A stretch of DNA of 48,247 bases, from the NCBI RefSeq assembly GCF_944327115.1, contig NZ_CALVGS010000052.1, forward strand, positions 1 to 48,247, given 5' to 3'. The notes under the pieces are model-generated. The model saw only the letters and a list, made by a program, of their open reading frames with translations, had not been told where the DNA came from and made no database searches. Shown piece by piece: positions 1 to 48,247 of this stretch. Each line of letters opens with the position of its first letter. Positions within the stretch are counted from its first letter, which is position 1. This stretch comes from an uncultured Traorella sp. (GTDB lineage: Bacteria > Bacillota_I > Bacilli_A > Erysipelotrichales > Erysipelotrichaceae). A program made the position numbers and the translations under genes.

Positions 1-579
1 CTGCACCGCTATGTCTTTTCCTCTTATCTGATTGATAAGATGAGAGCGTATAATGTGATTCCCTTGTTTCTGTTTGAAGAAACTCAGTTTTATGAATGTG
101 ACGGCTTCATCTTAGCCGGAGGCGGCGATATCGATCCTAAGCGATATCATCAGCCAAAACATCCCGAAACAAAAATCGATACATGCAAACTTGAAGAAAT
201 GGAATTTGCGGTTGTGGACCATGTTCATAAAAGACAGCTTCCCTTGCTTGGCATCTGCAAAGGAATGCAAGTCATCAATGTCTTTTTTGGCGGTACGCTT
301 CATCAGCATATATCCCAACACCAAAATGTAACACATCCGGTTATCTTATCAAATAAAAAAGAGATCCTTGTTTACAGCGACCATCATCAATGCATCGATC
401 AGCTTGCTTCAGGCTTCCAGATCAAAGCAATGAGCCGTGACCAAAGGATCGAAGCAATACAGATGAATCAGATATTGGGGGTCCAGTGGCATCCTGAAGT
501 AGAAAAGGATTCTTTCCTGCTAACTTCTTTTTTTCAGGAAGTATCGGCCCATAAAGTAACAAAGCATCAGAACCGATAG
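1..579 (+). CDS. Gamma-glutamyl-gamma-aminobutyrate hydrolase-like class I amidotransferase (peptidase C26), 5' partial
   Basis: The frame is open from base 1, so the gene begins upstream; the first in-window ATG at 40 is probably internal. The protein shows the class I glutamine amidotransferase fold of the PuuD/C26 family: an oxyanion GGGDIDP segment, the nucleophile elbow GICKGMQ with its Cys, and a C-terminal QWHPE with the His-Glu pair. All three triad positions are visible, so the enzyme looks intact. Family members hydrolyse gamma-glutamyl amides in the cytosol, for example gamma-glutamyl-GABA in putrescine breakdown. No putrescine genes lie nearby, so the substrate is open. Its last 60 bases overlap the end of the convergent VTT gene. 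Confidence 0.85.
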   Translation: MHRYVFSSYLIDKMRAYNVIPLFLFEETQFYECDGFILAGGGDIDPKRYHQPKHPETKIDTCKLEEMEFAVVDHVHKRQLPLLGICKGMQVINVFFGGTLHQHISQHQNVTHPVILSNKKEILVYSDHHQCIDQLASGFQIKAMSRDQRIEAIQMNQILGVQWHPEVEKDSFLLTSFFQEVSAHKVTKHQNR

Positions 580-1035
580 AATGATCATATAACGGTCAAA
601 GTGGAAATATTCATTTAAAACTGATGAAAAATAAATCAAAAGCAAAGAGCGCAGCCATCGGCATCCCCCATCCAGCAGCATAAACACCCAGCGGTTCATC
701 TTCAACATGCCTGCTGCATAGGAAAGTATAAAGTCAGGAAACGGGGAAAGAGATCCAACAATGATATATAAATAACCCATTTTTTGAAATTTCTCCACCG
801 CTGATGCCATCATTTCCTCACTGACAAACCTTAAAGCTGCCTTTCTGCCATAACGGTTGCTGATCTCATAGCCGATATGACCGCCGATACAGGTACCAAA
901 GCCACTCAGCATTGAATAGAAAAAAGCTTTGTCAGGATATAAAAGACAAAGTGGCAATAAAACTGCTTCCAGTGAAGGAAGTGGTAAAAAAGCTTTAAAG
1001 ATTGAATAAATAAAAAGAAACAAGCCTGATTTCAT
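520..1035 (-). CDS. VTT/DedA-family (YqaA-like) membrane protein
   Basis: This 171-residue protein is almost entirely hydrophobic with about four to five membrane segments. The central part (roughly residues 45-125), with GTCIGGHIGYEISNRYGRKAA, a Phe-Pro-Asp near 'SPFPDF' and an 'AGML' segment, matches the VTT (SNARE-associated) domain of the short YqaA-type DedA relatives. DedA proteins are inner-membrane proteins linked to undecaprenyl-phosphate or phospholipid flipping; the short YqaA branch is poorly characterised. AGGTGAGAT precedes the ATG at 1035. The 3' end runs 60 bases into the convergent hydrolase gene. Family assignment is fairly sure, function is not. Confidence 0.75.
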   Translation of the reverse strand: MKSGLFLFIYSIFKAFLPLPSLEAVLLPLCLLYPDKAFFYSMLSGFGTCIGGHIGYEISNRYGRKAALRFVSEEMMASAVEKFQKMGYLYIIVGSLSPFPDFILSYAAGMLKMNRWVFMLLDGGCRWLRSLLLIYFSSVLNEYFHFDRYMIILSVLMLCYFMGRYFLKKRS

Positions 1036-1063
1036 ATCTCACCTGTTTCATTTTATGTGTCTT

Positions 1064-1816
1064 TTACTGATTTAATTCATCCAGTCGGTGAATGATACGA
1101 TCCGGATAGATCTTTAAGCGTTCAATATCTTTTTCATGATGGACACCGCTAAGCACCAGGATCGTTTCCACATGCTCATTTGCTCCCAACGCTATATCTG
1201 TTTCCAGATTATCACCGATGATGATACATTCTTCTTTAGAAAGATGATAATAATCAAGAGCTTCATAAAGAAAAGCGCTGTGTGGCTTGCCGATCTTCAT
1301 GGACGTCTGCCCACTGGCATATTCAAACATCTTAACAATCGATCCATTTCCGATATGAAACGTATCACCATGAGCCAATAACCGGTCATCATTCGTTCCC
1401 ACCAGAATAGCTCCTCTTAACAGATACTGCAGCGCATGAGAATATTTCTCATAGTTTCCAAGCTTATCAAGTCCCACAAATAAGCATTGCGGTTCTTCGC
1501 TGATTTCAAAACCATTGTTATGCAAGGCTTCTGCCAATCCATCCATACCGATCATCTGCGCTTTATCATAGCCTTTCTTACGCATGATGCGTGCTGCCGC
1601 CATGGAGCTGGTAAAGAAATGCTTCTCTTCTATTCCTTTAAAACCTAATTTTTCCATATGCTCCACATTTTGCCGTAATGTCCGAGTCGCATTATTTGTC
1701 AAAAAGAAAAAAGGAATATGATTCTTTAAGCAGTTATCTATAAATTCCTTTGCACCGGCAATATTACTATTGCCGCGATACATCGTACCATCTAAATCAA
1801 TCAGATATGTTTTCAT
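1064..1816 (-). CDS. HAD-IIA family sugar-phosphate phosphatase (NagD-like)
   Basis: This 250-residue cytosolic hydrolase has HAD motif I DLDGTMYRG at the N terminus (nucleophile Asp 7), motif II FLTNNATR near residue 40, a conserved Lys in 'MKIGKPHS' and motif IV GDNLETDIALG near residue 200. The large cap between motifs II and III and the 'GKP.S.L/F' signature are typical of the NagD/AraL (IIA) subfamily, which dephosphorylates nucleotide or sugar phosphates with broad specificity. The ATG at 1816 lies inside the end of the upstream MFS gene (20-base overlap), so the two are probably co-transcribed and coupled. Confidence 0.88.
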   Translation of the reverse strand: MKTYLIDLDGTMYRGNSNIAGAKEFIDNCLKNHIPFFFLTNNATRTLRQNVEHMEKLGFKGIEEKHFFTSSMAAARIMRKKGYDKAQMIGMDGLAEALHNNGFEISEEPQCLFVGLDKLGNYEKYSHALQYLLRGAILVGTNDDRLLAHGDTFHIGNGSIVKMFEYASGQTSMKIGKPHSAFLYEALDYYHLSKEECIIIGDNLETDIALGANEHVETILVLSGVHHEKDIERLKIYPDRIIHRLDELNQ

Positions 1817-2942
1817 TTTTAATCACCACACCTACTTTACCATATTTTCTCATAAAATACCAAATAAGAAAAGGAAAAAGCGCAAATGAGGCGAAAATAT
1901 ACAAGGCCGTATCAAAAGAAAACCATGCTGTAAGCATTTGACCTAATAAAGAAGCAACAAAACCGCTCATACCGAAATACACCGCAAAACCGATGATCTG
2001 CGAAGAAGCGGCTAAATAAGAAGGTGTACAGCCAACAATGAGCTTTTTAGAAAGGACGACGATGATCGGATGCGTAAAAATCTGAAGCAAAGATACGATA
2101 ATGATCATATAGCTGACAGATACAAAACCATAGAGAGCAAATTTCAATGCACTCATCAATGTACAAAATACCAAGAGCTTAGAAATCGAAAATTTATGAA
2201 AGATCTTTTTTATACTTAAATATATTGGTATTTCCATAAAAGCCTGCAAGGCATATTTCAAAGAGATCATTCCTGCGGAAGCTTTCAGCTGTACCATCTT
2301 ATCAACAACGATATATTGATCGGCAAACCCCATCAGCATCAAAAAGAAAAATATCATTAAATAACCGATATATTCTTTATTTTTCAATAAAAGCAGAAAA
2401 TCCTGCACCTTGATTTCTGTCTTTTCCTTTTGTTTCTCCGGCCACTGATAGATCAAAAAGAAGCTGATCAATGAAGAAAGGATACACAAGCTTCCCTTAC
2501 CGACAGGCATGAGCTGTGCAGAAAGCAAAGAACCGCTGATAAGTCCCAATGCTCCCATGCTTTGATATTTTCCGAAATTATCCGGTTTTGCCATTAGAAC
2601 AATGGTTTCACAGCTGCTCATCAATGTTCGTGAAACACCAATTAATCCTATTAAGAAAAATGCTTTGAAAAGCATTGAATCAATCAAATAAAAAAGGATC
2701 ATAAATCCTATATATAAGCTTGTACTGATATAAAAAGAAGGCTTTAAACGGCCCTGACCATCACTCTTTTTTCCCAGCCACAAAGACATCAAAAATGAAA
2801 ATAAGGCACCTCCGCCAAGAATCATGCTTTTCTCAAAAGCCGTATAACCTGCATCATTGATCAAAGGAATCAGTTGAGATGCAATACATCCTACCGATAC
2901 ATATGAAAAGTAAAGAAAAAAAGCAAGCCGAACATTTTTCAT
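1797..2942 (-). CDS. MFS transporter
   Basis: This 381-residue protein has about 12 hydrophobic segments and the major facilitator loop motif 'WLGKKSDGQGR' between segments 2 and 3 (G-K-x-S-D-x-x-G-R). It looks like the MFS_1-like group that includes sugar and nucleoside permeases; the substrate cannot be read from sequence. The ATG at 2942 follows AGGTG. It is preceded by a long 5' leader with strong dyad symmetry (see 2943-3106) and overlaps the HAD phosphatase downstream, suggesting a two-gene operon in which an imported or exported metabolite is also handled by the phosphatase (inference). Confidence 0.82.
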   Translation of the reverse strand: MKNVRLAFFLYFSYVSVGCIASQLIPLINDAGYTAFEKSMILGGGALFSFLMSLWLGKKSDGQGRLKPSFYISTSLYIGFMILFYLIDSMLFKAFFLIGLIGVSRTLMSSCETIVLMAKPDNFGKYQSMGALGLISGSLLSAQLMPVGKGSLCILSSLISFFLIYQWPEKQKEKTEIKVQDFLLLLKNKEYIGYLMIFFFLMLMGFADQYIVVDKMVQLKASAGMISLKYALQAFMEIPIYLSIKKIFHKFSISKLLVFCTLMSALKFALYGFVSVSYMIIIVSLLQIFTHPIIVVLSKKLIVGCTPSYLAASSQIIGFAVYFGMSGFVASLLGQMLTAWFSFDTALYIFASFALFPFLIWYFMRKYGKVGVVIKNENISD

Positions 2943-3106
2943 GTTTTCACCTGCTTTTAGTATATGACTACAAAGTAGTTCTATGTATAAGGGAAGATAG
3001 AGTTACCAGCTGGTATGAGAAATGAATGAAAAGGGAAATTTAGTACCAACCTTTGTTTAATAACTCTATCATGGTTATTATACCATAAAAAAACTAAAAT
3101 GGTTAA
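2943..3106 (-). promoter_or_regulatory. Promoter and structured 5' leader of the MFS gene
   Basis: On the minus strand a -10 TATAAT (3077-3082) and weak -35 TTAACC (3101-3106) are 18 bases apart and predict a start near 3070. The RNA would begin with GATAGAGTTA (3061-3070), which pairs perfectly with TAACTCTATC (2996-3005). Nested inside, GGTTGGTA pairs with TACCAGCT (3004-3053 region), and TACCAGCTGGTA (3004-3015) is itself a 12-base palindrome. A small ACTAC/GTAGT hairpin follows near 2970. The leader is about 128 nt. I recognise no known riboswitch or T-box consensus in it. It may be a regulatory RNA, a protein operator or only a stabilising 5' fold. Confidence 0.5.
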
Positions 3107-3191
3107 AAAATAACTAAAAATTTTCTTTTTTTTATTAAATAAGTGTTTATCATTTATTCATCTGCATTGTATGATCATAAATGATCAATGA

Positions 3192-4361
3192 TTACTGCCG
3201 TTTTTTATATGCATCGAATAATCTATGTAAAGCAATCTCAAGCTGCTTGGTAGGAAGCGCTAAATTGATCCGCATAAAGCCTTCACCATTCTTCCCAAAT
3301 GTACTTCCTTTATTTACGATAAAGCAAGCATCATCATATAAGAAAGAAAACATTTCTTCTTCATTTTCAAAATAAGCACGCATATCCACCCACATTAAAT
3401 AAGTCCCCTGCAATTCACTGTGCCATGCTTTTGGAAAACAGGAAGCAAAAAAATCAGATGCTTTTTTATAATTGATGCCGACAACATGCATCATTTCTCT
3501 GATCCACCGATCACCACATCGATAAGCACATTCTGTTGCTGCCATGGAAAGCGGATTGATCGAAACATGATCTTCACCGATATAAGCTGTTCGAAGCTTT
3601 TCATTCGGAATGATGATATTGCTTGTCTGCAAACCTGCCAGATTAAACGATTTACTGGCAGCGGTACATAAAATAATTTGATCATAGGTATTTAAAAACT
3701 TTAAGATATTCGTATGTACATAACCTTCCATGATACAGTCATGATGAATCTCATCTGCGACGATCAGGATATCATTGGCTTTGCATATCGCAACGATATG
3801 TGCTAATTCTTCCTGTGTAAATACTTTTCCGACCGGATTATGTGGCGAACATAAAATCAATACCTTATTATTTTTTTCCTTTGCCTGTTTTTCAAACAAG
3901 GCAAAATCAATTTCATAATGCTGATCTTTTAATATCATCGGACATTCGACAACACTTGTCTTATTTGAACGTGCTGCCTTAAAAAACGGCGGATAGACAG
4001 GAGTAAAGATGATCACTCCATCTCCCTCTTCCGTAAATGTTTTGACGCTGCGCACAAGAGCTTCCACAACTCCGTGACTCAGCACGATCCAATCTTTATC
4101 CACATGGACATGATGATGACGTTTCATCCATGAAACGATGCTTTGCAGATAAGCATCGCTCACTGCCTGATAACCATAAGGATCCATTTCATCTACCGCT
4201 TTATGCAAGGCAACCTTTATTTCATCCATGACCTTGAATTCCATATCGGCAACACTCAGGGGAATGATATCTTCAGGATATTCTTCATTTTTTGTGTTAC
4301 GCACCATCCATTTTGATGCGAAGGTCTTTTTTCGATTCAATTTAGATTCAAAATCGTACAT
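3192..4361 (-). CDS. patB: MalY/PatB-type PLP aminotransferase (putative cystathionine beta-lyase)
   Basis: This 389-residue fold-type I PLP enzyme has NPVG (residues 175-178), ADEIHHD (202-208) and the Schiff-base Lys 237 in AASKSFNLAGLQ. The start PLSVADMEFKV and 'DPYGYQ' are typical of the PatB/MalY group, which cleaves cystathionine or cysteine S-conjugates and otherwise acts as an aminotransferase. The length is normal. GAGGAG, provided by the end of the upstream yitT gene, precedes the ATG with only two bases between the genes, so it is the last gene of a three-gene unit (PRiA4-like protein, YitT, PatB). Confidence 0.88.
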   Translation of the reverse strand: MYDFESKLNRKKTFASKWMVRNTKNEEYPEDIIPLSVADMEFKVMDEIKVALHKAVDEMDPYGYQAVSDAYLQSIVSWMKRHHHVHVDKDWIVLSHGVVEALVRSVKTFTEEGDGVIIFTPVYPPFFKAARSNKTSVVECPMILKDQHYEIDFALFEKQAKEKNNKVLILCSPHNPVGKVFTQEELAHIVAICKANDILIVADEIHHDCIMEGYVHTNILKFLNTYDQIILCTAASKSFNLAGLQTSNIIIPNEKLRTAYIGEDHVSINPLSMAATECAYRCGDRWIREMMHVVGINYKKASDFFASCFPKAWHSELQGTYLMWVDMRAYFENEEEMFSFLYDDACFIVNKGSTFGKNGEGFMRINLALPTKQLEIALHRLFDAYKKRQ

Positions 4362-4363
4362 AA

Positions 4364-5236
4364 TTACTCCTCATTCAATAAACGCTTTTCATAATTTCCA
4401 ATGACATGCAAGCCTTCCGAAATAACGATGAAGGCATGTTCATCCATATCCAAAACAAGCTTTTTCAAAGCCGAAATCTCATATTTTGAGATAATCGTCA
4501 CGATGATATCCATATCATGATCCGTATAAGCACCATAGCCATGCCAATAGGTCACCCCTCGGCGAAGCTGTGAAATGATCTTTTTCTTGATCTCTTTATT
4601 TTGTGAAAAGATCATGACATGGGTTGCGATATTCTGTGTATGAAAACGATCGAGTGCCAGCGTAAAAACGGTCACATAGAGAATCGAATAAATGGCCGTT
4701 TCAATATCAAATAAAACAGCACATATCACATAAACAACAGCATTTAAGATCAGTGATAATCGGCCGACAGAACCACCCTTGGTCTTTAAGGCATAATACA
4801 TGCCCAAAATATCAAAACCGCCGCCGCTGCCGCCTTCTCTCAAGCATAAACCAATCCCGATGCCGCCAATCAAACCGCCTACCAAAACACTTGTCAGCGC
4901 ATCTTCCAAAAGCGGCGTCTGCGGTATGGGAATCAAGACCAGCACGATAGATTGAACGATCGTCGAAAGAACCGAAAGATAAAAGAAACGATGTGACAAG
5001 CTGCGATAAGCCATGATATATAATGGTATATTCAATGCGAAATAAACATATCCCGACCAATCATACTGTGACTGGCTTGAAATGACTAAATTAACAATGG
5101 AGCGCAATACCTGAGAAACTCCTAATAAACCGCTGCTGTAAAGATTCAGCGGCACGACCAATAAATTGACCCCTAAAGCAAACAAACTTGACCCAAATAT
5201 GACGATAACATAGGGCTTGATCTGTTTCCAATTCAT
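4364..5236 (-). CDS. YitT family membrane protein (DUF161 + DUF2179)
   Basis: This 290-residue protein has five to six membrane segments in its first 200 residues, including the Gly-rich 'GGLIGGIGIGL' and 'GGSGGGFDILG' stretches characteristic of YitT/DUF161. About 80 soluble C-terminal residues (DUF2179) end in 'FIVISEGLHVIGNYEK'. The family is common in Firmicutes and is a predicted transporter with a regulatory cytosolic domain; no substrate is established. It lies 13 bases after the PRiA4-like gene and two bases before patB, so it is mid-operon. Confidence 0.9.
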   Translation of the reverse strand: MNWKQIKPYVIVIFGSSLFALGVNLLVVPLNLYSSGLLGVSQVLRSIVNLVISSQSQYDWSGYVYFALNIPLYIMAYRSLSHRFFYLSVLSTIVQSIVLVLIPIPQTPLLEDALTSVLVGGLIGGIGIGLCLREGGSGGGFDILGMYYALKTKGGSVGRLSLILNAVVYVICAVLFDIETAIYSILYVTVFTLALDRFHTQNIATHVMIFSQNKEIKKKIISQLRRGVTYWHGYGAYTDHDMDIIVTIISKYEISALKKLVLDMDEHAFIVISEGLHVIGNYEKRLLNEE

Positions 5237-5249
5237 TTTTCTTCACCCT

Positions 5250-6734
5250 CTAACTATATTTCTTATGATCTTTGGCACGCTTCAGCTTCTCTAAAACATT
5301 TTCCTTAGAAAGATCTGCCTGATCCAGTTCATGAATATCAAAACCAAGCTCCTTTAGAAGCATTTCAATGATCTCACGGGGATCGACATCTCTGTAAAGC
5401 ATATCATTTTCCGCATAATAAGCTTCATCTAAAGCAGCCATATCATTCGTCAGCACACATTCGATGTCCAACGCTTCGACAAGCCCCTCCAGTTCACTTT
5501 TAAGCAGCGGATCGCGCAGCAGCAGTCTGCGATCAATACCATATTTCTGCCATCTTGCCAATAATAACCGATAAATTTCATACACCATCGTTTTTAATGA
5601 AGTACAATAGATCTGAACATCCTGAAAGCCATCCTCTTCATTGCCCACGATACACAATGTCTGAAGCTCATCCTTCAAAGGCAAGGTCATGACCTCTATC
5701 ATGGCTTCCCCGTCACCTCTTGCACACTGTTTTTTTATTTGATCGATGCGTGATGGATCAAAATAATCAATACGCAATACCTTCATCTTTCCCTCACAGA
5801 CAGAAATTTGCGCATCAGATATATATTCGACCATTTTACCGCTCTCATATTTGATCTGATTTTCAGCACAATAAGCAATCGTCTTTACATAGCGATGCAA
5901 AGCTTCCAGATAGATCGTTCGATATCCGTAAGGTATCTCTTCATTGCTGTTGACATTGGCATAGCACAAAAAACCGCCATAGCTTCCCACATTTAAGTCA
6001 AAATCATCCGGCTGATCCGTCCTTGTCCGCTTCAATAATGCCAATTCAATACAGTCATGGTATTTTATGATGCTCTGCGAAGGTGCCTGCTGATTAATGC
6101 CCATATACTGAGCCAGCTTATCGGCACTGATATGAAAATTCAGGACGACATCCTCGCTCGCATCACAGCCCATATATACGACCCTGCTGCAAGGAAGATG
6201 GATCTTCACGATCTGGTTATGCATATAATCCTGAAAAAAACGTATTTTCACAAGCTGGCTGATTTCTTTTTGAACATCATCATAAAAGCTTCTTCTATGA
6301 TCCGTTTGAAAAGAAGCCAGCATCTTATTGATCCATTCGAGATCCGCATCGCTTTGCAGTTCTTCTTCAATACCGCTGCCGGCACCCTCATAAAGATTTT
6401 TACCGACGGCCTTGATACATATCGGCACGATATCTGCCTGTATCTCCTTCTCAACAGCAACTATAAAATGAAGCTGATCGATCTTATCATAATAGTAATC
6501 AAAGCTTTCCTTTTCCTTGATACGCACCAATGTTTTTTCAACATTACGATGGGCATCTTTCTGAATCCATTTATCATTAACATGAAACGCATAAGCTTCT
6601 ACATCATCTAAATTAAAAAGAAGCTGAATCATGGAATGTAACTCTTCAAAGGTTGTTTTCTTTGAAACCAGCACTCGGCGCATCACTCTTTTTTTCATTC
6701 CTGTTAAAGAAATTCTCAGTTGAATTGCTTTCAT
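5250..6734 (-). CDS. pRiA4b ORF-3-like domain protein, 494 residues
   Basis: The N terminus (residues 1-60: MKAIQLRISLTGMKKRVMRRV, then TFEELHSMIQLLFNLDD) resembles the PRiA4_ORF3 domain found in plasmid pRiA4b ORF-3-type proteins. The rest, about 430 acidic residues with no membrane segment, I do not recognise; it may contain a DUF6930/DUF7309-like part. It is far longer than the usual 180-residue stand-alone family members. AAGGAGG lies four bases before the ATG. It is first in the operon with yitT and patB. No function can be assigned. Confidence 0.6.
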   Translation of the reverse strand: MKAIQLRISLTGMKKRVMRRVLVSKKTTFEELHSMIQLLFNLDDVEAYAFHVNDKWIQKDAHRNVEKTLVRIKEKESFDYYYDKIDQLHFIVAVEKEIQADIVPICIKAVGKNLYEGAGSGIEEELQSDADLEWINKMLASFQTDHRRSFYDDVQKEISQLVKIRFFQDYMHNQIVKIHLPCSRVVYMGCDASEDVVLNFHISADKLAQYMGINQQAPSQSIIKYHDCIELALLKRTRTDQPDDFDLNVGSYGGFLCYANVNSNEEIPYGYRTIYLEALHRYVKTIAYCAENQIKYESGKMVEYISDAQISVCEGKMKVLRIDYFDPSRIDQIKKQCARGDGEAMIEVMTLPLKDELQTLCIVGNEEDGFQDVQIYCTSLKTMVYEIYRLLLARWQKYGIDRRLLLRDPLLKSELEGLVEALDIECVLTNDMAALDEAYYAENDMLYRDVDPREIIEMLLKELGFDIHELDQADLSKENVLEKLKRAKDHKKYS

Positions 6735-6803
6735 GAATCCTCCTTTATCCTGAGTACATTATACTATATTTTTATTAAAATACTTACTTTTTTTCAAATC
6801 AAT

Positions 6804-6828
6804 CAAAAAGAAGCAGAGCTACCTGCTT
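6804..6828 (-). terminator. Terminator of the NusG-II gene
   Basis: AAGCAG (6823-6828 read on the minus strand) and CTGCTT (6811-6816) form a six-base stem with a GTAGCT loop, followed by CTTTTT. The stem overlaps the stop codon of the gene. Confidence 0.6.
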
Positions 6829-7163
6829 TTCGTATAGATCATAACTTCATTTGGCATACATACGATAGGTGAGAGCGAATCCTTATCATGCCAGCCCATC
6901 TGCTCACAATTGTGATTAGGACATTCAACATCCACGACCCGAAATTTAGAATCCTTGACCTCCAGATGCATGACACCGTAAGAGCCGCTGAATTCATATG
7001 TCTGATCGACATCTATATCAAATTCCAAAATTACTTCATCCCGATATTCCACGACACCGAGATCGCCATGATGCATGCTGCCGATCAGCTGATATACGAT
7101 CACGCCTGCAATTGCTATGATTAATAATCCTATAATCAATTTTATATCTTTTTTGTTCATCAT
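6819..7163 (-). CDS. NusG domain II-containing membrane-anchored protein
   Basis: This 114-residue protein has one N-terminal membrane segment (residues 8-26) followed by an extracellular beta-rich domain. 'VEYRDEVILEFDID', 'YGVMHLEVKDSKFRVVDVECPNHNCEQMGW' (read in part) and 'PIVCMPNEVMIYTKSR' match the stand-alone NusG_II family, including the conserved Cys residues and the 'C.PN...I' ending. It is not the NusG elongation factor; family members often lie near quinone/flavin or FMN-binding membrane genes, which are absent here. GGAG precedes two adjacent ATGs; either could be the start. Confidence 0.8.
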   Translation of the reverse strand: MMNKKDIKLIIGLLIIAIAGVIVYQLIGSMHHGDLGVVEYRDEVILEFDIDVDQTYEFSGSYGVMHLEVKDSKFRVVDVECPNHNCEQMGWHDKDSLSPIVCMPNEVMIYTKSR

Positions 7164-7291
7164 TTTTCTCCAGTAATAAGATTATAGTTGATTCTTATAA
7201 ATTATACAAATGTTTCTCTTAAATTTTTTCAATAAAGCTATCCACATAAAAAATAACGTGATAAAATAAAGAAAAAAATAGGAGATATGAG

Positions 7292-8386
7292 ATGAAAGAT
7301 AAATTACCTGTATTAACATTAGACCCAAATTCAGAAGAAATTCAGGAAACGGTAAATCAGCCGGATGAAATCGTCTTAACAAGTGAAGAAGAAAAACTCG
7401 TGCAGGAATTTTCTGAAAAGATCGATATCAGTGATGCCAATATGGTGCTTCAATACGGTGCCAGCGCTCAATCAAAAATCAGTTCTTTTTCAGAAAGTAC
7501 CCTTGAGAAGGTTCGTACCAAAGATCTGGGTGAGATCGGTGACTCGCTCAGCGAGCTGGTCGCACAGCTGAAAACAAATGAAAAGCCGGCCAAAAAAGGC
7601 TTCTTTGGTTTATTCAATAAATCCAGGATCGAACAGCTCAAGGCCAATTATGCTTCTACGCAGACAAATATTGACAAGGTCGTTTCTGTCTTAGAGAAGC
7701 ATCAGATTTCTTTGATGAAAGATATCACGATGCTCGATCACCTCTATGAGATGAATTTAGAAAATTATAAAGAATTGACATTGTATATTTTAGCCGGCAA
7801 GCGCAAATTGGAAACTGCCCGTCAACAGGAGCTTCCAAAGCTTGTGGAAAAAGCAAATCAGTCCCGCTTGCCTCAAGATGCCCAGGCGGCCAATGATTAT
7901 GCGGAATTCTGCAATCGCTTCGAAAAGAAACTGCATGATTTGGAATTGACACGTACGATCAGCATTCAGATGGCACCGCAGATCCGTCTGGTACAAAATA
8001 ATGATACATTGATGGCGGAAAAGATCCAGTCATCTCTGATCAATACGATTCCTCTTTGGAAAAGTCAGATGGTGCTGGCATTGGGCATTGAGAATTCCCG
8101 TCAGGCCATGGAAGCCCAGCGTACGGTTACCGATATGACAAACGAGCTTTTGAAACGCAATTCAGCTATGTTGAAGCAAGGAACGATCGAAACGGCAAAA
8201 GAAAGTGAACGAGGTATCGTTGATATTGAAACGCTGCAGTCTACCAACAAGGATCTGATCGAAACCCTTGATGAAGTATTGAGGATCCAAACGGAAGGTC
8301 AGCAGAAACGTCAGCAGGCTGAAGCTGAATTAAGAAGGATCGAAAACGAATTAAAAGAAAAACTGACAAATACAGTAAAGGCATAA
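7292..8386 (+). CDS. Toxic anion resistance protein TelA family
   Basis: This 364-residue, mostly helical, highly charged protein has coiled-coil stretches throughout, including 'QQKRQQAEAELRRIENELKEK' (in part) at the end. Motifs 'LSELVAQLK', 'KKGFFGLFNK', 'QISLMKDITMLDHLYEMN' and 'TIPLWKSQMVLALG' are those of TelA/KlaA (PF05816). The family is linked to tellurite and envelope-stress resistance, but the molecular role is unknown. AGGAG precedes the ATG. It is monocistronic, with its own terminator hairpin just after the stop. Confidence 0.88.
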   Translation: MKDKLPVLTLDPNSEEIQETVNQPDEIVLTSEEEKLVQEFSEKIDISDANMVLQYGASAQSKISSFSESTLEKVRTKDLGEIGDSLSELVAQLKTNEKPAKKGFFGLFNKSRIEQLKANYASTQTNIDKVVSVLEKHQISLMKDITMLDHLYEMNLENYKELTLYILAGKRKLETARQQELPKLVEKANQSRLPQDAQAANDYAEFCNRFEKKLHDLELTRTISIQMAPQIRLVQNNDTLMAEKIQSSLINTIPLWKSQMVLALGIENSRQAMEAQRTVTDMTNELLKRNSAMLKQGTIETAKESERGIVDIETLQSTNKDLIETLDEVLRIQTEGQQKRQQAEAELRRIENELKEKLTNTVKA

Positions 8387-8412
8387 GATCATTGGATCTT
8401 ACGCCTTTTACT
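8380..8412 (+). terminator. Terminator after telA
   Basis: GGCATAAGATC (8380-8390) and GATCTTACGCC (8395-8405) form an 11-base stem with one A:C mismatch and a four-base loop, followed by TTTTACTTT. The hairpin overlaps the last codons of the convergent FeoB-associated gene. Confidence 0.75.
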
Positions 8413-8565
8413 TTCATCTACTAACTGTTGGATTGCTTTGGCAGGGCAGCCATCGGCATGCGCACAACCGCTGCATCCACTGCCACAGCCCTTTTGTTTT
8501 CTCATAGATCTTATTGCGAAATATACACATACCAGCAGTATTACCAATACGATAGCAGTTGTCAT
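8389..8565 (-). CDS. FeoB-associated Cys-rich membrane protein, 58 residues
   Basis: Reading ATG at 8565 to TGA at 8389 gives a 58-residue protein: one N-terminal membrane helix (TAIVLVILLVCVYFAIRS), a basic stretch, then CGSGCSGCAHADGC with five Cys within fourteen residues, and a helical tail. This is the layout of the FeoB-associated Cys-rich membrane protein family (FeoC-like accessory in Firmicutes). AGGTGG lies shortly before the ATG. No feoA or feoB lies next to it, so here it is an orphan. A longer overlapping frame on the same strand (8414-8611) lacks any family features and is a shadow. Confidence 0.8.
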   Translation of the reverse strand: MTTAIVLVILLVCVYFAIRSMRKQKGCGSGCSGCAHADGCPAKAIQQLVDESKRRKIQ

Positions 8566-8605
8566 AATCCACCTCTATTGAAAGCATAGCACGATTCAAA
8601 GATAC

Positions 8606-8634
8606 TTGCAAATCTTATGAATTTCGATTAAACT
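8606..8634 (+). promoter_or_regulatory. Promoter of the DUF4870 gene
   Basis: A -35 TTGCAA (8606-8611) and -10 TAAACT (8629-8634) are separated by 17 bases, and AAGGAGG lies just before the ATG at 8658. Confidence 0.5.
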
Positions 8635-8657
8635 ATATCTACAAGGAGGCTTTCTCT

Positions 8658-9131
8658 ATGAAATATGATCCACACAAATCATCTTTATTTGATTTAGATG
8701 CCAATGTGGCAGCAATTCTGGTCTATCTTCTTCCATGGATGGTCAGCATCATCTCCTCTTCTTTAGGCGGTGTTGCATGGATCATACCTCTTTTAGCGCT
8801 GATCTTGGAAAGAAAAAGTGATTTTGTTAATTTCCATGCGGCAAATGCACTTGCTTTTTTTGTGATAAATGCTGTCATATATTATATCACCGTGTTTTTC
8901 GGTCTTACAGCAGCATTAACCTCTTGGTTAGATAATATGTTCATATTGGGTATCTTTTATATGGGTATCCGTGGAATCATTTCAGTGATTTTGGGAATCA
9001 TCTTCGCAATCATTGAAATCTATTTGGGTGTCGGAAAATTATTTTCCATTATCAGAGCTTATGAATATAAGGACATCAACGTTCCCGTCATCGCTCAGAT
9101 TGCCAGAATCATCTTAAGCTTTAAAAGATAA
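8658..9131 (+). CDS. DUF4870 domain-containing membrane protein
   Basis: This 157-residue protein has four membrane segments. 'NVAAILVYLLPWM', 'ALILERKSDFVNFHAANAL' and a C-terminal Gly/Ile-rich segment are the DUF4870 signature, in which a soluble loop 'K...vrFHa.Qal' follows the second helix. The function is unknown; family members are small membrane proteins of Gram-positive bacteria. AAGGAGG gives a strong ribosome binding site. It is transcribed alone, with a terminator directly after the stop. Confidence 0.82.
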   Translation: MKYDPHKSSLFDLDANVAAILVYLLPWMVSIISSSLGGVAWIIPLLALILERKSDFVNFHAANALAFFVINAVIYYITVFFGLTAALTSWLDNMFILGIFYMGIRGIISVILGIIFAIIEIYLGVGKLFSIIRAYEYKDINVPVIAQIARIILSFKR

Positions 9132-9158
9132 AAGCACAATAGAATGTGCTTTTTTTTA
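9131..9158 (+). terminator. Terminator after the DUF4870 gene
   Basis: AAAGCACA (9131-9138) pairs with TGTGCTTT (9145-9152) and is followed by a T run. The T run reaches into the stop codon of the convergent trmN6 gene. Confidence 0.8.
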
Positions 9159-9815
9159 TCTGCTTACAATTTTTTCTTTCATGACCTTACAGTGTACATT
9201 CCCCTGCTTTACAGCTTCAATTAATATTCCATGAGCCATATCATTTTCACAATCACGGATAAACTGCAAGGTCTTGATCTCCAGTTCATTTTTCCGCATC
9301 TCAACACAGATATCTACCAAACGATCTGAGCGGTGCACCAAATAAAAGCGTCCCTTTTCTTTCAACAGGCGATTTGCACTGGCGCATAGCACTTCTAATG
9401 TAAGATAACATTCATGACGGGCAATCCTTTTATAATCGCTGACATTTAACTGCTTATCGCTGGTAACCTTAAAATAAGGGGGATTACAGATGATCACATC
9501 AACAGGTTCACATACCACATCCTTGATATCTGCATGAATGATCTCAAAATCTTTGATATGATGCTCATTAAGATTCATTTGTGCCAGCTCACAAGCCTCT
9601 TTTTGGACATCAACTCCTATCAGCTTCCCTTTCGTATATAAAGAGGCATAAAGCAAAAGAGCACCATTATTCGTTCCGATATCCAAGACGCGCTCATCCT
9701 CTTTGATTTTCATAAAATGGCCTAACAAAGCTGTGTCCGTGTTCATACGGAACATATCTTTACGCTGATGAAGATAAATATCGGTTCCCGGAAGATAATC
9801 ATAAGTCATATTCAT
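9156..9815 (-). CDS. trmN6: tRNA1(Val) (adenine(37)-N6)-methyltransferase family protein
   Basis: This 219-residue Rossmann-fold methyltransferase has motif I VLDIGTNNGALLL near residue 45, an acidic end of beta 2 (GVDVQKEA) and the catalytic NPPYFK motif near residue 110, the N6-adenine signature. The opening 'DYLPGTDIYLHQRKDMFRMNTDTALLG' (quoted in part) is typical of the YfiC/TrmN6 group, which methylates A37 of tRNA1-Val. Its stop lies in the terminator T run of the convergent DUF4870 gene. Confidence 0.87.
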   Translation of the reverse strand: MNMTYDYLPGTDIYLHQRKDMFRMNTDTALLGHFMKIKEDERVLDIGTNNGALLLYASLYTKGKLIGVDVQKEACELAQMNLNEHHIKDFEIIHADIKDVVCEPVDVIICNPPYFKVTSDKQLNVSDYKRIARHECYLTLEVLCASANRLLKEKGRFYLVHRSDRLVDICVEMRKNELEIKTLQFIRDCENDMAHGILIEAVKQGNVHCKVMKEKIVSR

Positions 9816-9875
9816 AGCAACATCTTATCAAAATTTATATAGAAAATAAAGAATATTTTTTATATAATATCGAGT

Positions 9876-11237
9876 ATGAGCATTAGAAATTATATCGGTA
9901 ACAAAGACTTTTATAAACAAACGGCCCTTCTAGCCATTCCTTTATCGCTCCAGCAATTGCTGGGAAGCGCTATGGAAATGATCGATTCTTTGATGGTCAG
10001 CTGGATCGGTATGATCAGTGCTGTCGGAAGTGCTTCACAGGTAATCATCATTGCCTCTACGATTACATGGGGCATTTTAAGCGGCACCAATATCTTTGCA
10101 TCACAATTCTATGGAAAAAAAGATGATGCCCACTTAAAAAAAGTATTTGGTCTTTCCTTATGCCTGACATCGATAAATGCTTTATTTTGGATGCTCTTGA
10201 TTTCACTGTTTCCGCAAAACCTGATCCGTTTCTACATCAGTGACAATGATATCATCATCCATGCCCTGGATTATTTGAATATCGCACGATTTACGATCCT
10301 TCTTGAAGCAGTTTCTTTTACGTTCAGCTATCATTATCGCTGTGTCAATAAGGCTAATCTTACTTTATATGTCAGTATTTTTTCCATGCTTTGCAATATC
10401 GTCTTAAATTATATCTTTATCTTCGGATGGGGACCTATTCCGGCCATGTATATTTCAGGAGCCGCTTTAGCAACCTTGCTCTCACATTTCTTCTCCATTC
10501 TGATCTATCTCATATACGGCATCAAAACCAAACAGCCGTTTCTTGGCAGCTTTCATGAAATGTTTTCCTTTAGCTTCGACTTTGTCCGCCATATCTTACG
10601 ACGTGTCTATCCGCTCATCATCAACGAAGCCCTATTTGGCTTTGGCAGCTCTTTGATCATCAAAGCACTCGGCGGTCTTAGCCGAGAAAACTTGGAAGCT
10701 TATTATATAGGAGATCAGATTGCCGCTTTCTTCTCCTTTATCATATGGGGCTTTGGAGGGAGTGTCCAGCTCATGTTGTCATATGATCTTGGAAAAGGAA
10801 ATCAAGAAGGAGCCATTCAAAAAAGCAAGCATTTCATGGGTCTGGCTTTTGTGCTGGCAATCTTATTAGCTTCTTTGTTATCCTTATGTTCACCTTTGAT
10901 CATGAGCTTCTATAATATTCAAAATGAAGCTATCTATGCATCCACAAGAGCAGTTTTATTTGTATTTTGTTTAAAGATTGCTTTCCGCTTGTTTAATTTT
11001 ACGATCTTTTCAATATTACGCAGTGGCGGTGATTCCAGGATCATTTCCTTTTTGGATGCGGGAATCATGTATCTTGTGGCCATTCCGTTATCTTTTATAA
11101 GTGTTTATCTTTTTCATATTGAAAGTGTTGCGATCGTATATCTTATTACTCAAAGTGAACAAGTCGTACGTTTCATATTTGGAATCAAAAGAATTCGTAA
11201 GGGTATATGGGCTGCGGATCTGACACATGTCAAATAA
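9876..11237 (+). CDS. MATE family efflux transporter
   Basis: This 453-residue protein has 12 predicted membrane segments in two homologous halves. The N-terminal 'PLSLQQLLGSAMEMIDSLMVSWIG' (in part) and 'SQVIIIASTITWGILSGTNIFASQFYGKKD' (in part) are MATE signatures. MATE pumps export cationic drugs or metabolites using Na+ or H+. There is no ribosome binding site ahead of the ATG, and a -10-like TATAAT (9863-9868) ends only seven bases before it, so translation may be leaderless; the next Met is too far in to be the start. Confidence 0.88.
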   Translation: MSIRNYIGNKDFYKQTALLAIPLSLQQLLGSAMEMIDSLMVSWIGMISAVGSASQVIIIASTITWGILSGTNIFASQFYGKKDDAHLKKVFGLSLCLTSINALFWMLLISLFPQNLIRFYISDNDIIIHALDYLNIARFTILLEAVSFTFSYHYRCVNKANLTLYVSIFSMLCNIVLNYIFIFGWGPIPAMYISGAALATLLSHFFSILIYLIYGIKTKQPFLGSFHEMFSFSFDFVRHILRRVYPLIINEALFGFGSSLIIKALGGLSRENLEAYYIGDQIAAFFSFIIWGFGGSVQLMLSYDLGKGNQEGAIQKSKHFMGLAFVLAILLASLLSLCSPLIMSFYNIQNEAIYASTRAVLFVFCLKIAFRLFNFTIFSILRSGGDSRIISFLDAGIMYLVAIPLSFISVYLFHIESVAIVYLITQSEQVVRFIFGIKRIRKGIWAADLTHVK

Positions 11238-11315
11238 ATATATTATTTTTTGTATATAAAAACTATTCATAATGTCAGGATTAGTGTAAAATAATATTGT
11301 TAAGAGGGAATGCAA

Positions 11316-12398
11316 ATGAATATGTCTAAAAAGAAAGATTTTATTATTAATTTTATATTTTATGGAATCCTTTTGGGACTCTTATATATTGGATTTAAGT
11401 ATATTGCTCCTATTTTGATTCCGTTTATGATCGGTTTTCTGATATCTTATTTTATCCAGCGGCCTGTCCGCTATCTTCATAGAAAGCTGCAAATCAATAA
11501 AAAAATTCTTTCCATTACCTTACTGCTTCTTTTTTATGTGCTGATCAGCTTTTTGCTTTTTCTATTATGTGTCAATGGTTATTCATGGATCATGAGCCTA
11601 ACAAATGAATTACCAAAATTTTATGAATATGTTGTCCAGCCGACGATTGATAATCTGATTCAGGAAATATTATTATTAACTGAAAATATGCCTCCTGAGT
11701 TTAAGAGCGCTCTTGATGAGCTTACAAGATTGATGCTGGACAGCTCAAAACAGCTTCTGGGAACCATATCTAATTTTATCGTCCAGTATCTTGCCAATGC
11801 CGTAAAAGGAATTCCCGGACTGTTTATTTCATTCGTCATGACGATCATCTCATCATTCTTTTTCATCATCGACTATGATAAGATCATTCAGTATATCTTG
11901 TCACATTTAAATGATACGGCTCGAACATTTTTATCCGATACCCAATATTTCTTAAAAAACAAGTTATGGGTCATCATCAAAGCCTATGCTAAGATCATGA
12001 CATTGACCTTTGTTGAACTGTCTATTGGTTTAAGTCTGATAGGTACGGAGCATCCGATTTTAATAGCACTTGCCATCAGTATCTTTGACATCCTGCCGGT
12101 CTTAGGTACCGGAGGTATCATGATTCCTTGGAGCCTGATATGTCTTATTCAAGGAAATATCGCAATGGGCGTGAAACTTTTGATCGTATATGTAATCATC
12201 ACTGTGATCAGAAATATCATTGAACCTAAGATCGTGGGTGCTGAGCTGGGCATCCACCCATTGGCAACTTTGATGGCGATGTTAGTTGGTGGTCAGTTGT
12301 TCGGCATCATCGGATTATTTGGCTTCCCGATCTTACTTTCATTCATTCTATTCAAAAAAGAACAAAATAATCAAAAAAATAAAAATATCTCTGTATGA
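11316..12398 (+). CDS. AI-2E family (TqsA/YdiK-type) permease
   Basis: This roughly 360-residue membrane protein carries the AI-2E transporter fold: three N-terminal helices, a soluble helical middle (residues 90-150), then a helical bundle with 'LIGTEHPILIALAISIFDILPVLGTGG' (in part) and 'EPKIVGAELGIHPLATLMAMLVGG' (in part), the family's most conserved region. Members export or import small solutes; the AI-2 role is shown for few. Three in-frame ATGs exist (11310, 11316, 11322); 11316 has the best spacing from GAGGG. A hairpin terminator follows the stop. Confidence 0.85.
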   Translation: MNMSKKKDFIINFIFYGILLGLLYIGFKYIAPILIPFMIGFLISYFIQRPVRYLHRKLQINKKILSITLLLLFYVLISFLLFLLCVNGYSWIMSLTNELPKFYEYVVQPTIDNLIQEILLLTENMPPEFKSALDELTRLMLDSSKQLLGTISNFIVQYLANAVKGIPGLFISFVMTIISSFFFIIDYDKIIQYILSHLNDTARTFLSDTQYFLKNKLWVIIKAYAKIMTLTFVELSIGLSLIGTEHPILIALAISIFDILPVLGTGGIMIPWSLICLIQGNIAMGVKLLIVYVIITVIRNIIEPKIVGAELGIHPLATLMAMLVGGQLFGIIGLFGFPILLSFILFKKEQNNQKNKNISV

Positions 12399-12418
12399 TT
12401 TATACAAAGATATTTTTT
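12379..12418. terminator. Bidirectional terminator between converging genes
   Basis: AAAATATCT, GTAT, a loop, ATAC and AGATATTTTTT form a stem with a small internal bulge; A and T runs flank both sides, so it can serve both the AI-2E gene and the converging DUF3783 gene. Confidence 0.6.
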
Positions 12419-12438
12419 AGAGAAATCATTTTTCTCAT

Positions 12439-12921
12439 TTAAAGGTTTTCCAGTCTTTTGATCATCTCTTCCATGGCATTAACATCGCTTCCCTGATAAA
12501 TGATGAAGGCTTCCATCAAAATTTTTTCAATCTGTTTTTTATTTTCATTTTGAGAAACCTGCACCTTTTTTTGAAGCAATTCTTTTAACCGATTTTTTGC
12601 CTGGAACAGATGATGCTCCTGCATGACCTCATCAAGCAGATCCTTCAATGTCCATGAAAGGTTATGAGGTGTTGATGCTATAAAAATTGCATTGATTCCT
12701 TTTGATTTCAAGCTGTCAGTAATCTCATTCATCTTATCTTCTCCATAGTCAAACATATATACAAAAGAATTTGACAATGACATCCTGGTTTCTTCCTGAT
12801 TACTTTGAAGCACCAGATCTTTCATTTTAGTATGCAGATCCTGATCTGAAAGATAAGAATAGTCAAGCTTTAAATCATGGATCATTTCCTTGGAAATATT
12901 TGCGATAAGACATTTACTCAT
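12439..12921 (-). CDS. DUF3783 domain-containing protein
   Basis: This 160-residue soluble protein has a central part with 'GINAIFIASTPHNLSWTLKDLLDEVMQEHHLF' (in part) matching the DUF3783 pattern (T-x-x-N-x-x-W-x-L-x-x-L-x-x-E-H). A Lys-rich helical tail follows. The ATG at 12921 is preferred over that at 12939 because GAGGAG lies seven bases before it; it overlaps the stop of ttcA by eight bases (ATGAGTAA), indicating coupling. The function is unknown. Confidence 0.6.
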   Translation of the reverse strand: MSKCLIANISKEMIHDLKLDYSYLSDQDLHTKMKDLVLQSNQEETRMSLSNSFVYMFDYGEDKMNEITDSLKSKGINAIFIASTPHNLSWTLKDLLDEVMQEHHLFQAKNRLKELLQKKVQVSQNENKKQIEKILMEAFIIYQGSDVNAMEEMIKRLENL

Positions 12922-13747
12922 ATTTTTTCTCCTCATCATAAGTATCTAAAAAATGATAACTCTTTTCTTTATCAAAATAAGATATAATTTGTCCGATATT
13001 TACATTTGCTGAACTTTTAAAAATATTCTTTTCCACATACGGATTGACTTCATGAAGCTGCGCGATCAGATCCTTGATCTCCTTACGTTTAGAAAAATGT
13101 TCAACTTCATCATCCTCGGTAAATTTACAGGCACATCGTATAAAAGAAAGATCATTATGCTTGCACCAACGCAAGACATCCGCTTCCCGGATCAGATAAA
13201 GCGGTCGTATAAGCTCCATTCCCTCATAATTATCTGAGTGCAGCTTTGGCATCATGGTCTGATATTGTCCTGCATAAAACATGCCCATCAGGATCGTTTC
13301 GATCACATCATCAAAATGATGACCAAGAGCAATCTTATTACAACCGTTTTCCTGAGCGATACGATACAGATGACCTCTTCTCATCCTTGCGCAGATAAAG
13401 CAGGGATTTTTCTGCAAGGTCGTGACATAACTAAAAATTCTGGCAGGAAAGATCTCAATAGGTATTTCCAATTTCTTTGCATTCTCAATGATCTTATTAC
13501 GATTTGCTTCATTATAACCGGGATCCATCACGATATATTTCACATCAAAATCAATTTTTCCATGACGTTTCAGCTCCTGAAACAGCTTTGCCATCAGCAT
13601 GCTGTCCTTGCCGCCACTGATACAACAAGCAATGACATCCCCTTCTTGTATCATATCATATTCACTGATAGCTCGTACAAAACGGGCCCATAATTCTTTA
13701 CGATAAGTTTTTACGATACTTCTTTCTGCTTCGTTCCATGCTCTCAT
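12914..13747 (-). CDS. TtcA-like tRNA 2-thiocytidine synthetase (PP-loop ATPase)
   Basis: This 277-residue protein has the N-type ATP pyrophosphatase PP-loop SGGKDS (residues 44-49), the pair Cys 116/Cys 119 in CFICARMRRG, a GHHFDD motif (142-147) and Cys 205/Cys 207 in IRCACKF. This set of cysteines, which can hold an Fe-S cluster, is that of the TtcA/TtuA branch, which thiolates tRNA cytidine 32 or a related base. Specificity among TtcA relatives cannot be fixed from sequence. It is co-transcribed with the DUF3783 gene. Confidence 0.82.
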   Translation of the reverse strand: MRAWNEAERSIVKTYRKELWARFVRAISEYDMIQEGDVIACCISGGKDSMLMAKLFQELKRHGKIDFDVKYIVMDPGYNEANRNKIIENAKKLEIPIEIFPARIFSYVTTLQKNPCFICARMRRGHLYRIAQENGCNKIALGHHFDDVIETILMGMFYAGQYQTMMPKLHSDNYEGMELIRPLYLIREADVLRWCKHNDLSFIRCACKFTEDDEVEHFSKRKEIKDLIAQLHEVNPYVEKNIFKSSANVNIGQIISYFDKEKSYHFLDTYDEEKKYE

Positions 13748-13935
13748 GCCTGTTATTTTATCAGACTTTACAAGTAAATGCCACTATAAAAACCAGTAAA
13801 TGTTTTTTGCCATGGCCTATTAATTAGTAAAACCTGTTTCATATGAATATGACAATTTATCTGTTATGTCGAGATCAGAAAGTATCGCTTGATCAATTTT
13901 TCAAAAATATCCTATGTGATTTTATGATCAAAATA

Positions 13936-13964
13936 ATCTAAAAGAAAAGACGGATATCCGTCTT
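13936..13964 (-). terminator. Terminator of the antiterminator gene
   Basis: AAGACGGATATCCGTCTT (13947-13964) is a perfect 18-base palindrome followed on the minus strand by TTCTTTTAG; it overlaps the stop codon of the gene. Confidence 0.75.
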
Positions 13965-14787
13965 ATTCCTTTGCTATGTCGCAAATACGCTGAATATGTA
14001 AGCCCAAATAGCCAATTTCAATTCTAGGGATCGTATGGTGCAGTTGGCTTCCGATTTTGATCAGAATGGTTTCCGCAGTTTCATAGGCCAATGGAAAATG
14101 TGTCTGTACATATTCATCCATATCTAAATTCAATTTTTCATTGGTCCTGATCCTTGCCAGCATATATTTTATATGTGTTAATAACCGGCTATAAGCTAAT
14201 GACTGCATATTGATGGAAGTATTCAGCTTTTCTTCGATCATCTTGATACTTTCTTGTACGATTATGGCCACCTTCATGCTTTCATCTACTTTCTCATGAG
14301 TAGCGGCACTATGCAGATGCAAGGTAATATATCCGATTTCATCCTCGTTGATTTCATAGCCCAGTCTATTTTGAATGATTGCTTTTGAGATACTGGCAGC
14401 TTCATATTCATCCGGATTCAACATACGTATTTCATTGGTAAACGGATTAGAAATTACCAGTCCATTTTTTATTCTCTCAACAGCAAAAGCAATATGATCA
14501 CTTAAAGGTAATAGAATGTTATGATCAAGGCTTCCCAGTTTTTCACTGGCATGCTTGAGAATCTGATGAGCAATTTCCAAAAAAGCCGGATCGATTTTTT
14601 CAATAATTTCTCTACCGCCTCTTTCTGCTTCACCTTGAAGCTGATAAAGAGCTTCAAAAGAGGTATTGGCAATCTGATCCTCCACCTTTTTTCCAAAACC
14701 GATCCCTCGATCCAATATCAGATACTCTTTATGATCCTCTGCGACAAGAATTGCATTATGATTTAAAATTCGAGTAATCTTAAACAT
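13963..14787 (-). CDS. BglG/LicT-family transcription antiterminator
   Basis: This 274-residue protein has an N-terminal RNA-binding CAT domain (residues 1-56, MFKITRILNHNAILV...DRGIGFGKK) and two PRD domains. The phosphorylatable His residues are all present: 'SDHIAFAVER' and 'TLHLHSA' in PRD1, 'LLTHIKYML' and 'GYLGLHIQRI' in PRD2. It should bind the RAT hairpin ahead of the adjacent EIICBA gene and prevent termination when dephosphorylated by active transport. It lies 15 bases downstream of that gene, in the same operon. Whether it is the LicT or GlcT type is not settled by sequence. Confidence 0.9.
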   Translation of the reverse strand: MFKITRILNHNAILVAEDHKEYLILDRGIGFGKKVEDQIANTSFEALYQLQGEAERGGREIIEKIDPAFLEIAHQILKHASEKLGSLDHNILLPLSDHIAFAVERIKNGLVISNPFTNEIRMLNPDEYEAASISKAIIQNRLGYEINEDEIGYITLHLHSAATHEKVDESMKVAIIVQESIKMIEEKLNTSINMQSLAYSRLLTHIKYMLARIRTNEKLNLDMDEYVQTHFPLAYETAETILIKIGSQLHHTIPRIEIGYLGLHIQRICDIAKE

Positions 14788-14802
14788 TCTATTCCTCCTA
14801 AA

Positions 14803-16878
14803 CTAGGATAAGCGAATGATTTCTTCCTTTGCCTGTACATCTCCAAGCTTCAAAAGTTCAAGATGCTGCTGATCTGAAAGATTTGTAAATACCATGACAG
14901 ATGCACTGCTTTTCGCATGTTCCTGAATATATTTTAAATCAAAAGAAAGCAGTTTGTCACCTTTTTTGATTTCCTGTTCAGCTTCGCAATGCAATTTAAA
15001 CCCTTCTCCATTCAACTTAACCGTATCGATTCCAATATGAAGCAAAAGCTCGACTCCTTCTTTGCTTTCAATACCAATGGCATGCCTGGTCGGAAAGATC
15101 ATCTTAACGACACCGTCACAAGGTGCATAGACATTTCCATCATTAGGAAAAATGACCACACCATCACCCATCATCTTGGCCGCAAATGTTTCATCCGGAG
15201 CTTCCGTGATCAGCTTCAACTCACCACTGAGTGGTGAAACGAATACATCTTTCACATCACTCACCTTTTTTTCTTCAATGACCTCAAACTCTTCATGAGT
15301 TGATGGATGATGAAGATAATCTTCAAGATTCGATTTGATGACCGTTACTTTTGGACCATAAATGATCTGTACACCTTTACCTTTAAAGATCACACCTGCT
15401 GCCCCGCTTTGCTTCAAGATATCTTCACTTACTTTAGATGCATCAAAAACAGTTGTTCTTAAACGAGTGGCACAGCAGTCAATATCTGAAATATTATCAG
15501 TGCCTCCTAATCCCTTTACGATTAATGCACTTACTGAATTACCGCTTCCTTCTTTTTTCGCATTTACATCCGCACGAGTATATAGCTTTGTTTCTTCATT
15601 ATCATCTTCACGACCCGGCGTCTTCAGATTCATCTTTTTAATAAAGAAGGTAAATACCAGATAATAAACGATAAAGTAAACAATCCCTACGATAACGACC
15701 CAATACCAGTTTGTTTTCGCATTTCCCTGTAAGATTCCAAAAAGCGAAAGATCGATTAAACCTCCCGAGAATGTCATACCAACACCCACTTTGAAAATAT
15801 GCATCAGCATATATGCAAGACCTGCAAAGATACAATGAATGACATATAGAAGCGGAGCTACGAACAAGAATGTGAATTCAAGCGGTTCAGTAATTCCTGT
15901 CAGCATGGACGTTAAAGCGGCTGAAATCAACAAACCACCGGCAATTTTTCTCTTTTCCGGTTTAGCACAGCGATACATCGCAAGCGCTGCACCCGGCAGA
16001 CCAAAGATCATCAACGGGAATTTACCGGCCATAAAACGTGTTGCTTCCGTATTAAATACCGTCGTTGCCGGACATCCCAATTCCGCAAAGAAAATATTCT
16101 GGGCACCTTCCACGATCGTACCGCACACATTGGCCGTACCGCCAACAGCCGTCTGCCAGAATGGCATATAGAAAACATGATGCAGACCAAAAGGTATCAG
16201 GGCTCTCTCCATAAGACCATACAGGAATGTTCCCCCATATCCGGAATTACGCACCAGCTCACCAACGGCATAGATCCCATTCTGAATCGTCGGCCAAATA
16301 TAAAACATGATAATACCGACAATCAGATAAACAACGGAACAAACAATCGGCACAAAACGAGTTCCGCCAAAGAAAGAAAGTACCTGTGGTAATTCGATCT
16401 TATAAAATTTATTATGTAGATAGGCAACCCCTAAACCAACAATGATACCGCCAAAGACACCCATCTGTAATGACTGGATACCTACGACATTCGTGATCGA
16501 ACCTTCCGGTAAGCTCTCCGCAATACCTGTAACACTTATCATCGCACTGATTGCGGTATGCATCACAAAGAAAGCAATCGCACCTGCCAAAGCAGCAACT
16601 TCCTTTTCTTTCTTTGCCATACCGATGGCAACGCCCATCGCAAACAGAATCGGTAAATTTGCGAAAATGATATCGCCACACTTATTTAAGACTGTCAAAA
16701 TCGCATACATAAAGGTTCCTTCACCTAAGATAGAAGTTAATCCATAGGCTTCCACCATCGTTGGATTCGTAAATGATCCACCGATACCTAAAAATAGTCC
16801 GGCTACCGGAAGTATCGCAATCGGCAGCATAAAGCTTCGTCCTACACGCTGCAGGACCTCAAAAATCTTGTCTTTCAT
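14803..16878 (-). CDS. PTS glucose/GlcNAc/maltose-family EIICBA transporter
   Basis: This 691-residue membrane permease carries all three PTS domains: EIIC with about ten segments (residues 1-420, including 'GITEPLEF', the sugar-binding motif), EIIB near residues 445-525 with the phospho-Cys in CCATRLR, and EIIA in the last 150 residues with the active His in LLLHIGIDTV. It imports and phosphorylates a hexose of the glucose family; the exact sugar is not readable. The ATG at 16878 is chosen because GAGAGGG precedes it, whereas the 14-codon extension to 16920 lies in the terminator. Expression is controlled by RAT antitermination and a cre-like site. Confidence 0.9.
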   Translation of the reverse strand: MKDKIFEVLQRVGRSFMLPIAILPVAGLFLGIGGSFTNPTMVEAYGLTSILGEGTFMYAILTVLNKCGDIIFANLPILFAMGVAIGMAKKEKEVAALAGAIAFFVMHTAISAMISVTGIAESLPEGSITNVVGIQSLQMGVFGGIIVGLGVAYLHNKFYKIELPQVLSFFGGTRFVPIVCSVVYLIVGIIMFYIWPTIQNGIYAVGELVRNSGYGGTFLYGLMERALIPFGLHHVFYMPFWQTAVGGTANVCGTIVEGAQNIFFAELGCPATTVFNTEATRFMAGKFPLMIFGLPGAALAMYRCAKPEKRKIAGGLLISAALTSMLTGITEPLEFTFLFVAPLLYVIHCIFAGLAYMLMHIFKVGVGMTFSGGLIDLSLFGILQGNAKTNWYWVVIVGIVYFIVYYLVFTFFIKKMNLKTPGREDDNEETKLYTRADVNAKKEGSGNSVSALIVKGLGGTDNISDIDCCATRLRTTVFDASKVSEDILKQSGAAGVIFKGKGVQIIYGPKVTVIKSNLEDYLHHPSTHEEFEVIEEKKVSDVKDVFVSPLSGELKLITEAPDETFAAKMMGDGVVIFPNDGNVYAPCDGVVKMIFPTRHAIGIESKEGVELLLHIGIDTVKLNGEGFKLHCEAEQEIKKGDKLLSFDLKYIQEHAKSSASVMVFTNLSDQQHLELLKLGDVQAKEEIIRLS

Positions 16879-16909
16879 CTTTCCCTCTCTTTCCGTTTTC
16901 TTTAGAAAA

Positions 16910-16966
16910 TAAAAAGGCACTAACTAAAGAAAACTATCCATATAAGACAATTTCATAGTTAATGCC
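16910..16966 (-). terminator. Regulated leader terminator of the EIICBA gene
   Basis: On the minus strand GGCATTAACTA (16956-16966) pairs with TAGTTAGTGCC (16916-16926), 11 pairs including one wobble, followed by TTTTTATTTT. Its 5' arm is the 3' part of the RAT hairpin, so the two structures exclude each other. Confidence 0.85.
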
Positions 16967-16985
16967 TGCATCACCAGTAACACTC
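16956..16985 (-). promoter_or_regulatory. RAT (ribonucleic antiterminator) hairpin
   Basis: The minus-strand sequence GTTACTGGTGATGCAGGC followed by ATTAAC matches the LicT/SacY RAT pattern (GTTACTG...GCAGGCA.AAC). It lies just downstream of the promoter and overlaps the terminator's 5' arm. The neighbouring BglG-family protein is the obvious ligand. Confidence 0.88.
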
Positions 16986-16995
16986 TACGCCCATT

Positions 16996-17024
16996 ATATT
17001 AACCTAGAAAGCGCTTTCTGTCAA
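16996..17024 (-). promoter_or_regulatory. Promoter with embedded cre site for the EIICBA-antiterminator operon
   Basis: A perfect -35 TTGACA (17019-17024) and a -10 TAATAT (16996-17001) are 17 bases apart. AGAAAGCGCTTTCT (17006-17019), a perfect palindrome close to the CcpA cre consensus, fills most of the spacer, so CcpA binding should block RNA polymerase. The remaining 200 bases up to the GNAT gene are A+T-rich, and I see nothing else in them. Confidence 0.8.
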
Positions 17025-17243
17025 CACAAAGATGAAATTTTTTCATAAAGGTGACTATGATAAAAAAATAGTTAATGAAAAAAATAATTATTTTATTTTT
17101 TTGGGAAAAATGATATTTTCATAGATATAGAACAGTAGTGTCATGAAAGGAAAACTGGGAATAACGGCAGATTTTGTTTGGAAGAATTACAGTTGGTCAA
17201 TCATTCAACTCAAACTATACATCCGACCTTGTTTCCATAGACA

Positions 17244-17696
17244 TCAGGTATGTATCATATACATCCTCTCTTCATTTCCTTCTTCATCTTTCACCATGCA
17301 TAAAAATTGATAACCACATCTTTCGTAAAAAGAAGTATGATCCGTAACTAAATATAATTTCTCATATCCCATCTTACCGGCTTCTTTTCTTATATATTCC
17401 AACAAATTTCTCGCAATATTTTTTCTTCGATACTCTTTTTCGACATAAAGTGCACATAGATTCGGTGTAAGATCAGGAAGATCATGAAAATCATTTTGAA
17501 TGATCCCTGCCCCTGCCACTATTCGATTCTGTTCATTCAAAACAAGATACCATTGGGGTATCCCGTTTTTACGTTCGATGCACACATTCATGCTTTGTAA
17601 ATAGACCTCATAAGGAATCTGCCACTTCTGTGAGAACCAGAAAGCTGCTTTTTCTATATATTGAGGATCATCACAAAGACGAATCATTTTTATCAT
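17244..17696 (-). CDS. GNAT family N-acetyltransferase
   Basis: This 150-residue protein has the GNAT core: 'NRIVAGAGIIQNDF', the beta-4 'NLCALYVEKEYRRKNIARNLLEYI' (quoted in part), which contains the acetyl-CoA-binding R-x-x-x-I-A pattern, and the terminal 'YERCGYQFLCMVKDEEGNEERMY' (in part). The substrate is unknown. The gene stands alone between the PTS operon and the adhesin gene. Confidence 0.85.
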   Translation of the reverse strand: MIKMIRLCDDPQYIEKAAFWFSQKWQIPYEVYLQSMNVCIERKNGIPQWYLVLNEQNRIVAGAGIIQNDFHDLPDLTPNLCALYVEKEYRRKNIARNLLEYIRKEAGKMGYEKLYLVTDHTSFYERCGYQFLCMVKDEEGNEERMYMIHT

Positions 17697-17843
17697 CGTA
17701 TCATCTCCTTCATCAAGTATAACATATCCATGATAATTTTTTCTTCATTAAAAAGCATCAACATGATATGCTTGTCTTCATATACTGAATAAGAATGATT
17801 CTTTTAGCTGATTCTGTAAACCACATCTATCCAAGGAGAACTT

Positions 17844-19817
17844 ATGAAAAAAATTAACAGCTTTATCTTGCTACTCTTATCTGTTTTCATTCTTAATACT
17901 CAAAATATCAAAGCAACTGCCACATCAAATTTTGAAACGACATCCGGAAGCTATACAATCGAAAATATATTAAGCAAATTCAATGTATTTTCGTTTAACG
18001 ATGTTAGCGGTGTGCATATCGTAGGCCCGATCATTGCCAAGGGTGATCTATATAATCGCACGAGTCATCAAGGGTTTACCTTTGGTGATTATGATCAAGG
18101 CATTTCCAGCTATATTCAAGGAAAGATCGCTGCCGGAAGCCGTATTAGCAGTTCTTACAGTCATATCAATCCTGACCAGTATATCGGAAATACAAATACT
18201 CTTTTTAAAAAGGTTTATTGGGGAGATGACTTTGTTTATCAGGTAAATGGTGCTGATTATGTCAATAATAAAGTCAATGTCTATCAAACAGATCATTATG
18301 TCGATTGGAACAAGGCTAAAGATATGCTGGCAAATGAATCGATCCAACTTTCCCAGCTGCCTTCCCGTCTATTAACAAATGCAGATATAATCACAACGCC
18401 AGGTATTGTCAGCGTACAAATTCATGCAGGAGAGCGTGTAACGATACCTGAAAGTGTCTTACGTCAGATCAATCGCATCCAGTTTATCGGCAGCTATGAA
18501 GAACAAACCGTCATCAATATTCTTTCTGAAAATGAGGTCATTCTTCCGGGTATGATCACATCCTCTTCATTTGGTGAATATGGAAGCAATATGAACATCG
18601 TGTTTAATATTCCTTACAGCACCCAGGTAACTTTGCCCAATGCTTATGGTAATGGTATCGGTCATATCGTAGCCCTCAATGCTAATGTCATTCATCGCAG
18701 CGGTAATTATAACGGCGGCATCATTGCGGCCAATTTAGACAGCTACTCAGAAGGACACATGTGGAATTATAGCGGTGGACCGTTGATCCCGGAAACACCT
18801 GTCGAAACAACTCAAATCAGTGGTACTAAATATTGGAACGATCAAAATGATTCCTATGGATTACGTCCGCAAAGCGTTCAGATCAATCTCTATGCCAATG
18901 ATGAGCTGATCGACTCACAAAATATAAATGAAGCAGGAAACTGGAAATATTCATTCAATGATCTTCCTATCTTAGAAGAAGGTTCTTATTCGATACGTGA
19001 AACTGAAACAGAACATTATATCGCTTCTTATGAAGATCATGATATTACCAATACCCTTCAAACAGGAAATATCCAAGTAGAAAAAAAGATATTCATCAAT
19101 CAGATACAAACTGACAGTGATGAGATTTTCCATGTTGCTCTTTATGCCAGGGATCAATTAATAGCCGTCAAGTCAATTCAGGCAAATGAAACCATTACCT
19201 TTGAAAATCTTCCTTTAGGTACGTATCATCTCTATGAAACCGACAGTAAAGGTCATACGCTTATCAATTTTCCTTACCAGTCTATCTTCACATCAAATAT
19301 GATCGAATTAAATGAACACCAACAGATGTTTACAACTACCCTTATCAATTCAATCAATACCCATGTACAGATTTATAAAAAAGATATTGATGATAATAAC
19401 TTGAAAGGAGCCCACCTCCAGCTATTAGATGAAAATCAGAATATCATAGCGGAATGGATTTCTACCGATGCGTCTTATGACATATATGCATTACTTTTAC
19501 CGGGTAAGGAATATACGTTAAGAGAAACAAAATCACCTCAGGGCTATCAAAAAGCAAATGATCTAAGCTTTACGGTACAATACAGTAATCAGATACAAAG
19601 AATAAATCTGATCAATGAACCGGAAAAAATCATTGATCCTGAAATTGTGGTTGATCCGGAAAAGCCGGCAACACCTCAAAAACCTGTTGGTCCAATTCAA
19701 TCAGATAAAACAAATACACCAAAGACAAGTGATTCTTCACTTATGATTTATGGTTCACTGTTACTTATCTCCGGTTTATGCATCCTATTATCCGTTAAGA
19801 TGAAAAAAAAGTCCTAG
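17844..19817 (+). CDS. Sortase-type surface protein: choice-of-anchor A domain plus Cna-B/SpaA-like repeats
   Basis: This 657-residue exported protein has a Lys-started signal peptide (residues 1-25) and a choice-of-anchor A domain of about 240 residues ('FNVFSFNDVSGVHIVGPIIAKGD', in part). Three Ig-like modules follow: Cna-B near 323-398, a second near 405-490, and a SpaA-like one near 500-590 with 'LRETKSPQGY' and a Lys at 'IYKKDID' that could form an isopeptide bond. A Pro-rich spacer precedes the sorting region PKTSD (626-630), a hydrophobic segment and the tail KMKKKS. The motif is PKTS, not the usual LPxTG/PKTG. AAGGAG precedes the ATG. No sortase or pilin genes lie nearby. Confidence 0.85.
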   Translation: MKKINSFILLLLSVFILNTQNIKATATSNFETTSGSYTIENILSKFNVFSFNDVSGVHIVGPIIAKGDLYNRTSHQGFTFGDYDQGISSYIQGKIAAGSRISSSYSHINPDQYIGNTNTLFKKVYWGDDFVYQVNGADYVNNKVNVYQTDHYVDWNKAKDMLANESIQLSQLPSRLLTNADIITTPGIVSVQIHAGERVTIPESVLRQINRIQFIGSYEEQTVINILSENEVILPGMITSSSFGEYGSNMNIVFNIPYSTQVTLPNAYGNGIGHIVALNANVIHRSGNYNGGIIAANLDSYSEGHMWNYSGGPLIPETPVETTQISGTKYWNDQNDSYGLRPQSVQINLYANDELIDSQNINEAGNWKYSFNDLPILEEGSYSIRETETEHYIASYEDHDITNTLQTGNIQVEKKIFINQIQTDSDEIFHVALYARDQLIAVKSIQANETITFENLPLGTYHLYETDSKGHTLINFPYQSIFTSNMIELNEHQQMFTTTLINSINTHVQIYKKDIDDNNLKGAHLQLLDENQNIIAEWISTDASYDIYALLLPGKEYTLRETKSPQGYQKANDLSFTVQYSNQIQRINLINEPEKIIDPEIVVDPEKPATPQKPVGPIQSDKTNTPKTSDSSLMIYGSLLLISGLCILLSVKMKKKS

Positions 19818-19829
19818 TGACTTTTTTTT
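19801..19829 (+). terminator. Terminator after the surface protein gene
   Basis: AAAAAAGTC, a CTAGT loop containing the stop codon, and GACTTTTTTTT form a hairpin with a T run. The 230 bases up to 20050 contain only this and the next terminator. Confidence 0.7.
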
Positions 19830-20004
19830 GTTTAGGGCTATACAGCATGGATCGATAAATTAATCTGAGAGGATCAATACATCTAAAACAGCACATGAGA
19901 TAATCCCATCTAAGCTTTGTTCCCATACTTGTAAGAAAGACTAAAAATGTAATTCCTCATGATCATGTCATGCATCAGCTTTTTATCATATAATGGGTAT
20001 CCAA

Positions 20005-20042
20005 ATAAAAAAGCTCTTCAGATAAATTGTCTGAAAAGCTTT
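20005..20042 (-). terminator. Terminator of the acid-sugar/PTS operon
   Basis: AGCTTTTCAGA (20030-20040 on the minus strand) pairs with TCTGAAGAGCT (20012-20022) over 11 bases with one G:U pair, followed by TTTTTT. It ends the ten-gene minus-strand operon. Confidence 0.85.
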
Positions 20043-20050
20043 AATAATTC

Positions 20051-21361
20051 TTAATTATGAAGTGTTTCAACTACCTTATACAACGTAGTTTCATCACCGA
20101 CATTTCCCGGGAAAACAACGACCGGAAGATTTTCAAATTTACTGCCTTCCAGACAGCGAACCACACCGACATTCTGTTGGATCTGGCCCAATACCCATTC
20201 TTTTGATACTTTTAGGCCTATTGTTAAAGCATCGCTGGAGGTAATACCGCCTTTGGTGATCAAAAAGCGCGGGCGAATCGTTAAACGGGAAAGAACACCA
20301 ATCAGCTCACTTGAAATCGCTGTTGCCATTTCCAGTTGCTTTTCCGGGTCATCACCCGGAAAATCCACTCTTTCTCTTCGTGTCGCAACGACCGCAACCT
20401 TATCCTCTTTCAATACCTTTTCAAGTTCATTGCTGACACGCAGACTTTCTTCATGTAAGGTATGGTCTAACACCTTATGCTGGTTAAATTCGATCCATAC
20501 CAAATCCCTGGCATGTTCTTTTAAATAAGCTAATTGTGAAGCCGTTTTCTTTACATGGCTGCCGACAAGGATCAAACCTCCCGTACCTTCCTGAACACAA
20601 TCTTCTTTCGTCAGATAAGCCCTATCTTCGATATGGGCCAGCTCTTTTACGATACTGGCAGCACAACGGAACATATAGCGCTTATGACATTTTTCAAAGG
20701 CACCGACAAATTTCTTCAGATCATCCATGCATGTACAATTGACGATTACCTTATTGAAATGTGAAACACTGTCCAGTTTCTCAACAACTGTATGCTCATC
20801 ATTAAGATCTTCAAGTGAGATGCTGATACAATCAGCAGCCTTATAAGCACCCTTTGTCTTTTCTTCTACATATTCCTTTAGATCAGAAGCATGGTAGGCA
20901 AAAGATTTATCCTTTGCAAACTCGCTTTCACCACATGGCAGCCAGCCATCATCCATTTTCACATAATGAATATCATTTTCTGTTTTACGAATACCATCTA
21001 AATATGGGCAAATGATCTCACCGTCAATTTGTTGTCCGTTTTCTTCTAAGACCTGACGGATGACTTCTGTTTCCAACGGATAATGACCACGTAATGTTGA
21101 ATCACCTCTTGAAAGGATCATAAAGTCAGTATTGCTTTGTTTAGCGGCTTCTACGATCAACTGTGTTAGTTCTTTATGATATTCAGCTGTTTTTTCTTCA
21201 CTGAAAGAACGAGAATTTGTCAGAATATAGAAAAGTGATCCTGATGATGTCATAGCTTCCTTCAGATTATCAAGTGTTGGCTGAGTAATTACCAAAACAT
21301 CATGAACACTTTGAATACCTGTCGGATCATCATCAAGTACGATCATCTTTCTATTTTCCAT
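20051..21361 (-). CDS. Four-carbon acid sugar kinase family protein (DUF1537)
   Basis: This 436-residue cytosolic kinase has the N-terminal substrate motif DDDPTGIQS (residues 10-18), SRGDSTLRGHYPLE near residue 90, and a C-terminal nucleotide part with 'GGITSSDAL' and 'VVFPGNVGD'. DUF1537 proteins phosphorylate four-carbon acid sugars or their 3-oxo forms (OtnK type), though paralogues with other substrates exist. The ATG at 21361 follows AAAGGAG at seven bases; the longer frame from 21385 lies inside the upstream gene. It overlaps the racemase-like gene by 11 bases and is last in the operon. Confidence 0.85.
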   Translation of the reverse strand: MENRKMIVLDDDPTGIQSVHDVLVITQPTLDNLKEAMTSSGSLFYILTNSRSFSEEKTAEYHKELTQLIVEAAKQSNTDFMILSRGDSTLRGHYPLETEVIRQVLEENGQQIDGEIICPYLDGIRKTENDIHYVKMDDGWLPCGESEFAKDKSFAYHASDLKEYVEEKTKGAYKAADCISISLEDLNDEHTVVEKLDSVSHFNKVIVNCTCMDDLKKFVGAFEKCHKRYMFRCAASIVKELAHIEDRAYLTKEDCVQEGTGGLILVGSHVKKTASQLAYLKEHARDLVWIEFNQHKVLDHTLHEESLRVSNELEKVLKEDKVAVVATRRERVDFPGDDPEKQLEMATAISSELIGVLSRLTIRPRFLITKGGITSSDALTIGLKVSKEWVLGQIQQNVGVVRCLEGSKFENLPVVVFPGNVGDETTLYKVVETLHN

Positions 21362-22010
21362 AAAGCATCTCCTTTGCACGATCAATAGCCATTTCAGGAC
21401 TTGTAAGCACCGGCTTAGAAGTTTCTTTCAAATAAGGAAGGATAGCTGTCATAGAACCCTGGGCCAAGACAACGACATCACATTCTTCACAAGCCTTGTT
21501 GATTTCATTTAATACAAGCTGATTATGCTTTTCGACATTTTTCTCCTTCATCAGGATATCTAAAGCACCATTAACAAGATATTCTTTTACTTCAACTTCT
21601 TTTCCGGCTTCCTTAGCCTTGGTTCTTACTAAATTACAGCTAGGCTTCATCGTAGAGGCAACAGTTGCGATCACCGCAATTTTCTTACCTAAGGACACAG
21701 CCTTCTCTGCCATGGCTTCATCAATCTTAAGTGTTGGGATATCTGTGCATTTCTTCGCAATATCAAACGCTTCACCAACGCTTGAGCACTGATTAAAGAT
21801 CAAATCAGGCTTTAAAGAAGCAGCTGTCTGAACATAGGTCATCATACGTGAAATAATAGCCGGTGTCAGACCGCCATTGCCCTTGACTTCTTCCAAGAGT
21901 GAATCATCAATGATATTCACTAATTCAACTTCGGGCATCTTTTCTTTTACTAATTCTTTTAAATCATTTAAAGAAACAGGACTTGTGTGAATCATTACTA
22001 TTTTTTTCAT
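21351..22010 (-). CDS. Aspartate/glutamate racemase superfamily protein with a single catalytic-Cys motif
   Basis: This 219-residue protein has the two-lobed Asp/Glu/hydantoin racemase fold. The first catalytic motif is intact (FNQCSSVGE, Cys near residue 79). At the second site, where racemases have a Cys before Thr/Gly, it reads VVLAQGSM, without Cys. Superfamily members with one Cys include decarboxylases and isomerases, so a racemase role is unlikely to be right as named. GGAGG, inside the end of the upstream dehydrogenase gene, precedes the ATG at 22010; the genes are one base apart. Confidence 0.75.
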   Translation of the reverse strand: MKKIVMIHTSPVSLNDLKELVKEKMPEVELVNIIDDSLLEEVKGNGGLTPAIISRMMTYVQTAASLKPDLIFNQCSSVGEAFDIAKKCTDIPTLKIDEAMAEKAVSLGKKIAVIATVASTMKPSCNLVRTKAKEAGKEVEVKEYLVNGALDILMKEKNVEKHNQLVLNEINKACEECDVVVLAQGSMTAILPYLKETSKPVLTSPEMAIDRAKEMLYGK

Positions 22011-22011
22011 C

Positions 22012-23082
22012 TTATTTACCTCCATATTCTTCTAAATCTTTCATTGCCTGATAGATTAAATCTTTGGTTACCGGATATGGTACATGTTCAAGCTCGGAAT
22101 TACTTTCAGCTTTTTCCAATATATCCGTCAGATCTTCATGAATATCCAATTCCAAATCTTTCAGACAGGTTGGTAATCCGATCTGCTTATTAAACTGATA
22201 AGTCTTTTCTAACATATCCATCTGCTTGTCCATCATCAGCTGTACTAAAGTTCCATAAGAAACGACCTCACCATGCAAATGATTTTTTTCAATGTGCTTA
22301 CGTACGGTCAAGCCATAGAAAAGTGCATGGGCAAGTGCTGAATTATAGGCCGGATCAACTGATAAAGAAACACTTCCCGTCGTAATCAGAATATTCTGAA
22401 TTACCCTCTCAAGAGCCGGTGTCACTTTATGATGTTTCGCATCCTCTAAAGCCTTTGCGCCATCACGAAGCATTGGATAGTAGCAATTTTCACCAATCTT
22501 GATACCTAATTCACTGGCATAATCCAATTCATCATTTCTGGCACTAAATACAGATTCTACATGTTTTGCCATCGTATCACCGATACCTGCCCATAAATAT
22601 TGGAGCGGAGCATCACAGATGATGCGTGGCTCAATAAAGCAGTGAACCGGAGGCTGCTTGAGCTTCGGAATATCTTTAAATGAACCATCAGCATTATACA
22701 TGATACTGATCTTTGTTACTGCAGCACATGTCGAAGCAATGGTCGGAATCGTATAAACCGGTAAATTCAGCTTATCACCAACATATTTGACCGTATCCAG
22801 ACATTTACCGCCACCGACACCGATCAGTGCCTCTACCTGGTCCATGCCTTCAAATTGACATATCTTTTCAACATTTTCATAGGTTGCTTCATGACCATAG
22901 TTTTGTGAAACTACGACATCTAATTTAGCTTCAGCAAGCGCCTCATCTAAATAAGGCTTTGCAGCCTGATAAGCTTTATTTCCGTATAAAACGGCAACCT
23001 TGGTATTTTCTTTCAAAAAATCACGAATTGATTTACATGCATCCACGCCCATCGTAAATCGTGGTAAAAATACACTATTCAT
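22012..23082 (-). CDS. Iron-containing/GldA-like alcohol dehydrogenase
   Basis: This 356-residue protein has the NAD-binding GVGGGKCLDTVKYV motif (near residue 90), TIPTIASTCAAVTK, and metal ligands in 'AGIGDTMAKH', 'ALAHALFYGL' and 'NHLHGEVVSYG'. This places it in the glycerol-dehydrogenase/GldA-like branch of the iron-containing alcohol dehydrogenase superfamily, which oxidises small polyols or reduces the matching ketones. In this operon it probably acts on an intermediate shared with the aldolase or kinase (inference). A hairpin separates it from the upstream isomerase gene. Confidence 0.85.
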   Translation of the reverse strand: MNSVFLPRFTMGVDACKSIRDFLKENTKVAVLYGNKAYQAAKPYLDEALAEAKLDVVVSQNYGHEATYENVEKICQFEGMDQVEALIGVGGGKCLDTVKYVGDKLNLPVYTIPTIASTCAAVTKISIMYNADGSFKDIPKLKQPPVHCFIEPRIICDAPLQYLWAGIGDTMAKHVESVFSARNDELDYASELGIKIGENCYYPMLRDGAKALEDAKHHKVTPALERVIQNILITTGSVSLSVDPAYNSALAHALFYGLTVRKHIEKNHLHGEVVSYGTLVQLMMDKQMDMLEKTYQFNKQIGLPTCLKDLELDIHEDLTDILEKAESNSELEHVPYPVTKDLIYQAMKDLEEYGGK

Positions 23083-23102
23083 AAAAGTTCCTTTCTATAA
23101 AA

Positions 23103-23126
23103 GAAACCATGCGAAAACATGGTTCC
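23103..23126 (-). terminator. Intra-operon hairpin before the GldA-like gene
   Basis: AACCATG (23118-23124 on the minus strand) and CATGGTT (23105-23111) form a seven-base stem with a TTTTCG loop followed by TCTTTT. It sits at the isomerase stop codon and may be a partial terminator or RNA-processing site. Confidence 0.5.
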
Positions 23127-23770
23127 TATTTTGCTAATAATTCGTCAACGTAAGCCTTTAATTCAGGAACCTGACAGCCTTCATTGAAGCATTCCAAAAA
23201 TCTTGGAGATAATGCTTGTTTAACGATATCCTGATCGATAGCTTTTAATGCAGAAACCAAATCTTTGCCAATTGCTTCCTTCATCTTGAACAGATTTGCA
23301 GCATTTCTATTCTGAGATTCTTTTCTGCCCGGCTCATTTGGATAACCCATTCCCTTAGGTGAACCAAAAGCCTTTTCAAAAATCGTATGAATATTCAGTT
23401 CAGCACCCCATCCAAATCCTTTTGCATAAGGAATTGAAAGTGCATTACCGTTATTGATCTGTAAGAATAAGTAAGCATCACTTGGTTCGATGCAATAACC
23501 GCAGACAACGCCCGGGAATGCATTTAAAGCCATTAAAGCTCCCTGACCTGTACCACATCCGGTAACTACAAAGTCAACAGCCTTTGAATTTAACAATAAA
23601 GCTGCCTGAACACCAAGGTTCAAATAAGTCAGATAAGGATCATCGCCATCCTTGCACATACCTGTATTATATACAGTGTGTCCCATTGGCTCTACAACAT
23701 CTTTCAACTGTTCCAAAATAAGTGCGTTTTTAGAAGCCTGACTAAATTCATTCATCAATGCAATTTTCAT
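23126..23770 (-). CDS. RpiB/LacA/LacB-family isomerase, DhuI-like
   Basis: This 214-residue protein has the RpiB catalytic Cys motif VVTGCGTGQGALMALNAFPG (near residues 68-87), 'GNALSIPYAKGFGWGAEL', and a C-terminal extension of about 60 residues not found in ordinary 150-residue RpiB. From memory this long form closely resembles streptococcal DhuI, which isomerises 4-deoxy-L-threo-5-hexosulose uronate from glycosaminoglycan breakdown. The neighbour upstream is a KduD/DhuD-like dehydrogenase, the same pairing. The other partners (KdgK, KdgA, GH88) are missing, so the substrate here may differ. Confidence 0.8.
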   Translation of the reverse strand: MKIALMNEFSQASKNALILEQLKDVVEPMGHTVYNTGMCKDGDDPYLTYLNLGVQAALLLNSKAVDFVVTGCGTGQGALMALNAFPGVVCGYCIEPSDAYLFLQINNGNALSIPYAKGFGWGAELNIHTIFEKAFGSPKGMGYPNEPGRKESQNRNAANLFKMKEAIGKDLVSALKAIDQDIVKQALSPRFLECFNEGCQVPELKAYVDELLAK

Positions 23771-23795
23771 AATCGTTCTCCTTTTCTATTTTATA

Positions 23796-24551
23796 TTAAC
23801 GTGACAGCCATCCGCCATCAACAGGTAATGTAGCCCCACATACATAATCAGAGGCACTGGAAGCTAAGAAAACCACCGGTCCTTTAAGTACTTCAGGTTT
23901 TCCCCAATATCCGATAGGGATACGGTCCAATACTTCTTTATTACGTACAGGATCTTCCTGCATCGGCTTTGTCATCGGAGTATCCATATACCCCGGTGCG
24001 ATAGCATTACAATTGATTCCAAGTTTCGATAATTCATTGGCCATGGATTTGGTCAATCCCATGACACCGCTCTTGCTTGCGGCATAGGCCGGAGCATAAA
24101 TACCGCCGGTAAATGATAACATGCTGGCAATATTAATGATCTTGCCCTTGGTCTTTTGCTTAACCATTTGATTTGCAGCACTTTGTGACATATGGAATAC
24201 ATTTTTCAGATTCAGATTGATCAGAAAATCCCAATCTTCTTCCGGATAATCTAAGAACGGTGTACGACGGTTCGCACCGGCATTATTTAACAGAATATCC
24301 AAATGACCATATTCCTTTACCACTTCTTCTACGATTTTATCAGATAAAGCCTTTGAAGGTTTTGACAGATCAGCGAAATAATAACGATATTGACGTCCTG
24401 TTTTTTCAATAGCAGCTTTGATTTCATCATCATTATCATTACCAACATTGAAGATGTCAGCGCCCGCTTCAGCTAAAGCTATGCACATAGCGAAACCAAG
24501 CCCTCTGTTGGCACCAGTCACTAATGCAACCTTTCCATTTAATTCAAACAT
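23796..24551 (-). CDS. SDR oxidoreductase, KduD/DhuD-like
   Basis: This 251-residue classical short-chain dehydrogenase has TGANRGLG (NAD site, residues 13-20), NNAG, a catalytic Ser in 'IINIASM' and YAASK with Tyr and Lys, ending in DGGWLSR. The sequence style ('SDYVCGATLPVDGGW') is that of 2-deoxy-D-gluconate 3-dehydrogenase (KduD) and streptococcal DhuD, which reduce 3-deoxy-2,5-hexodiulosonates. It is followed directly by the DhuI-like isomerase gene and preceded by a strong hairpin after the aldolase gene. Confidence 0.85.
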   Translation of the reverse strand: MFELNGKVALVTGANRGLGFAMCIALAEAGADIFNVGNDNDDEIKAAIEKTGRQYRYYFADLSKPSKALSDKIVEEVVKEYGHLDILLNNAGANRRTPFLDYPEEDWDFLINLNLKNVFHMSQSAANQMVKQKTKGKIINIASMLSFTGGIYAPAYAASKSGVMGLTKSMANELSKLGINCNAIAPGYMDTPMTKPMQEDPVRNKEVLDRIPIGYWGKPEVLKGPVVFLASSASDYVCGATLPVDGGWLSR

Positions 24552-24574
24552 CTTTCTACCTCACTCGCATTCCT

Positions 24575-24605
24575 CAAAAATGAAGGTGGCTCTAACAGCC
24601 ACCTT
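24575..24605 (-). terminator. Intra-operon hairpin between aldolase and SDR genes
   Basis: AAGGTGGCT (24597-24605 on the minus strand) pairs perfectly with AGCCACCTT (24583-24591), with a five-base loop, then CATTTTTG. It has terminator form but lies within a run of co-directional genes, so it probably sets relative expression of the PTS/aldolase part and the downstream enzymes. Confidence 0.6.
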
Positions 24606-24613
24606 TATCAAAA

Positions 24614-25498
24614 CTATTCGTTACCTACAGTAACTGTTTCACCATAGATGTACTGGTCATTTGAACCAATAACACGAATATAATCTTTAACAAATTTCTT
24701 AATAGCAGCTTCTGCAACCATCATGATTTCAAGATAGTTCAGTCCCGGATTTTCTTCCCAAGCAGCCTTCATAGCATCTTCAGCAGCATGGAAAGCATCA
24801 GTACAAACATTGATCTTGTTAATACCGCCGGCAACAGCCTTACGGATGTTTTCTTCTCCTGAACCTGAACCACCGTGTAATACAAGTGGCATATTAAGAG
24901 CTTTCTTTAGTTCAGCAAGTCTTTCGAAATCAAGAACCGGAACATAACCTTTCGGATAATTTCCATGAGCTGTACCGATAGCAACCGCTAAAGCATCTAC
25001 ACCTGTATCCTTTACAAACTGAACAGCTTGTTCAACATTTGTGTACAGATCATCTCTTGAATTGTCGCCATCAGCAGCCTGTCCTACGTGTCCTAATTCA
25101 CCTTCAACACAGATGTTCAAAGGATGAGCCAAGGATACGATCGTTGAAGTTCTCTTAACATTTTCTTCATAAGGATAGGAAGAGGCATCAATCATTACGC
25201 TTGAGAAGCCACGATGAATTGCATCTACCATATCACTGAATTTCTGTCCATGGTCAAGGTTCAATGCAACCGGAACATTTGCACGTTCAGCCATTTCCTT
25301 GATCATTGGAACCATTTCAGTCGGATGAGCCAGTTTAGCCATCTGGCCAACTCCAATATTAATGATAATAGGTGAATGTTCTTCCTCAGCAGCTTCGATG
25401 ACTGCACGAGCCATTTCCATGTTCACACTATTAACTGCCATAACTGCATAATTGTGTTTATGAGCATGCATTAAGATATCTTTCATTGATACATACAT
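24614..25498 (-). CDS. Class II (zinc) ketose-bisphosphate aldolase
   Basis: This 294-residue enzyme has the class II signature: catalytic Asp 82 and zinc His 83 in NLDHGQKF, a Glu-rich 'CVEGELGHVGQ' segment (about 130-140), zinc His 178 in GTAHGN, and His 208 in LHGGSGSG. Relatives are GatY/KbaY and FbaA, which cleave ketose (bis)phosphates to dihydroxyacetone phosphate and an aldehyde. It follows the PTS IIC gene by about 46 bases and probably cleaves the phosphorylated product of this PTS or a derivative. The exact substrate is open. Confidence 0.87.
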   Translation of the reverse strand: MYVSMKDILMHAHKHNYAVMAVNSVNMEMARAVIEAAEEEHSPIIINIGVGQMAKLAHPTEMVPMIKEMAERANVPVALNLDHGQKFSDMVDAIHRGFSSVMIDASSYPYEENVKRTSTIVSLAHPLNICVEGELGHVGQAADGDNSRDDLYTNVEQAVQFVKDTGVDALAVAIGTAHGNYPKGYVPVLDFERLAELKKALNMPLVLHGGSGSGEENIRKAVAGGINKINVCTDAFHAAEDAMKAAWEENPGLNYLEIMMVAEAAIKKFVKDYIRVIGSNDQYIYGETVTVGNE

Positions 25499-25544
25499 AA
25501 CTAATTTCTACCTCTTTTCCTTCCTTTAGATTCAAATAATAATA

Positions 25545-26645
25545 TTACAGGTTAATGTCTAAGTCTACGATTTCTTCTTCGACTGTATCTTCTTCAGCCA
25601 GCGGTTTCTTAACAATAGCATATAATACACCAGTTACCACTGAACCAACGACCAATGCAACAACCCACATCAAAGGATTTGTTGACAATGGCATAACGAA
25701 GATACCACCATGAGCTGCAGGAGTTCCGATTCCAAGCATCATTGCCAAACCACCGGCAATACCACTACCGATCATTGAGCAAGGGATGAAACGAACAGGG
25801 TCGTTAGCTGCGAATGGAAGAACACCTTCAGTAATGAAGCAAAGTCCCATGAAGATACAAGAAATACCAGTATCTCTTTCAGCCTGAGTAAACTTCTTAG
25901 GCTGTAAGAATGTAGAAATAGCAACTCCCAGAGGTGGAGTCATACCACCGATGATCTTTGCTGATTCTGGCGCATAGATTCCGTCAGTCATCAATGCGTT
26001 AGCAGCCATAGATGCAGTCTTGTTGATAGGACCACCCATATCGAAGCCCATGCAAGCACCGATAACGGCACCAACGATAAACTGAGATCCACTGTTCAGT
26101 GAAGTGATCCAGTCTAACAATAAATTCATAATCCAAGTCATTGGAGCCATTGCTACACCGAAGAATACAACACCTGAAATGAAAGTTACACATACCGGAA
26201 TGATCAATACCGGCATCAAACCCATCATAGCTTTAGGAAGCTTGATCTTCTTAAATACATTTACTAACCATCCAATGAAGAATGCCATGATCATTGCACC
26301 CAAGAATCCGGCTTTAGCCTGGTTAGCAGTATAACCGATGATGAAGCCCGGAACGATACCTGGACGCTCAGACATAGAATAAGCAATACCAGCAGCTAAT
26401 ACACCGCAAGCAAATGCCATAGCAAAATCAGATAATTTAGAAATTGACCACCAGAACTGTTTCCAATCTAACATATTTAAGTTAGAGAAAATAGTTGCAG
26501 CTCCTTCAGCATCAGGTGCGTAATCTCCTACTTGCCATCCACCAAGACCTTTTGCAAGAGCACCTAAGATACCTCCGGCAACTACCATTGGGATCATGTA
26601 GGAAATACCGGTCATAACATGTTTCTTAACAGTACTTATTGACAT
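25545..26645 (-). CDS. PTS fructose-family transporter subunit IIC
   Basis: This 366-residue integral membrane protein has about nine to ten segments. 'HVMTGISYMIPMVVAGGILGAL' (in part) and 'DMGGPINKTASMAANALMTDGIY' (in part) are fructose/mannitol-family EIIC signatures; the second contains the Gly-Gly-Pro-Ile-Asn-Lys core seen in FruA. The IIB and IIA domains are encoded by separate upstream genes. It imports the operon's substrate. Confidence 0.9.
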   Translation of the reverse strand: MSISTVKKHVMTGISYMIPMVVAGGILGALAKGLGGWQVGDYAPDAEGAATIFSNLNMLDWKQFWWSISKLSDFAMAFACGVLAAGIAYSMSERPGIVPGFIIGYTANQAKAGFLGAMIMAFFIGWLVNVFKKIKLPKAMMGLMPVLIIPVCVTFISGVVFFGVAMAPMTWIMNLLLDWITSLNSGSQFIVGAVIGACMGFDMGGPINKTASMAANALMTDGIYAPESAKIIGGMTPPLGVAISTFLQPKKFTQAERDTGISCIFMGLCFITEGVLPFAANDPVRFIPCSMIGSGIAGGLAMMLGIGTPAAHGGIFVMPLSTNPLMWVVALVVGSVVTGVLYAIVKKPLAEEDTVEEEIVDLDINL

Positions 26646-26668
26646 AATTTTACCCCTCTTTATTTTTT

Positions 26669-26986
26669 TTATTTTCTATTAGCTAACTTCTTTTCGATTG
26701 TCGCAATCAAGCTCTTTGGATTCTTCATTGCAACGTTGATAGGAATATCAACTACCGGCTTACCGGCAAATCTTTCAACTCCGCCTACTGCGATATCATG
26801 AGCTAAAATAACAACATCAGCAGCAGCAATGTCTTCAGCTGTCAACTGGTTCTGCGCACCAATCGTTCCCTGAGTTTCGATCTTGCACTGATGACCTGCT
26901 TCAGTAGCAGCAGCCTGGATCTTCTCAGCTACGATATATGTATGTGCGATACCTGCAGTACAGCATGTAACACCTACAATTCTCAT
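26669..26986 (-). CDS. PTS fructose-family subunit IIB
   Basis: This 105-residue soluble domain has the phospho-Cys loop VTCCTAGIAHTYIVAEKI, where the fructose-family pattern CPTGIAHT is replaced by C-C-T-A-G-I-A-H-T, and 'KIETQGTIGAQNQLT', typical of FruA EIIB. ATG at 26986 is preferred because GAGGTG precedes it; the alternative GTG at 26995 overlaps that site. It lies 24 bases before IIC. Confidence 0.9.
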   Translation of the reverse strand: MRIVGVTCCTAGIAHTYIVAEKIQAAATEAGHQCKIETQGTIGAQNQLTAEDIAAADVVILAHDIAVGGVERFAGKPVVDIPINVAMKNPKSLIATIEKKLANRK

Positions 26987-27031
26987 TATTTTCACCTCAA
27001 CTTTCTAAATGACTTGCTTAACTACATTCAT

Positions 27032-27092
27032 AATTTAACACTCGTAAACCCTTTCAGTAAAAGTTAAGTGGTAATTTTAATGTGGTAATTTT
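27032..27092 (-). promoter_or_regulatory. Internal promoter with tandem operator upstream of the IIB gene
   Basis: Two copies of GTGGTAATTTT (27068-27078 and 27082-27092, plus-strand reading, 14-base period) lie just upstream of a weak -35 TTTACT (27056-27061) and -10 TAAATT (27032-27037), 18 bases apart on the minus strand. That is the expected place for an activator. A third copy lies at the regulator's own promoter (29739-29750). Confidence 0.5.
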
Positions 27093-27143
27093 TAATTTAT
27101 TTTCATTTCATGTCTATTTTATGAGCATTTTTTGAATATTTTA

Positions 27144-27677
27144 TTAAGAGAAATTGATATCAACATCGAAGTTTTCATCTTCCTGATTATCCCCGGCATC
27201 ACCGCTTTCAGGCTCATTCAGGATCACATCGATCAATTCCTTTTTCGTTTTTACATCCTGCAATTTCGCAACACGTGCATCATTACCGAGCTTGCCTGCC
27301 AATTCAGCCAGCAGCATCATATGATTGGCAGCAAAATCAGAATCATTGCTTACACAGAATAAGAAAATGATATTTGTATCCTGAAAACCGTCATTCGACA
27401 TGCTGCTTTCCCATTTGATCATATTCTTCGTACGTCCGATCGCAATACCGATCTTCTTAACAGCATCACTTTTTCCGTGAGGAATTGAAATATGATTTCC
27501 CATGCCCGTAGGTCCTTCTGCCTCACGTACATAAATATCCGATACAAACTGATCTACACTTGTAATATAATCATTTTCCAAAAGTCTTTGACTCAAATTT
27601 CTTAATACTTCATCCTTTGTAGTTCCTTCTACTTCAAGATCAATAATATTCTCATCCAAAATATCTATAAGTGCCAT
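27144..27677 (-). CDS. PTS fructose/mannitol-family subunit IIA
   Basis: This 177-residue soluble EIIA type 2 domain has the phospho-His motif GMGNHISIPHGKSDAV near residue 70 and 'NIIFLFCVSNDSDFAANHMMLLAELA' (in part). The last 20 residues are an acidic tail. GGAGGG precedes the ATG at 27677; the apparent ATG at 27692 is part of that site. It lies 18 bases downstream of the regulator gene and about 150 bases upstream of IIB, where a second promoter is seen. Confidence 0.88.
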   Translation of the reverse strand: MALIDILDENIIDLEVEGTTKDEVLRNLSQRLLENDYITSVDQFVSDIYVREAEGPTGMGNHISIPHGKSDAVKKIGIAIGRTKNMIKWESSMSNDGFQDTNIIFLFCVSNDSDFAANHMMLLAELAGKLGNDARVAKLQDVKTKKELIDVILNEPESGDAGDNQEDENFDVDINFS

Positions 27678-27695
27678 ATTTTTTCCCTCCATTGC

Positions 27696-29666
27696 TTATT
27701 GAACCAAATATGTATAGAAATCGACATTTGATTCAATATTTCTTAAAATGTTGACTTTCTCGTCGCTATCAACAAGCTTGATATATTGCTTATAAAACAT
27801 CTGTGTCCGATTGGCCTCAAATTCATTAGACATTTTCACAACCAAAAGGAAGACCACATCTACTTTTTCAGTGTCCCATAAAATCGGCTCTTGCAGGGTG
27901 GCAATTGCTACCTTTGCCTCATTGATCTCGTTTTGATCACCATGAGGAATCGCTACACCATTACCGATGGATGTCGGTGTGATATTTTCACGATCAAAGA
28001 CCGTTTGAATATATTTATTGGTAACATAACCCTTTTTAACTAATTTTTTTCCGATCAAATTCAAAAGCTCTGTCTTATCCTTGACCTTCTGATGAACAAA
28101 GATCAGGTCAGGCTCAAAAAGCTGGTGACAGGAAGCATCGAAATGCACCCTTTTCTCATTGCTTTGATAATTGATCTGACGGATTTTCTCCTTCACCTTA
28201 TTGACACCGGTATCGTTGATCCAATCACTGATTTCCACGATGCGGGGATCCTCCAGATATAGATGCTTGGTCGTAATGATCAGATTCACATCTTCACAGT
28301 CACGGATATTAAAATCATGCATGCTGCTGACATGAATCGTCTTCAGCTCATCGCAGGAACGCTTCAGCTTATCACAGATCATCTGATTCACTCCCATGCT
28401 TGCATTTGAAACAAGCAGTGCCGTGATCGGTGATGAGTTGCGATCCAAAGCTGACTGAATATATAAGGCAATATAGCTCAGCTCGTCTTCCGTGATCTTC
28501 AAACCGAAATCTTCTTCAAAAAGCACTGAGATGAGCCATGAGATACGCAGTGTCTGTTTGAACTCGCTTTTGATATAGCCCGTCAGCTCATTCGAGTACG
28601 TACGCTCATACTTCATCCTGAAAATCATGGGTCTTAGATGCAGCAGCAAACCGCGATAAAGCTCCTCATCATTCGTCAGATCGACATTGGTCACATTGCT
28701 GACAACATCAATGACCTTCTTCACAAAGGCTTCCAGCTTAGAATCATATTCTTCCAGGATCGAATGCAGACCGGTGCCGTTATATCCCTGATCGATCATT
28801 CTGGCACACAAGATCTGAATTGATAAGAAAGCAATATCTTCGATTGGAATCTGCAGATCCATATTTTCAGTGATCTTTTTGAATACCATTTCCGCAAGAC
28901 GATATTCGCTGTACTGTGACAGCGTCTTCAATTCGCTTTTTGAAATCTGCAATGACTTACGCTTGTCCTGCATACATTCAAAAACGCTCATACAGGAGTA
29001 AATCAAAATTTCATTAAAAGATTCATCTGCCAGATTAAAGCCCCATTCCTTTTCCGTAGAAATGATGCTTTTACGTATCAGATTTACATTTAACCCGGGC
29101 ATGAAATACAGAATACTGGCATCAATATCCGAAGTATTCTCCATTTTCATAATGAAATTCTTTAAAGCCAGGCGATAGCTAACCTCACTGCACTCAAGTT
29201 CCAATCCCTTGTTACGGACGATATTCAGATTGATAGAAAAAATCTTTAACCAGTCTTTACAGTCATTGATGACCTTTAATGCTGTCGGTACGCTGAGATA
29301 GAGATAATCTGCCAGCTGTCTTGTAGTTAAACTCGTCGTTCTATTCATTTTAAGAATCCTGCGTAAAGCTGCGATCATACGTGACTGGTCACTTTGGATG
29401 ACATCCCTGTTGGCGCTTGTTACATTCATCATGATCTTGCTGCGCTGATATTCATCCGCTTTCAGCCACATACCGATTCGAGGCTTCTTGCAGATTTCGC
29501 CTAAACCATTTTCCATCAACATCGTATTGATAGCATCGATCTTCGTGCGAATCGTTTTCTCTGACAAACCTATCTCACTTGCCAGCTGATTATTGGTCAC
29601 CATGTCATTTTCTAAAAAGGCTTTCAATATTTGCTGGGTGTAGTAATTCGATTTGTTATCGTTCAA
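27696..29666 (-). CDS. PRD-containing PTS-linked transcriptional activator (MtlR/LicR-like)
   Basis: This 656-residue protein has an N-terminal HTH (about 10-65), a second Mga-like HTH (about 90-155), two PRDs (about 180-400), an EIIB-like domain (about 405-490) and a C-terminal EIIA domain with GNGVAIPHGDQNE. The EIIB loop reads LLVSNASMGVNQM and lacks the phospho-Cys, and PRD motifs 'AFLSIQIL' and 'SYIALYIQ' lack the usual second His, while 'LLHLRPMIFR' keeps one. TTG at 29666 is the likely start, with AAAGGAG ahead of it. It should activate the PTS operon, of which it is the first gene. Confidence 0.87.
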   Translation of the reverse strand: MNDNKSNYYTQQILKAFLENDMVTNNQLASEIGLSEKTIRTKIDAINTMLMENGLGEICKKPRIGMWLKADEYQRSKIMMNVTSANRDVIQSDQSRMIAALRRILKMNRTTSLTTRQLADYLYLSVPTALKVINDCKDWLKIFSINLNIVRNKGLELECSEVSYRLALKNFIMKMENTSDIDASILYFMPGLNVNLIRKSIISTEKEWGFNLADESFNEILIYSCMSVFECMQDKRKSLQISKSELKTLSQYSEYRLAEMVFKKITENMDLQIPIEDIAFLSIQILCARMIDQGYNGTGLHSILEEYDSKLEAFVKKVIDVVSNVTNVDLTNDEELYRGLLLHLRPMIFRMKYERTYSNELTGYIKSEFKQTLRISWLISVLFEEDFGLKITEDELSYIALYIQSALDRNSSPITALLVSNASMGVNQMICDKLKRSCDELKTIHVSSMHDFNIRDCEDVNLIITTKHLYLEDPRIVEISDWINDTGVNKVKEKIRQINYQSNEKRVHFDASCHQLFEPDLIFVHQKVKDKTELLNLIGKKLVKKGYVTNKYIQTVFDRENITPTSIGNGVAIPHGDQNEINEAKVAIATLQEPILWDTEKVDVVFLLVVKMSNEFEANRTQMFYKQYIKLVDSDEKVNILRNIESNVDFYTYLVQ

Positions 29667-29738
29667 GCTCTTCACTCCTTTCATGTGTAATTTATCACAA
29701 GTTTTCCACTCTTCATTAAAAGAAACATGGAAACAAAT

Positions 29739-29794
29739 GTGGTAAATTTTTATTTATTCAAACTTATTATAACGTTTTCATTCATATTTTTCAA
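29739..29794 (-). promoter_or_regulatory. Promoter, cre site and operator of the regulator/PTS operon
   Basis: A -35 TTGAAA (29789-29794) and perfect -10 TATAAT (29766-29771) are 17 bases apart. TGAAAACGTTATAA (29767-29780 on the minus strand) overlaps the -10 and fits the cre consensus with one mismatch. AAAATTTACCAC (29739-29750) lies just after the expected start site and matches the boxes at 27068-27092, suggesting autorepression. Confidence 0.7.
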
Positions 29795-29805
29795 ATTTTG
29801 TGTGT

Positions 29806-29844
29806 ATTAAAAAGGAGCAGAACCTAATTTTTCCACTCCTTTTC
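29806..29844 (-). terminator. Terminator of the DeoR gene
   Basis: AAAAGGAG (29836-29843 on the minus strand) and CTCCTTTTT (29809-29817) form an eight-base stem with an 18-base loop and a T run. Confidence 0.55.
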
Positions 29845-29871
29845 TTCATATTTGGATTTCATTATTTTTTT

Positions 29872-29924
29872 TGAGTAACTTTTGATAATATTTTGTTGAC
29901 ATTGTGAGTAACTTGTCCTAGAAT
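29872..29924 (+). promoter_or_regulatory. Strong-looking plus-strand promoter antisense to deoR, with direct repeats
   Basis: A perfect -35 TTGACA (29896-29901) and -10 TAGAAT (29919-29924) are 17 bases apart. TGAGTAACTT occurs at 29872-29881 and again at 29905-29914, inside the spacer. Transcription would run through the whole DeoR gene in antisense towards the transaldolase gene at 30787. Confidence 0.5.
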
Positions 29925-29941
29925 GTAATTGTAATCAAAGA

Positions 29942-30706
29942 TTATTGAGGTGTAATGACTTTGATTTGATGTTTTTTGAAATAGTTCATGTATTTTACTT
30001 CCGGAAGCTTGTCCGTAACCAGCGCATCGATCATTTCAAGATCTGCAAAGCGATTGAACGCTACACAGCCGATCTTACTGGAGTCACACATGAGATAGAC
30101 CTTGTCAGAACGTTCTATCACCTGTCGCTTCAATATACCGTCCTGTGGATCCATGTTGGTCAAACCTCTTGTCAGAGAAAGTCCGACCGTCGCCAAAAAA
30201 GCTTTTGAATAATAGTAATGCGCATGTGTTGCATCAAAATTAAAACCTCGGATGCGAGGACAATATTCCCCGCCAAGAAGGATGACTTTCATATCCTCAC
30301 AATCTTTTAAAGCTTCCATTGCTAAAATACTATTTGTCACCACGGTAATATTCTTTGTCTTATCAAGATAAGGAATGATATGGCAGGCAGTCGTACCGGA
30401 GTCCACAAAGATGACATCGTTTTCTTCGATGACCTTTGCGGCAACTTCACCGATACGTTCTTTCTCTTCAAGGTGAGAGCTTAAACGCAATTTGATGTCG
30501 ATGAAGGTCTTTCCTTTCATGGAATCATCCTCATTGATGACGACACCTCCATATACCTTGCTGACGATCTTGCGGTCTTCCAGCTCTTTTAAGTCACGAC
30601 GAAGCGTCTGCATTGATACCTTAAAAATATCCAGCAGCTCTTCATTCGTTGATGATTTTACTTTACGAAGATAAGCTTCTATTTCATTGATTCGATTATA
30701 TTTCAT
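29942..30706 (-). CDS. DeoR/GlpR-family transcriptional regulator
   Basis: This 254-residue repressor has an N-terminal winged HTH (residues 1-60, 'VSMQTLRRDLKELEDRKIVSKVYGG' in part) and a C-terminal sugar-phosphate-sensing DeoRC domain with 'DVIFVDSGTTACHIIPYL' and 'VVTNSILAMEAL'. The ATG at 30706 is likeliest; GAGGAGG lies upstream. A clear promoter (30728-30756) precedes it. It probably controls the divergent transaldolase/dehydrogenase genes and perhaps the PTS operon in response to a phosphorylated intermediate. Confidence 0.87.
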   Translation of the reverse strand: MKYNRINEIEAYLRKVKSSTNEELLDIFKVSMQTLRRDLKELEDRKIVSKVYGGVVINEDDSMKGKTFIDIKLRLSSHLEEKERIGEVAAKVIEENDVIFVDSGTTACHIIPYLDKTKNITVVTNSILAMEALKDCEDMKVILLGGEYCPRIRGFNFDATHAHYYYSKAFLATVGLSLTRGLTNMDPQDGILKRQVIERSDKVYLMCDSSKIGCVAFNRFADLEMIDALVTDKLPEVKYMNYFKKHQIKVITPQ

Positions 30707-30727
30707 CTCTTCACCATCCTCCTCAAT

Positions 30728-30756
30728 ATTATAGCGATTCACTTTAATTTTTTCAA
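30728..30756 (-). promoter_or_regulatory. Promoter of the deoR gene
   Basis: A -35 TTGAAA (30751-30756) and a perfect -10 TATAAT (30728-30733) have a 17-base spacer, giving a very short untranslated leader that begins at about the GAGGAGG. Confidence 0.7.
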
Positions 30757-30786
30757 CAAAGAAAAAGGAAAGAGGTAAAAGGCAAA

Positions 30787-31842
30787 ATGAAAAAATTATT
30801 AGAAACTGTTACAAAATTTCCGCAGACACAGGTATGGAATGACTCCTGCAGCTGTAACGAGCTGAGCTATGCGATTGAAAACGGTGCAGTAGGCGCAACA
30901 ACCAATCCGGTCATCGTTTTGAATGTATTGAAAAAAGAATTGAAGGAATGGGAACCGACAATTGAAAAGATCATTGCTGACAATCCGACTTTCAGTGAAG
31001 ATGAAGTAGCATGGGAAGTGATCAAATCAATGGGAGCGAAAGCAAGCAAGCTTCTCTATCCTATATTTAAAGAAACAAACGGACAGAAAGGACGTATCTC
31101 TTTCCAGACAAACGCTAAATTTTATAATAATGCCGCTAAGATGGTCGATCATGCCTGCGAGCTGGCAGCAACCGTTGAAAATTCCCAGATAAAGGCTCCT
31201 GCTTCAAAAGCCGGTATCGAAGCCTATGAAGAAATGACCTATCGTGGTGTCAGCATCAATGCGACCGTTTCCTTCACCGTTGCTCAGGCCATTGCCGTTG
31301 CGGAAGCAGTTGAAAGAGGTCTGAAGCGTCGTGAAGCCGAAGGCTTGCCAATTGATACGATGCATCCGGTATGTACGATCATGGCAGGACGTGTCGATGA
31401 CTATTTGAAAAATGATATCAAAGCAAAAGGAATGCTTGTAGAACCTGAAATATTGGAATGGGCAGGTGTCGCAGTTGTAAAGCATGCTTATCAGATATAT
31501 AAGGAAAGAGGCTATCGTACACAATTGTTAGTAGCTGCTTACAGAAATCCTTATCACTGGCTGTCATTTATCGGCGGCGATATCGTTCTGACGATTCCTT
31601 ATGCATGGCAGGTTAAATATAATGAATCTGATTATGAGATCAAAGACTATATGAGCCAGCCGGTAAATCCGGATTATCTATCTAAGCTGATGGAACTTGA
31701 AGAATTCCGCAAAGCCTATGATGAAGATGGTTTAAAACCTGAAGACTTTGAACACTATGGTGCCTTTAAAGCAACCATCAATTCATTCTTGGGAGGCTAT
31801 GATGACCTCTGCAAGCTGATTCGTGGCTATATGGTGAAATAA
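30787..31842 (+). CDS. Transaldolase family protein
   Basis: This 351-residue TIM-barrel enzyme has an N-terminal 'VWNDSCSCNELSYAIENGAVGATTNP' (in part), corresponding to transaldolase's D-x-A...G-A-T-T-N-P strand, the Schiff-base Lys in SQIKAPASKAG (usual KIPAT) and 'GVSINATVSFTVAQAI' (usual G-I-x-x-N-x-T-L-x-F-S). It belongs to a long branch distinct from TalB and FSA. It could transfer or cleave a three-carbon dihydroxyacetone unit. GAGGT lies before the ATG. The dehydrogenase gene follows after a single base, so they are coupled. Confidence 0.85.
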   Translation: MKKLLETVTKFPQTQVWNDSCSCNELSYAIENGAVGATTNPVIVLNVLKKELKEWEPTIEKIIADNPTFSEDEVAWEVIKSMGAKASKLLYPIFKETNGQKGRISFQTNAKFYNNAAKMVDHACELAATVENSQIKAPASKAGIEAYEEMTYRGVSINATVSFTVAQAIAVAEAVERGLKRREAEGLPIDTMHPVCTIMAGRVDDYLKNDIKAKGMLVEPEILEWAGVAVVKHAYQIYKERGYRTQLLVAAYRNPYHWLSFIGGDIVLTIPYAWQVKYNESDYEIKDYMSQPVNPDYLSKLMELEEFRKAYDEDGLKPEDFEHYGAFKATINSFLGGYDDLCKLIRGYMVK

Positions 31843-31843
31843 T

Positions 31844-32995
31844 ATGGCACATACATTTTTAACTCCATCTAAGATCATCAGCGGCTCTAACGCTTTAAAT
31901 GATGCTCAAGCCACGATAGCATCTTGCGGTACAAAAGCCCTGATCGTGACAGATGAAACGATGATCAAACTGGGAAATGCCCAAAAAGTCATTGATATCT
32001 TAAGTGCCAATGATCAAAAATTTGTTGTCTTTGCCGGTGTTACAGGCGAACCAAATGATATCATGATTGCTGATGGTGTCAAAGCTTATCAGGAAAATGA
32101 ATGTGATTTCCTTATTGCCATCGGCGGCGGTTCACCGATTGATTCAATGAAAGCAATCGCTATGATGAACCAGTCAAAAGAACCGATTGCTTCTTACATG
32201 GGTAAAAACATTGAAATGGATCTGCCAAAGATGATTGCCATTCCGACAACGGCCGGAACAGGAAGTGAAGCAACGATGTTTACGATCATCACCGATACCG
32301 CATCAGAAGTAAAGATGCTTCTAAAAGGTGCCTGCCTCATTCCTGATGTAGCCATCATCGATCCACTATTCTCAATGAGTGCCCCTAAATCTGTAACAAG
32401 CTCCACAGGTATCGATGCCCTCTGCCATGCTGTTGAAGCCTATACTTCAAGAAAGGCACAGCCACTTTCCGATACCTTTGCACTTAGTGCCATCAAGAGA
32501 ATCTTCAACAATCTTCTGATTGCTTACAACGAACCATCTAATGAAGAAGCACGTATTCAGATGTCACTGGCTGCCTTAGAAGCAGGTATTGCTTTCAATA
32601 ACTCTTCCGTAACGATCGTTCATGGTATGAGCCGCCCGATCGGTGCCCTCTTCCATGTGCCTCATGGATTAAGTAACGCCATGTTACTGGAAGGCTGCAT
32701 GAAATATGTCGTTGATGGCGCTTATGATCGCTTTGCCGATATTGCCCGCTACACCGGTGTATCAACCAGCACTTCTGACAAAAAAGCTGCCAATGACTTC
32801 ATCAATTATCTCGTTGATTTCCTTGCCAAGATGAATGTACCTACGATGAGTGAATATGGCATTGATAAGGAAACATTTGACGGATGCATTGATAAAATGG
32901 CAAATGATGCTTATGCCAGCGGATCACCAAGCAATACAAGAAAAGAAATCAAAGTCAGCGATATGGTTCGCTTATACAAAGAAATCTATAAATAA
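31844..32995 (+). CDS. Iron-containing alcohol dehydrogenase
   Basis: This 383-residue group III dehydrogenase has the NAD-binding AIGGGSPIDSMKAIA motif (about 90-105), IPTTAGTGSEAT, and metal ligands in 'GIDALCHAVEAY' and 'HGMSRPIGALFHVPHGLSNAM' (in part), which fit the Fe-ADH signatures. Likely substrates are small aldehydes or ketones, such as lactaldehyde, glyceraldehyde or hydroxyacetone. Coupled to a transaldolase, it may reduce the three-carbon aldehyde released (inference). A strong terminator follows. Confidence 0.88.
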   Translation: MAHTFLTPSKIISGSNALNDAQATIASCGTKALIVTDETMIKLGNAQKVIDILSANDQKFVVFAGVTGEPNDIMIADGVKAYQENECDFLIAIGGGSPIDSMKAIAMMNQSKEPIASYMGKNIEMDLPKMIAIPTTAGTGSEATMFTIITDTASEVKMLLKGACLIPDVAIIDPLFSMSAPKSVTSSTGIDALCHAVEAYTSRKAQPLSDTFALSAIKRIFNNLLIAYNEPSNEEARIQMSLAALEAGIAFNNSSVTIVHGMSRPIGALFHVPHGLSNAMLLEGCMKYVVDGAYDRFADIARYTGVSTSTSDKKAANDFINYLVDFLAKMNVPTMSEYGIDKETFDGCIDKMANDAYASGSPSNTRKEIKVSDMVRLYKEIYK

Positions 32996-33001
32996 TAGAA
33001 A

Positions 33002-33035
33002 CTCCTGTTTGCGTTCACAAACAGGAGATTTTTTT
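33002..33035 (+). terminator. Terminator after the Fe-alcohol dehydrogenase gene
   Basis: CTCCTGTTTG (33002-33011) pairs perfectly with CAAACAGGAG (33018-33027), a six-base loop between them and ATTTTTTT after. The same ten-base stem occurs at 41920-41944. Confidence 0.88.
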
Positions 33036-33092
33036 CATCATTGATTGATGAAAATATAAAGATTGCCTATATAAAAATCTACAATACTACCA

Positions 33093-33941
33093 TTACTTGT
33101 TCTTTTTTAATTTATGAATCAGGCTTCTTGTCTTTGTTAAAGCAGATTTGGTTTCATTGAAGTTTTCTTTTGCTATTCCATAGTAAATCAGATCTGTTAA
33201 TACCAATGCAGAATTTCTTGAAGAAATTGCACCTAAGCGCAGTTCTTTTTCTTCAATCGGTGTATAAAGCTTTATATCTGCATTTTTTGATAACGTACTT
33301 TTCACATTATACTGTGTTATCGCTATAACCGGAACCTCATTTTCCTTTGCGTAATCTACAGCCAGGTTTACCATCTGGGTTTCACCGCTATAACTGATGG
33401 CTATTAAAATATCTTCTTTGCTGATATGGGCCAATCTGGCTAAAAGCACATCAAAATCCTCATGATAAATTACATTTCTATTAATACGGGTCAGTTTCTG
33501 CATAAAATCTATACAAACAATTCCACTGCCTCCTACTCCGATCAAATAGATATTCTTGGCATGTTTTACTTTATCTATTGCATTCTTTAAATTTGTGATA
33601 TCAAGGAGCTTGTATGTCTGTTGAATATTACGTTCTGATATCTTTTGGATCTTCTTCACCATTACTTCGACAGAATCAGTTTTTTCAATTAAGACATTAA
33701 ATAATTCATCACTTTCATCTTCATCTTTCGCTAAATCTAATTTCATAGCAGTAATACCTTTATAACCCAGCTTTTGCGCAAAGCGAATTGTCGCTGCAGC
33801 TGAAGTACCTGTTTCTTCTGCTAACCTTTGTGTCGTAAATGTCAGGGCTTGTTCTCGATTATTCAATATGTAGTCTGCTATGCGTTTTTCTGTGGCAGTA
33901 AAAGAAGATGATGCTTGTTTTATTTTATATATGCAACTCAC
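33093..33941 (-). CDS. MurR/RpiR-family transcriptional regulator
   Basis: This 282-residue protein has an N-terminal HTH (residues 1-75, 'TATEKRIADYILNN', 'TSAAATIRFAQKLGYKG') and a C-terminal SIS sugar-phosphate isomerase domain (about 120-250, 'NIYLIGVGGSGIVCIDF', 'AISYSGETQMVNLAVDYAK'). The start is GTG at 33941 with GGAGAGAGAGG ahead. As the last gene of the MurNAc locus it is expected to sense MurNAc-6-phosphate or GlcNAc-6-phosphate. It also has its own promoter. Confidence 0.87.
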   Translation of the reverse strand: MSCIYKIKQASSSFTATEKRIADYILNNREQALTFTTQRLAEETGTSAAATIRFAQKLGYKGITAMKLDLAKDEDESDELFNVLIEKTDSVEVMVKKIQKISERNIQQTYKLLDITNLKNAIDKVKHAKNIYLIGVGGSGIVCIDFMQKLTRINRNVIYHEDFDVLLARLAHISKEDILIAISYSGETQMVNLAVDYAKENEVPVIAITQYNVKSTLSKNADIKLYTPIEEKELRLGAISSRNSALVLTDLIYYGIAKENFNETKSALTKTRSLIHKLKKNK

Positions 33942-33969
33942 ACTGTTACCTCTCTCTCCTTATTATAAT

Positions 33970-33997
33970 ATTATAATAACATTAAATTGATTGCCAA
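33970..33997 (-). promoter_or_regulatory. Promoter of the RpiR/MurR-type regulator
   Basis: A -35 TTGGCA (33992-33997) and -10 TATAAT (33970-33975) have a 16-base spacer. A second TATAAT lies at 33962-33967. Confidence 0.5.
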
Positions 33998-34045
33998 AGA
34001 AAGATTAAATTATTAAATAAGCAAGAATATCGGCTGTTTTTTCAT

Positions 34046-34957
34046 TTATTTCTCTTTAAATGCATCTCTTGCAAGTAAATATGCTCCATATACCGGATTG
34101 TGAAGAGGAGCGATGATCTTTATTTTTTCATCACATAATTTGTTCAACGGATCTAAAATATAATGACCCGCTTTCCATACGCCACCGGCATAACTTACTA
34201 ATACATTTTCCGGGAAATCTGATTCCAACGCATGGATCATTTGATACAGATGTTCTGCCGCTTCTTCATATATTACAATTGCAGCGGCATCATTCTCTTT
34301 TGCCAATTCATATGCATATATTGCGAGATTTGCAATTTTATCACGCTTATTTTCCAAAACATTTGAGATGAAAGCTATCATATCATAATCATCATCTATT
34401 TCACATTTTTCCTTAAGATAGGACATAAGTGCTGTTTGAGGTTTTCGTCCGTCACACTGCATGGAATATTCCTGAAGAAGTCTTTTCGCAATCCAATATG
34501 CACTTCCTTCATCTCCGATCTGGAATCCCCAGCCACCACACCGGTCATACTCATCATTATGTTTAGCCAGTGCAATAGATCCTGTACCGGCAATCAACAA
34601 GATCCCATCTTTTCCATTCAATGCTCCTTCCAAAGCAATCTCTGCATCATTTTTTATGATATAAGCATGTCCTTGAAAGCTCTTGGCACATATCCTTTCT
34701 ATTTTTTCCCTGATTTCCTTATTTTTCCCATAACCTGCCAATCCGGCACAAATATAAACTTCATCATCTATATCAATATTATTCTGCATGCATATTTTCT
34801 CTATACCGCTAACCAAAATTTGTATGGCTTCATTTTCTTCGACTTGCAGGACATGACAGCTGGAAAGCGTAAATTCACATACTTTTTCATTTTTCTCTGA
34901 ATAACAAATAAAAGCTGTCTTTGTTCCGCCGCCATCAATTCCTACATAATATCGCAT
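34046..34957 (-). CDS. BadF/BadG-family amino-sugar kinase (N-acetylglucosamine/MurNAc kinase-like)
   Basis: This 303-residue ASKHA-fold kinase has phosphate-1 motif YVGIDGGGTKTAF at the N terminus, 'ILLIAGTGSIALA' near residue 115 and 'CGGWGFQIGDEGSAYWI', all typical of the BadF/BcrA group that includes N-acetylglucosamine kinase and clostridial MurK. With MupG upstream, the natural job is phosphorylating the GlcNAc released when MurNAc-6P-GlcNAc is cut. Its start overlaps the end of mupG by 16 bases. Confidence 0.83.
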   Translation of the reverse strand: MRYYVGIDGGGTKTAFICYSEKNEKVCEFTLSSCHVLQVEENEAIQILVSGIEKICMQNNIDIDDEVYICAGLAGYGKNKEIREKIERICAKSFQGHAYIIKNDAEIALEGALNGKDGILLIAGTGSIALAKHNDEYDRCGGWGFQIGDEGSAYWIAKRLLQEYSMQCDGRKPQTALMSYLKEKCEIDDDYDMIAFISNVLENKRDKIANLAIYAYELAKENDAAAIVIYEEAAEHLYQMIHALESDFPENVLVSYAGGVWKAGHYILDPLNKLCDEKIKIIAPLHNPVYGAYLLARDAFKEK

Positions 34958-36051
34958 ACTTCATCCTTTGCGAAACGAAATTTTTGCCATGGTTTGATGT
35001 AATCCAATAAAAATATTTCATTTTCTCTTATATGTCCCACGACATTCGACATACCCGTATTTTTCATATCATGCAGTGCTATTTGAAGCTCTCCCGCATA
35101 ATGCCCGTATTTACTGCTTTCAATTACGATATCTCCTTTTTGAATCATTTCTTTTGGATGAAATAATTCAAAATCATGCCCTTTATATTTCACTCTGCTT
35201 TGCGTAGAACGAATCATGTTCTCATTTTTATCGCCCCGATTGAAATGCAATTCTTCAAATAATATTTTTTGTTCGGTTTCGGGAACATTCTTTTCCAGCT
35301 TTACATGAAATGTGACCAAAGATAAATCCAAGTTACTCACGCTGTCTAATTCTTCATCTGTTGGATAACAATTAGAAATGATGATATCATCTATACAATC
35401 CATTGCGATAAAATGCTGAACCTGTACATCGATAGGTAAATTTCTATGCATTTCCAATGTTGGTAAACCTTCTGTAACCGGCCATGATCCAAAGGTATTT
35501 TCATTTTGGCTTGTGACAAAGGCAGCGGTATGCAAACCATGCTTTTTAAATCGTTCTGTACATTTTTTAAAGAATTTTATTTCCAGACCTGAATATGCAT
35601 GTGGATAAAAATTATGACAACCATATAAATTATAACGATTTGGCTGATAATCCATGATCGTATCAATGGTACTGACATCATTGCTCATATTAATTTCAAT
35701 TTTTAAATCATATGGATTAAATGTCATGAGTGATTCTTCGCTTCCTGTAAATCCGACATCCAGACGTAATCCGTCAGCTCCGATTTCTTTAAAGAAAGAC
35801 AAATCCTGATAGCTGATTCCTAGTTGTGAAAAAACTCTTGGGGCCACATCTACGATAATTTCAAAACCTTTTTCTTTCGCATATAAATTAATTTCTTTAA
35901 AATCCTGTTTTATCTCTTCCTTGCTTTTTTCTACTGATAATAAACAAGAAAATATTCTTGAAAATCCACGTGCTGCCGCTTTGTCAATATAAGACAGAAT
36001 TGTTTCTTTATCTGATTTTTCCGGATAGATCGATATTCCTAATTTTCTCAT
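34942..36051 (-). CDS. mupG: MupG-family 6-phospho-N-acetylmuramidase (DUF871)
   Basis: This 369-residue protein opens with MRKLGISIYPEKSDKE and has 'GADGLRLDVGFTG', 'INMSNDVSTID' and 'YGCHNFYPHAYSGL', the TIM-barrel features of DUF871, followed by a C-terminal beta domain (about 245-369) ending 'GDIVIESSKYGHYAGELQIAL' (in part). In Staphylococcus aureus, MupG hydrolyses MurNAc-6-phosphate-GlcNAc in the cytosol during cell-wall recycling. Here it follows a lactose/cellobiose-type PTS gene and is coupled to an amino-sugar kinase, with MurQ in the same cluster, which supports that role. Confidence 0.87.
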   Translation of the reverse strand: MRKLGISIYPEKSDKETILSYIDKAAARGFSRIFSCLLSVEKSKEEIKQDFKEINLYAKEKGFEIIVDVAPRVFSQLGISYQDLSFFKEIGADGLRLDVGFTGSEESLMTFNPYDLKIEINMSNDVSTIDTIMDYQPNRYNLYGCHNFYPHAYSGLEIKFFKKCTERFKKHGLHTAAFVTSQNENTFGSWPVTEGLPTLEMHRNLPIDVQVQHFIAMDCIDDIIISNCYPTDEELDSVSNLDLSLVTFHVKLEKNVPETEQKILFEELHFNRGDKNENMIRSTQSRVKYKGHDFELFHPKEMIQKGDIVIESSKYGHYAGELQIALHDMKNTGMSNVVGHIRENEIFLLDYIKPWQKFRFAKDEVCDIM

Positions 36052-36108
36052 ATGTCCTCCTTTTACAATAAATGCCCTGTTTTATTCTAACAGAGCATTT
36101 CTATTTAG

Positions 36109-37464
36109 TTAAGCCTCACTTACTGATACATCCTGACATTCTTCTTTATATAATCCGTTATCATACATTCTGAAGAATGGATAATAAACGATGATCGATA
36201 AGATAATCAACAATACATTTAATACAGCAGCTCTCCAATCATTACCACAAGCAAGGAATGCTCCAATTGGTCCCGGCAGCGTCCAAGGTGAACTGGCAAC
36301 TACACGATTAACAAGTCCCATGGATGTTGCGATCCAGGCAATCAAGCTATTTAAGAGCGGTGCAATAATAAATGGAATGATCAATCTTGGATTTAATACG
36401 ATAGGTGCTCCGAAAATCATCGGTTCATTGATATTAAATATTGATGGAATCAATGCTGTTTTTCCTAAAGCTTTACCATATGCAGAACGTGCTTTAAAGG
36501 CAAATAAGATCGCTAATCCCAATGTTGCACCTGAACCTCCGATCATGACAAACCACTGATAGAATGGCTCAGCAGCAATATTCGTTATCTCTGTACCGGA
36601 AACGAATGCTGTCGTATTTGCTTCCAATAATACCAGCCATAACGGACGAGCCAATGACCCTACGATTGACCAGCCATGAATACCAAATGACCAGAAGAAT
36701 TGTGCTAAGAAGATAATCAAGAATACAGATGGCAAAGAATCTGAAGCCTTGATTAATGGTGAAATAATGGTAGCTACGATAGAATGTACATCAATTCCAA
36801 TAAACATCGTTATCGTTGCGACAACTAATAAAACGATAGCAGTTGGCGTTAATGCTTCAAAAGATCTGGCAACTGAAGCCGGTACCTGAGCCGGCATAGA
36901 AATTTTGAATCCACTTTTCTGTGTAAATCTGAAGACTTCAACAGCAAAGAATGAAACAATAATTCCGATAAACATTCCGGCAGAACCTAAATTACCCATT
37001 GGCAATACAAATCCTGATGGTACTTGTGAAAGAAAATTGGCTAATTCTTCATTTGAAGCCGCTAAAGTTTTTATTCCTTCTGTAACTGCAGGAATCGATG
37101 AAGGAATAATGGTTAACAAGAATGCTAATTCTGAAAGAATTCCTCCTGACAGACCGTCTAAATCATAGGACTGTGCCAATGAATAACCAATACCGAATAC
37201 AGCATATAATGTCATAATATACATGGAAACACGATATGGCATTAATATCTTCGTCTGATTTGCAGCTATAAACTGTGTAATCCCCCAATCACTTGGCATT
37301 GAATTTGGCAAGAAAGCAATAACCATGAACATTGATGAAACAATGATTAACGGTAATGTAGCAATAATACCATCACGAATGGCACGTAAATGACGCTGCT
37401 CTGCTAACTTGGCCATTGGTGTTGATAATTTCTCATCCATAAATTTTGTGATTTTATCAAACAT
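36109..37464 (-). CDS. PTS lactose/cellobiose-family subunit IIC
   Basis: This 451-residue permease has about ten membrane segments. 'QRHLRAIRDGIIATLPLIIVSS' (in part) at residues 22-43, 'FWSFGIHGWSIVG', 'NINEPMIFGAPIVLNP' and 'PWTLPGPIGAFLACGNDWRA' are EIIC-Cel/Lac signatures; the Asn-Glu-Pro motif binds sugar. Relatives carry beta-disaccharides such as chitobiose and cellobiose. In this locus the likely cargo is MurNAc-GlcNAc or a related aminosugar disaccharide (inference). S. aureus and E. coli use the unrelated glucose-family MurP for this task. Confidence 0.88.
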   Translation of the reverse strand: MFDKITKFMDEKLSTPMAKLAEQRHLRAIRDGIIATLPLIIVSSMFMVIAFLPNSMPSDWGITQFIAANQTKILMPYRVSMYIMTLYAVFGIGYSLAQSYDLDGLSGGILSELAFLLTIIPSSIPAVTEGIKTLAASNEELANFLSQVPSGFVLPMGNLGSAGMFIGIIVSFFAVEVFRFTQKSGFKISMPAQVPASVARSFEALTPTAIVLLVVATITMFIGIDVHSIVATIISPLIKASDSLPSVFLIIFLAQFFWSFGIHGWSIVGSLARPLWLVLLEANTTAFVSGTEITNIAAEPFYQWFVMIGGSGATLGLAILFAFKARSAYGKALGKTALIPSIFNINEPMIFGAPIVLNPRLIIPFIIAPLLNSLIAWIATSMGLVNRVVASSPWTLPGPIGAFLACGNDWRAAVLNVLLIILSIIVYYPFFRMYDNGLYKEECQDVSVSEA

Positions 37465-37490
37465 CTTTAATTTCCCTCTCTTTCAATTTA

Positions 37491-37805
37491 TTATTTTAAA
37501 TCGCCTAACTCAGATTTGATCTGAGCTAATAATTTTGATCCGCCTAATGGCGTATAGCCTTGTGGCTGGATCAATACGCAAGGAACCCCGGCATCAGTCG
37601 CCTGAGCCTTCAATACATCGTAACGATGACGAATTTGCGGAGCAACTAACCCAATCGCATACCCGTTCTTAATTTCTTCTGCAAAAGCTTGCGTACTGCA
37701 TTCAGAAACACTCATATCAATTCCATCCTTTTTTGCTGCTTCCTGTAATGCTTTTGCACAAATAGCACTCGACATCCCCTGCGAACAAACTAACAATACT
37801 TTCAT
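37491..37805 (-). CDS. PTS lactose/cellobiose-family subunit IIB
   Basis: This 104-residue soluble protein starts MKVLLVCSQGMSSAI, with phospho-Cys 7 in the C-x-x-G-M-S-S loop, and contains 'VSECSTQAFAEEI' and 'VGLVAPQIRHRYDVLKAQA' (in part), typical of EIIB-Cel. ATG at 37805 follows AAGGAG; the 21-codon extension to 37868 would run through the promoter. It is the first gene after an internal promoter with a cre site. Confidence 0.9.
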   Translation of the reverse strand: MKVLLVCSQGMSSAICAKALQEAAKKDGIDMSVSECSTQAFAEEIKNGYAIGLVAPQIRHRYDVLKAQATDAGVPCVLIQPQGYTPLGGSKLLAQIKSELGDLK

Positions 37806-37839
37806 GTACAATCTCCTTTCTGTTTTTCTAACCATGCTC

Positions 37840-37868
37840 ATTATAGCATTGTAATCGCTTTCCTGCAA
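37840..37868 (-). promoter_or_regulatory. Internal promoter and cre site before PTS IIB
   Basis: A -35 TTGCAG (37863-37868) and perfect -10 TATAAT (37840-37845) are 17 bases apart. GGAAAGCGATTACA (37850-37863 on the minus strand) lies in the spacer and fits the cre consensus at 13 of 14 positions. Confidence 0.75.
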
Positions 37869-37914
37869 TAATATTTTATTAATTTTTTATTTTTTTTGAA
37901 ATATTATTTTACAA

Positions 37915-38277
37915 TTACGCTATTATACCTGTATATACGACTAAAAAGATCAAAAAAGCTATAAATACAGATAAGAGCAATCCAACGATCCAAAATGATT
38001 TACATATCCCTGTCTTTCTTTCTATGAAAAACTGAGAAAAAGCTACCGAAAATCCTGAGAAAAGTCCTCCAAACAAGACGGTAGGCAAACGATAGTCGAT
38101 CTTCATCCACTCACATGCCTGAGGTATCAAAAATAAAGATCCAAATGTAACGATAAGAATAAGAAAAGCACTCTTATATCCGAAAATGGGAATATCATAG
38201 TCTGTCACACCTGCAGAGGATCTATATTTTCTCTGCATATCCTTATTCTTTACTTGCCAAGTTTTTAATTCTGCCAT
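37915..38277 (-). CDS. Small membrane protein of unknown function in the MurNAc locus
   Basis: Starting at 38277 (MAELKTWQ) gives about 120 residues: a charged N-terminal 40 residues with KNKDMQRKYRSSAGV, then three membrane segments (near 35-52, 63-80 and 95-115). GGAGG lies 12 bases before this ATG, or three bases before an alternative at 38286. Either start overlaps the end of the alpha/beta hydrolase gene. I do not recognise the family. Its position, upstream of the IIB promoter, links it to the hydrolase rather than to the PTS. Confidence 0.6.
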   Translation of the reverse strand: MAELKTWQVKNKDMQRKYRSSAGVTDYDIPIFGYKSAFLILIVTFGSLFLIPQACEWMKIDYRLPTVLFGGLFSGFSVAFSQFFIERKTGICKSFWIVGLLLSVFIAFLIFLVVYTGIIA

Positions 38278-38980
38278 AAAAATCATGAACCTCCTTTCGA
38301 ACGCTTTCTGTATATGAAATTCTGCTGAAACAATGATCAGCATCAGGAATTAAAATCACTTCAGCTCCTGTATAAGCCTTCTTATAATTATCCAGGCTTT
38401 CCATTGTCACATATTGATCTTTTGTGCCCTGAACAATTTTTATAGGTCCCTGATACCTGTCAATTCCACTAAAATATTCAAAATTTTTACTTTCTTCCAT
38501 CAGCTTTGGATTTATTTTAAATCCATTTACTTCTAAATTACTTTCATCCATTGAATCACGTGTCATTTGAAATAATATTTCATCAAAATTTCCGGCCGGT
38601 GATAATAAAAACAATGATTCTACATTCATCTTTTTAGCCACATGAGAGGCGATAACCCCACCCAAACTAAAAGCAAATAAATGTACCTTATAATTTTCCT
38701 TCTGAAATTGTCGAACTATATATTGGCATTGCTCAATTTGACTCTTGATACTTTCTTCTTCAAAAAAACTACCATCACTATCCCCGGAACCTAAAAAGTC
38801 AAATCGATATACTGAAAAACCTTCCTGACAAATATCATCTCCAAATGTACGAAGCATAAAGTGGTGATCCGCTTTATTACCCATAAACCCATGTATGATA
38901 CAAACGATATCATGACCTGTTCCTTCATGCAAAAAGCCACGAATTGTTTTATCCTGAATTTTAATTTCTTTATATTTCAT
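38243..38980 (-). CDS. Alpha/beta hydrolase (serine esterase-like)
   Basis: This 245-residue cytosolic enzyme has the oxyanion HGFMGNKADHH motif (about 30-40), nucleophile Ser in AFSLGGVIAS (near residue 105), a candidate Asp in 'QGTKDQYVTM' and the His in 'DADHCFSR'. Family relatives are lipases, esterases and cinnamoyl/acetyl esterases. Lying in a MurNAc salvage cluster, it could remove an ester such as an O-acetyl group from imported sugars (speculation). It is nine bases downstream of the IIA gene. Confidence 0.8.
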   Translation of the reverse strand: MKYKEIKIQDKTIRGFLHEGTGHDIVCIIHGFMGNKADHHFMLRTFGDDICQEGFSVYRFDFLGSGDSDGSFFEEESIKSQIEQCQYIVRQFQKENYKVHLFAFSLGGVIASHVAKKMNVESLFLLSPAGNFDEILFQMTRDSMDESNLEVNGFKINPKLMEESKNFEYFSGIDRYQGPIKIVQGTKDQYVTMESLDNYKKAYTGAEVILIPDADHCFSRISYTESVRKEVHDFYGRIKNLASKE

Positions 38981-38988
38981 TTATATTC

Positions 38989-39312
38989 CTACTTATTTTC
39001 TAAATCATATAATCGTTTATTCATACGGATCAAATTTTCCGCGAGTGTACAAACTTCAATAGCCGCCATTAAATGATCCTGTGCATGAACAAATAAAACC
39101 GTGACTTCATGATGTTTGCCGGCAGCTTCTTCTTGAATCATTTCTGTCTGCACCTTATGTGCAGATACCAGACTTTCATTGGCCTCATTTAATAATTCTT
39201 CGGCTTTCTCAAATTCTCCCTTTTCTGCACAAGCAATTGCCTCATAAGCCAATCCTTTCGCATTACCGCCCTTGCTTACTAATTCAAATACAATTAATTC
39301 CATGTTTTCCAT
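38989..39312 (-). CDS. PTS lactose/cellobiose-family subunit IIA
   Basis: This 107-residue all-helical protein contains the active-site FVHAQDHLMAAIEV: the first His is the phosphorylated residue and the following Asp is the metal ligand in EIIA-Lac. 'GGNAKGLAYEAIACAEKGEFEKAEELL' (in part) completes the three-helix bundle seen in the trimeric family. ATG at 39312 is chosen because GGAGG lies ten bases upstream. It sits between murQ and the hydrolase gene, apart from IIB and IIC. Confidence 0.9.
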   Translation of the reverse strand: MENMELIVFELVSKGGNAKGLAYEAIACAEKGEFEKAEELLNEANESLVSAHKVQTEMIQEEAAGKHHEVTVLFVHAQDHLMAAIEVCTLAENLIRMNKRLYDLENK

Positions 39313-39328
39313 TCTAATGAAACCTCCT

Positions 39329-41773
<2,445 letters not shown>

Positions 41774-41907
41774 ATTTTGATAAATAATTTCAATTTTTAT
41801 TTTACAATCTCCAAAATAATGCCTGTACTTTTGATATGATCTCCCTCATTTTATGCCGGAAGATTCCCGGTAATAAAAAAATTTATAATCAAACTTTTAT
41901 AAAAAAT

Positions 41908-41944
41908 CACAACAGAAAACTCCTGTTTGCCAAACAAACAGGAG
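41908..41944 (-). terminator. Terminator of the lipoprotein gene cluster
   Basis: On the minus strand CTCCTGTTTG (41935-41944) pairs with CAAACAGGAG (41920-41929) around a five-base loop, followed by TTTTCTGTT. The stem is identical to that at 33002-33027. Confidence 0.8.
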
Positions 41945-41972
41945 CTATATTTAATATTCATCATTTTAAAGC

Positions 41973-42413
41973 TCAATCTGACACTTTATAAGCATCAAAA
42001 TATTCATACATCATATCCAGTTCCTCCAATAAACGATCCATGTAATTTTCATTTGCATCTTCATTAGGAACATACTTGACACCATCAATGCTTACACCGG
42101 ATTCATTAACCAATACGATCGTTTCTTCACATCCCACACAATAACCATTCCAATTGTAAGTCAGTCGATATATCCAATCTCCTTCAAATGCTTCATCCGT
42201 TTTTTCTATATTACGGGAAACATTAGGAAAGAACATGATCATGGGATAACCATTTGCCCGATTGACAAATATATACCCGTCATCATCGACATATTCAAAT
42301 TTAACACCTAAAGCGCTGTAAAAAGAATCTTCCGGAAACTTATCCTGAACCTGTGAGCACCCGGCAACGATAAGAGCAAACATCATCCATACTACACATA
42401 TTATTTTCTTCAT
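41973..42413 (-). CDS. Putative lipoprotein of the 'TYNWNxYCxxCEETIVL' family, copy 1
   Basis: This 146-residue protein has a lipoprotein signal peptide with lipobox IVAGC (Cys 19). The remaining domain is acidic and contains RLTYNWNGYCVGCEETIVLV and 'SGVSIDGVKYVPNED'. It is clearly a paralogue of the next gene upstream, sharing the CxxCEETIVL block and the 'KYVP' segment, and ends in a helical acidic tail. I do not recognise the family. The two Cys could bind metal or form a disulphide outside the cell. It is the last gene of the 46-42 kb group. Confidence 0.65.
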   Translation of the reverse strand: MKKIICVVWMMFALIVAGCSQVQDKFPEDSFYSALGVKFEYVDDDGYIFVNRANGYPMIMFFPNVSRNIEKTDEAFEGDWIYRLTYNWNGYCVGCEETIVLVNESGVSIDGVKYVPNEDANENYMDRLLEELDMMYEYFDAYKVSD

Positions 42414-42426
42414 ACACTCACCTGAC

Positions 42427-42921
42427 CTATTCTACATCTTCTTTGTATTCACCATATTCTTCGTACAGATAAGCGATCTGATCGAGCACAAGCTGATAAT
42501 ATTCCTCAGGATCAGAGCTTTCAGGAACATATTTGAAACCATTGACACTTAAACCATCTTCACTCAACAGCACAATTGTTTCCTCACAGTTGTCACAATA
42601 CTCATTCCAATTATATGTAATTTTATAAAGCCACCGATCATTCGCTTCTTCATCGGTCTTACTAAATTTTAAGCCATAAAAATAAGTTAATAATGGATTA
42701 CCCGTTGCTCCGCTATCCACATATAAATATTTTTCATTTTCTTCTTCAATATATTCAAATTTTGCACAATTAGCATATGTATAATTATCAAAAATTGTTC
42801 CTCTGTCAGGTTCCCTCCACCTTATCATCTGAATAACACCAACGACACTGATCAGCAATAGACAGCCTGCCACAACAATAAATAACCGAAATACCAATGA
42901 TTGTCTTAATTTCTCTTTCAT
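42427..42921 (-). CDS. Membrane-anchored paralogue of the 'TYNWNxYCxxCEETIVL' family, copy 2
   Basis: This 164-residue protein has one N-terminal membrane segment (about residues 10-30) and no lipobox followed by processing signals of the usual kind. The extracellular part has YKITYNWNEYCDNCEETIVLL and 'GLSVNGFKYVPESSDPEEYY', aligning with the lipoprotein 13 bases downstream. The pair looks like an old tandem duplication in which only one copy kept lipoprotein anchoring. No function is known to me. Confidence 0.65.
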   Translation of the reverse strand: MKEKLRQSLVFRLFIVVAGCLLLISVVGVIQMIRWREPDRGTIFDNYTYANCAKFEYIEEENEKYLYVDSGATGNPLLTYFYGLKFSKTDEEANDRWLYKITYNWNEYCDNCEETIVLLSEDGLSVNGFKYVPESSDPEEYYQLVLDQIAYLYEEYGEYKEDVE

Positions 42922-43008
42922 ATGATCTCCTTATATTATCCGATACGAAACCATCAAAATAGATACTACTATATCAATTCGTTTACACTCATAATCTCTA
43001 AATACTTA

Positions 43009-43500
43009 TCATACATTTTGTATGATCACATCCAAGTCTTCTTCCGCAAATAGCTGATCATTTAAATATACCGTTATCTTCAACGTTTTTGGTATTTCCA
43101 AATTTTCATAAATATCAGCAGGAACCAAATAAGTCATGATAGGTACTTGTAAAGATTGGTCTTTGCTTATTTTTTTAGGTAATATTTCAGACTTGGCACT
43201 TGTAAAACCGGTTGTTCCCGCAAAAAATTCAGGAAACGTAATCTTAATATTCATTTTATCATGTTCATCTATATTTATATTCGTATTACTGGATATCTTG
43301 AGATAAAAATTTATACTTTTACTCTCTTCTTTATCTATATTTTCTGTGAATAGAGTGATATTCTCAAAATTCAACTTATAATCTTTTTTGTCTGGTATTG
43401 TGACCGTTTGATTTTGATATGAACGATTTCCTGCAAGAAGAAAGATACAACAGCCTATACTCATCAAAAATACTGTAATGAATAATTTTCTTTTAAGCAT
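43009..43500 (-). CDS. Exported protein of unknown function, 163 residues
   Basis: The N terminus MLKRKLFITVFLMSIGCCIFLLAG is a signal anchor or signal peptide, with two adjacent Cys but a poor lipobox. The rest (about 135 residues) is predicted beta-rich, with 'NFENITLFTEN', 'INFYLKISSNTNINID' and 'TLKITVYLNDQLFAEEDLDVII' (in part), which is reminiscent of an Ig-like beta-sandwich. I do not recognise the family. It lies 24 bases downstream of the next lipoprotein gene, in the same direction. Confidence 0.6.
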   Translation of the reverse strand: MLKRKLFITVFLMSIGCCIFLLAGNRSYQNQTVTIPDKKDYKLNFENITLFTENIDKEESKSINFYLKISSNTNINIDEHDKMNIKITFPEFFAGTTGFTSAKSEILPKKISKDQSLQVPIMTYLVPADIYENLEIPKTLKITVYLNDQLFAEEDLDVIIQNV

Positions 43501-43524
43501 ATTATATCCCTCCCTTCTGTACCA

Positions 43525-44262
43525 TCAATCATCAGATATCTCTTTTTCATAAGGACCTGCTGTTTCTCTGCAACTGCCATCCAGATACAAAGCTTTTAAA
43601 TCTTCCCGATCCTCCGGTATATCTTCATAACGATCATAAGTATGGATCTGTCCTACATACTCTACTGGTATCGTTTCTTCCATATTACTGCAAACAATCG
43701 TAACATAAAGCGTTGACATACCTTTCTCATATTCTTCTTCACTAAAATTATTCTTCACTCTGGCATTTCCCATATTTCCTAATGTCTTATCAAAATAATA
43801 TGCTACAAATTCATTAGAATCATATTTTACCGGTATTTCAAAGTCTTCAAAATATGGAATAATAAAACTATCAAATGTCATATAACCCGGCTCTTGTTTA
43901 TAATAATCAACAAGTTTTTGATCAAGTGAAAAAGAAAATTTTTTAATATGAATCATTTCTTCATAAAGTGGCGCTATAACGATCTGATAACGATAAATAT
44001 AAGATTCACCATAATAAGGGTCATCATAAAATACTTTTGAAACATCTAATATTTTTACTTGAAAATGTTCTCCCTTTACATAAGTATCTGCATCAGCCTG
44101 AAAGAAATTTTTCATGCTTTCTGTCAAGTCTGGATTATTATTGTCAATAAGCTTTAGTTGTTTAGGCGTACAAGCCAGAAGTAAAAAACCAAGCAATATC
44201 ATTCCATATTTTTTTATCTTCTTGCATTTATTTCTCAATATAAAACTACTATTACCTATCAA
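43525..44262 (-). CDS. Putative lipoprotein, 245 residues
   Basis: From a TTG at 44262 (GGAGG eight bases upstream) the protein has a basic N-terminal region of about 20 residues, then MILLGFLLLACTPKQ, a convincing lipobox with Cys near residue 30. The ATG at 44313, which would add 17 residues, has no ribosome binding site. The mature part is acidic and Tyr-rich ('DDPYYGESYIYRYQIVIAPLYEEM', in part) with no domain I recognise. It follows the ABC ATPase gene by about 75 bases and may be that transporter's surface partner. Confidence 0.6.
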   Translation of the reverse strand: MIGNSSFILRNKCKKIKKYGMILLGFLLLACTPKQLKLIDNNNPDLTESMKNFFQADADTYVKGEHFQVKILDVSKVFYDDPYYGESYIYRYQIVIAPLYEEMIHIKKFSFSLDQKLVDYYKQEPGYMTFDSFIIPYFEDFEIPVKYDSNEFVAYYFDKTLGNMGNARVKNNFSEEEYEKGMSTLYVTIVCSNMEETIPVEYVGQIHTYDRYEDIPEDREDLKALYLDGSCRETAGPYEKEISDD

Positions 44263-44336
44263 CCTTCTATCCTCCATTTCTTTCAATACATGTTCATCTA
44301 AAATATCTTGCATAAAACTGACTCATCTATCTTTAT

Positions 44337-44984
44337 TTAATTCTCATTAAACTTCACTTTTTCTAAATGGTTTTTTGTTAATTCTAAAATTTCACAATCA
44401 AACTGTGAAACCTCTTCAAGATAATGGCTTGTAAGAATCATCGTTTTCCCATTTTTCTGCTCATTTCGAATAATCTCAATCAATTTTTTCTTCACGCTGT
44501 GATCCAATCCATTAAAAGGCTCATCCAAAATAATATACTCAGGGTCTTCCATAAATGCCTGAATTAACCGTAATTTTTGCTTTGTACCCATCGAATATTT
44601 ACGATAGGTACGATCAATTTCACCCTTCATTTCAAAGATATCCGCCCATTTATATAAATCTTCTTTACCACATATCTTTTTTATAGATGCAATTATTTCC
44701 AAATTTTTTATTCCACTTAAATATGGAACAAAATCAGGATTATTGATACAAACTCCAGCATTTTGAATAAAATCATATTCCTTTCCCAATTGCTTGCCGT
44801 CAATCAATATTTTTCCCGAATCACATAATGAAAAACCACAAATCATTCGTAACAATACGCTCTTTCCTACACCATTATCTCCCAGGATAACATAAGTTTT
44901 CCCTTTTTCAAACGTATAACTGAAATCATGAAATAAAGGTTTATTTTTAAATCCTTTTGTAACTTTGACTAATTCAATACTCAT
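44337..44984 (-). CDS. ABC transporter ATP-binding protein
   Basis: This 215-residue ATPase has Walker A GDNGVGKSVLLR (about 35-46), a degenerate signature YSMGTKQKLRL instead of LSGGQ, Walker B YIILDEPFNGLD, and the switch His in 'ILTSHYLEEV'. The 'S-x-G-x-x-Q/K-K-L' signature is typical of drug/bacteriocin self-protection and ABC-2-type exporters. The two membrane genes immediately upstream (11-base gap and 23-base overlap) are the obvious permease partners. Confidence 0.88.
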   Translation of the reverse strand: MSIELVKVTKGFKNKPLFHDFSYTFEKGKTYVILGDNGVGKSVLLRMICGFSLCDSGKILIDGKQLGKEYDFIQNAGVCINNPDFVPYLSGIKNLEIIASIKKICGKEDLYKWADIFEMKGEIDRTYRKYSMGTKQKLRLIQAFMEDPEYIILDEPFNGLDHSVKKKLIEIIRNEQKNGKTMILTSHYLEEVSQFDCEILELTKNHLEKVKFNEN

Positions 44985-44995
44985 AATATGTACCT

Positions 44996-45694
44996 CTACA
45001 CTATTTCCTTTCTATATTTTAAGATAAGATAATAGATCACACTGCAAATAATTAAACAAATGATATTTTGTATCATGCCCATCATTGAATTTGAAAAGAA
45101 TATTAAATCTAAAAAATGAAAATTAATATCTAACATTATTATAAAGATATAAATGATCAAAATAACCACTGTAATAACATTAACATTAAATCGAGTTAGA
45201 AGTATCTTTGCCAATATTGACATAGAAGCATATATACATCCATATTTAACACTAAATATAAAAAGCATAATAAAGCTTGTAAATGAAAAGTTATAGTTTC
45301 TGATTAAAAACACAAAAATCAAGCTGGCAAGAAGAATAGATAGAAATATCAGTATAAATTGTTCGATACCTTTTTTTACGATTTTTTTTAATTCATATTC
45401 AATATAGTTTTTCTTATTTTGAAAGCGATATATTATAAAACTATCCAGCCCATATTCATCGGATACCTGTACTACCATATTGATGCTTATAAGCGTAAAT
45501 AATAATGAATAGAATATAAACAGACGAATTTGAGCCATTGGATTATTTGTAAACTGAAAAGAAGCAGCTTTCAATATTTCAGATAATTCATTTCCTTGAA
45601 AATAATAATTTTGTAACTGCGACTCACATAAAATAAGTAAAAATATAGAAATATATAAAATTTGAATCAAAACTAATTTAATCGTCTTCATCAT
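44996..45694 (-). CDS. ABC-2-like membrane permease A
   Basis: This roughly 232-residue protein is very hydrophobic with six predicted membrane segments, the first followed by an outside loop ('YYFQGNELSEILKAASFQFTNN', in part), the layout of small ABC-2 or LanEG-type permeases. The charged segment 'YRFQNKKNYIEYELKKIVKKG' (in part) is the usual cytosolic coupling region before helix 3. ATG at 45694 is likely; the frame also reads back to a TTG at 45700. It overlaps the preceding permease gene and is 11 bases from the ATPase gene. Confidence 0.75.
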   Translation of the reverse strand: MMKTIKLVLIQILYISIFLLILCESQLQNYYFQGNELSEILKAASFQFTNNPMAQIRLFIFYSLLFTLISINMVVQVSDEYGLDSFIIYRFQNKKNYIEYELKKIVKKGIEQFILIFLSILLASLIFVFLIRNYNFSFTSFIMLFIFSVKYGCIYASMSILAKILLTRFNVNVITVVILIIYIFIIMLDINFHFLDLIFFSNSMMGMIQNIICLIICSVIYYLILKYRKEIV

Positions 45695-46331
45695 GAACAA
45701 TCTCTTTTCCCTTTACTATCAACCAATAAATCAATACATACAGCAACAAGTAAATAACAAAGTGTGACAGCTGCATATTCGGACCGCTCGGATATATACC
45801 ATAAAATATATTTATTGATTGAAGAAAGTCATTATTCGTCATAATTGAGGAACATAATACTATTGGAAAAAAAATATAAGACCAATCTTTTTTGCCAATC
45901 TTTTCAAAATATATTATTATAAAAATAAACAACAGAGCTGTAAAACACTGATAACAATAAACTTGTATCACTTCAAATAAATTACACATATGTGTTGTAA
46001 AAAGAACAAAACAGATAGGAACTAAATAAGCCAGAACCAAAACCATATTACGACAAATTCTATCAACGACATAATCTAACCAAAGAGTATATCTTGTAAC
46101 CATCATTTCCATAGGTTCCTGATTAAAAAACAATAATACAAATTCACCTAAATAAATAATTAAAAGAGGCTGAAAATTACTTCCTATACTGTAATACATT
46201 TCTCCATTAAAATAGCCTAAAACCCTTGAAATATCAAAATACAAAAAGAATGAAAAAAGAATAATAATTGCAATTGTTATGTAATTAAAATAAAGTGAAA
46301 TTTTCTTTTTAATAATATTTAACATATCCAT
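45678..46331 (-). CDS. ABC-2-like membrane permease B
   Basis: This 217-residue protein has six predicted membrane segments. After helix 2 comes 'EPMEMMVTRYTLWLDYVVDRI' (in part), a cytosolic coupling stretch comparable to that in permease A. Together they look like the two half-permeases of an immunity or export ABC transporter. The ATG at 46331 (or 46325) has only a poor ribosome binding site and is overlapped by a 25-codon frame with a good one, suggesting translational coupling. Confidence 0.72.
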   Translation of the reverse strand: MDMLNIIKKKISLYFNYITIAIIILFSFFLYFDISRVLGYFNGEMYYSIGSNFQPLLIIYLGEFVLLFFNQEPMEMMVTRYTLWLDYVVDRICRNMVLVLAYLVPICFVLFTTHMCNLFEVIQVYCYQCFTALLFIFIIIYFEKIGKKDWSYIFFPIVLCSSIMTNNDFLQSINIFYGIYPSGPNMQLSHFVIYLLLYVLIYWLIVKGKEIVHDEDD

Positions 46332-46396
46332 ACACCAAATACGCTTTCAGAATCAATATAAATAACATTACATAAAATTATTTTTACTTTATTCAT
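46319..46396 (-). CDS. Possible 25-residue leader peptide upstream of permease B
   Basis: ATG at 46396 follows AAGAAGG at a good spacing and reads 25 codons (MNKVKIILCNV, then a short hydrophobic run) to a TAA at 46319 that overlaps the start of permease B. A possible promoter (TTGTAT and TATATT, 17-base spacer) lies upstream. Short, hydrophobic and without known relatives, it may be a coupling leader rather than a working peptide. Confidence 0.3.
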   Translation of the reverse strand: MNKVKIILCNVIYIDSESVFGVWIC

Positions 46397-46504
46397 TACA
46401 ATTACCTTCTTTCCATCAAATTGGTTCTCAATATATATTTAAATAACTTTTTATACAATTCACATACAATAAATTCTTCGTAAAATTATTCAGTTAGATC
46501 ATTT

Positions 46505-47335
46505 TTACATGATTCTTTCCTTATTTTTCTTAATATAATAATAAATTATTCCACCTATTATTACTAAAACAATTACATGATAACAGACAAGATAGGTTGT
46601 CATGAGATACGGATAAGTCGATGGTGCCGTATAAGCCAATACCGAATAATAATCCAGCTCTCCTGATCCCATCAAAGCACTGATTACATAAAAGAGAAAT
46701 GGAATCAGTACGATCAAATACTTCTTATCTGTTCTTAATGATACATATATCGTCAATAAGCCAAACTCCAAAGCAATCAAAAAATATGATACAAATCCTT
46801 CGGCCAAATAATACAAATGATAGTGTTCAATCAGTGTTTCTCTGTCAAATATATCCGCAAACATTGTATAACCGCCAATGATTTCTTCACCAAGCAAACT
46901 TCTTGACGGGAAATAGGCAGCTGCCCATTCAAATACGATGACATATCCTATGTAAACAGCCAAAGCGCCAATCAAGGCGGTCAATATTATATTTTTTATC
47001 AATTCTTTTGAATATTTATTTTTTCTTATTGCCGTAAAATGCATCACTTTATCTTTATATACAAGAAATGAAAATACTGAATAGGTAGATATGAGAGGAA
47101 TCAGAATCTGCCATAACCCCATACCAAACATAAAAGTTGTTTCTAAAGGCGTACACATCGCAAAATATATTTCATTCGTATTATTTAATTCATTCACAAA
47201 ATAAAGCTGTTCCGGTGTTGGCTCACCAAATCTGGCCCTTAAAGAATCTCCTTCTTGGGTATAAAACATAATTGCTGATAAAACAATAAATAGTATGACA
47301 GTTTTTATAAAGTAGCGAATCCATATTCTTTTCAT
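46505..47335 (-). CDS. ABC-2-like membrane protein, copy 1 (complete)
   Basis: This 276-residue protein has a first membrane helix (about 11-27), an outside segment of about 45 residues with 'ARFGEPTPEQLYFVN', then five or more helices. 'FLVYKDKVMHFTAIRKNKYSKELIKN' (in part) is a cytosolic coupling stretch seen in bacteriocin-type ABC-2 permeases. Its C-terminal 171 residues are almost the same as those of the partial copy at 47731-48247. It begins 15 bases after a 72-residue peptide gene, with at best a weak ribosome binding site, so it is probably coupled to it. Permease or immunity protein are both possible. Confidence 0.7.
   Translation of the reverse strand: MKRIWIRYFIKTVILFIVLSAIMFYTQEGDSLRARFGEPTPEQLYFVNELNNTNEIYFAMCTPLETTFMFGMGLWQILIPLISTYSVFSFLVYKDKVMHFTAIRKNKYSKELIKNIILTALIGALAVYIGYVIVFEWAAAYFPSRSLLGEEIIGGYTMFADIFDRETLIEHYHLYYLAEGFVSYFLIALEFGLLTIYVSLRTDKKYLIVLIPFLFYVISALMGSGELDYYSVLAYTAPSTYPYLMTTYLVCYHVIVLVIIGGIIYYYIKKNKERIM
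46508..47021. repeat. Direct repeat, copy 1 (about 514 bp)
   Basis: This segment aligns without gaps to 47734-48247 at an offset of 1226 bases. By eye the encoded proteins differ at about 15 of 171 residues. The repeat ends at the gene's stop codon; flanking sequence differs. Confidence 0.85.
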
Positions 47336-47350
47336 AGTTTTATAGATCCA

Positions 47351-47569
47351 TTAGAAAGCAAATCTGAATCCTGAAATTTTTGATTTTACATTTTCTAGGC
47401 AGTTAGGAATTATTCCGCTACTTGTAGATATGGATGGTATTGTTAAACCTGTAACAACTGTTGTACCTGAATAAGTTATTGTTTTACCAGTCCGCGTCTT
47501 TGTATTTGCTTCCACATTTGTTAAAAATGAGCCAGAAATTATAGGTAATGATATTCTATTTTTTTTCAT
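47351..47569 (-). CDS. 72-residue Ser/Thr-rich peptide of unknown function
   Basis: ATG at 47569 follows GAGAGGTG at a good spacing; the longer frame to 47593 includes that site. The peptide starts MKKNRISLPIISGSFL, with NVEA then NTKT, which could be a weak signal peptide cleaved after 'VEA'. The remainder is rich in Ser, Thr and Gly (TRTGKTITYSGTTVVTG) with one Cys (IIPNC) and a basic end FRFAF. There is no double-Gly leader and no relative I can name. It is placed between two copies of an ABC-2-like membrane gene. Bacteriocin, signal peptide and degenerate remnant are all possible. Confidence 0.5.
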   Translation of the reverse strand: MKKNRISLPIISGSFLTNVEANTKTRTGKTITYSGTTVVTGLTIPSISTSSGIIPNCLENVKSKISGFRFAF

Positions 47570-47594
47570 TTTCACACCTCTCAATTCTTCCACA

Positions 47595-47618
47595 CAATCT
47601 ATTTGTTTTTATAGATTG
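47595..47618 (-). promoter_or_regulatory. Inverted repeat upstream of the peptide gene
   Basis: CAATCTAT and ATAGATTG form a perfect eight-base inverted repeat with an eight-base loop, ending about 25 bases before the peptide's start codon. There is no T run on the minus strand, so an operator or RNA hairpin is likelier than a terminator. Confidence 0.4.
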
Positions 47619-47730
47619 AATCTTCCAGAAATCATCAAAAATCCGTTACCTTCTAAAATGGAACCTCGCAATAATACATTAGTAGAGCCGTTTAAGAATT
47701 ATTATCTTTCATGACTATAAATCAGTCAGT

Positions 47731-48247
47731 CTATATGATTCTTTCCTTATTTTTCCTAATATAATAATAAATTATTCCACCTATTATTACTAAAACAATT
47801 ACATGATAACAGGCAAGATAGATTGTCATGAGATACTGATAAGTTGATGGTGCCGTATAAGCCAATACCGAATAATAATCCAGCTCTCCTGATCCCATCA
47901 AAGCACTGATTACATAAAAGAGAAATGGAATCAGTACGATCAAATATTTCTTATCTGTCCGTAGTGATACATAAATCGTCAGCAATCCAAATTCCAAAGA
48001 TATCAAAAAATATGATACCAATCCTTCTAGTAAATAATAGAGCCGATAATGTTCAATCAGTGTTTCTCTGCCAAATATATCGGCAAACATCGTATATCCG
48101 CCAATAATCTCTTCACCCAGCAAACTTCTTGATGGGAAATATGCAGCTGCCCATTCAAATACGATGACATATCCTGCATATATTGCTAAAGCTCCGACCA
48201 AAGCAGTAATTACGATATTCTTGATCAATTCTTTTGAATATTTATTT
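47731..48247 (-). CDS. ABC-2-like membrane protein, copy 2 (N terminus outside window)
   Basis: The frame is open to the window end; in-frame codons before the ATG at 48228 encode NKYSKEL, as in copy 1, so that ATG is internal. The visible 171 residues contain 'VFEWAAAYFPSRSLLGEEIIGGYTMFADIF' (in part) and five membrane segments identical in layout to copy 1. The stop is TAG here and TAA in copy 1. The high identity means a recent duplication or ongoing gene conversion. Confidence 0.75.
   Translation of the reverse strand, partial: NKYSKELIKNIVITALVGALAIYAGYVIVFEWAAAYFPSRSLLGEEIIGGYTMFADIFGRETLIEHYRLYYLLEGLVSYFLISLEFGLLTIYVSLRTDKKYLIVLIPFLFYVISALMGSGELDYYSVLAYTAPSTYQYLMTIYLACYHVIVLVIIGGIIYYYIRKNKERII
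47734..48247. repeat. Direct repeat, copy 2 (extends past the window)
   Basis: Gap-free match to 46508-47021 at an offset of 1226 bases, starting at the gene's last sense codon. The unit between the copies carries the 72-residue peptide gene and its 137-base upstream region. Confidence 0.85.

Follow-up and report, generated by a model that had tools for sequence, protein, structure and literature searches.

Candidate bacteriocins with an adjoining ABC complex

Genes of the lactococcin 972 family are followed by genes for a membrane protein and an ABC ATPase; the family's products carry Sec-type signal peptides and are exported by Sec, and the membrane protein is read as the immunity protein (PMC4004548, PMC12345188). 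A layout of a similar kind lies at one end of the window, by which we mean the whole 48,247-nt stretch of DNA analyzed here, the entire contig C52, one of 133 in a 2.23 Mb genome of an uncultured Traorella sp. An earlier note on this DNA described a 72-residue Ser/Thr-rich peptide gene sandwiched between two near-identical membrane genes, likened it to a bacteriocin/immunity cassette, and saw in the duplication a hint of an expanding array, possibly with different peptides. The cassette layout holds up; the 72-residue frame as its peptide does not, being the remnant of a 133-codon gene for a secreted protein.

The locus at the contig end

Read from the contig end on the minus strand, the locus consists of a partial membrane frame (171 aa), an interval of 395 bases, a membrane gene (276 aa), two further membrane proteins of 217 and 234 aa, and an ABC ATPase of 215 aa. 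The partial frame (47731 to 48246) comprises the C-terminal 171 codons of a second copy of the membrane gene, copy 2, whose 5' part lies past the contig end; the complete copy 1 (46505 to 47335) encodes the operon's first membrane protein, with about six predicted TM segments. Over the 171 residues the two copies are 91% identical in protein and 89% in DNA; alignment thus bears out the gene coordinates, the identity and the tandem duplication reported in the earlier note. The membrane gene is present in only two copies in this genome, both in the window. The second membrane protein (45678 to 46331; about five predicted TM segments), the third (44996 to 45700; about six) and the ATPase (44337 to 44984) have orthologs in the sister species T. 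massiliensis, at positions 8906-9544, 9522-10226 and 10236-10874 of its locus (L009), with protein identities of 77, 66 and 85%, respectively.

Beyond the ATPase, about 11 kb (33093-44313) of sugar and amino-sugar genes (PTS, a MurNAc-6-P etherase-like gene, a kinase) and lipoprotein-like genes part it from a dehydrogenase/transaldolase pair which, in T. massiliensis, directly follows the operon. Two adjacent small genes in this segment (41973-42413 and 42427-42921), lipoprotein-like or membrane-anchored, have in common the stretch ITYNWN-YC--CEETIVL, then KYVP, an apparent tandem duplication.

A conserved operon in the Erysipelotrichales

What does the unit look like where it is whole? In several genera of Erysipelotrichales, a gene for a secreted protein precedes a set of membrane-protein genes, usually three, and the gene of a LanF-like ATPase; this operon family appears undescribed. 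A profile built from six of the membrane proteins finds members in 19 of the 273 genomes of the family, and one built from eleven secreted proteins finds matches in 14 of the 316 genomes of the order. The membrane gene has a secreted frame immediately before it in T. massiliensis (a tandem pair, L009 7194-7580 and 7603-8004), G002, G228 (two loci), G094, G127, G198 (two), G204, G193, G201 and G313, and more distantly in G035. Many homologues thus have a full-length secreted gene at this position, which settles one doubt of the earlier note, that no homologue might keep a frame there. Downstream of the membrane gene come more membrane proteins and then the ATPase, where the stretch examined extends to it; in some genomes one larger frame replaces two genes, or one permease is absent.

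The secreted proteins have about 110 residues after a signal-like segment, in intact homologues a hydrophobic N-terminal stretch behind basic residues, and have a C-terminal motif in common, YxLxARRxxIxDPxTxVxGxWxP. They are predicted to be β-rich; the model of the T. massiliensis protein is all β strands, at low confidence (mean pLDDT 56). In genus g61, dN/dS of the secreted gene is about 0.07-0.18, and the full-length secreted protein is therefore under purifying selection.

The 72-codon frame as a broken secreted gene

The frame between the two membrane copies (47351 to 47569, minus strand) has an AGAGGTG-type ribosome-binding site before its ATG and ends 15 nt before the membrane ATG, as the earlier note had it; what cannot be upheld is that this is an intact peptide gene. 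At the same spot, T. massiliensis keeps not a 72-residue frame but one for a 133-residue protein (the gene at L009:7603-8004) with a hydrophobic, signal-peptide-like N-terminus, the stop codon of which overlaps the start of the membrane gene (ATGA). In a DNA alignment, the window frame matches the first 61 codons of this gene (up to ...CLE), and an 82-base core differs at no more than two or three positions. Then about 50 codons (~150 nt) are missing; a few in-frame codons of a VKAK stretch follow, after which about 8 bases are lost on balance, and the shifted frame runs into an early TAA. What was once the C-terminus persists in another frame (47332 to 47370, minus strand): it reads DSDLLSNGSIKL, against DSGLISNGSIKL in T. 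massiliensis, and the overlap of its TGA with the membrane gene's ATG is the very one seen in the sister species. Aligned locally with the T. massiliensis DNA, this tail scores 80 over about 80 columns, the best of 500 shuffles reaching 28, and it has substitutions of its own. The family's C-terminal motif is lost from the 72-residue frame, and its signal-like segment is both shorter and less hydrophobic than that of T. massiliensis (hydropathy peak over 12 residues, 1.57 vs 2.68). Comparison with the sister species thus identifies the frame as a decayed fragment, the wreck of a gene for a secreted protein of about 133 residues, and this copy of the peptide is most likely dead.

Directly upstream lies a second candidate remnant (47609 to 47692, minus strand), the last 27 codons and stop of another secreted-protein gene, NGSTNVLLRGSILEGNGFLMISGRFNL. 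Its end, ISGRFNL, resembles the VTGKFKP* end of the other T. massiliensis secreted protein (paralogue A); a score as high arose once in 2000 protein shuffles and four times in 1000 DNA shuffles, and it is from this one short match that the kinship is drawn. As judged by sequence comparison, remnants of at least one secreted-protein gene are certain to lie in the interval, and those of a second are probable. Promoter and terminator scans of the interval gave nothing better than chance. An intact secreted gene was not found in this genome by either a profile or a single-protein search, of which the former missed even the fragment and the latter found the fragment only.

If the gene is broken, why has its frame stayed open? 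The 72-codon frame could be a leader ORF that is still translated, yields no useful product, and feeds ribosomes to the membrane gene by translational coupling, a doubtful reading, though a serious one, and compatible with the explanation that we prefer below. The ribosome-binding site and a stop 15 nt before the membrane ATG would then account for the open state; the membrane ATG itself has no obvious ribosome-binding site immediately ahead of it, the ancestral ATGA overlap is typical of coupling, and the membrane gene is intact. However, the open state of the frame proves little, because the first part came with the old gene and what lies past the deletion junction amounts to only a dozen codons or so.

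Recurrent loss of the secreted gene

The window is not alone in pairing a damaged secreted gene with an intact membrane gene; other genomes show this too. In the second operon of G193, the middle of the secreted gene has been deleted with both ends left and the membrane gene intact, while another G193 operon is whole; the secreted gene of G302 has an in-frame TAG; and the secreted protein of G116 is shortened. No recognizable secreted gene was found upstream of the membrane gene in G025, G028, G035 (at C1:67638), G024, G101, G118 and G139, nor at one locus each of G193, G197 and G198. This makes about ten loci without a secreted frame, G231 being uninformative since the contig end cuts its locus. 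Where there is no trace of a secreted gene, the locus may not have lost one at all: it could represent the ancestral state or a replacement. Where the earlier note envisaged an expanding array, possibly with different peptides, the secreted genes visible here are losing function.

An upstream regulator and a short peptide in T. massiliensis

In T. massiliensis, the two secreted genes are preceded by a gene for a 421-aa regulator, by its sequence of a putative quorum-sensing type, and by one for a short secreted peptide ending in VICPGPGCDPS.

Short secreted peptides adjoin regulators of 400-430 aa at several places: at 3839-4042 and 6880-7101 of the T. massiliensis locus, at 9426-9620 of L053, and in L054, on contig C130 of the window's own genome (G000), where the peptide gene lies just downstream of a regulator gene (3583-4824, minus strand). 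The peptides end in two-cysteine motifs (VICPGPGCDPS, V[IV]CSPECWG[IV] and IICPQPLCKQL), and related regulators have HTH and TPR matches. In one of the peptides the C-terminus is conserved between species and the middle has diverged, as in RRNPP pheromone precursors.

Toxin and self-protection, or signal and response?

We favor, with fair but far from full confidence, the view that the locus derives from a conserved bacteriocin-type operon with ABC self-protection in which the secreted gene is broken here, reducing the unit to its immunity part. By analogy with described systems, the secreted protein is probably antibacterial and the membrane pump probably protects the producer. Because the protein has a signal-like segment and the ATPase lacks a peptidase domain, we infer that it is exported by the Sec pathway; with a signal of Sec-type appearance and no peptidase domain in the ATPase, the ABC complex would not be needed for export. 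Once outside, the protein would attack neighboring bacteria as a bacteriocin, perhaps at the cell envelope like lactococcin 972; the ABC-2-like complex would clear it from the producer's own membrane; and lineages that lose the toxin would retain the pump as orphan immunity.

Could the secreted protein instead be a signal or a surface protein, which the ABC complex traffics or to which it responds, for example as a cell-envelope stress module? We consider this rather unlikely, although the bacteriocin activity is argued by analogy, and layouts of a small protein plus an ABC complex fit secreted signals or envelope-stress functions too. The regulator of quorum-sensing type and the short peptide encoded immediately before the secreted genes of T. 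massiliensis would suit such a role, as they would population behavior in general. However, the ABC complex is often retained without the secreted protein, which is easier to explain as immunity, and the ATPase has affinity to lantibiotic-protection subunits.

If the secreted proteins are indeed bacteriocins with dedicated self-protection, the operon family, which has a defined motif in its secreted protein and no name in Pfam or NCBIfam, would offer a signature by which candidate bacteriocins could be searched for in gut Erysipelotrichales, and remnants that have lost the toxin and kept the pump would mark strains likely to be immune but non-producing. The window itself holds a decayed copy, and its own contribution is modest.

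Duplication, mosaic history and the assembly gap

Copy 1 of the membrane gene is a mosaic. Its bases 616 to 831 are nearly identical to copy 2 and its bases 330 to 621 to the T. massiliensis gene; outside these blocks it is clearly diverged from each, respectively, with sharp switch points near 330 and 616-621. From the sequence, this is the pattern expected from exchange between tandem copies and between species, and mis-assembly could also yield it. On the bacteriocin-operon reading, the unit would have been tandemly duplicated, the copies would have swapped DNA, and the downstream unit would have lost its secreted genes.

A second contig of this genome, C15, ends within a regulator gene (C15:11173-12066, within L053) whose T. 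massiliensis ortholog lies upstream of the locus, and C15 and C52 therefore probably flank one gap. The 5' part of copy 2 is probably concealed in this gap, along with whatever secreted genes are still whole; past 48247, the unassembled DNA may hold one such gene.

An assembly or sequencing artefact, in which a tandem repeat has been collapsed or mis-joined and the true genome is intact here, would account for a contig that ends inside a repeated gene and for switch points as sharp as those of copy 1, yet it is improbable: the lesion, which lies several hundred bases away from the contig break, combines a deletion, a separate frameshift and point changes, its out-of-frame tail has substitutions of its own, and a similar internal deletion is found in G193, a genome that is a single contig. 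Least credible, to the point that we give it very little weight, is that the old gene has yielded a functional new peptide, a shortened bacteriocin or signal: the frame is open, has a ribosome-binding site, and retains a core nearly identical to T. massiliensis over 82 nt, but its signal-like segment is weakened, the family motif is gone, the ancestral C-terminus is left out of frame, searches turned up no homologue of the 72-aa form, and nearby mosaic blocks of similar identity mean that exchange explains the core without selection on the peptide.

Comparison with known systems

Scans of Pfam, NCBIfam and PADLOC assigned only the ATPase; none of the peptide, the secreted proteins and the membrane proteins could be placed. 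Searching PDB sequences with the regulator and with the secreted family brought up nothing significant, a fold search with structure models gave no match at E ≤ 0.001, and the conserved core has no exact match in the viral collection. The membrane proteins match no permease family model, and their structure model (mean pLDDT 47) is not good enough to reveal an ABC-2 fold. A weak match in G003, located in a glycan-cluster membrane protein, was set aside.

One lead, and a lead only, is DUF2712 (PF10916): in G041 (L076), a small protein ending ...LTAENNKYNENVYLVSGHW is followed by two membrane proteins of 260 and 207 aa, close in size to those of the operon, a layout like that described here, whereas the profile comparison with the secreted family is not significant and no member of the secreted family matches PF10916. 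This DUF2712 gene (G041:C1:945392-945631) is itself frameshifted, another small-secreted-protein/membrane layout with a decayed first gene.

The LanFEG lantibiotic self-protection transporters likewise have small separate permeases. The LanF-type lantibiotic protection model TIGR03740 was the best NCBIfam match of all seven ATPases tested, one in every operon tested; the scores (115-146 bits) are under half the cut-off of 309.75 and show a general affinity, not a LanF assignment. Unlike LanFEG, the operon usually has three permeases, none matching the permease models. By inspection, no lantibiotic precursor or modification enzyme is present among the ORFs of the 24-48 kb part of the window or of the T. 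massiliensis locus, in agreement with the earlier note, which saw no modification enzyme.

Membership in the lactococcin 972 family was considered and rejected: the secreted family matches neither PF09683 nor other models of lactococcin 972 (a profile comparison with three PF09683 members aligned 15 columns at 25% probability, which is not significant), and the window's membrane proteins (217-276 aa) do not match DUF1430, the bacteriocin-associated integral membrane protein family. The conserved motif is a different one, and the single large DUF1430 protein has its counterpart in usually three separate membrane proteins of ~200-300 aa. It is a tentative proposal, put at slightly less than an even chance, that the operons encode an undescribed group of unmodified, Sec-secreted β-sheet bacteriocins of Erysipelotrichales with their own multi-permease ABC immunity, under the control, in Traorella, of an RRNPP-like regulator and its two-cysteine pheromone, and often left as immunity-only remnants. 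In layout, they resemble the clusters of lactococcin 972, Sil of Streptococcus iniae and mediterrocin of Mediterraneibacter gnavus, in which likewise a small protein, there with a signal peptide and here with a signal-like segment, is encoded with no modification enzyme, and a multi-spanning membrane protein and an ABC ATPase come immediately after its gene.
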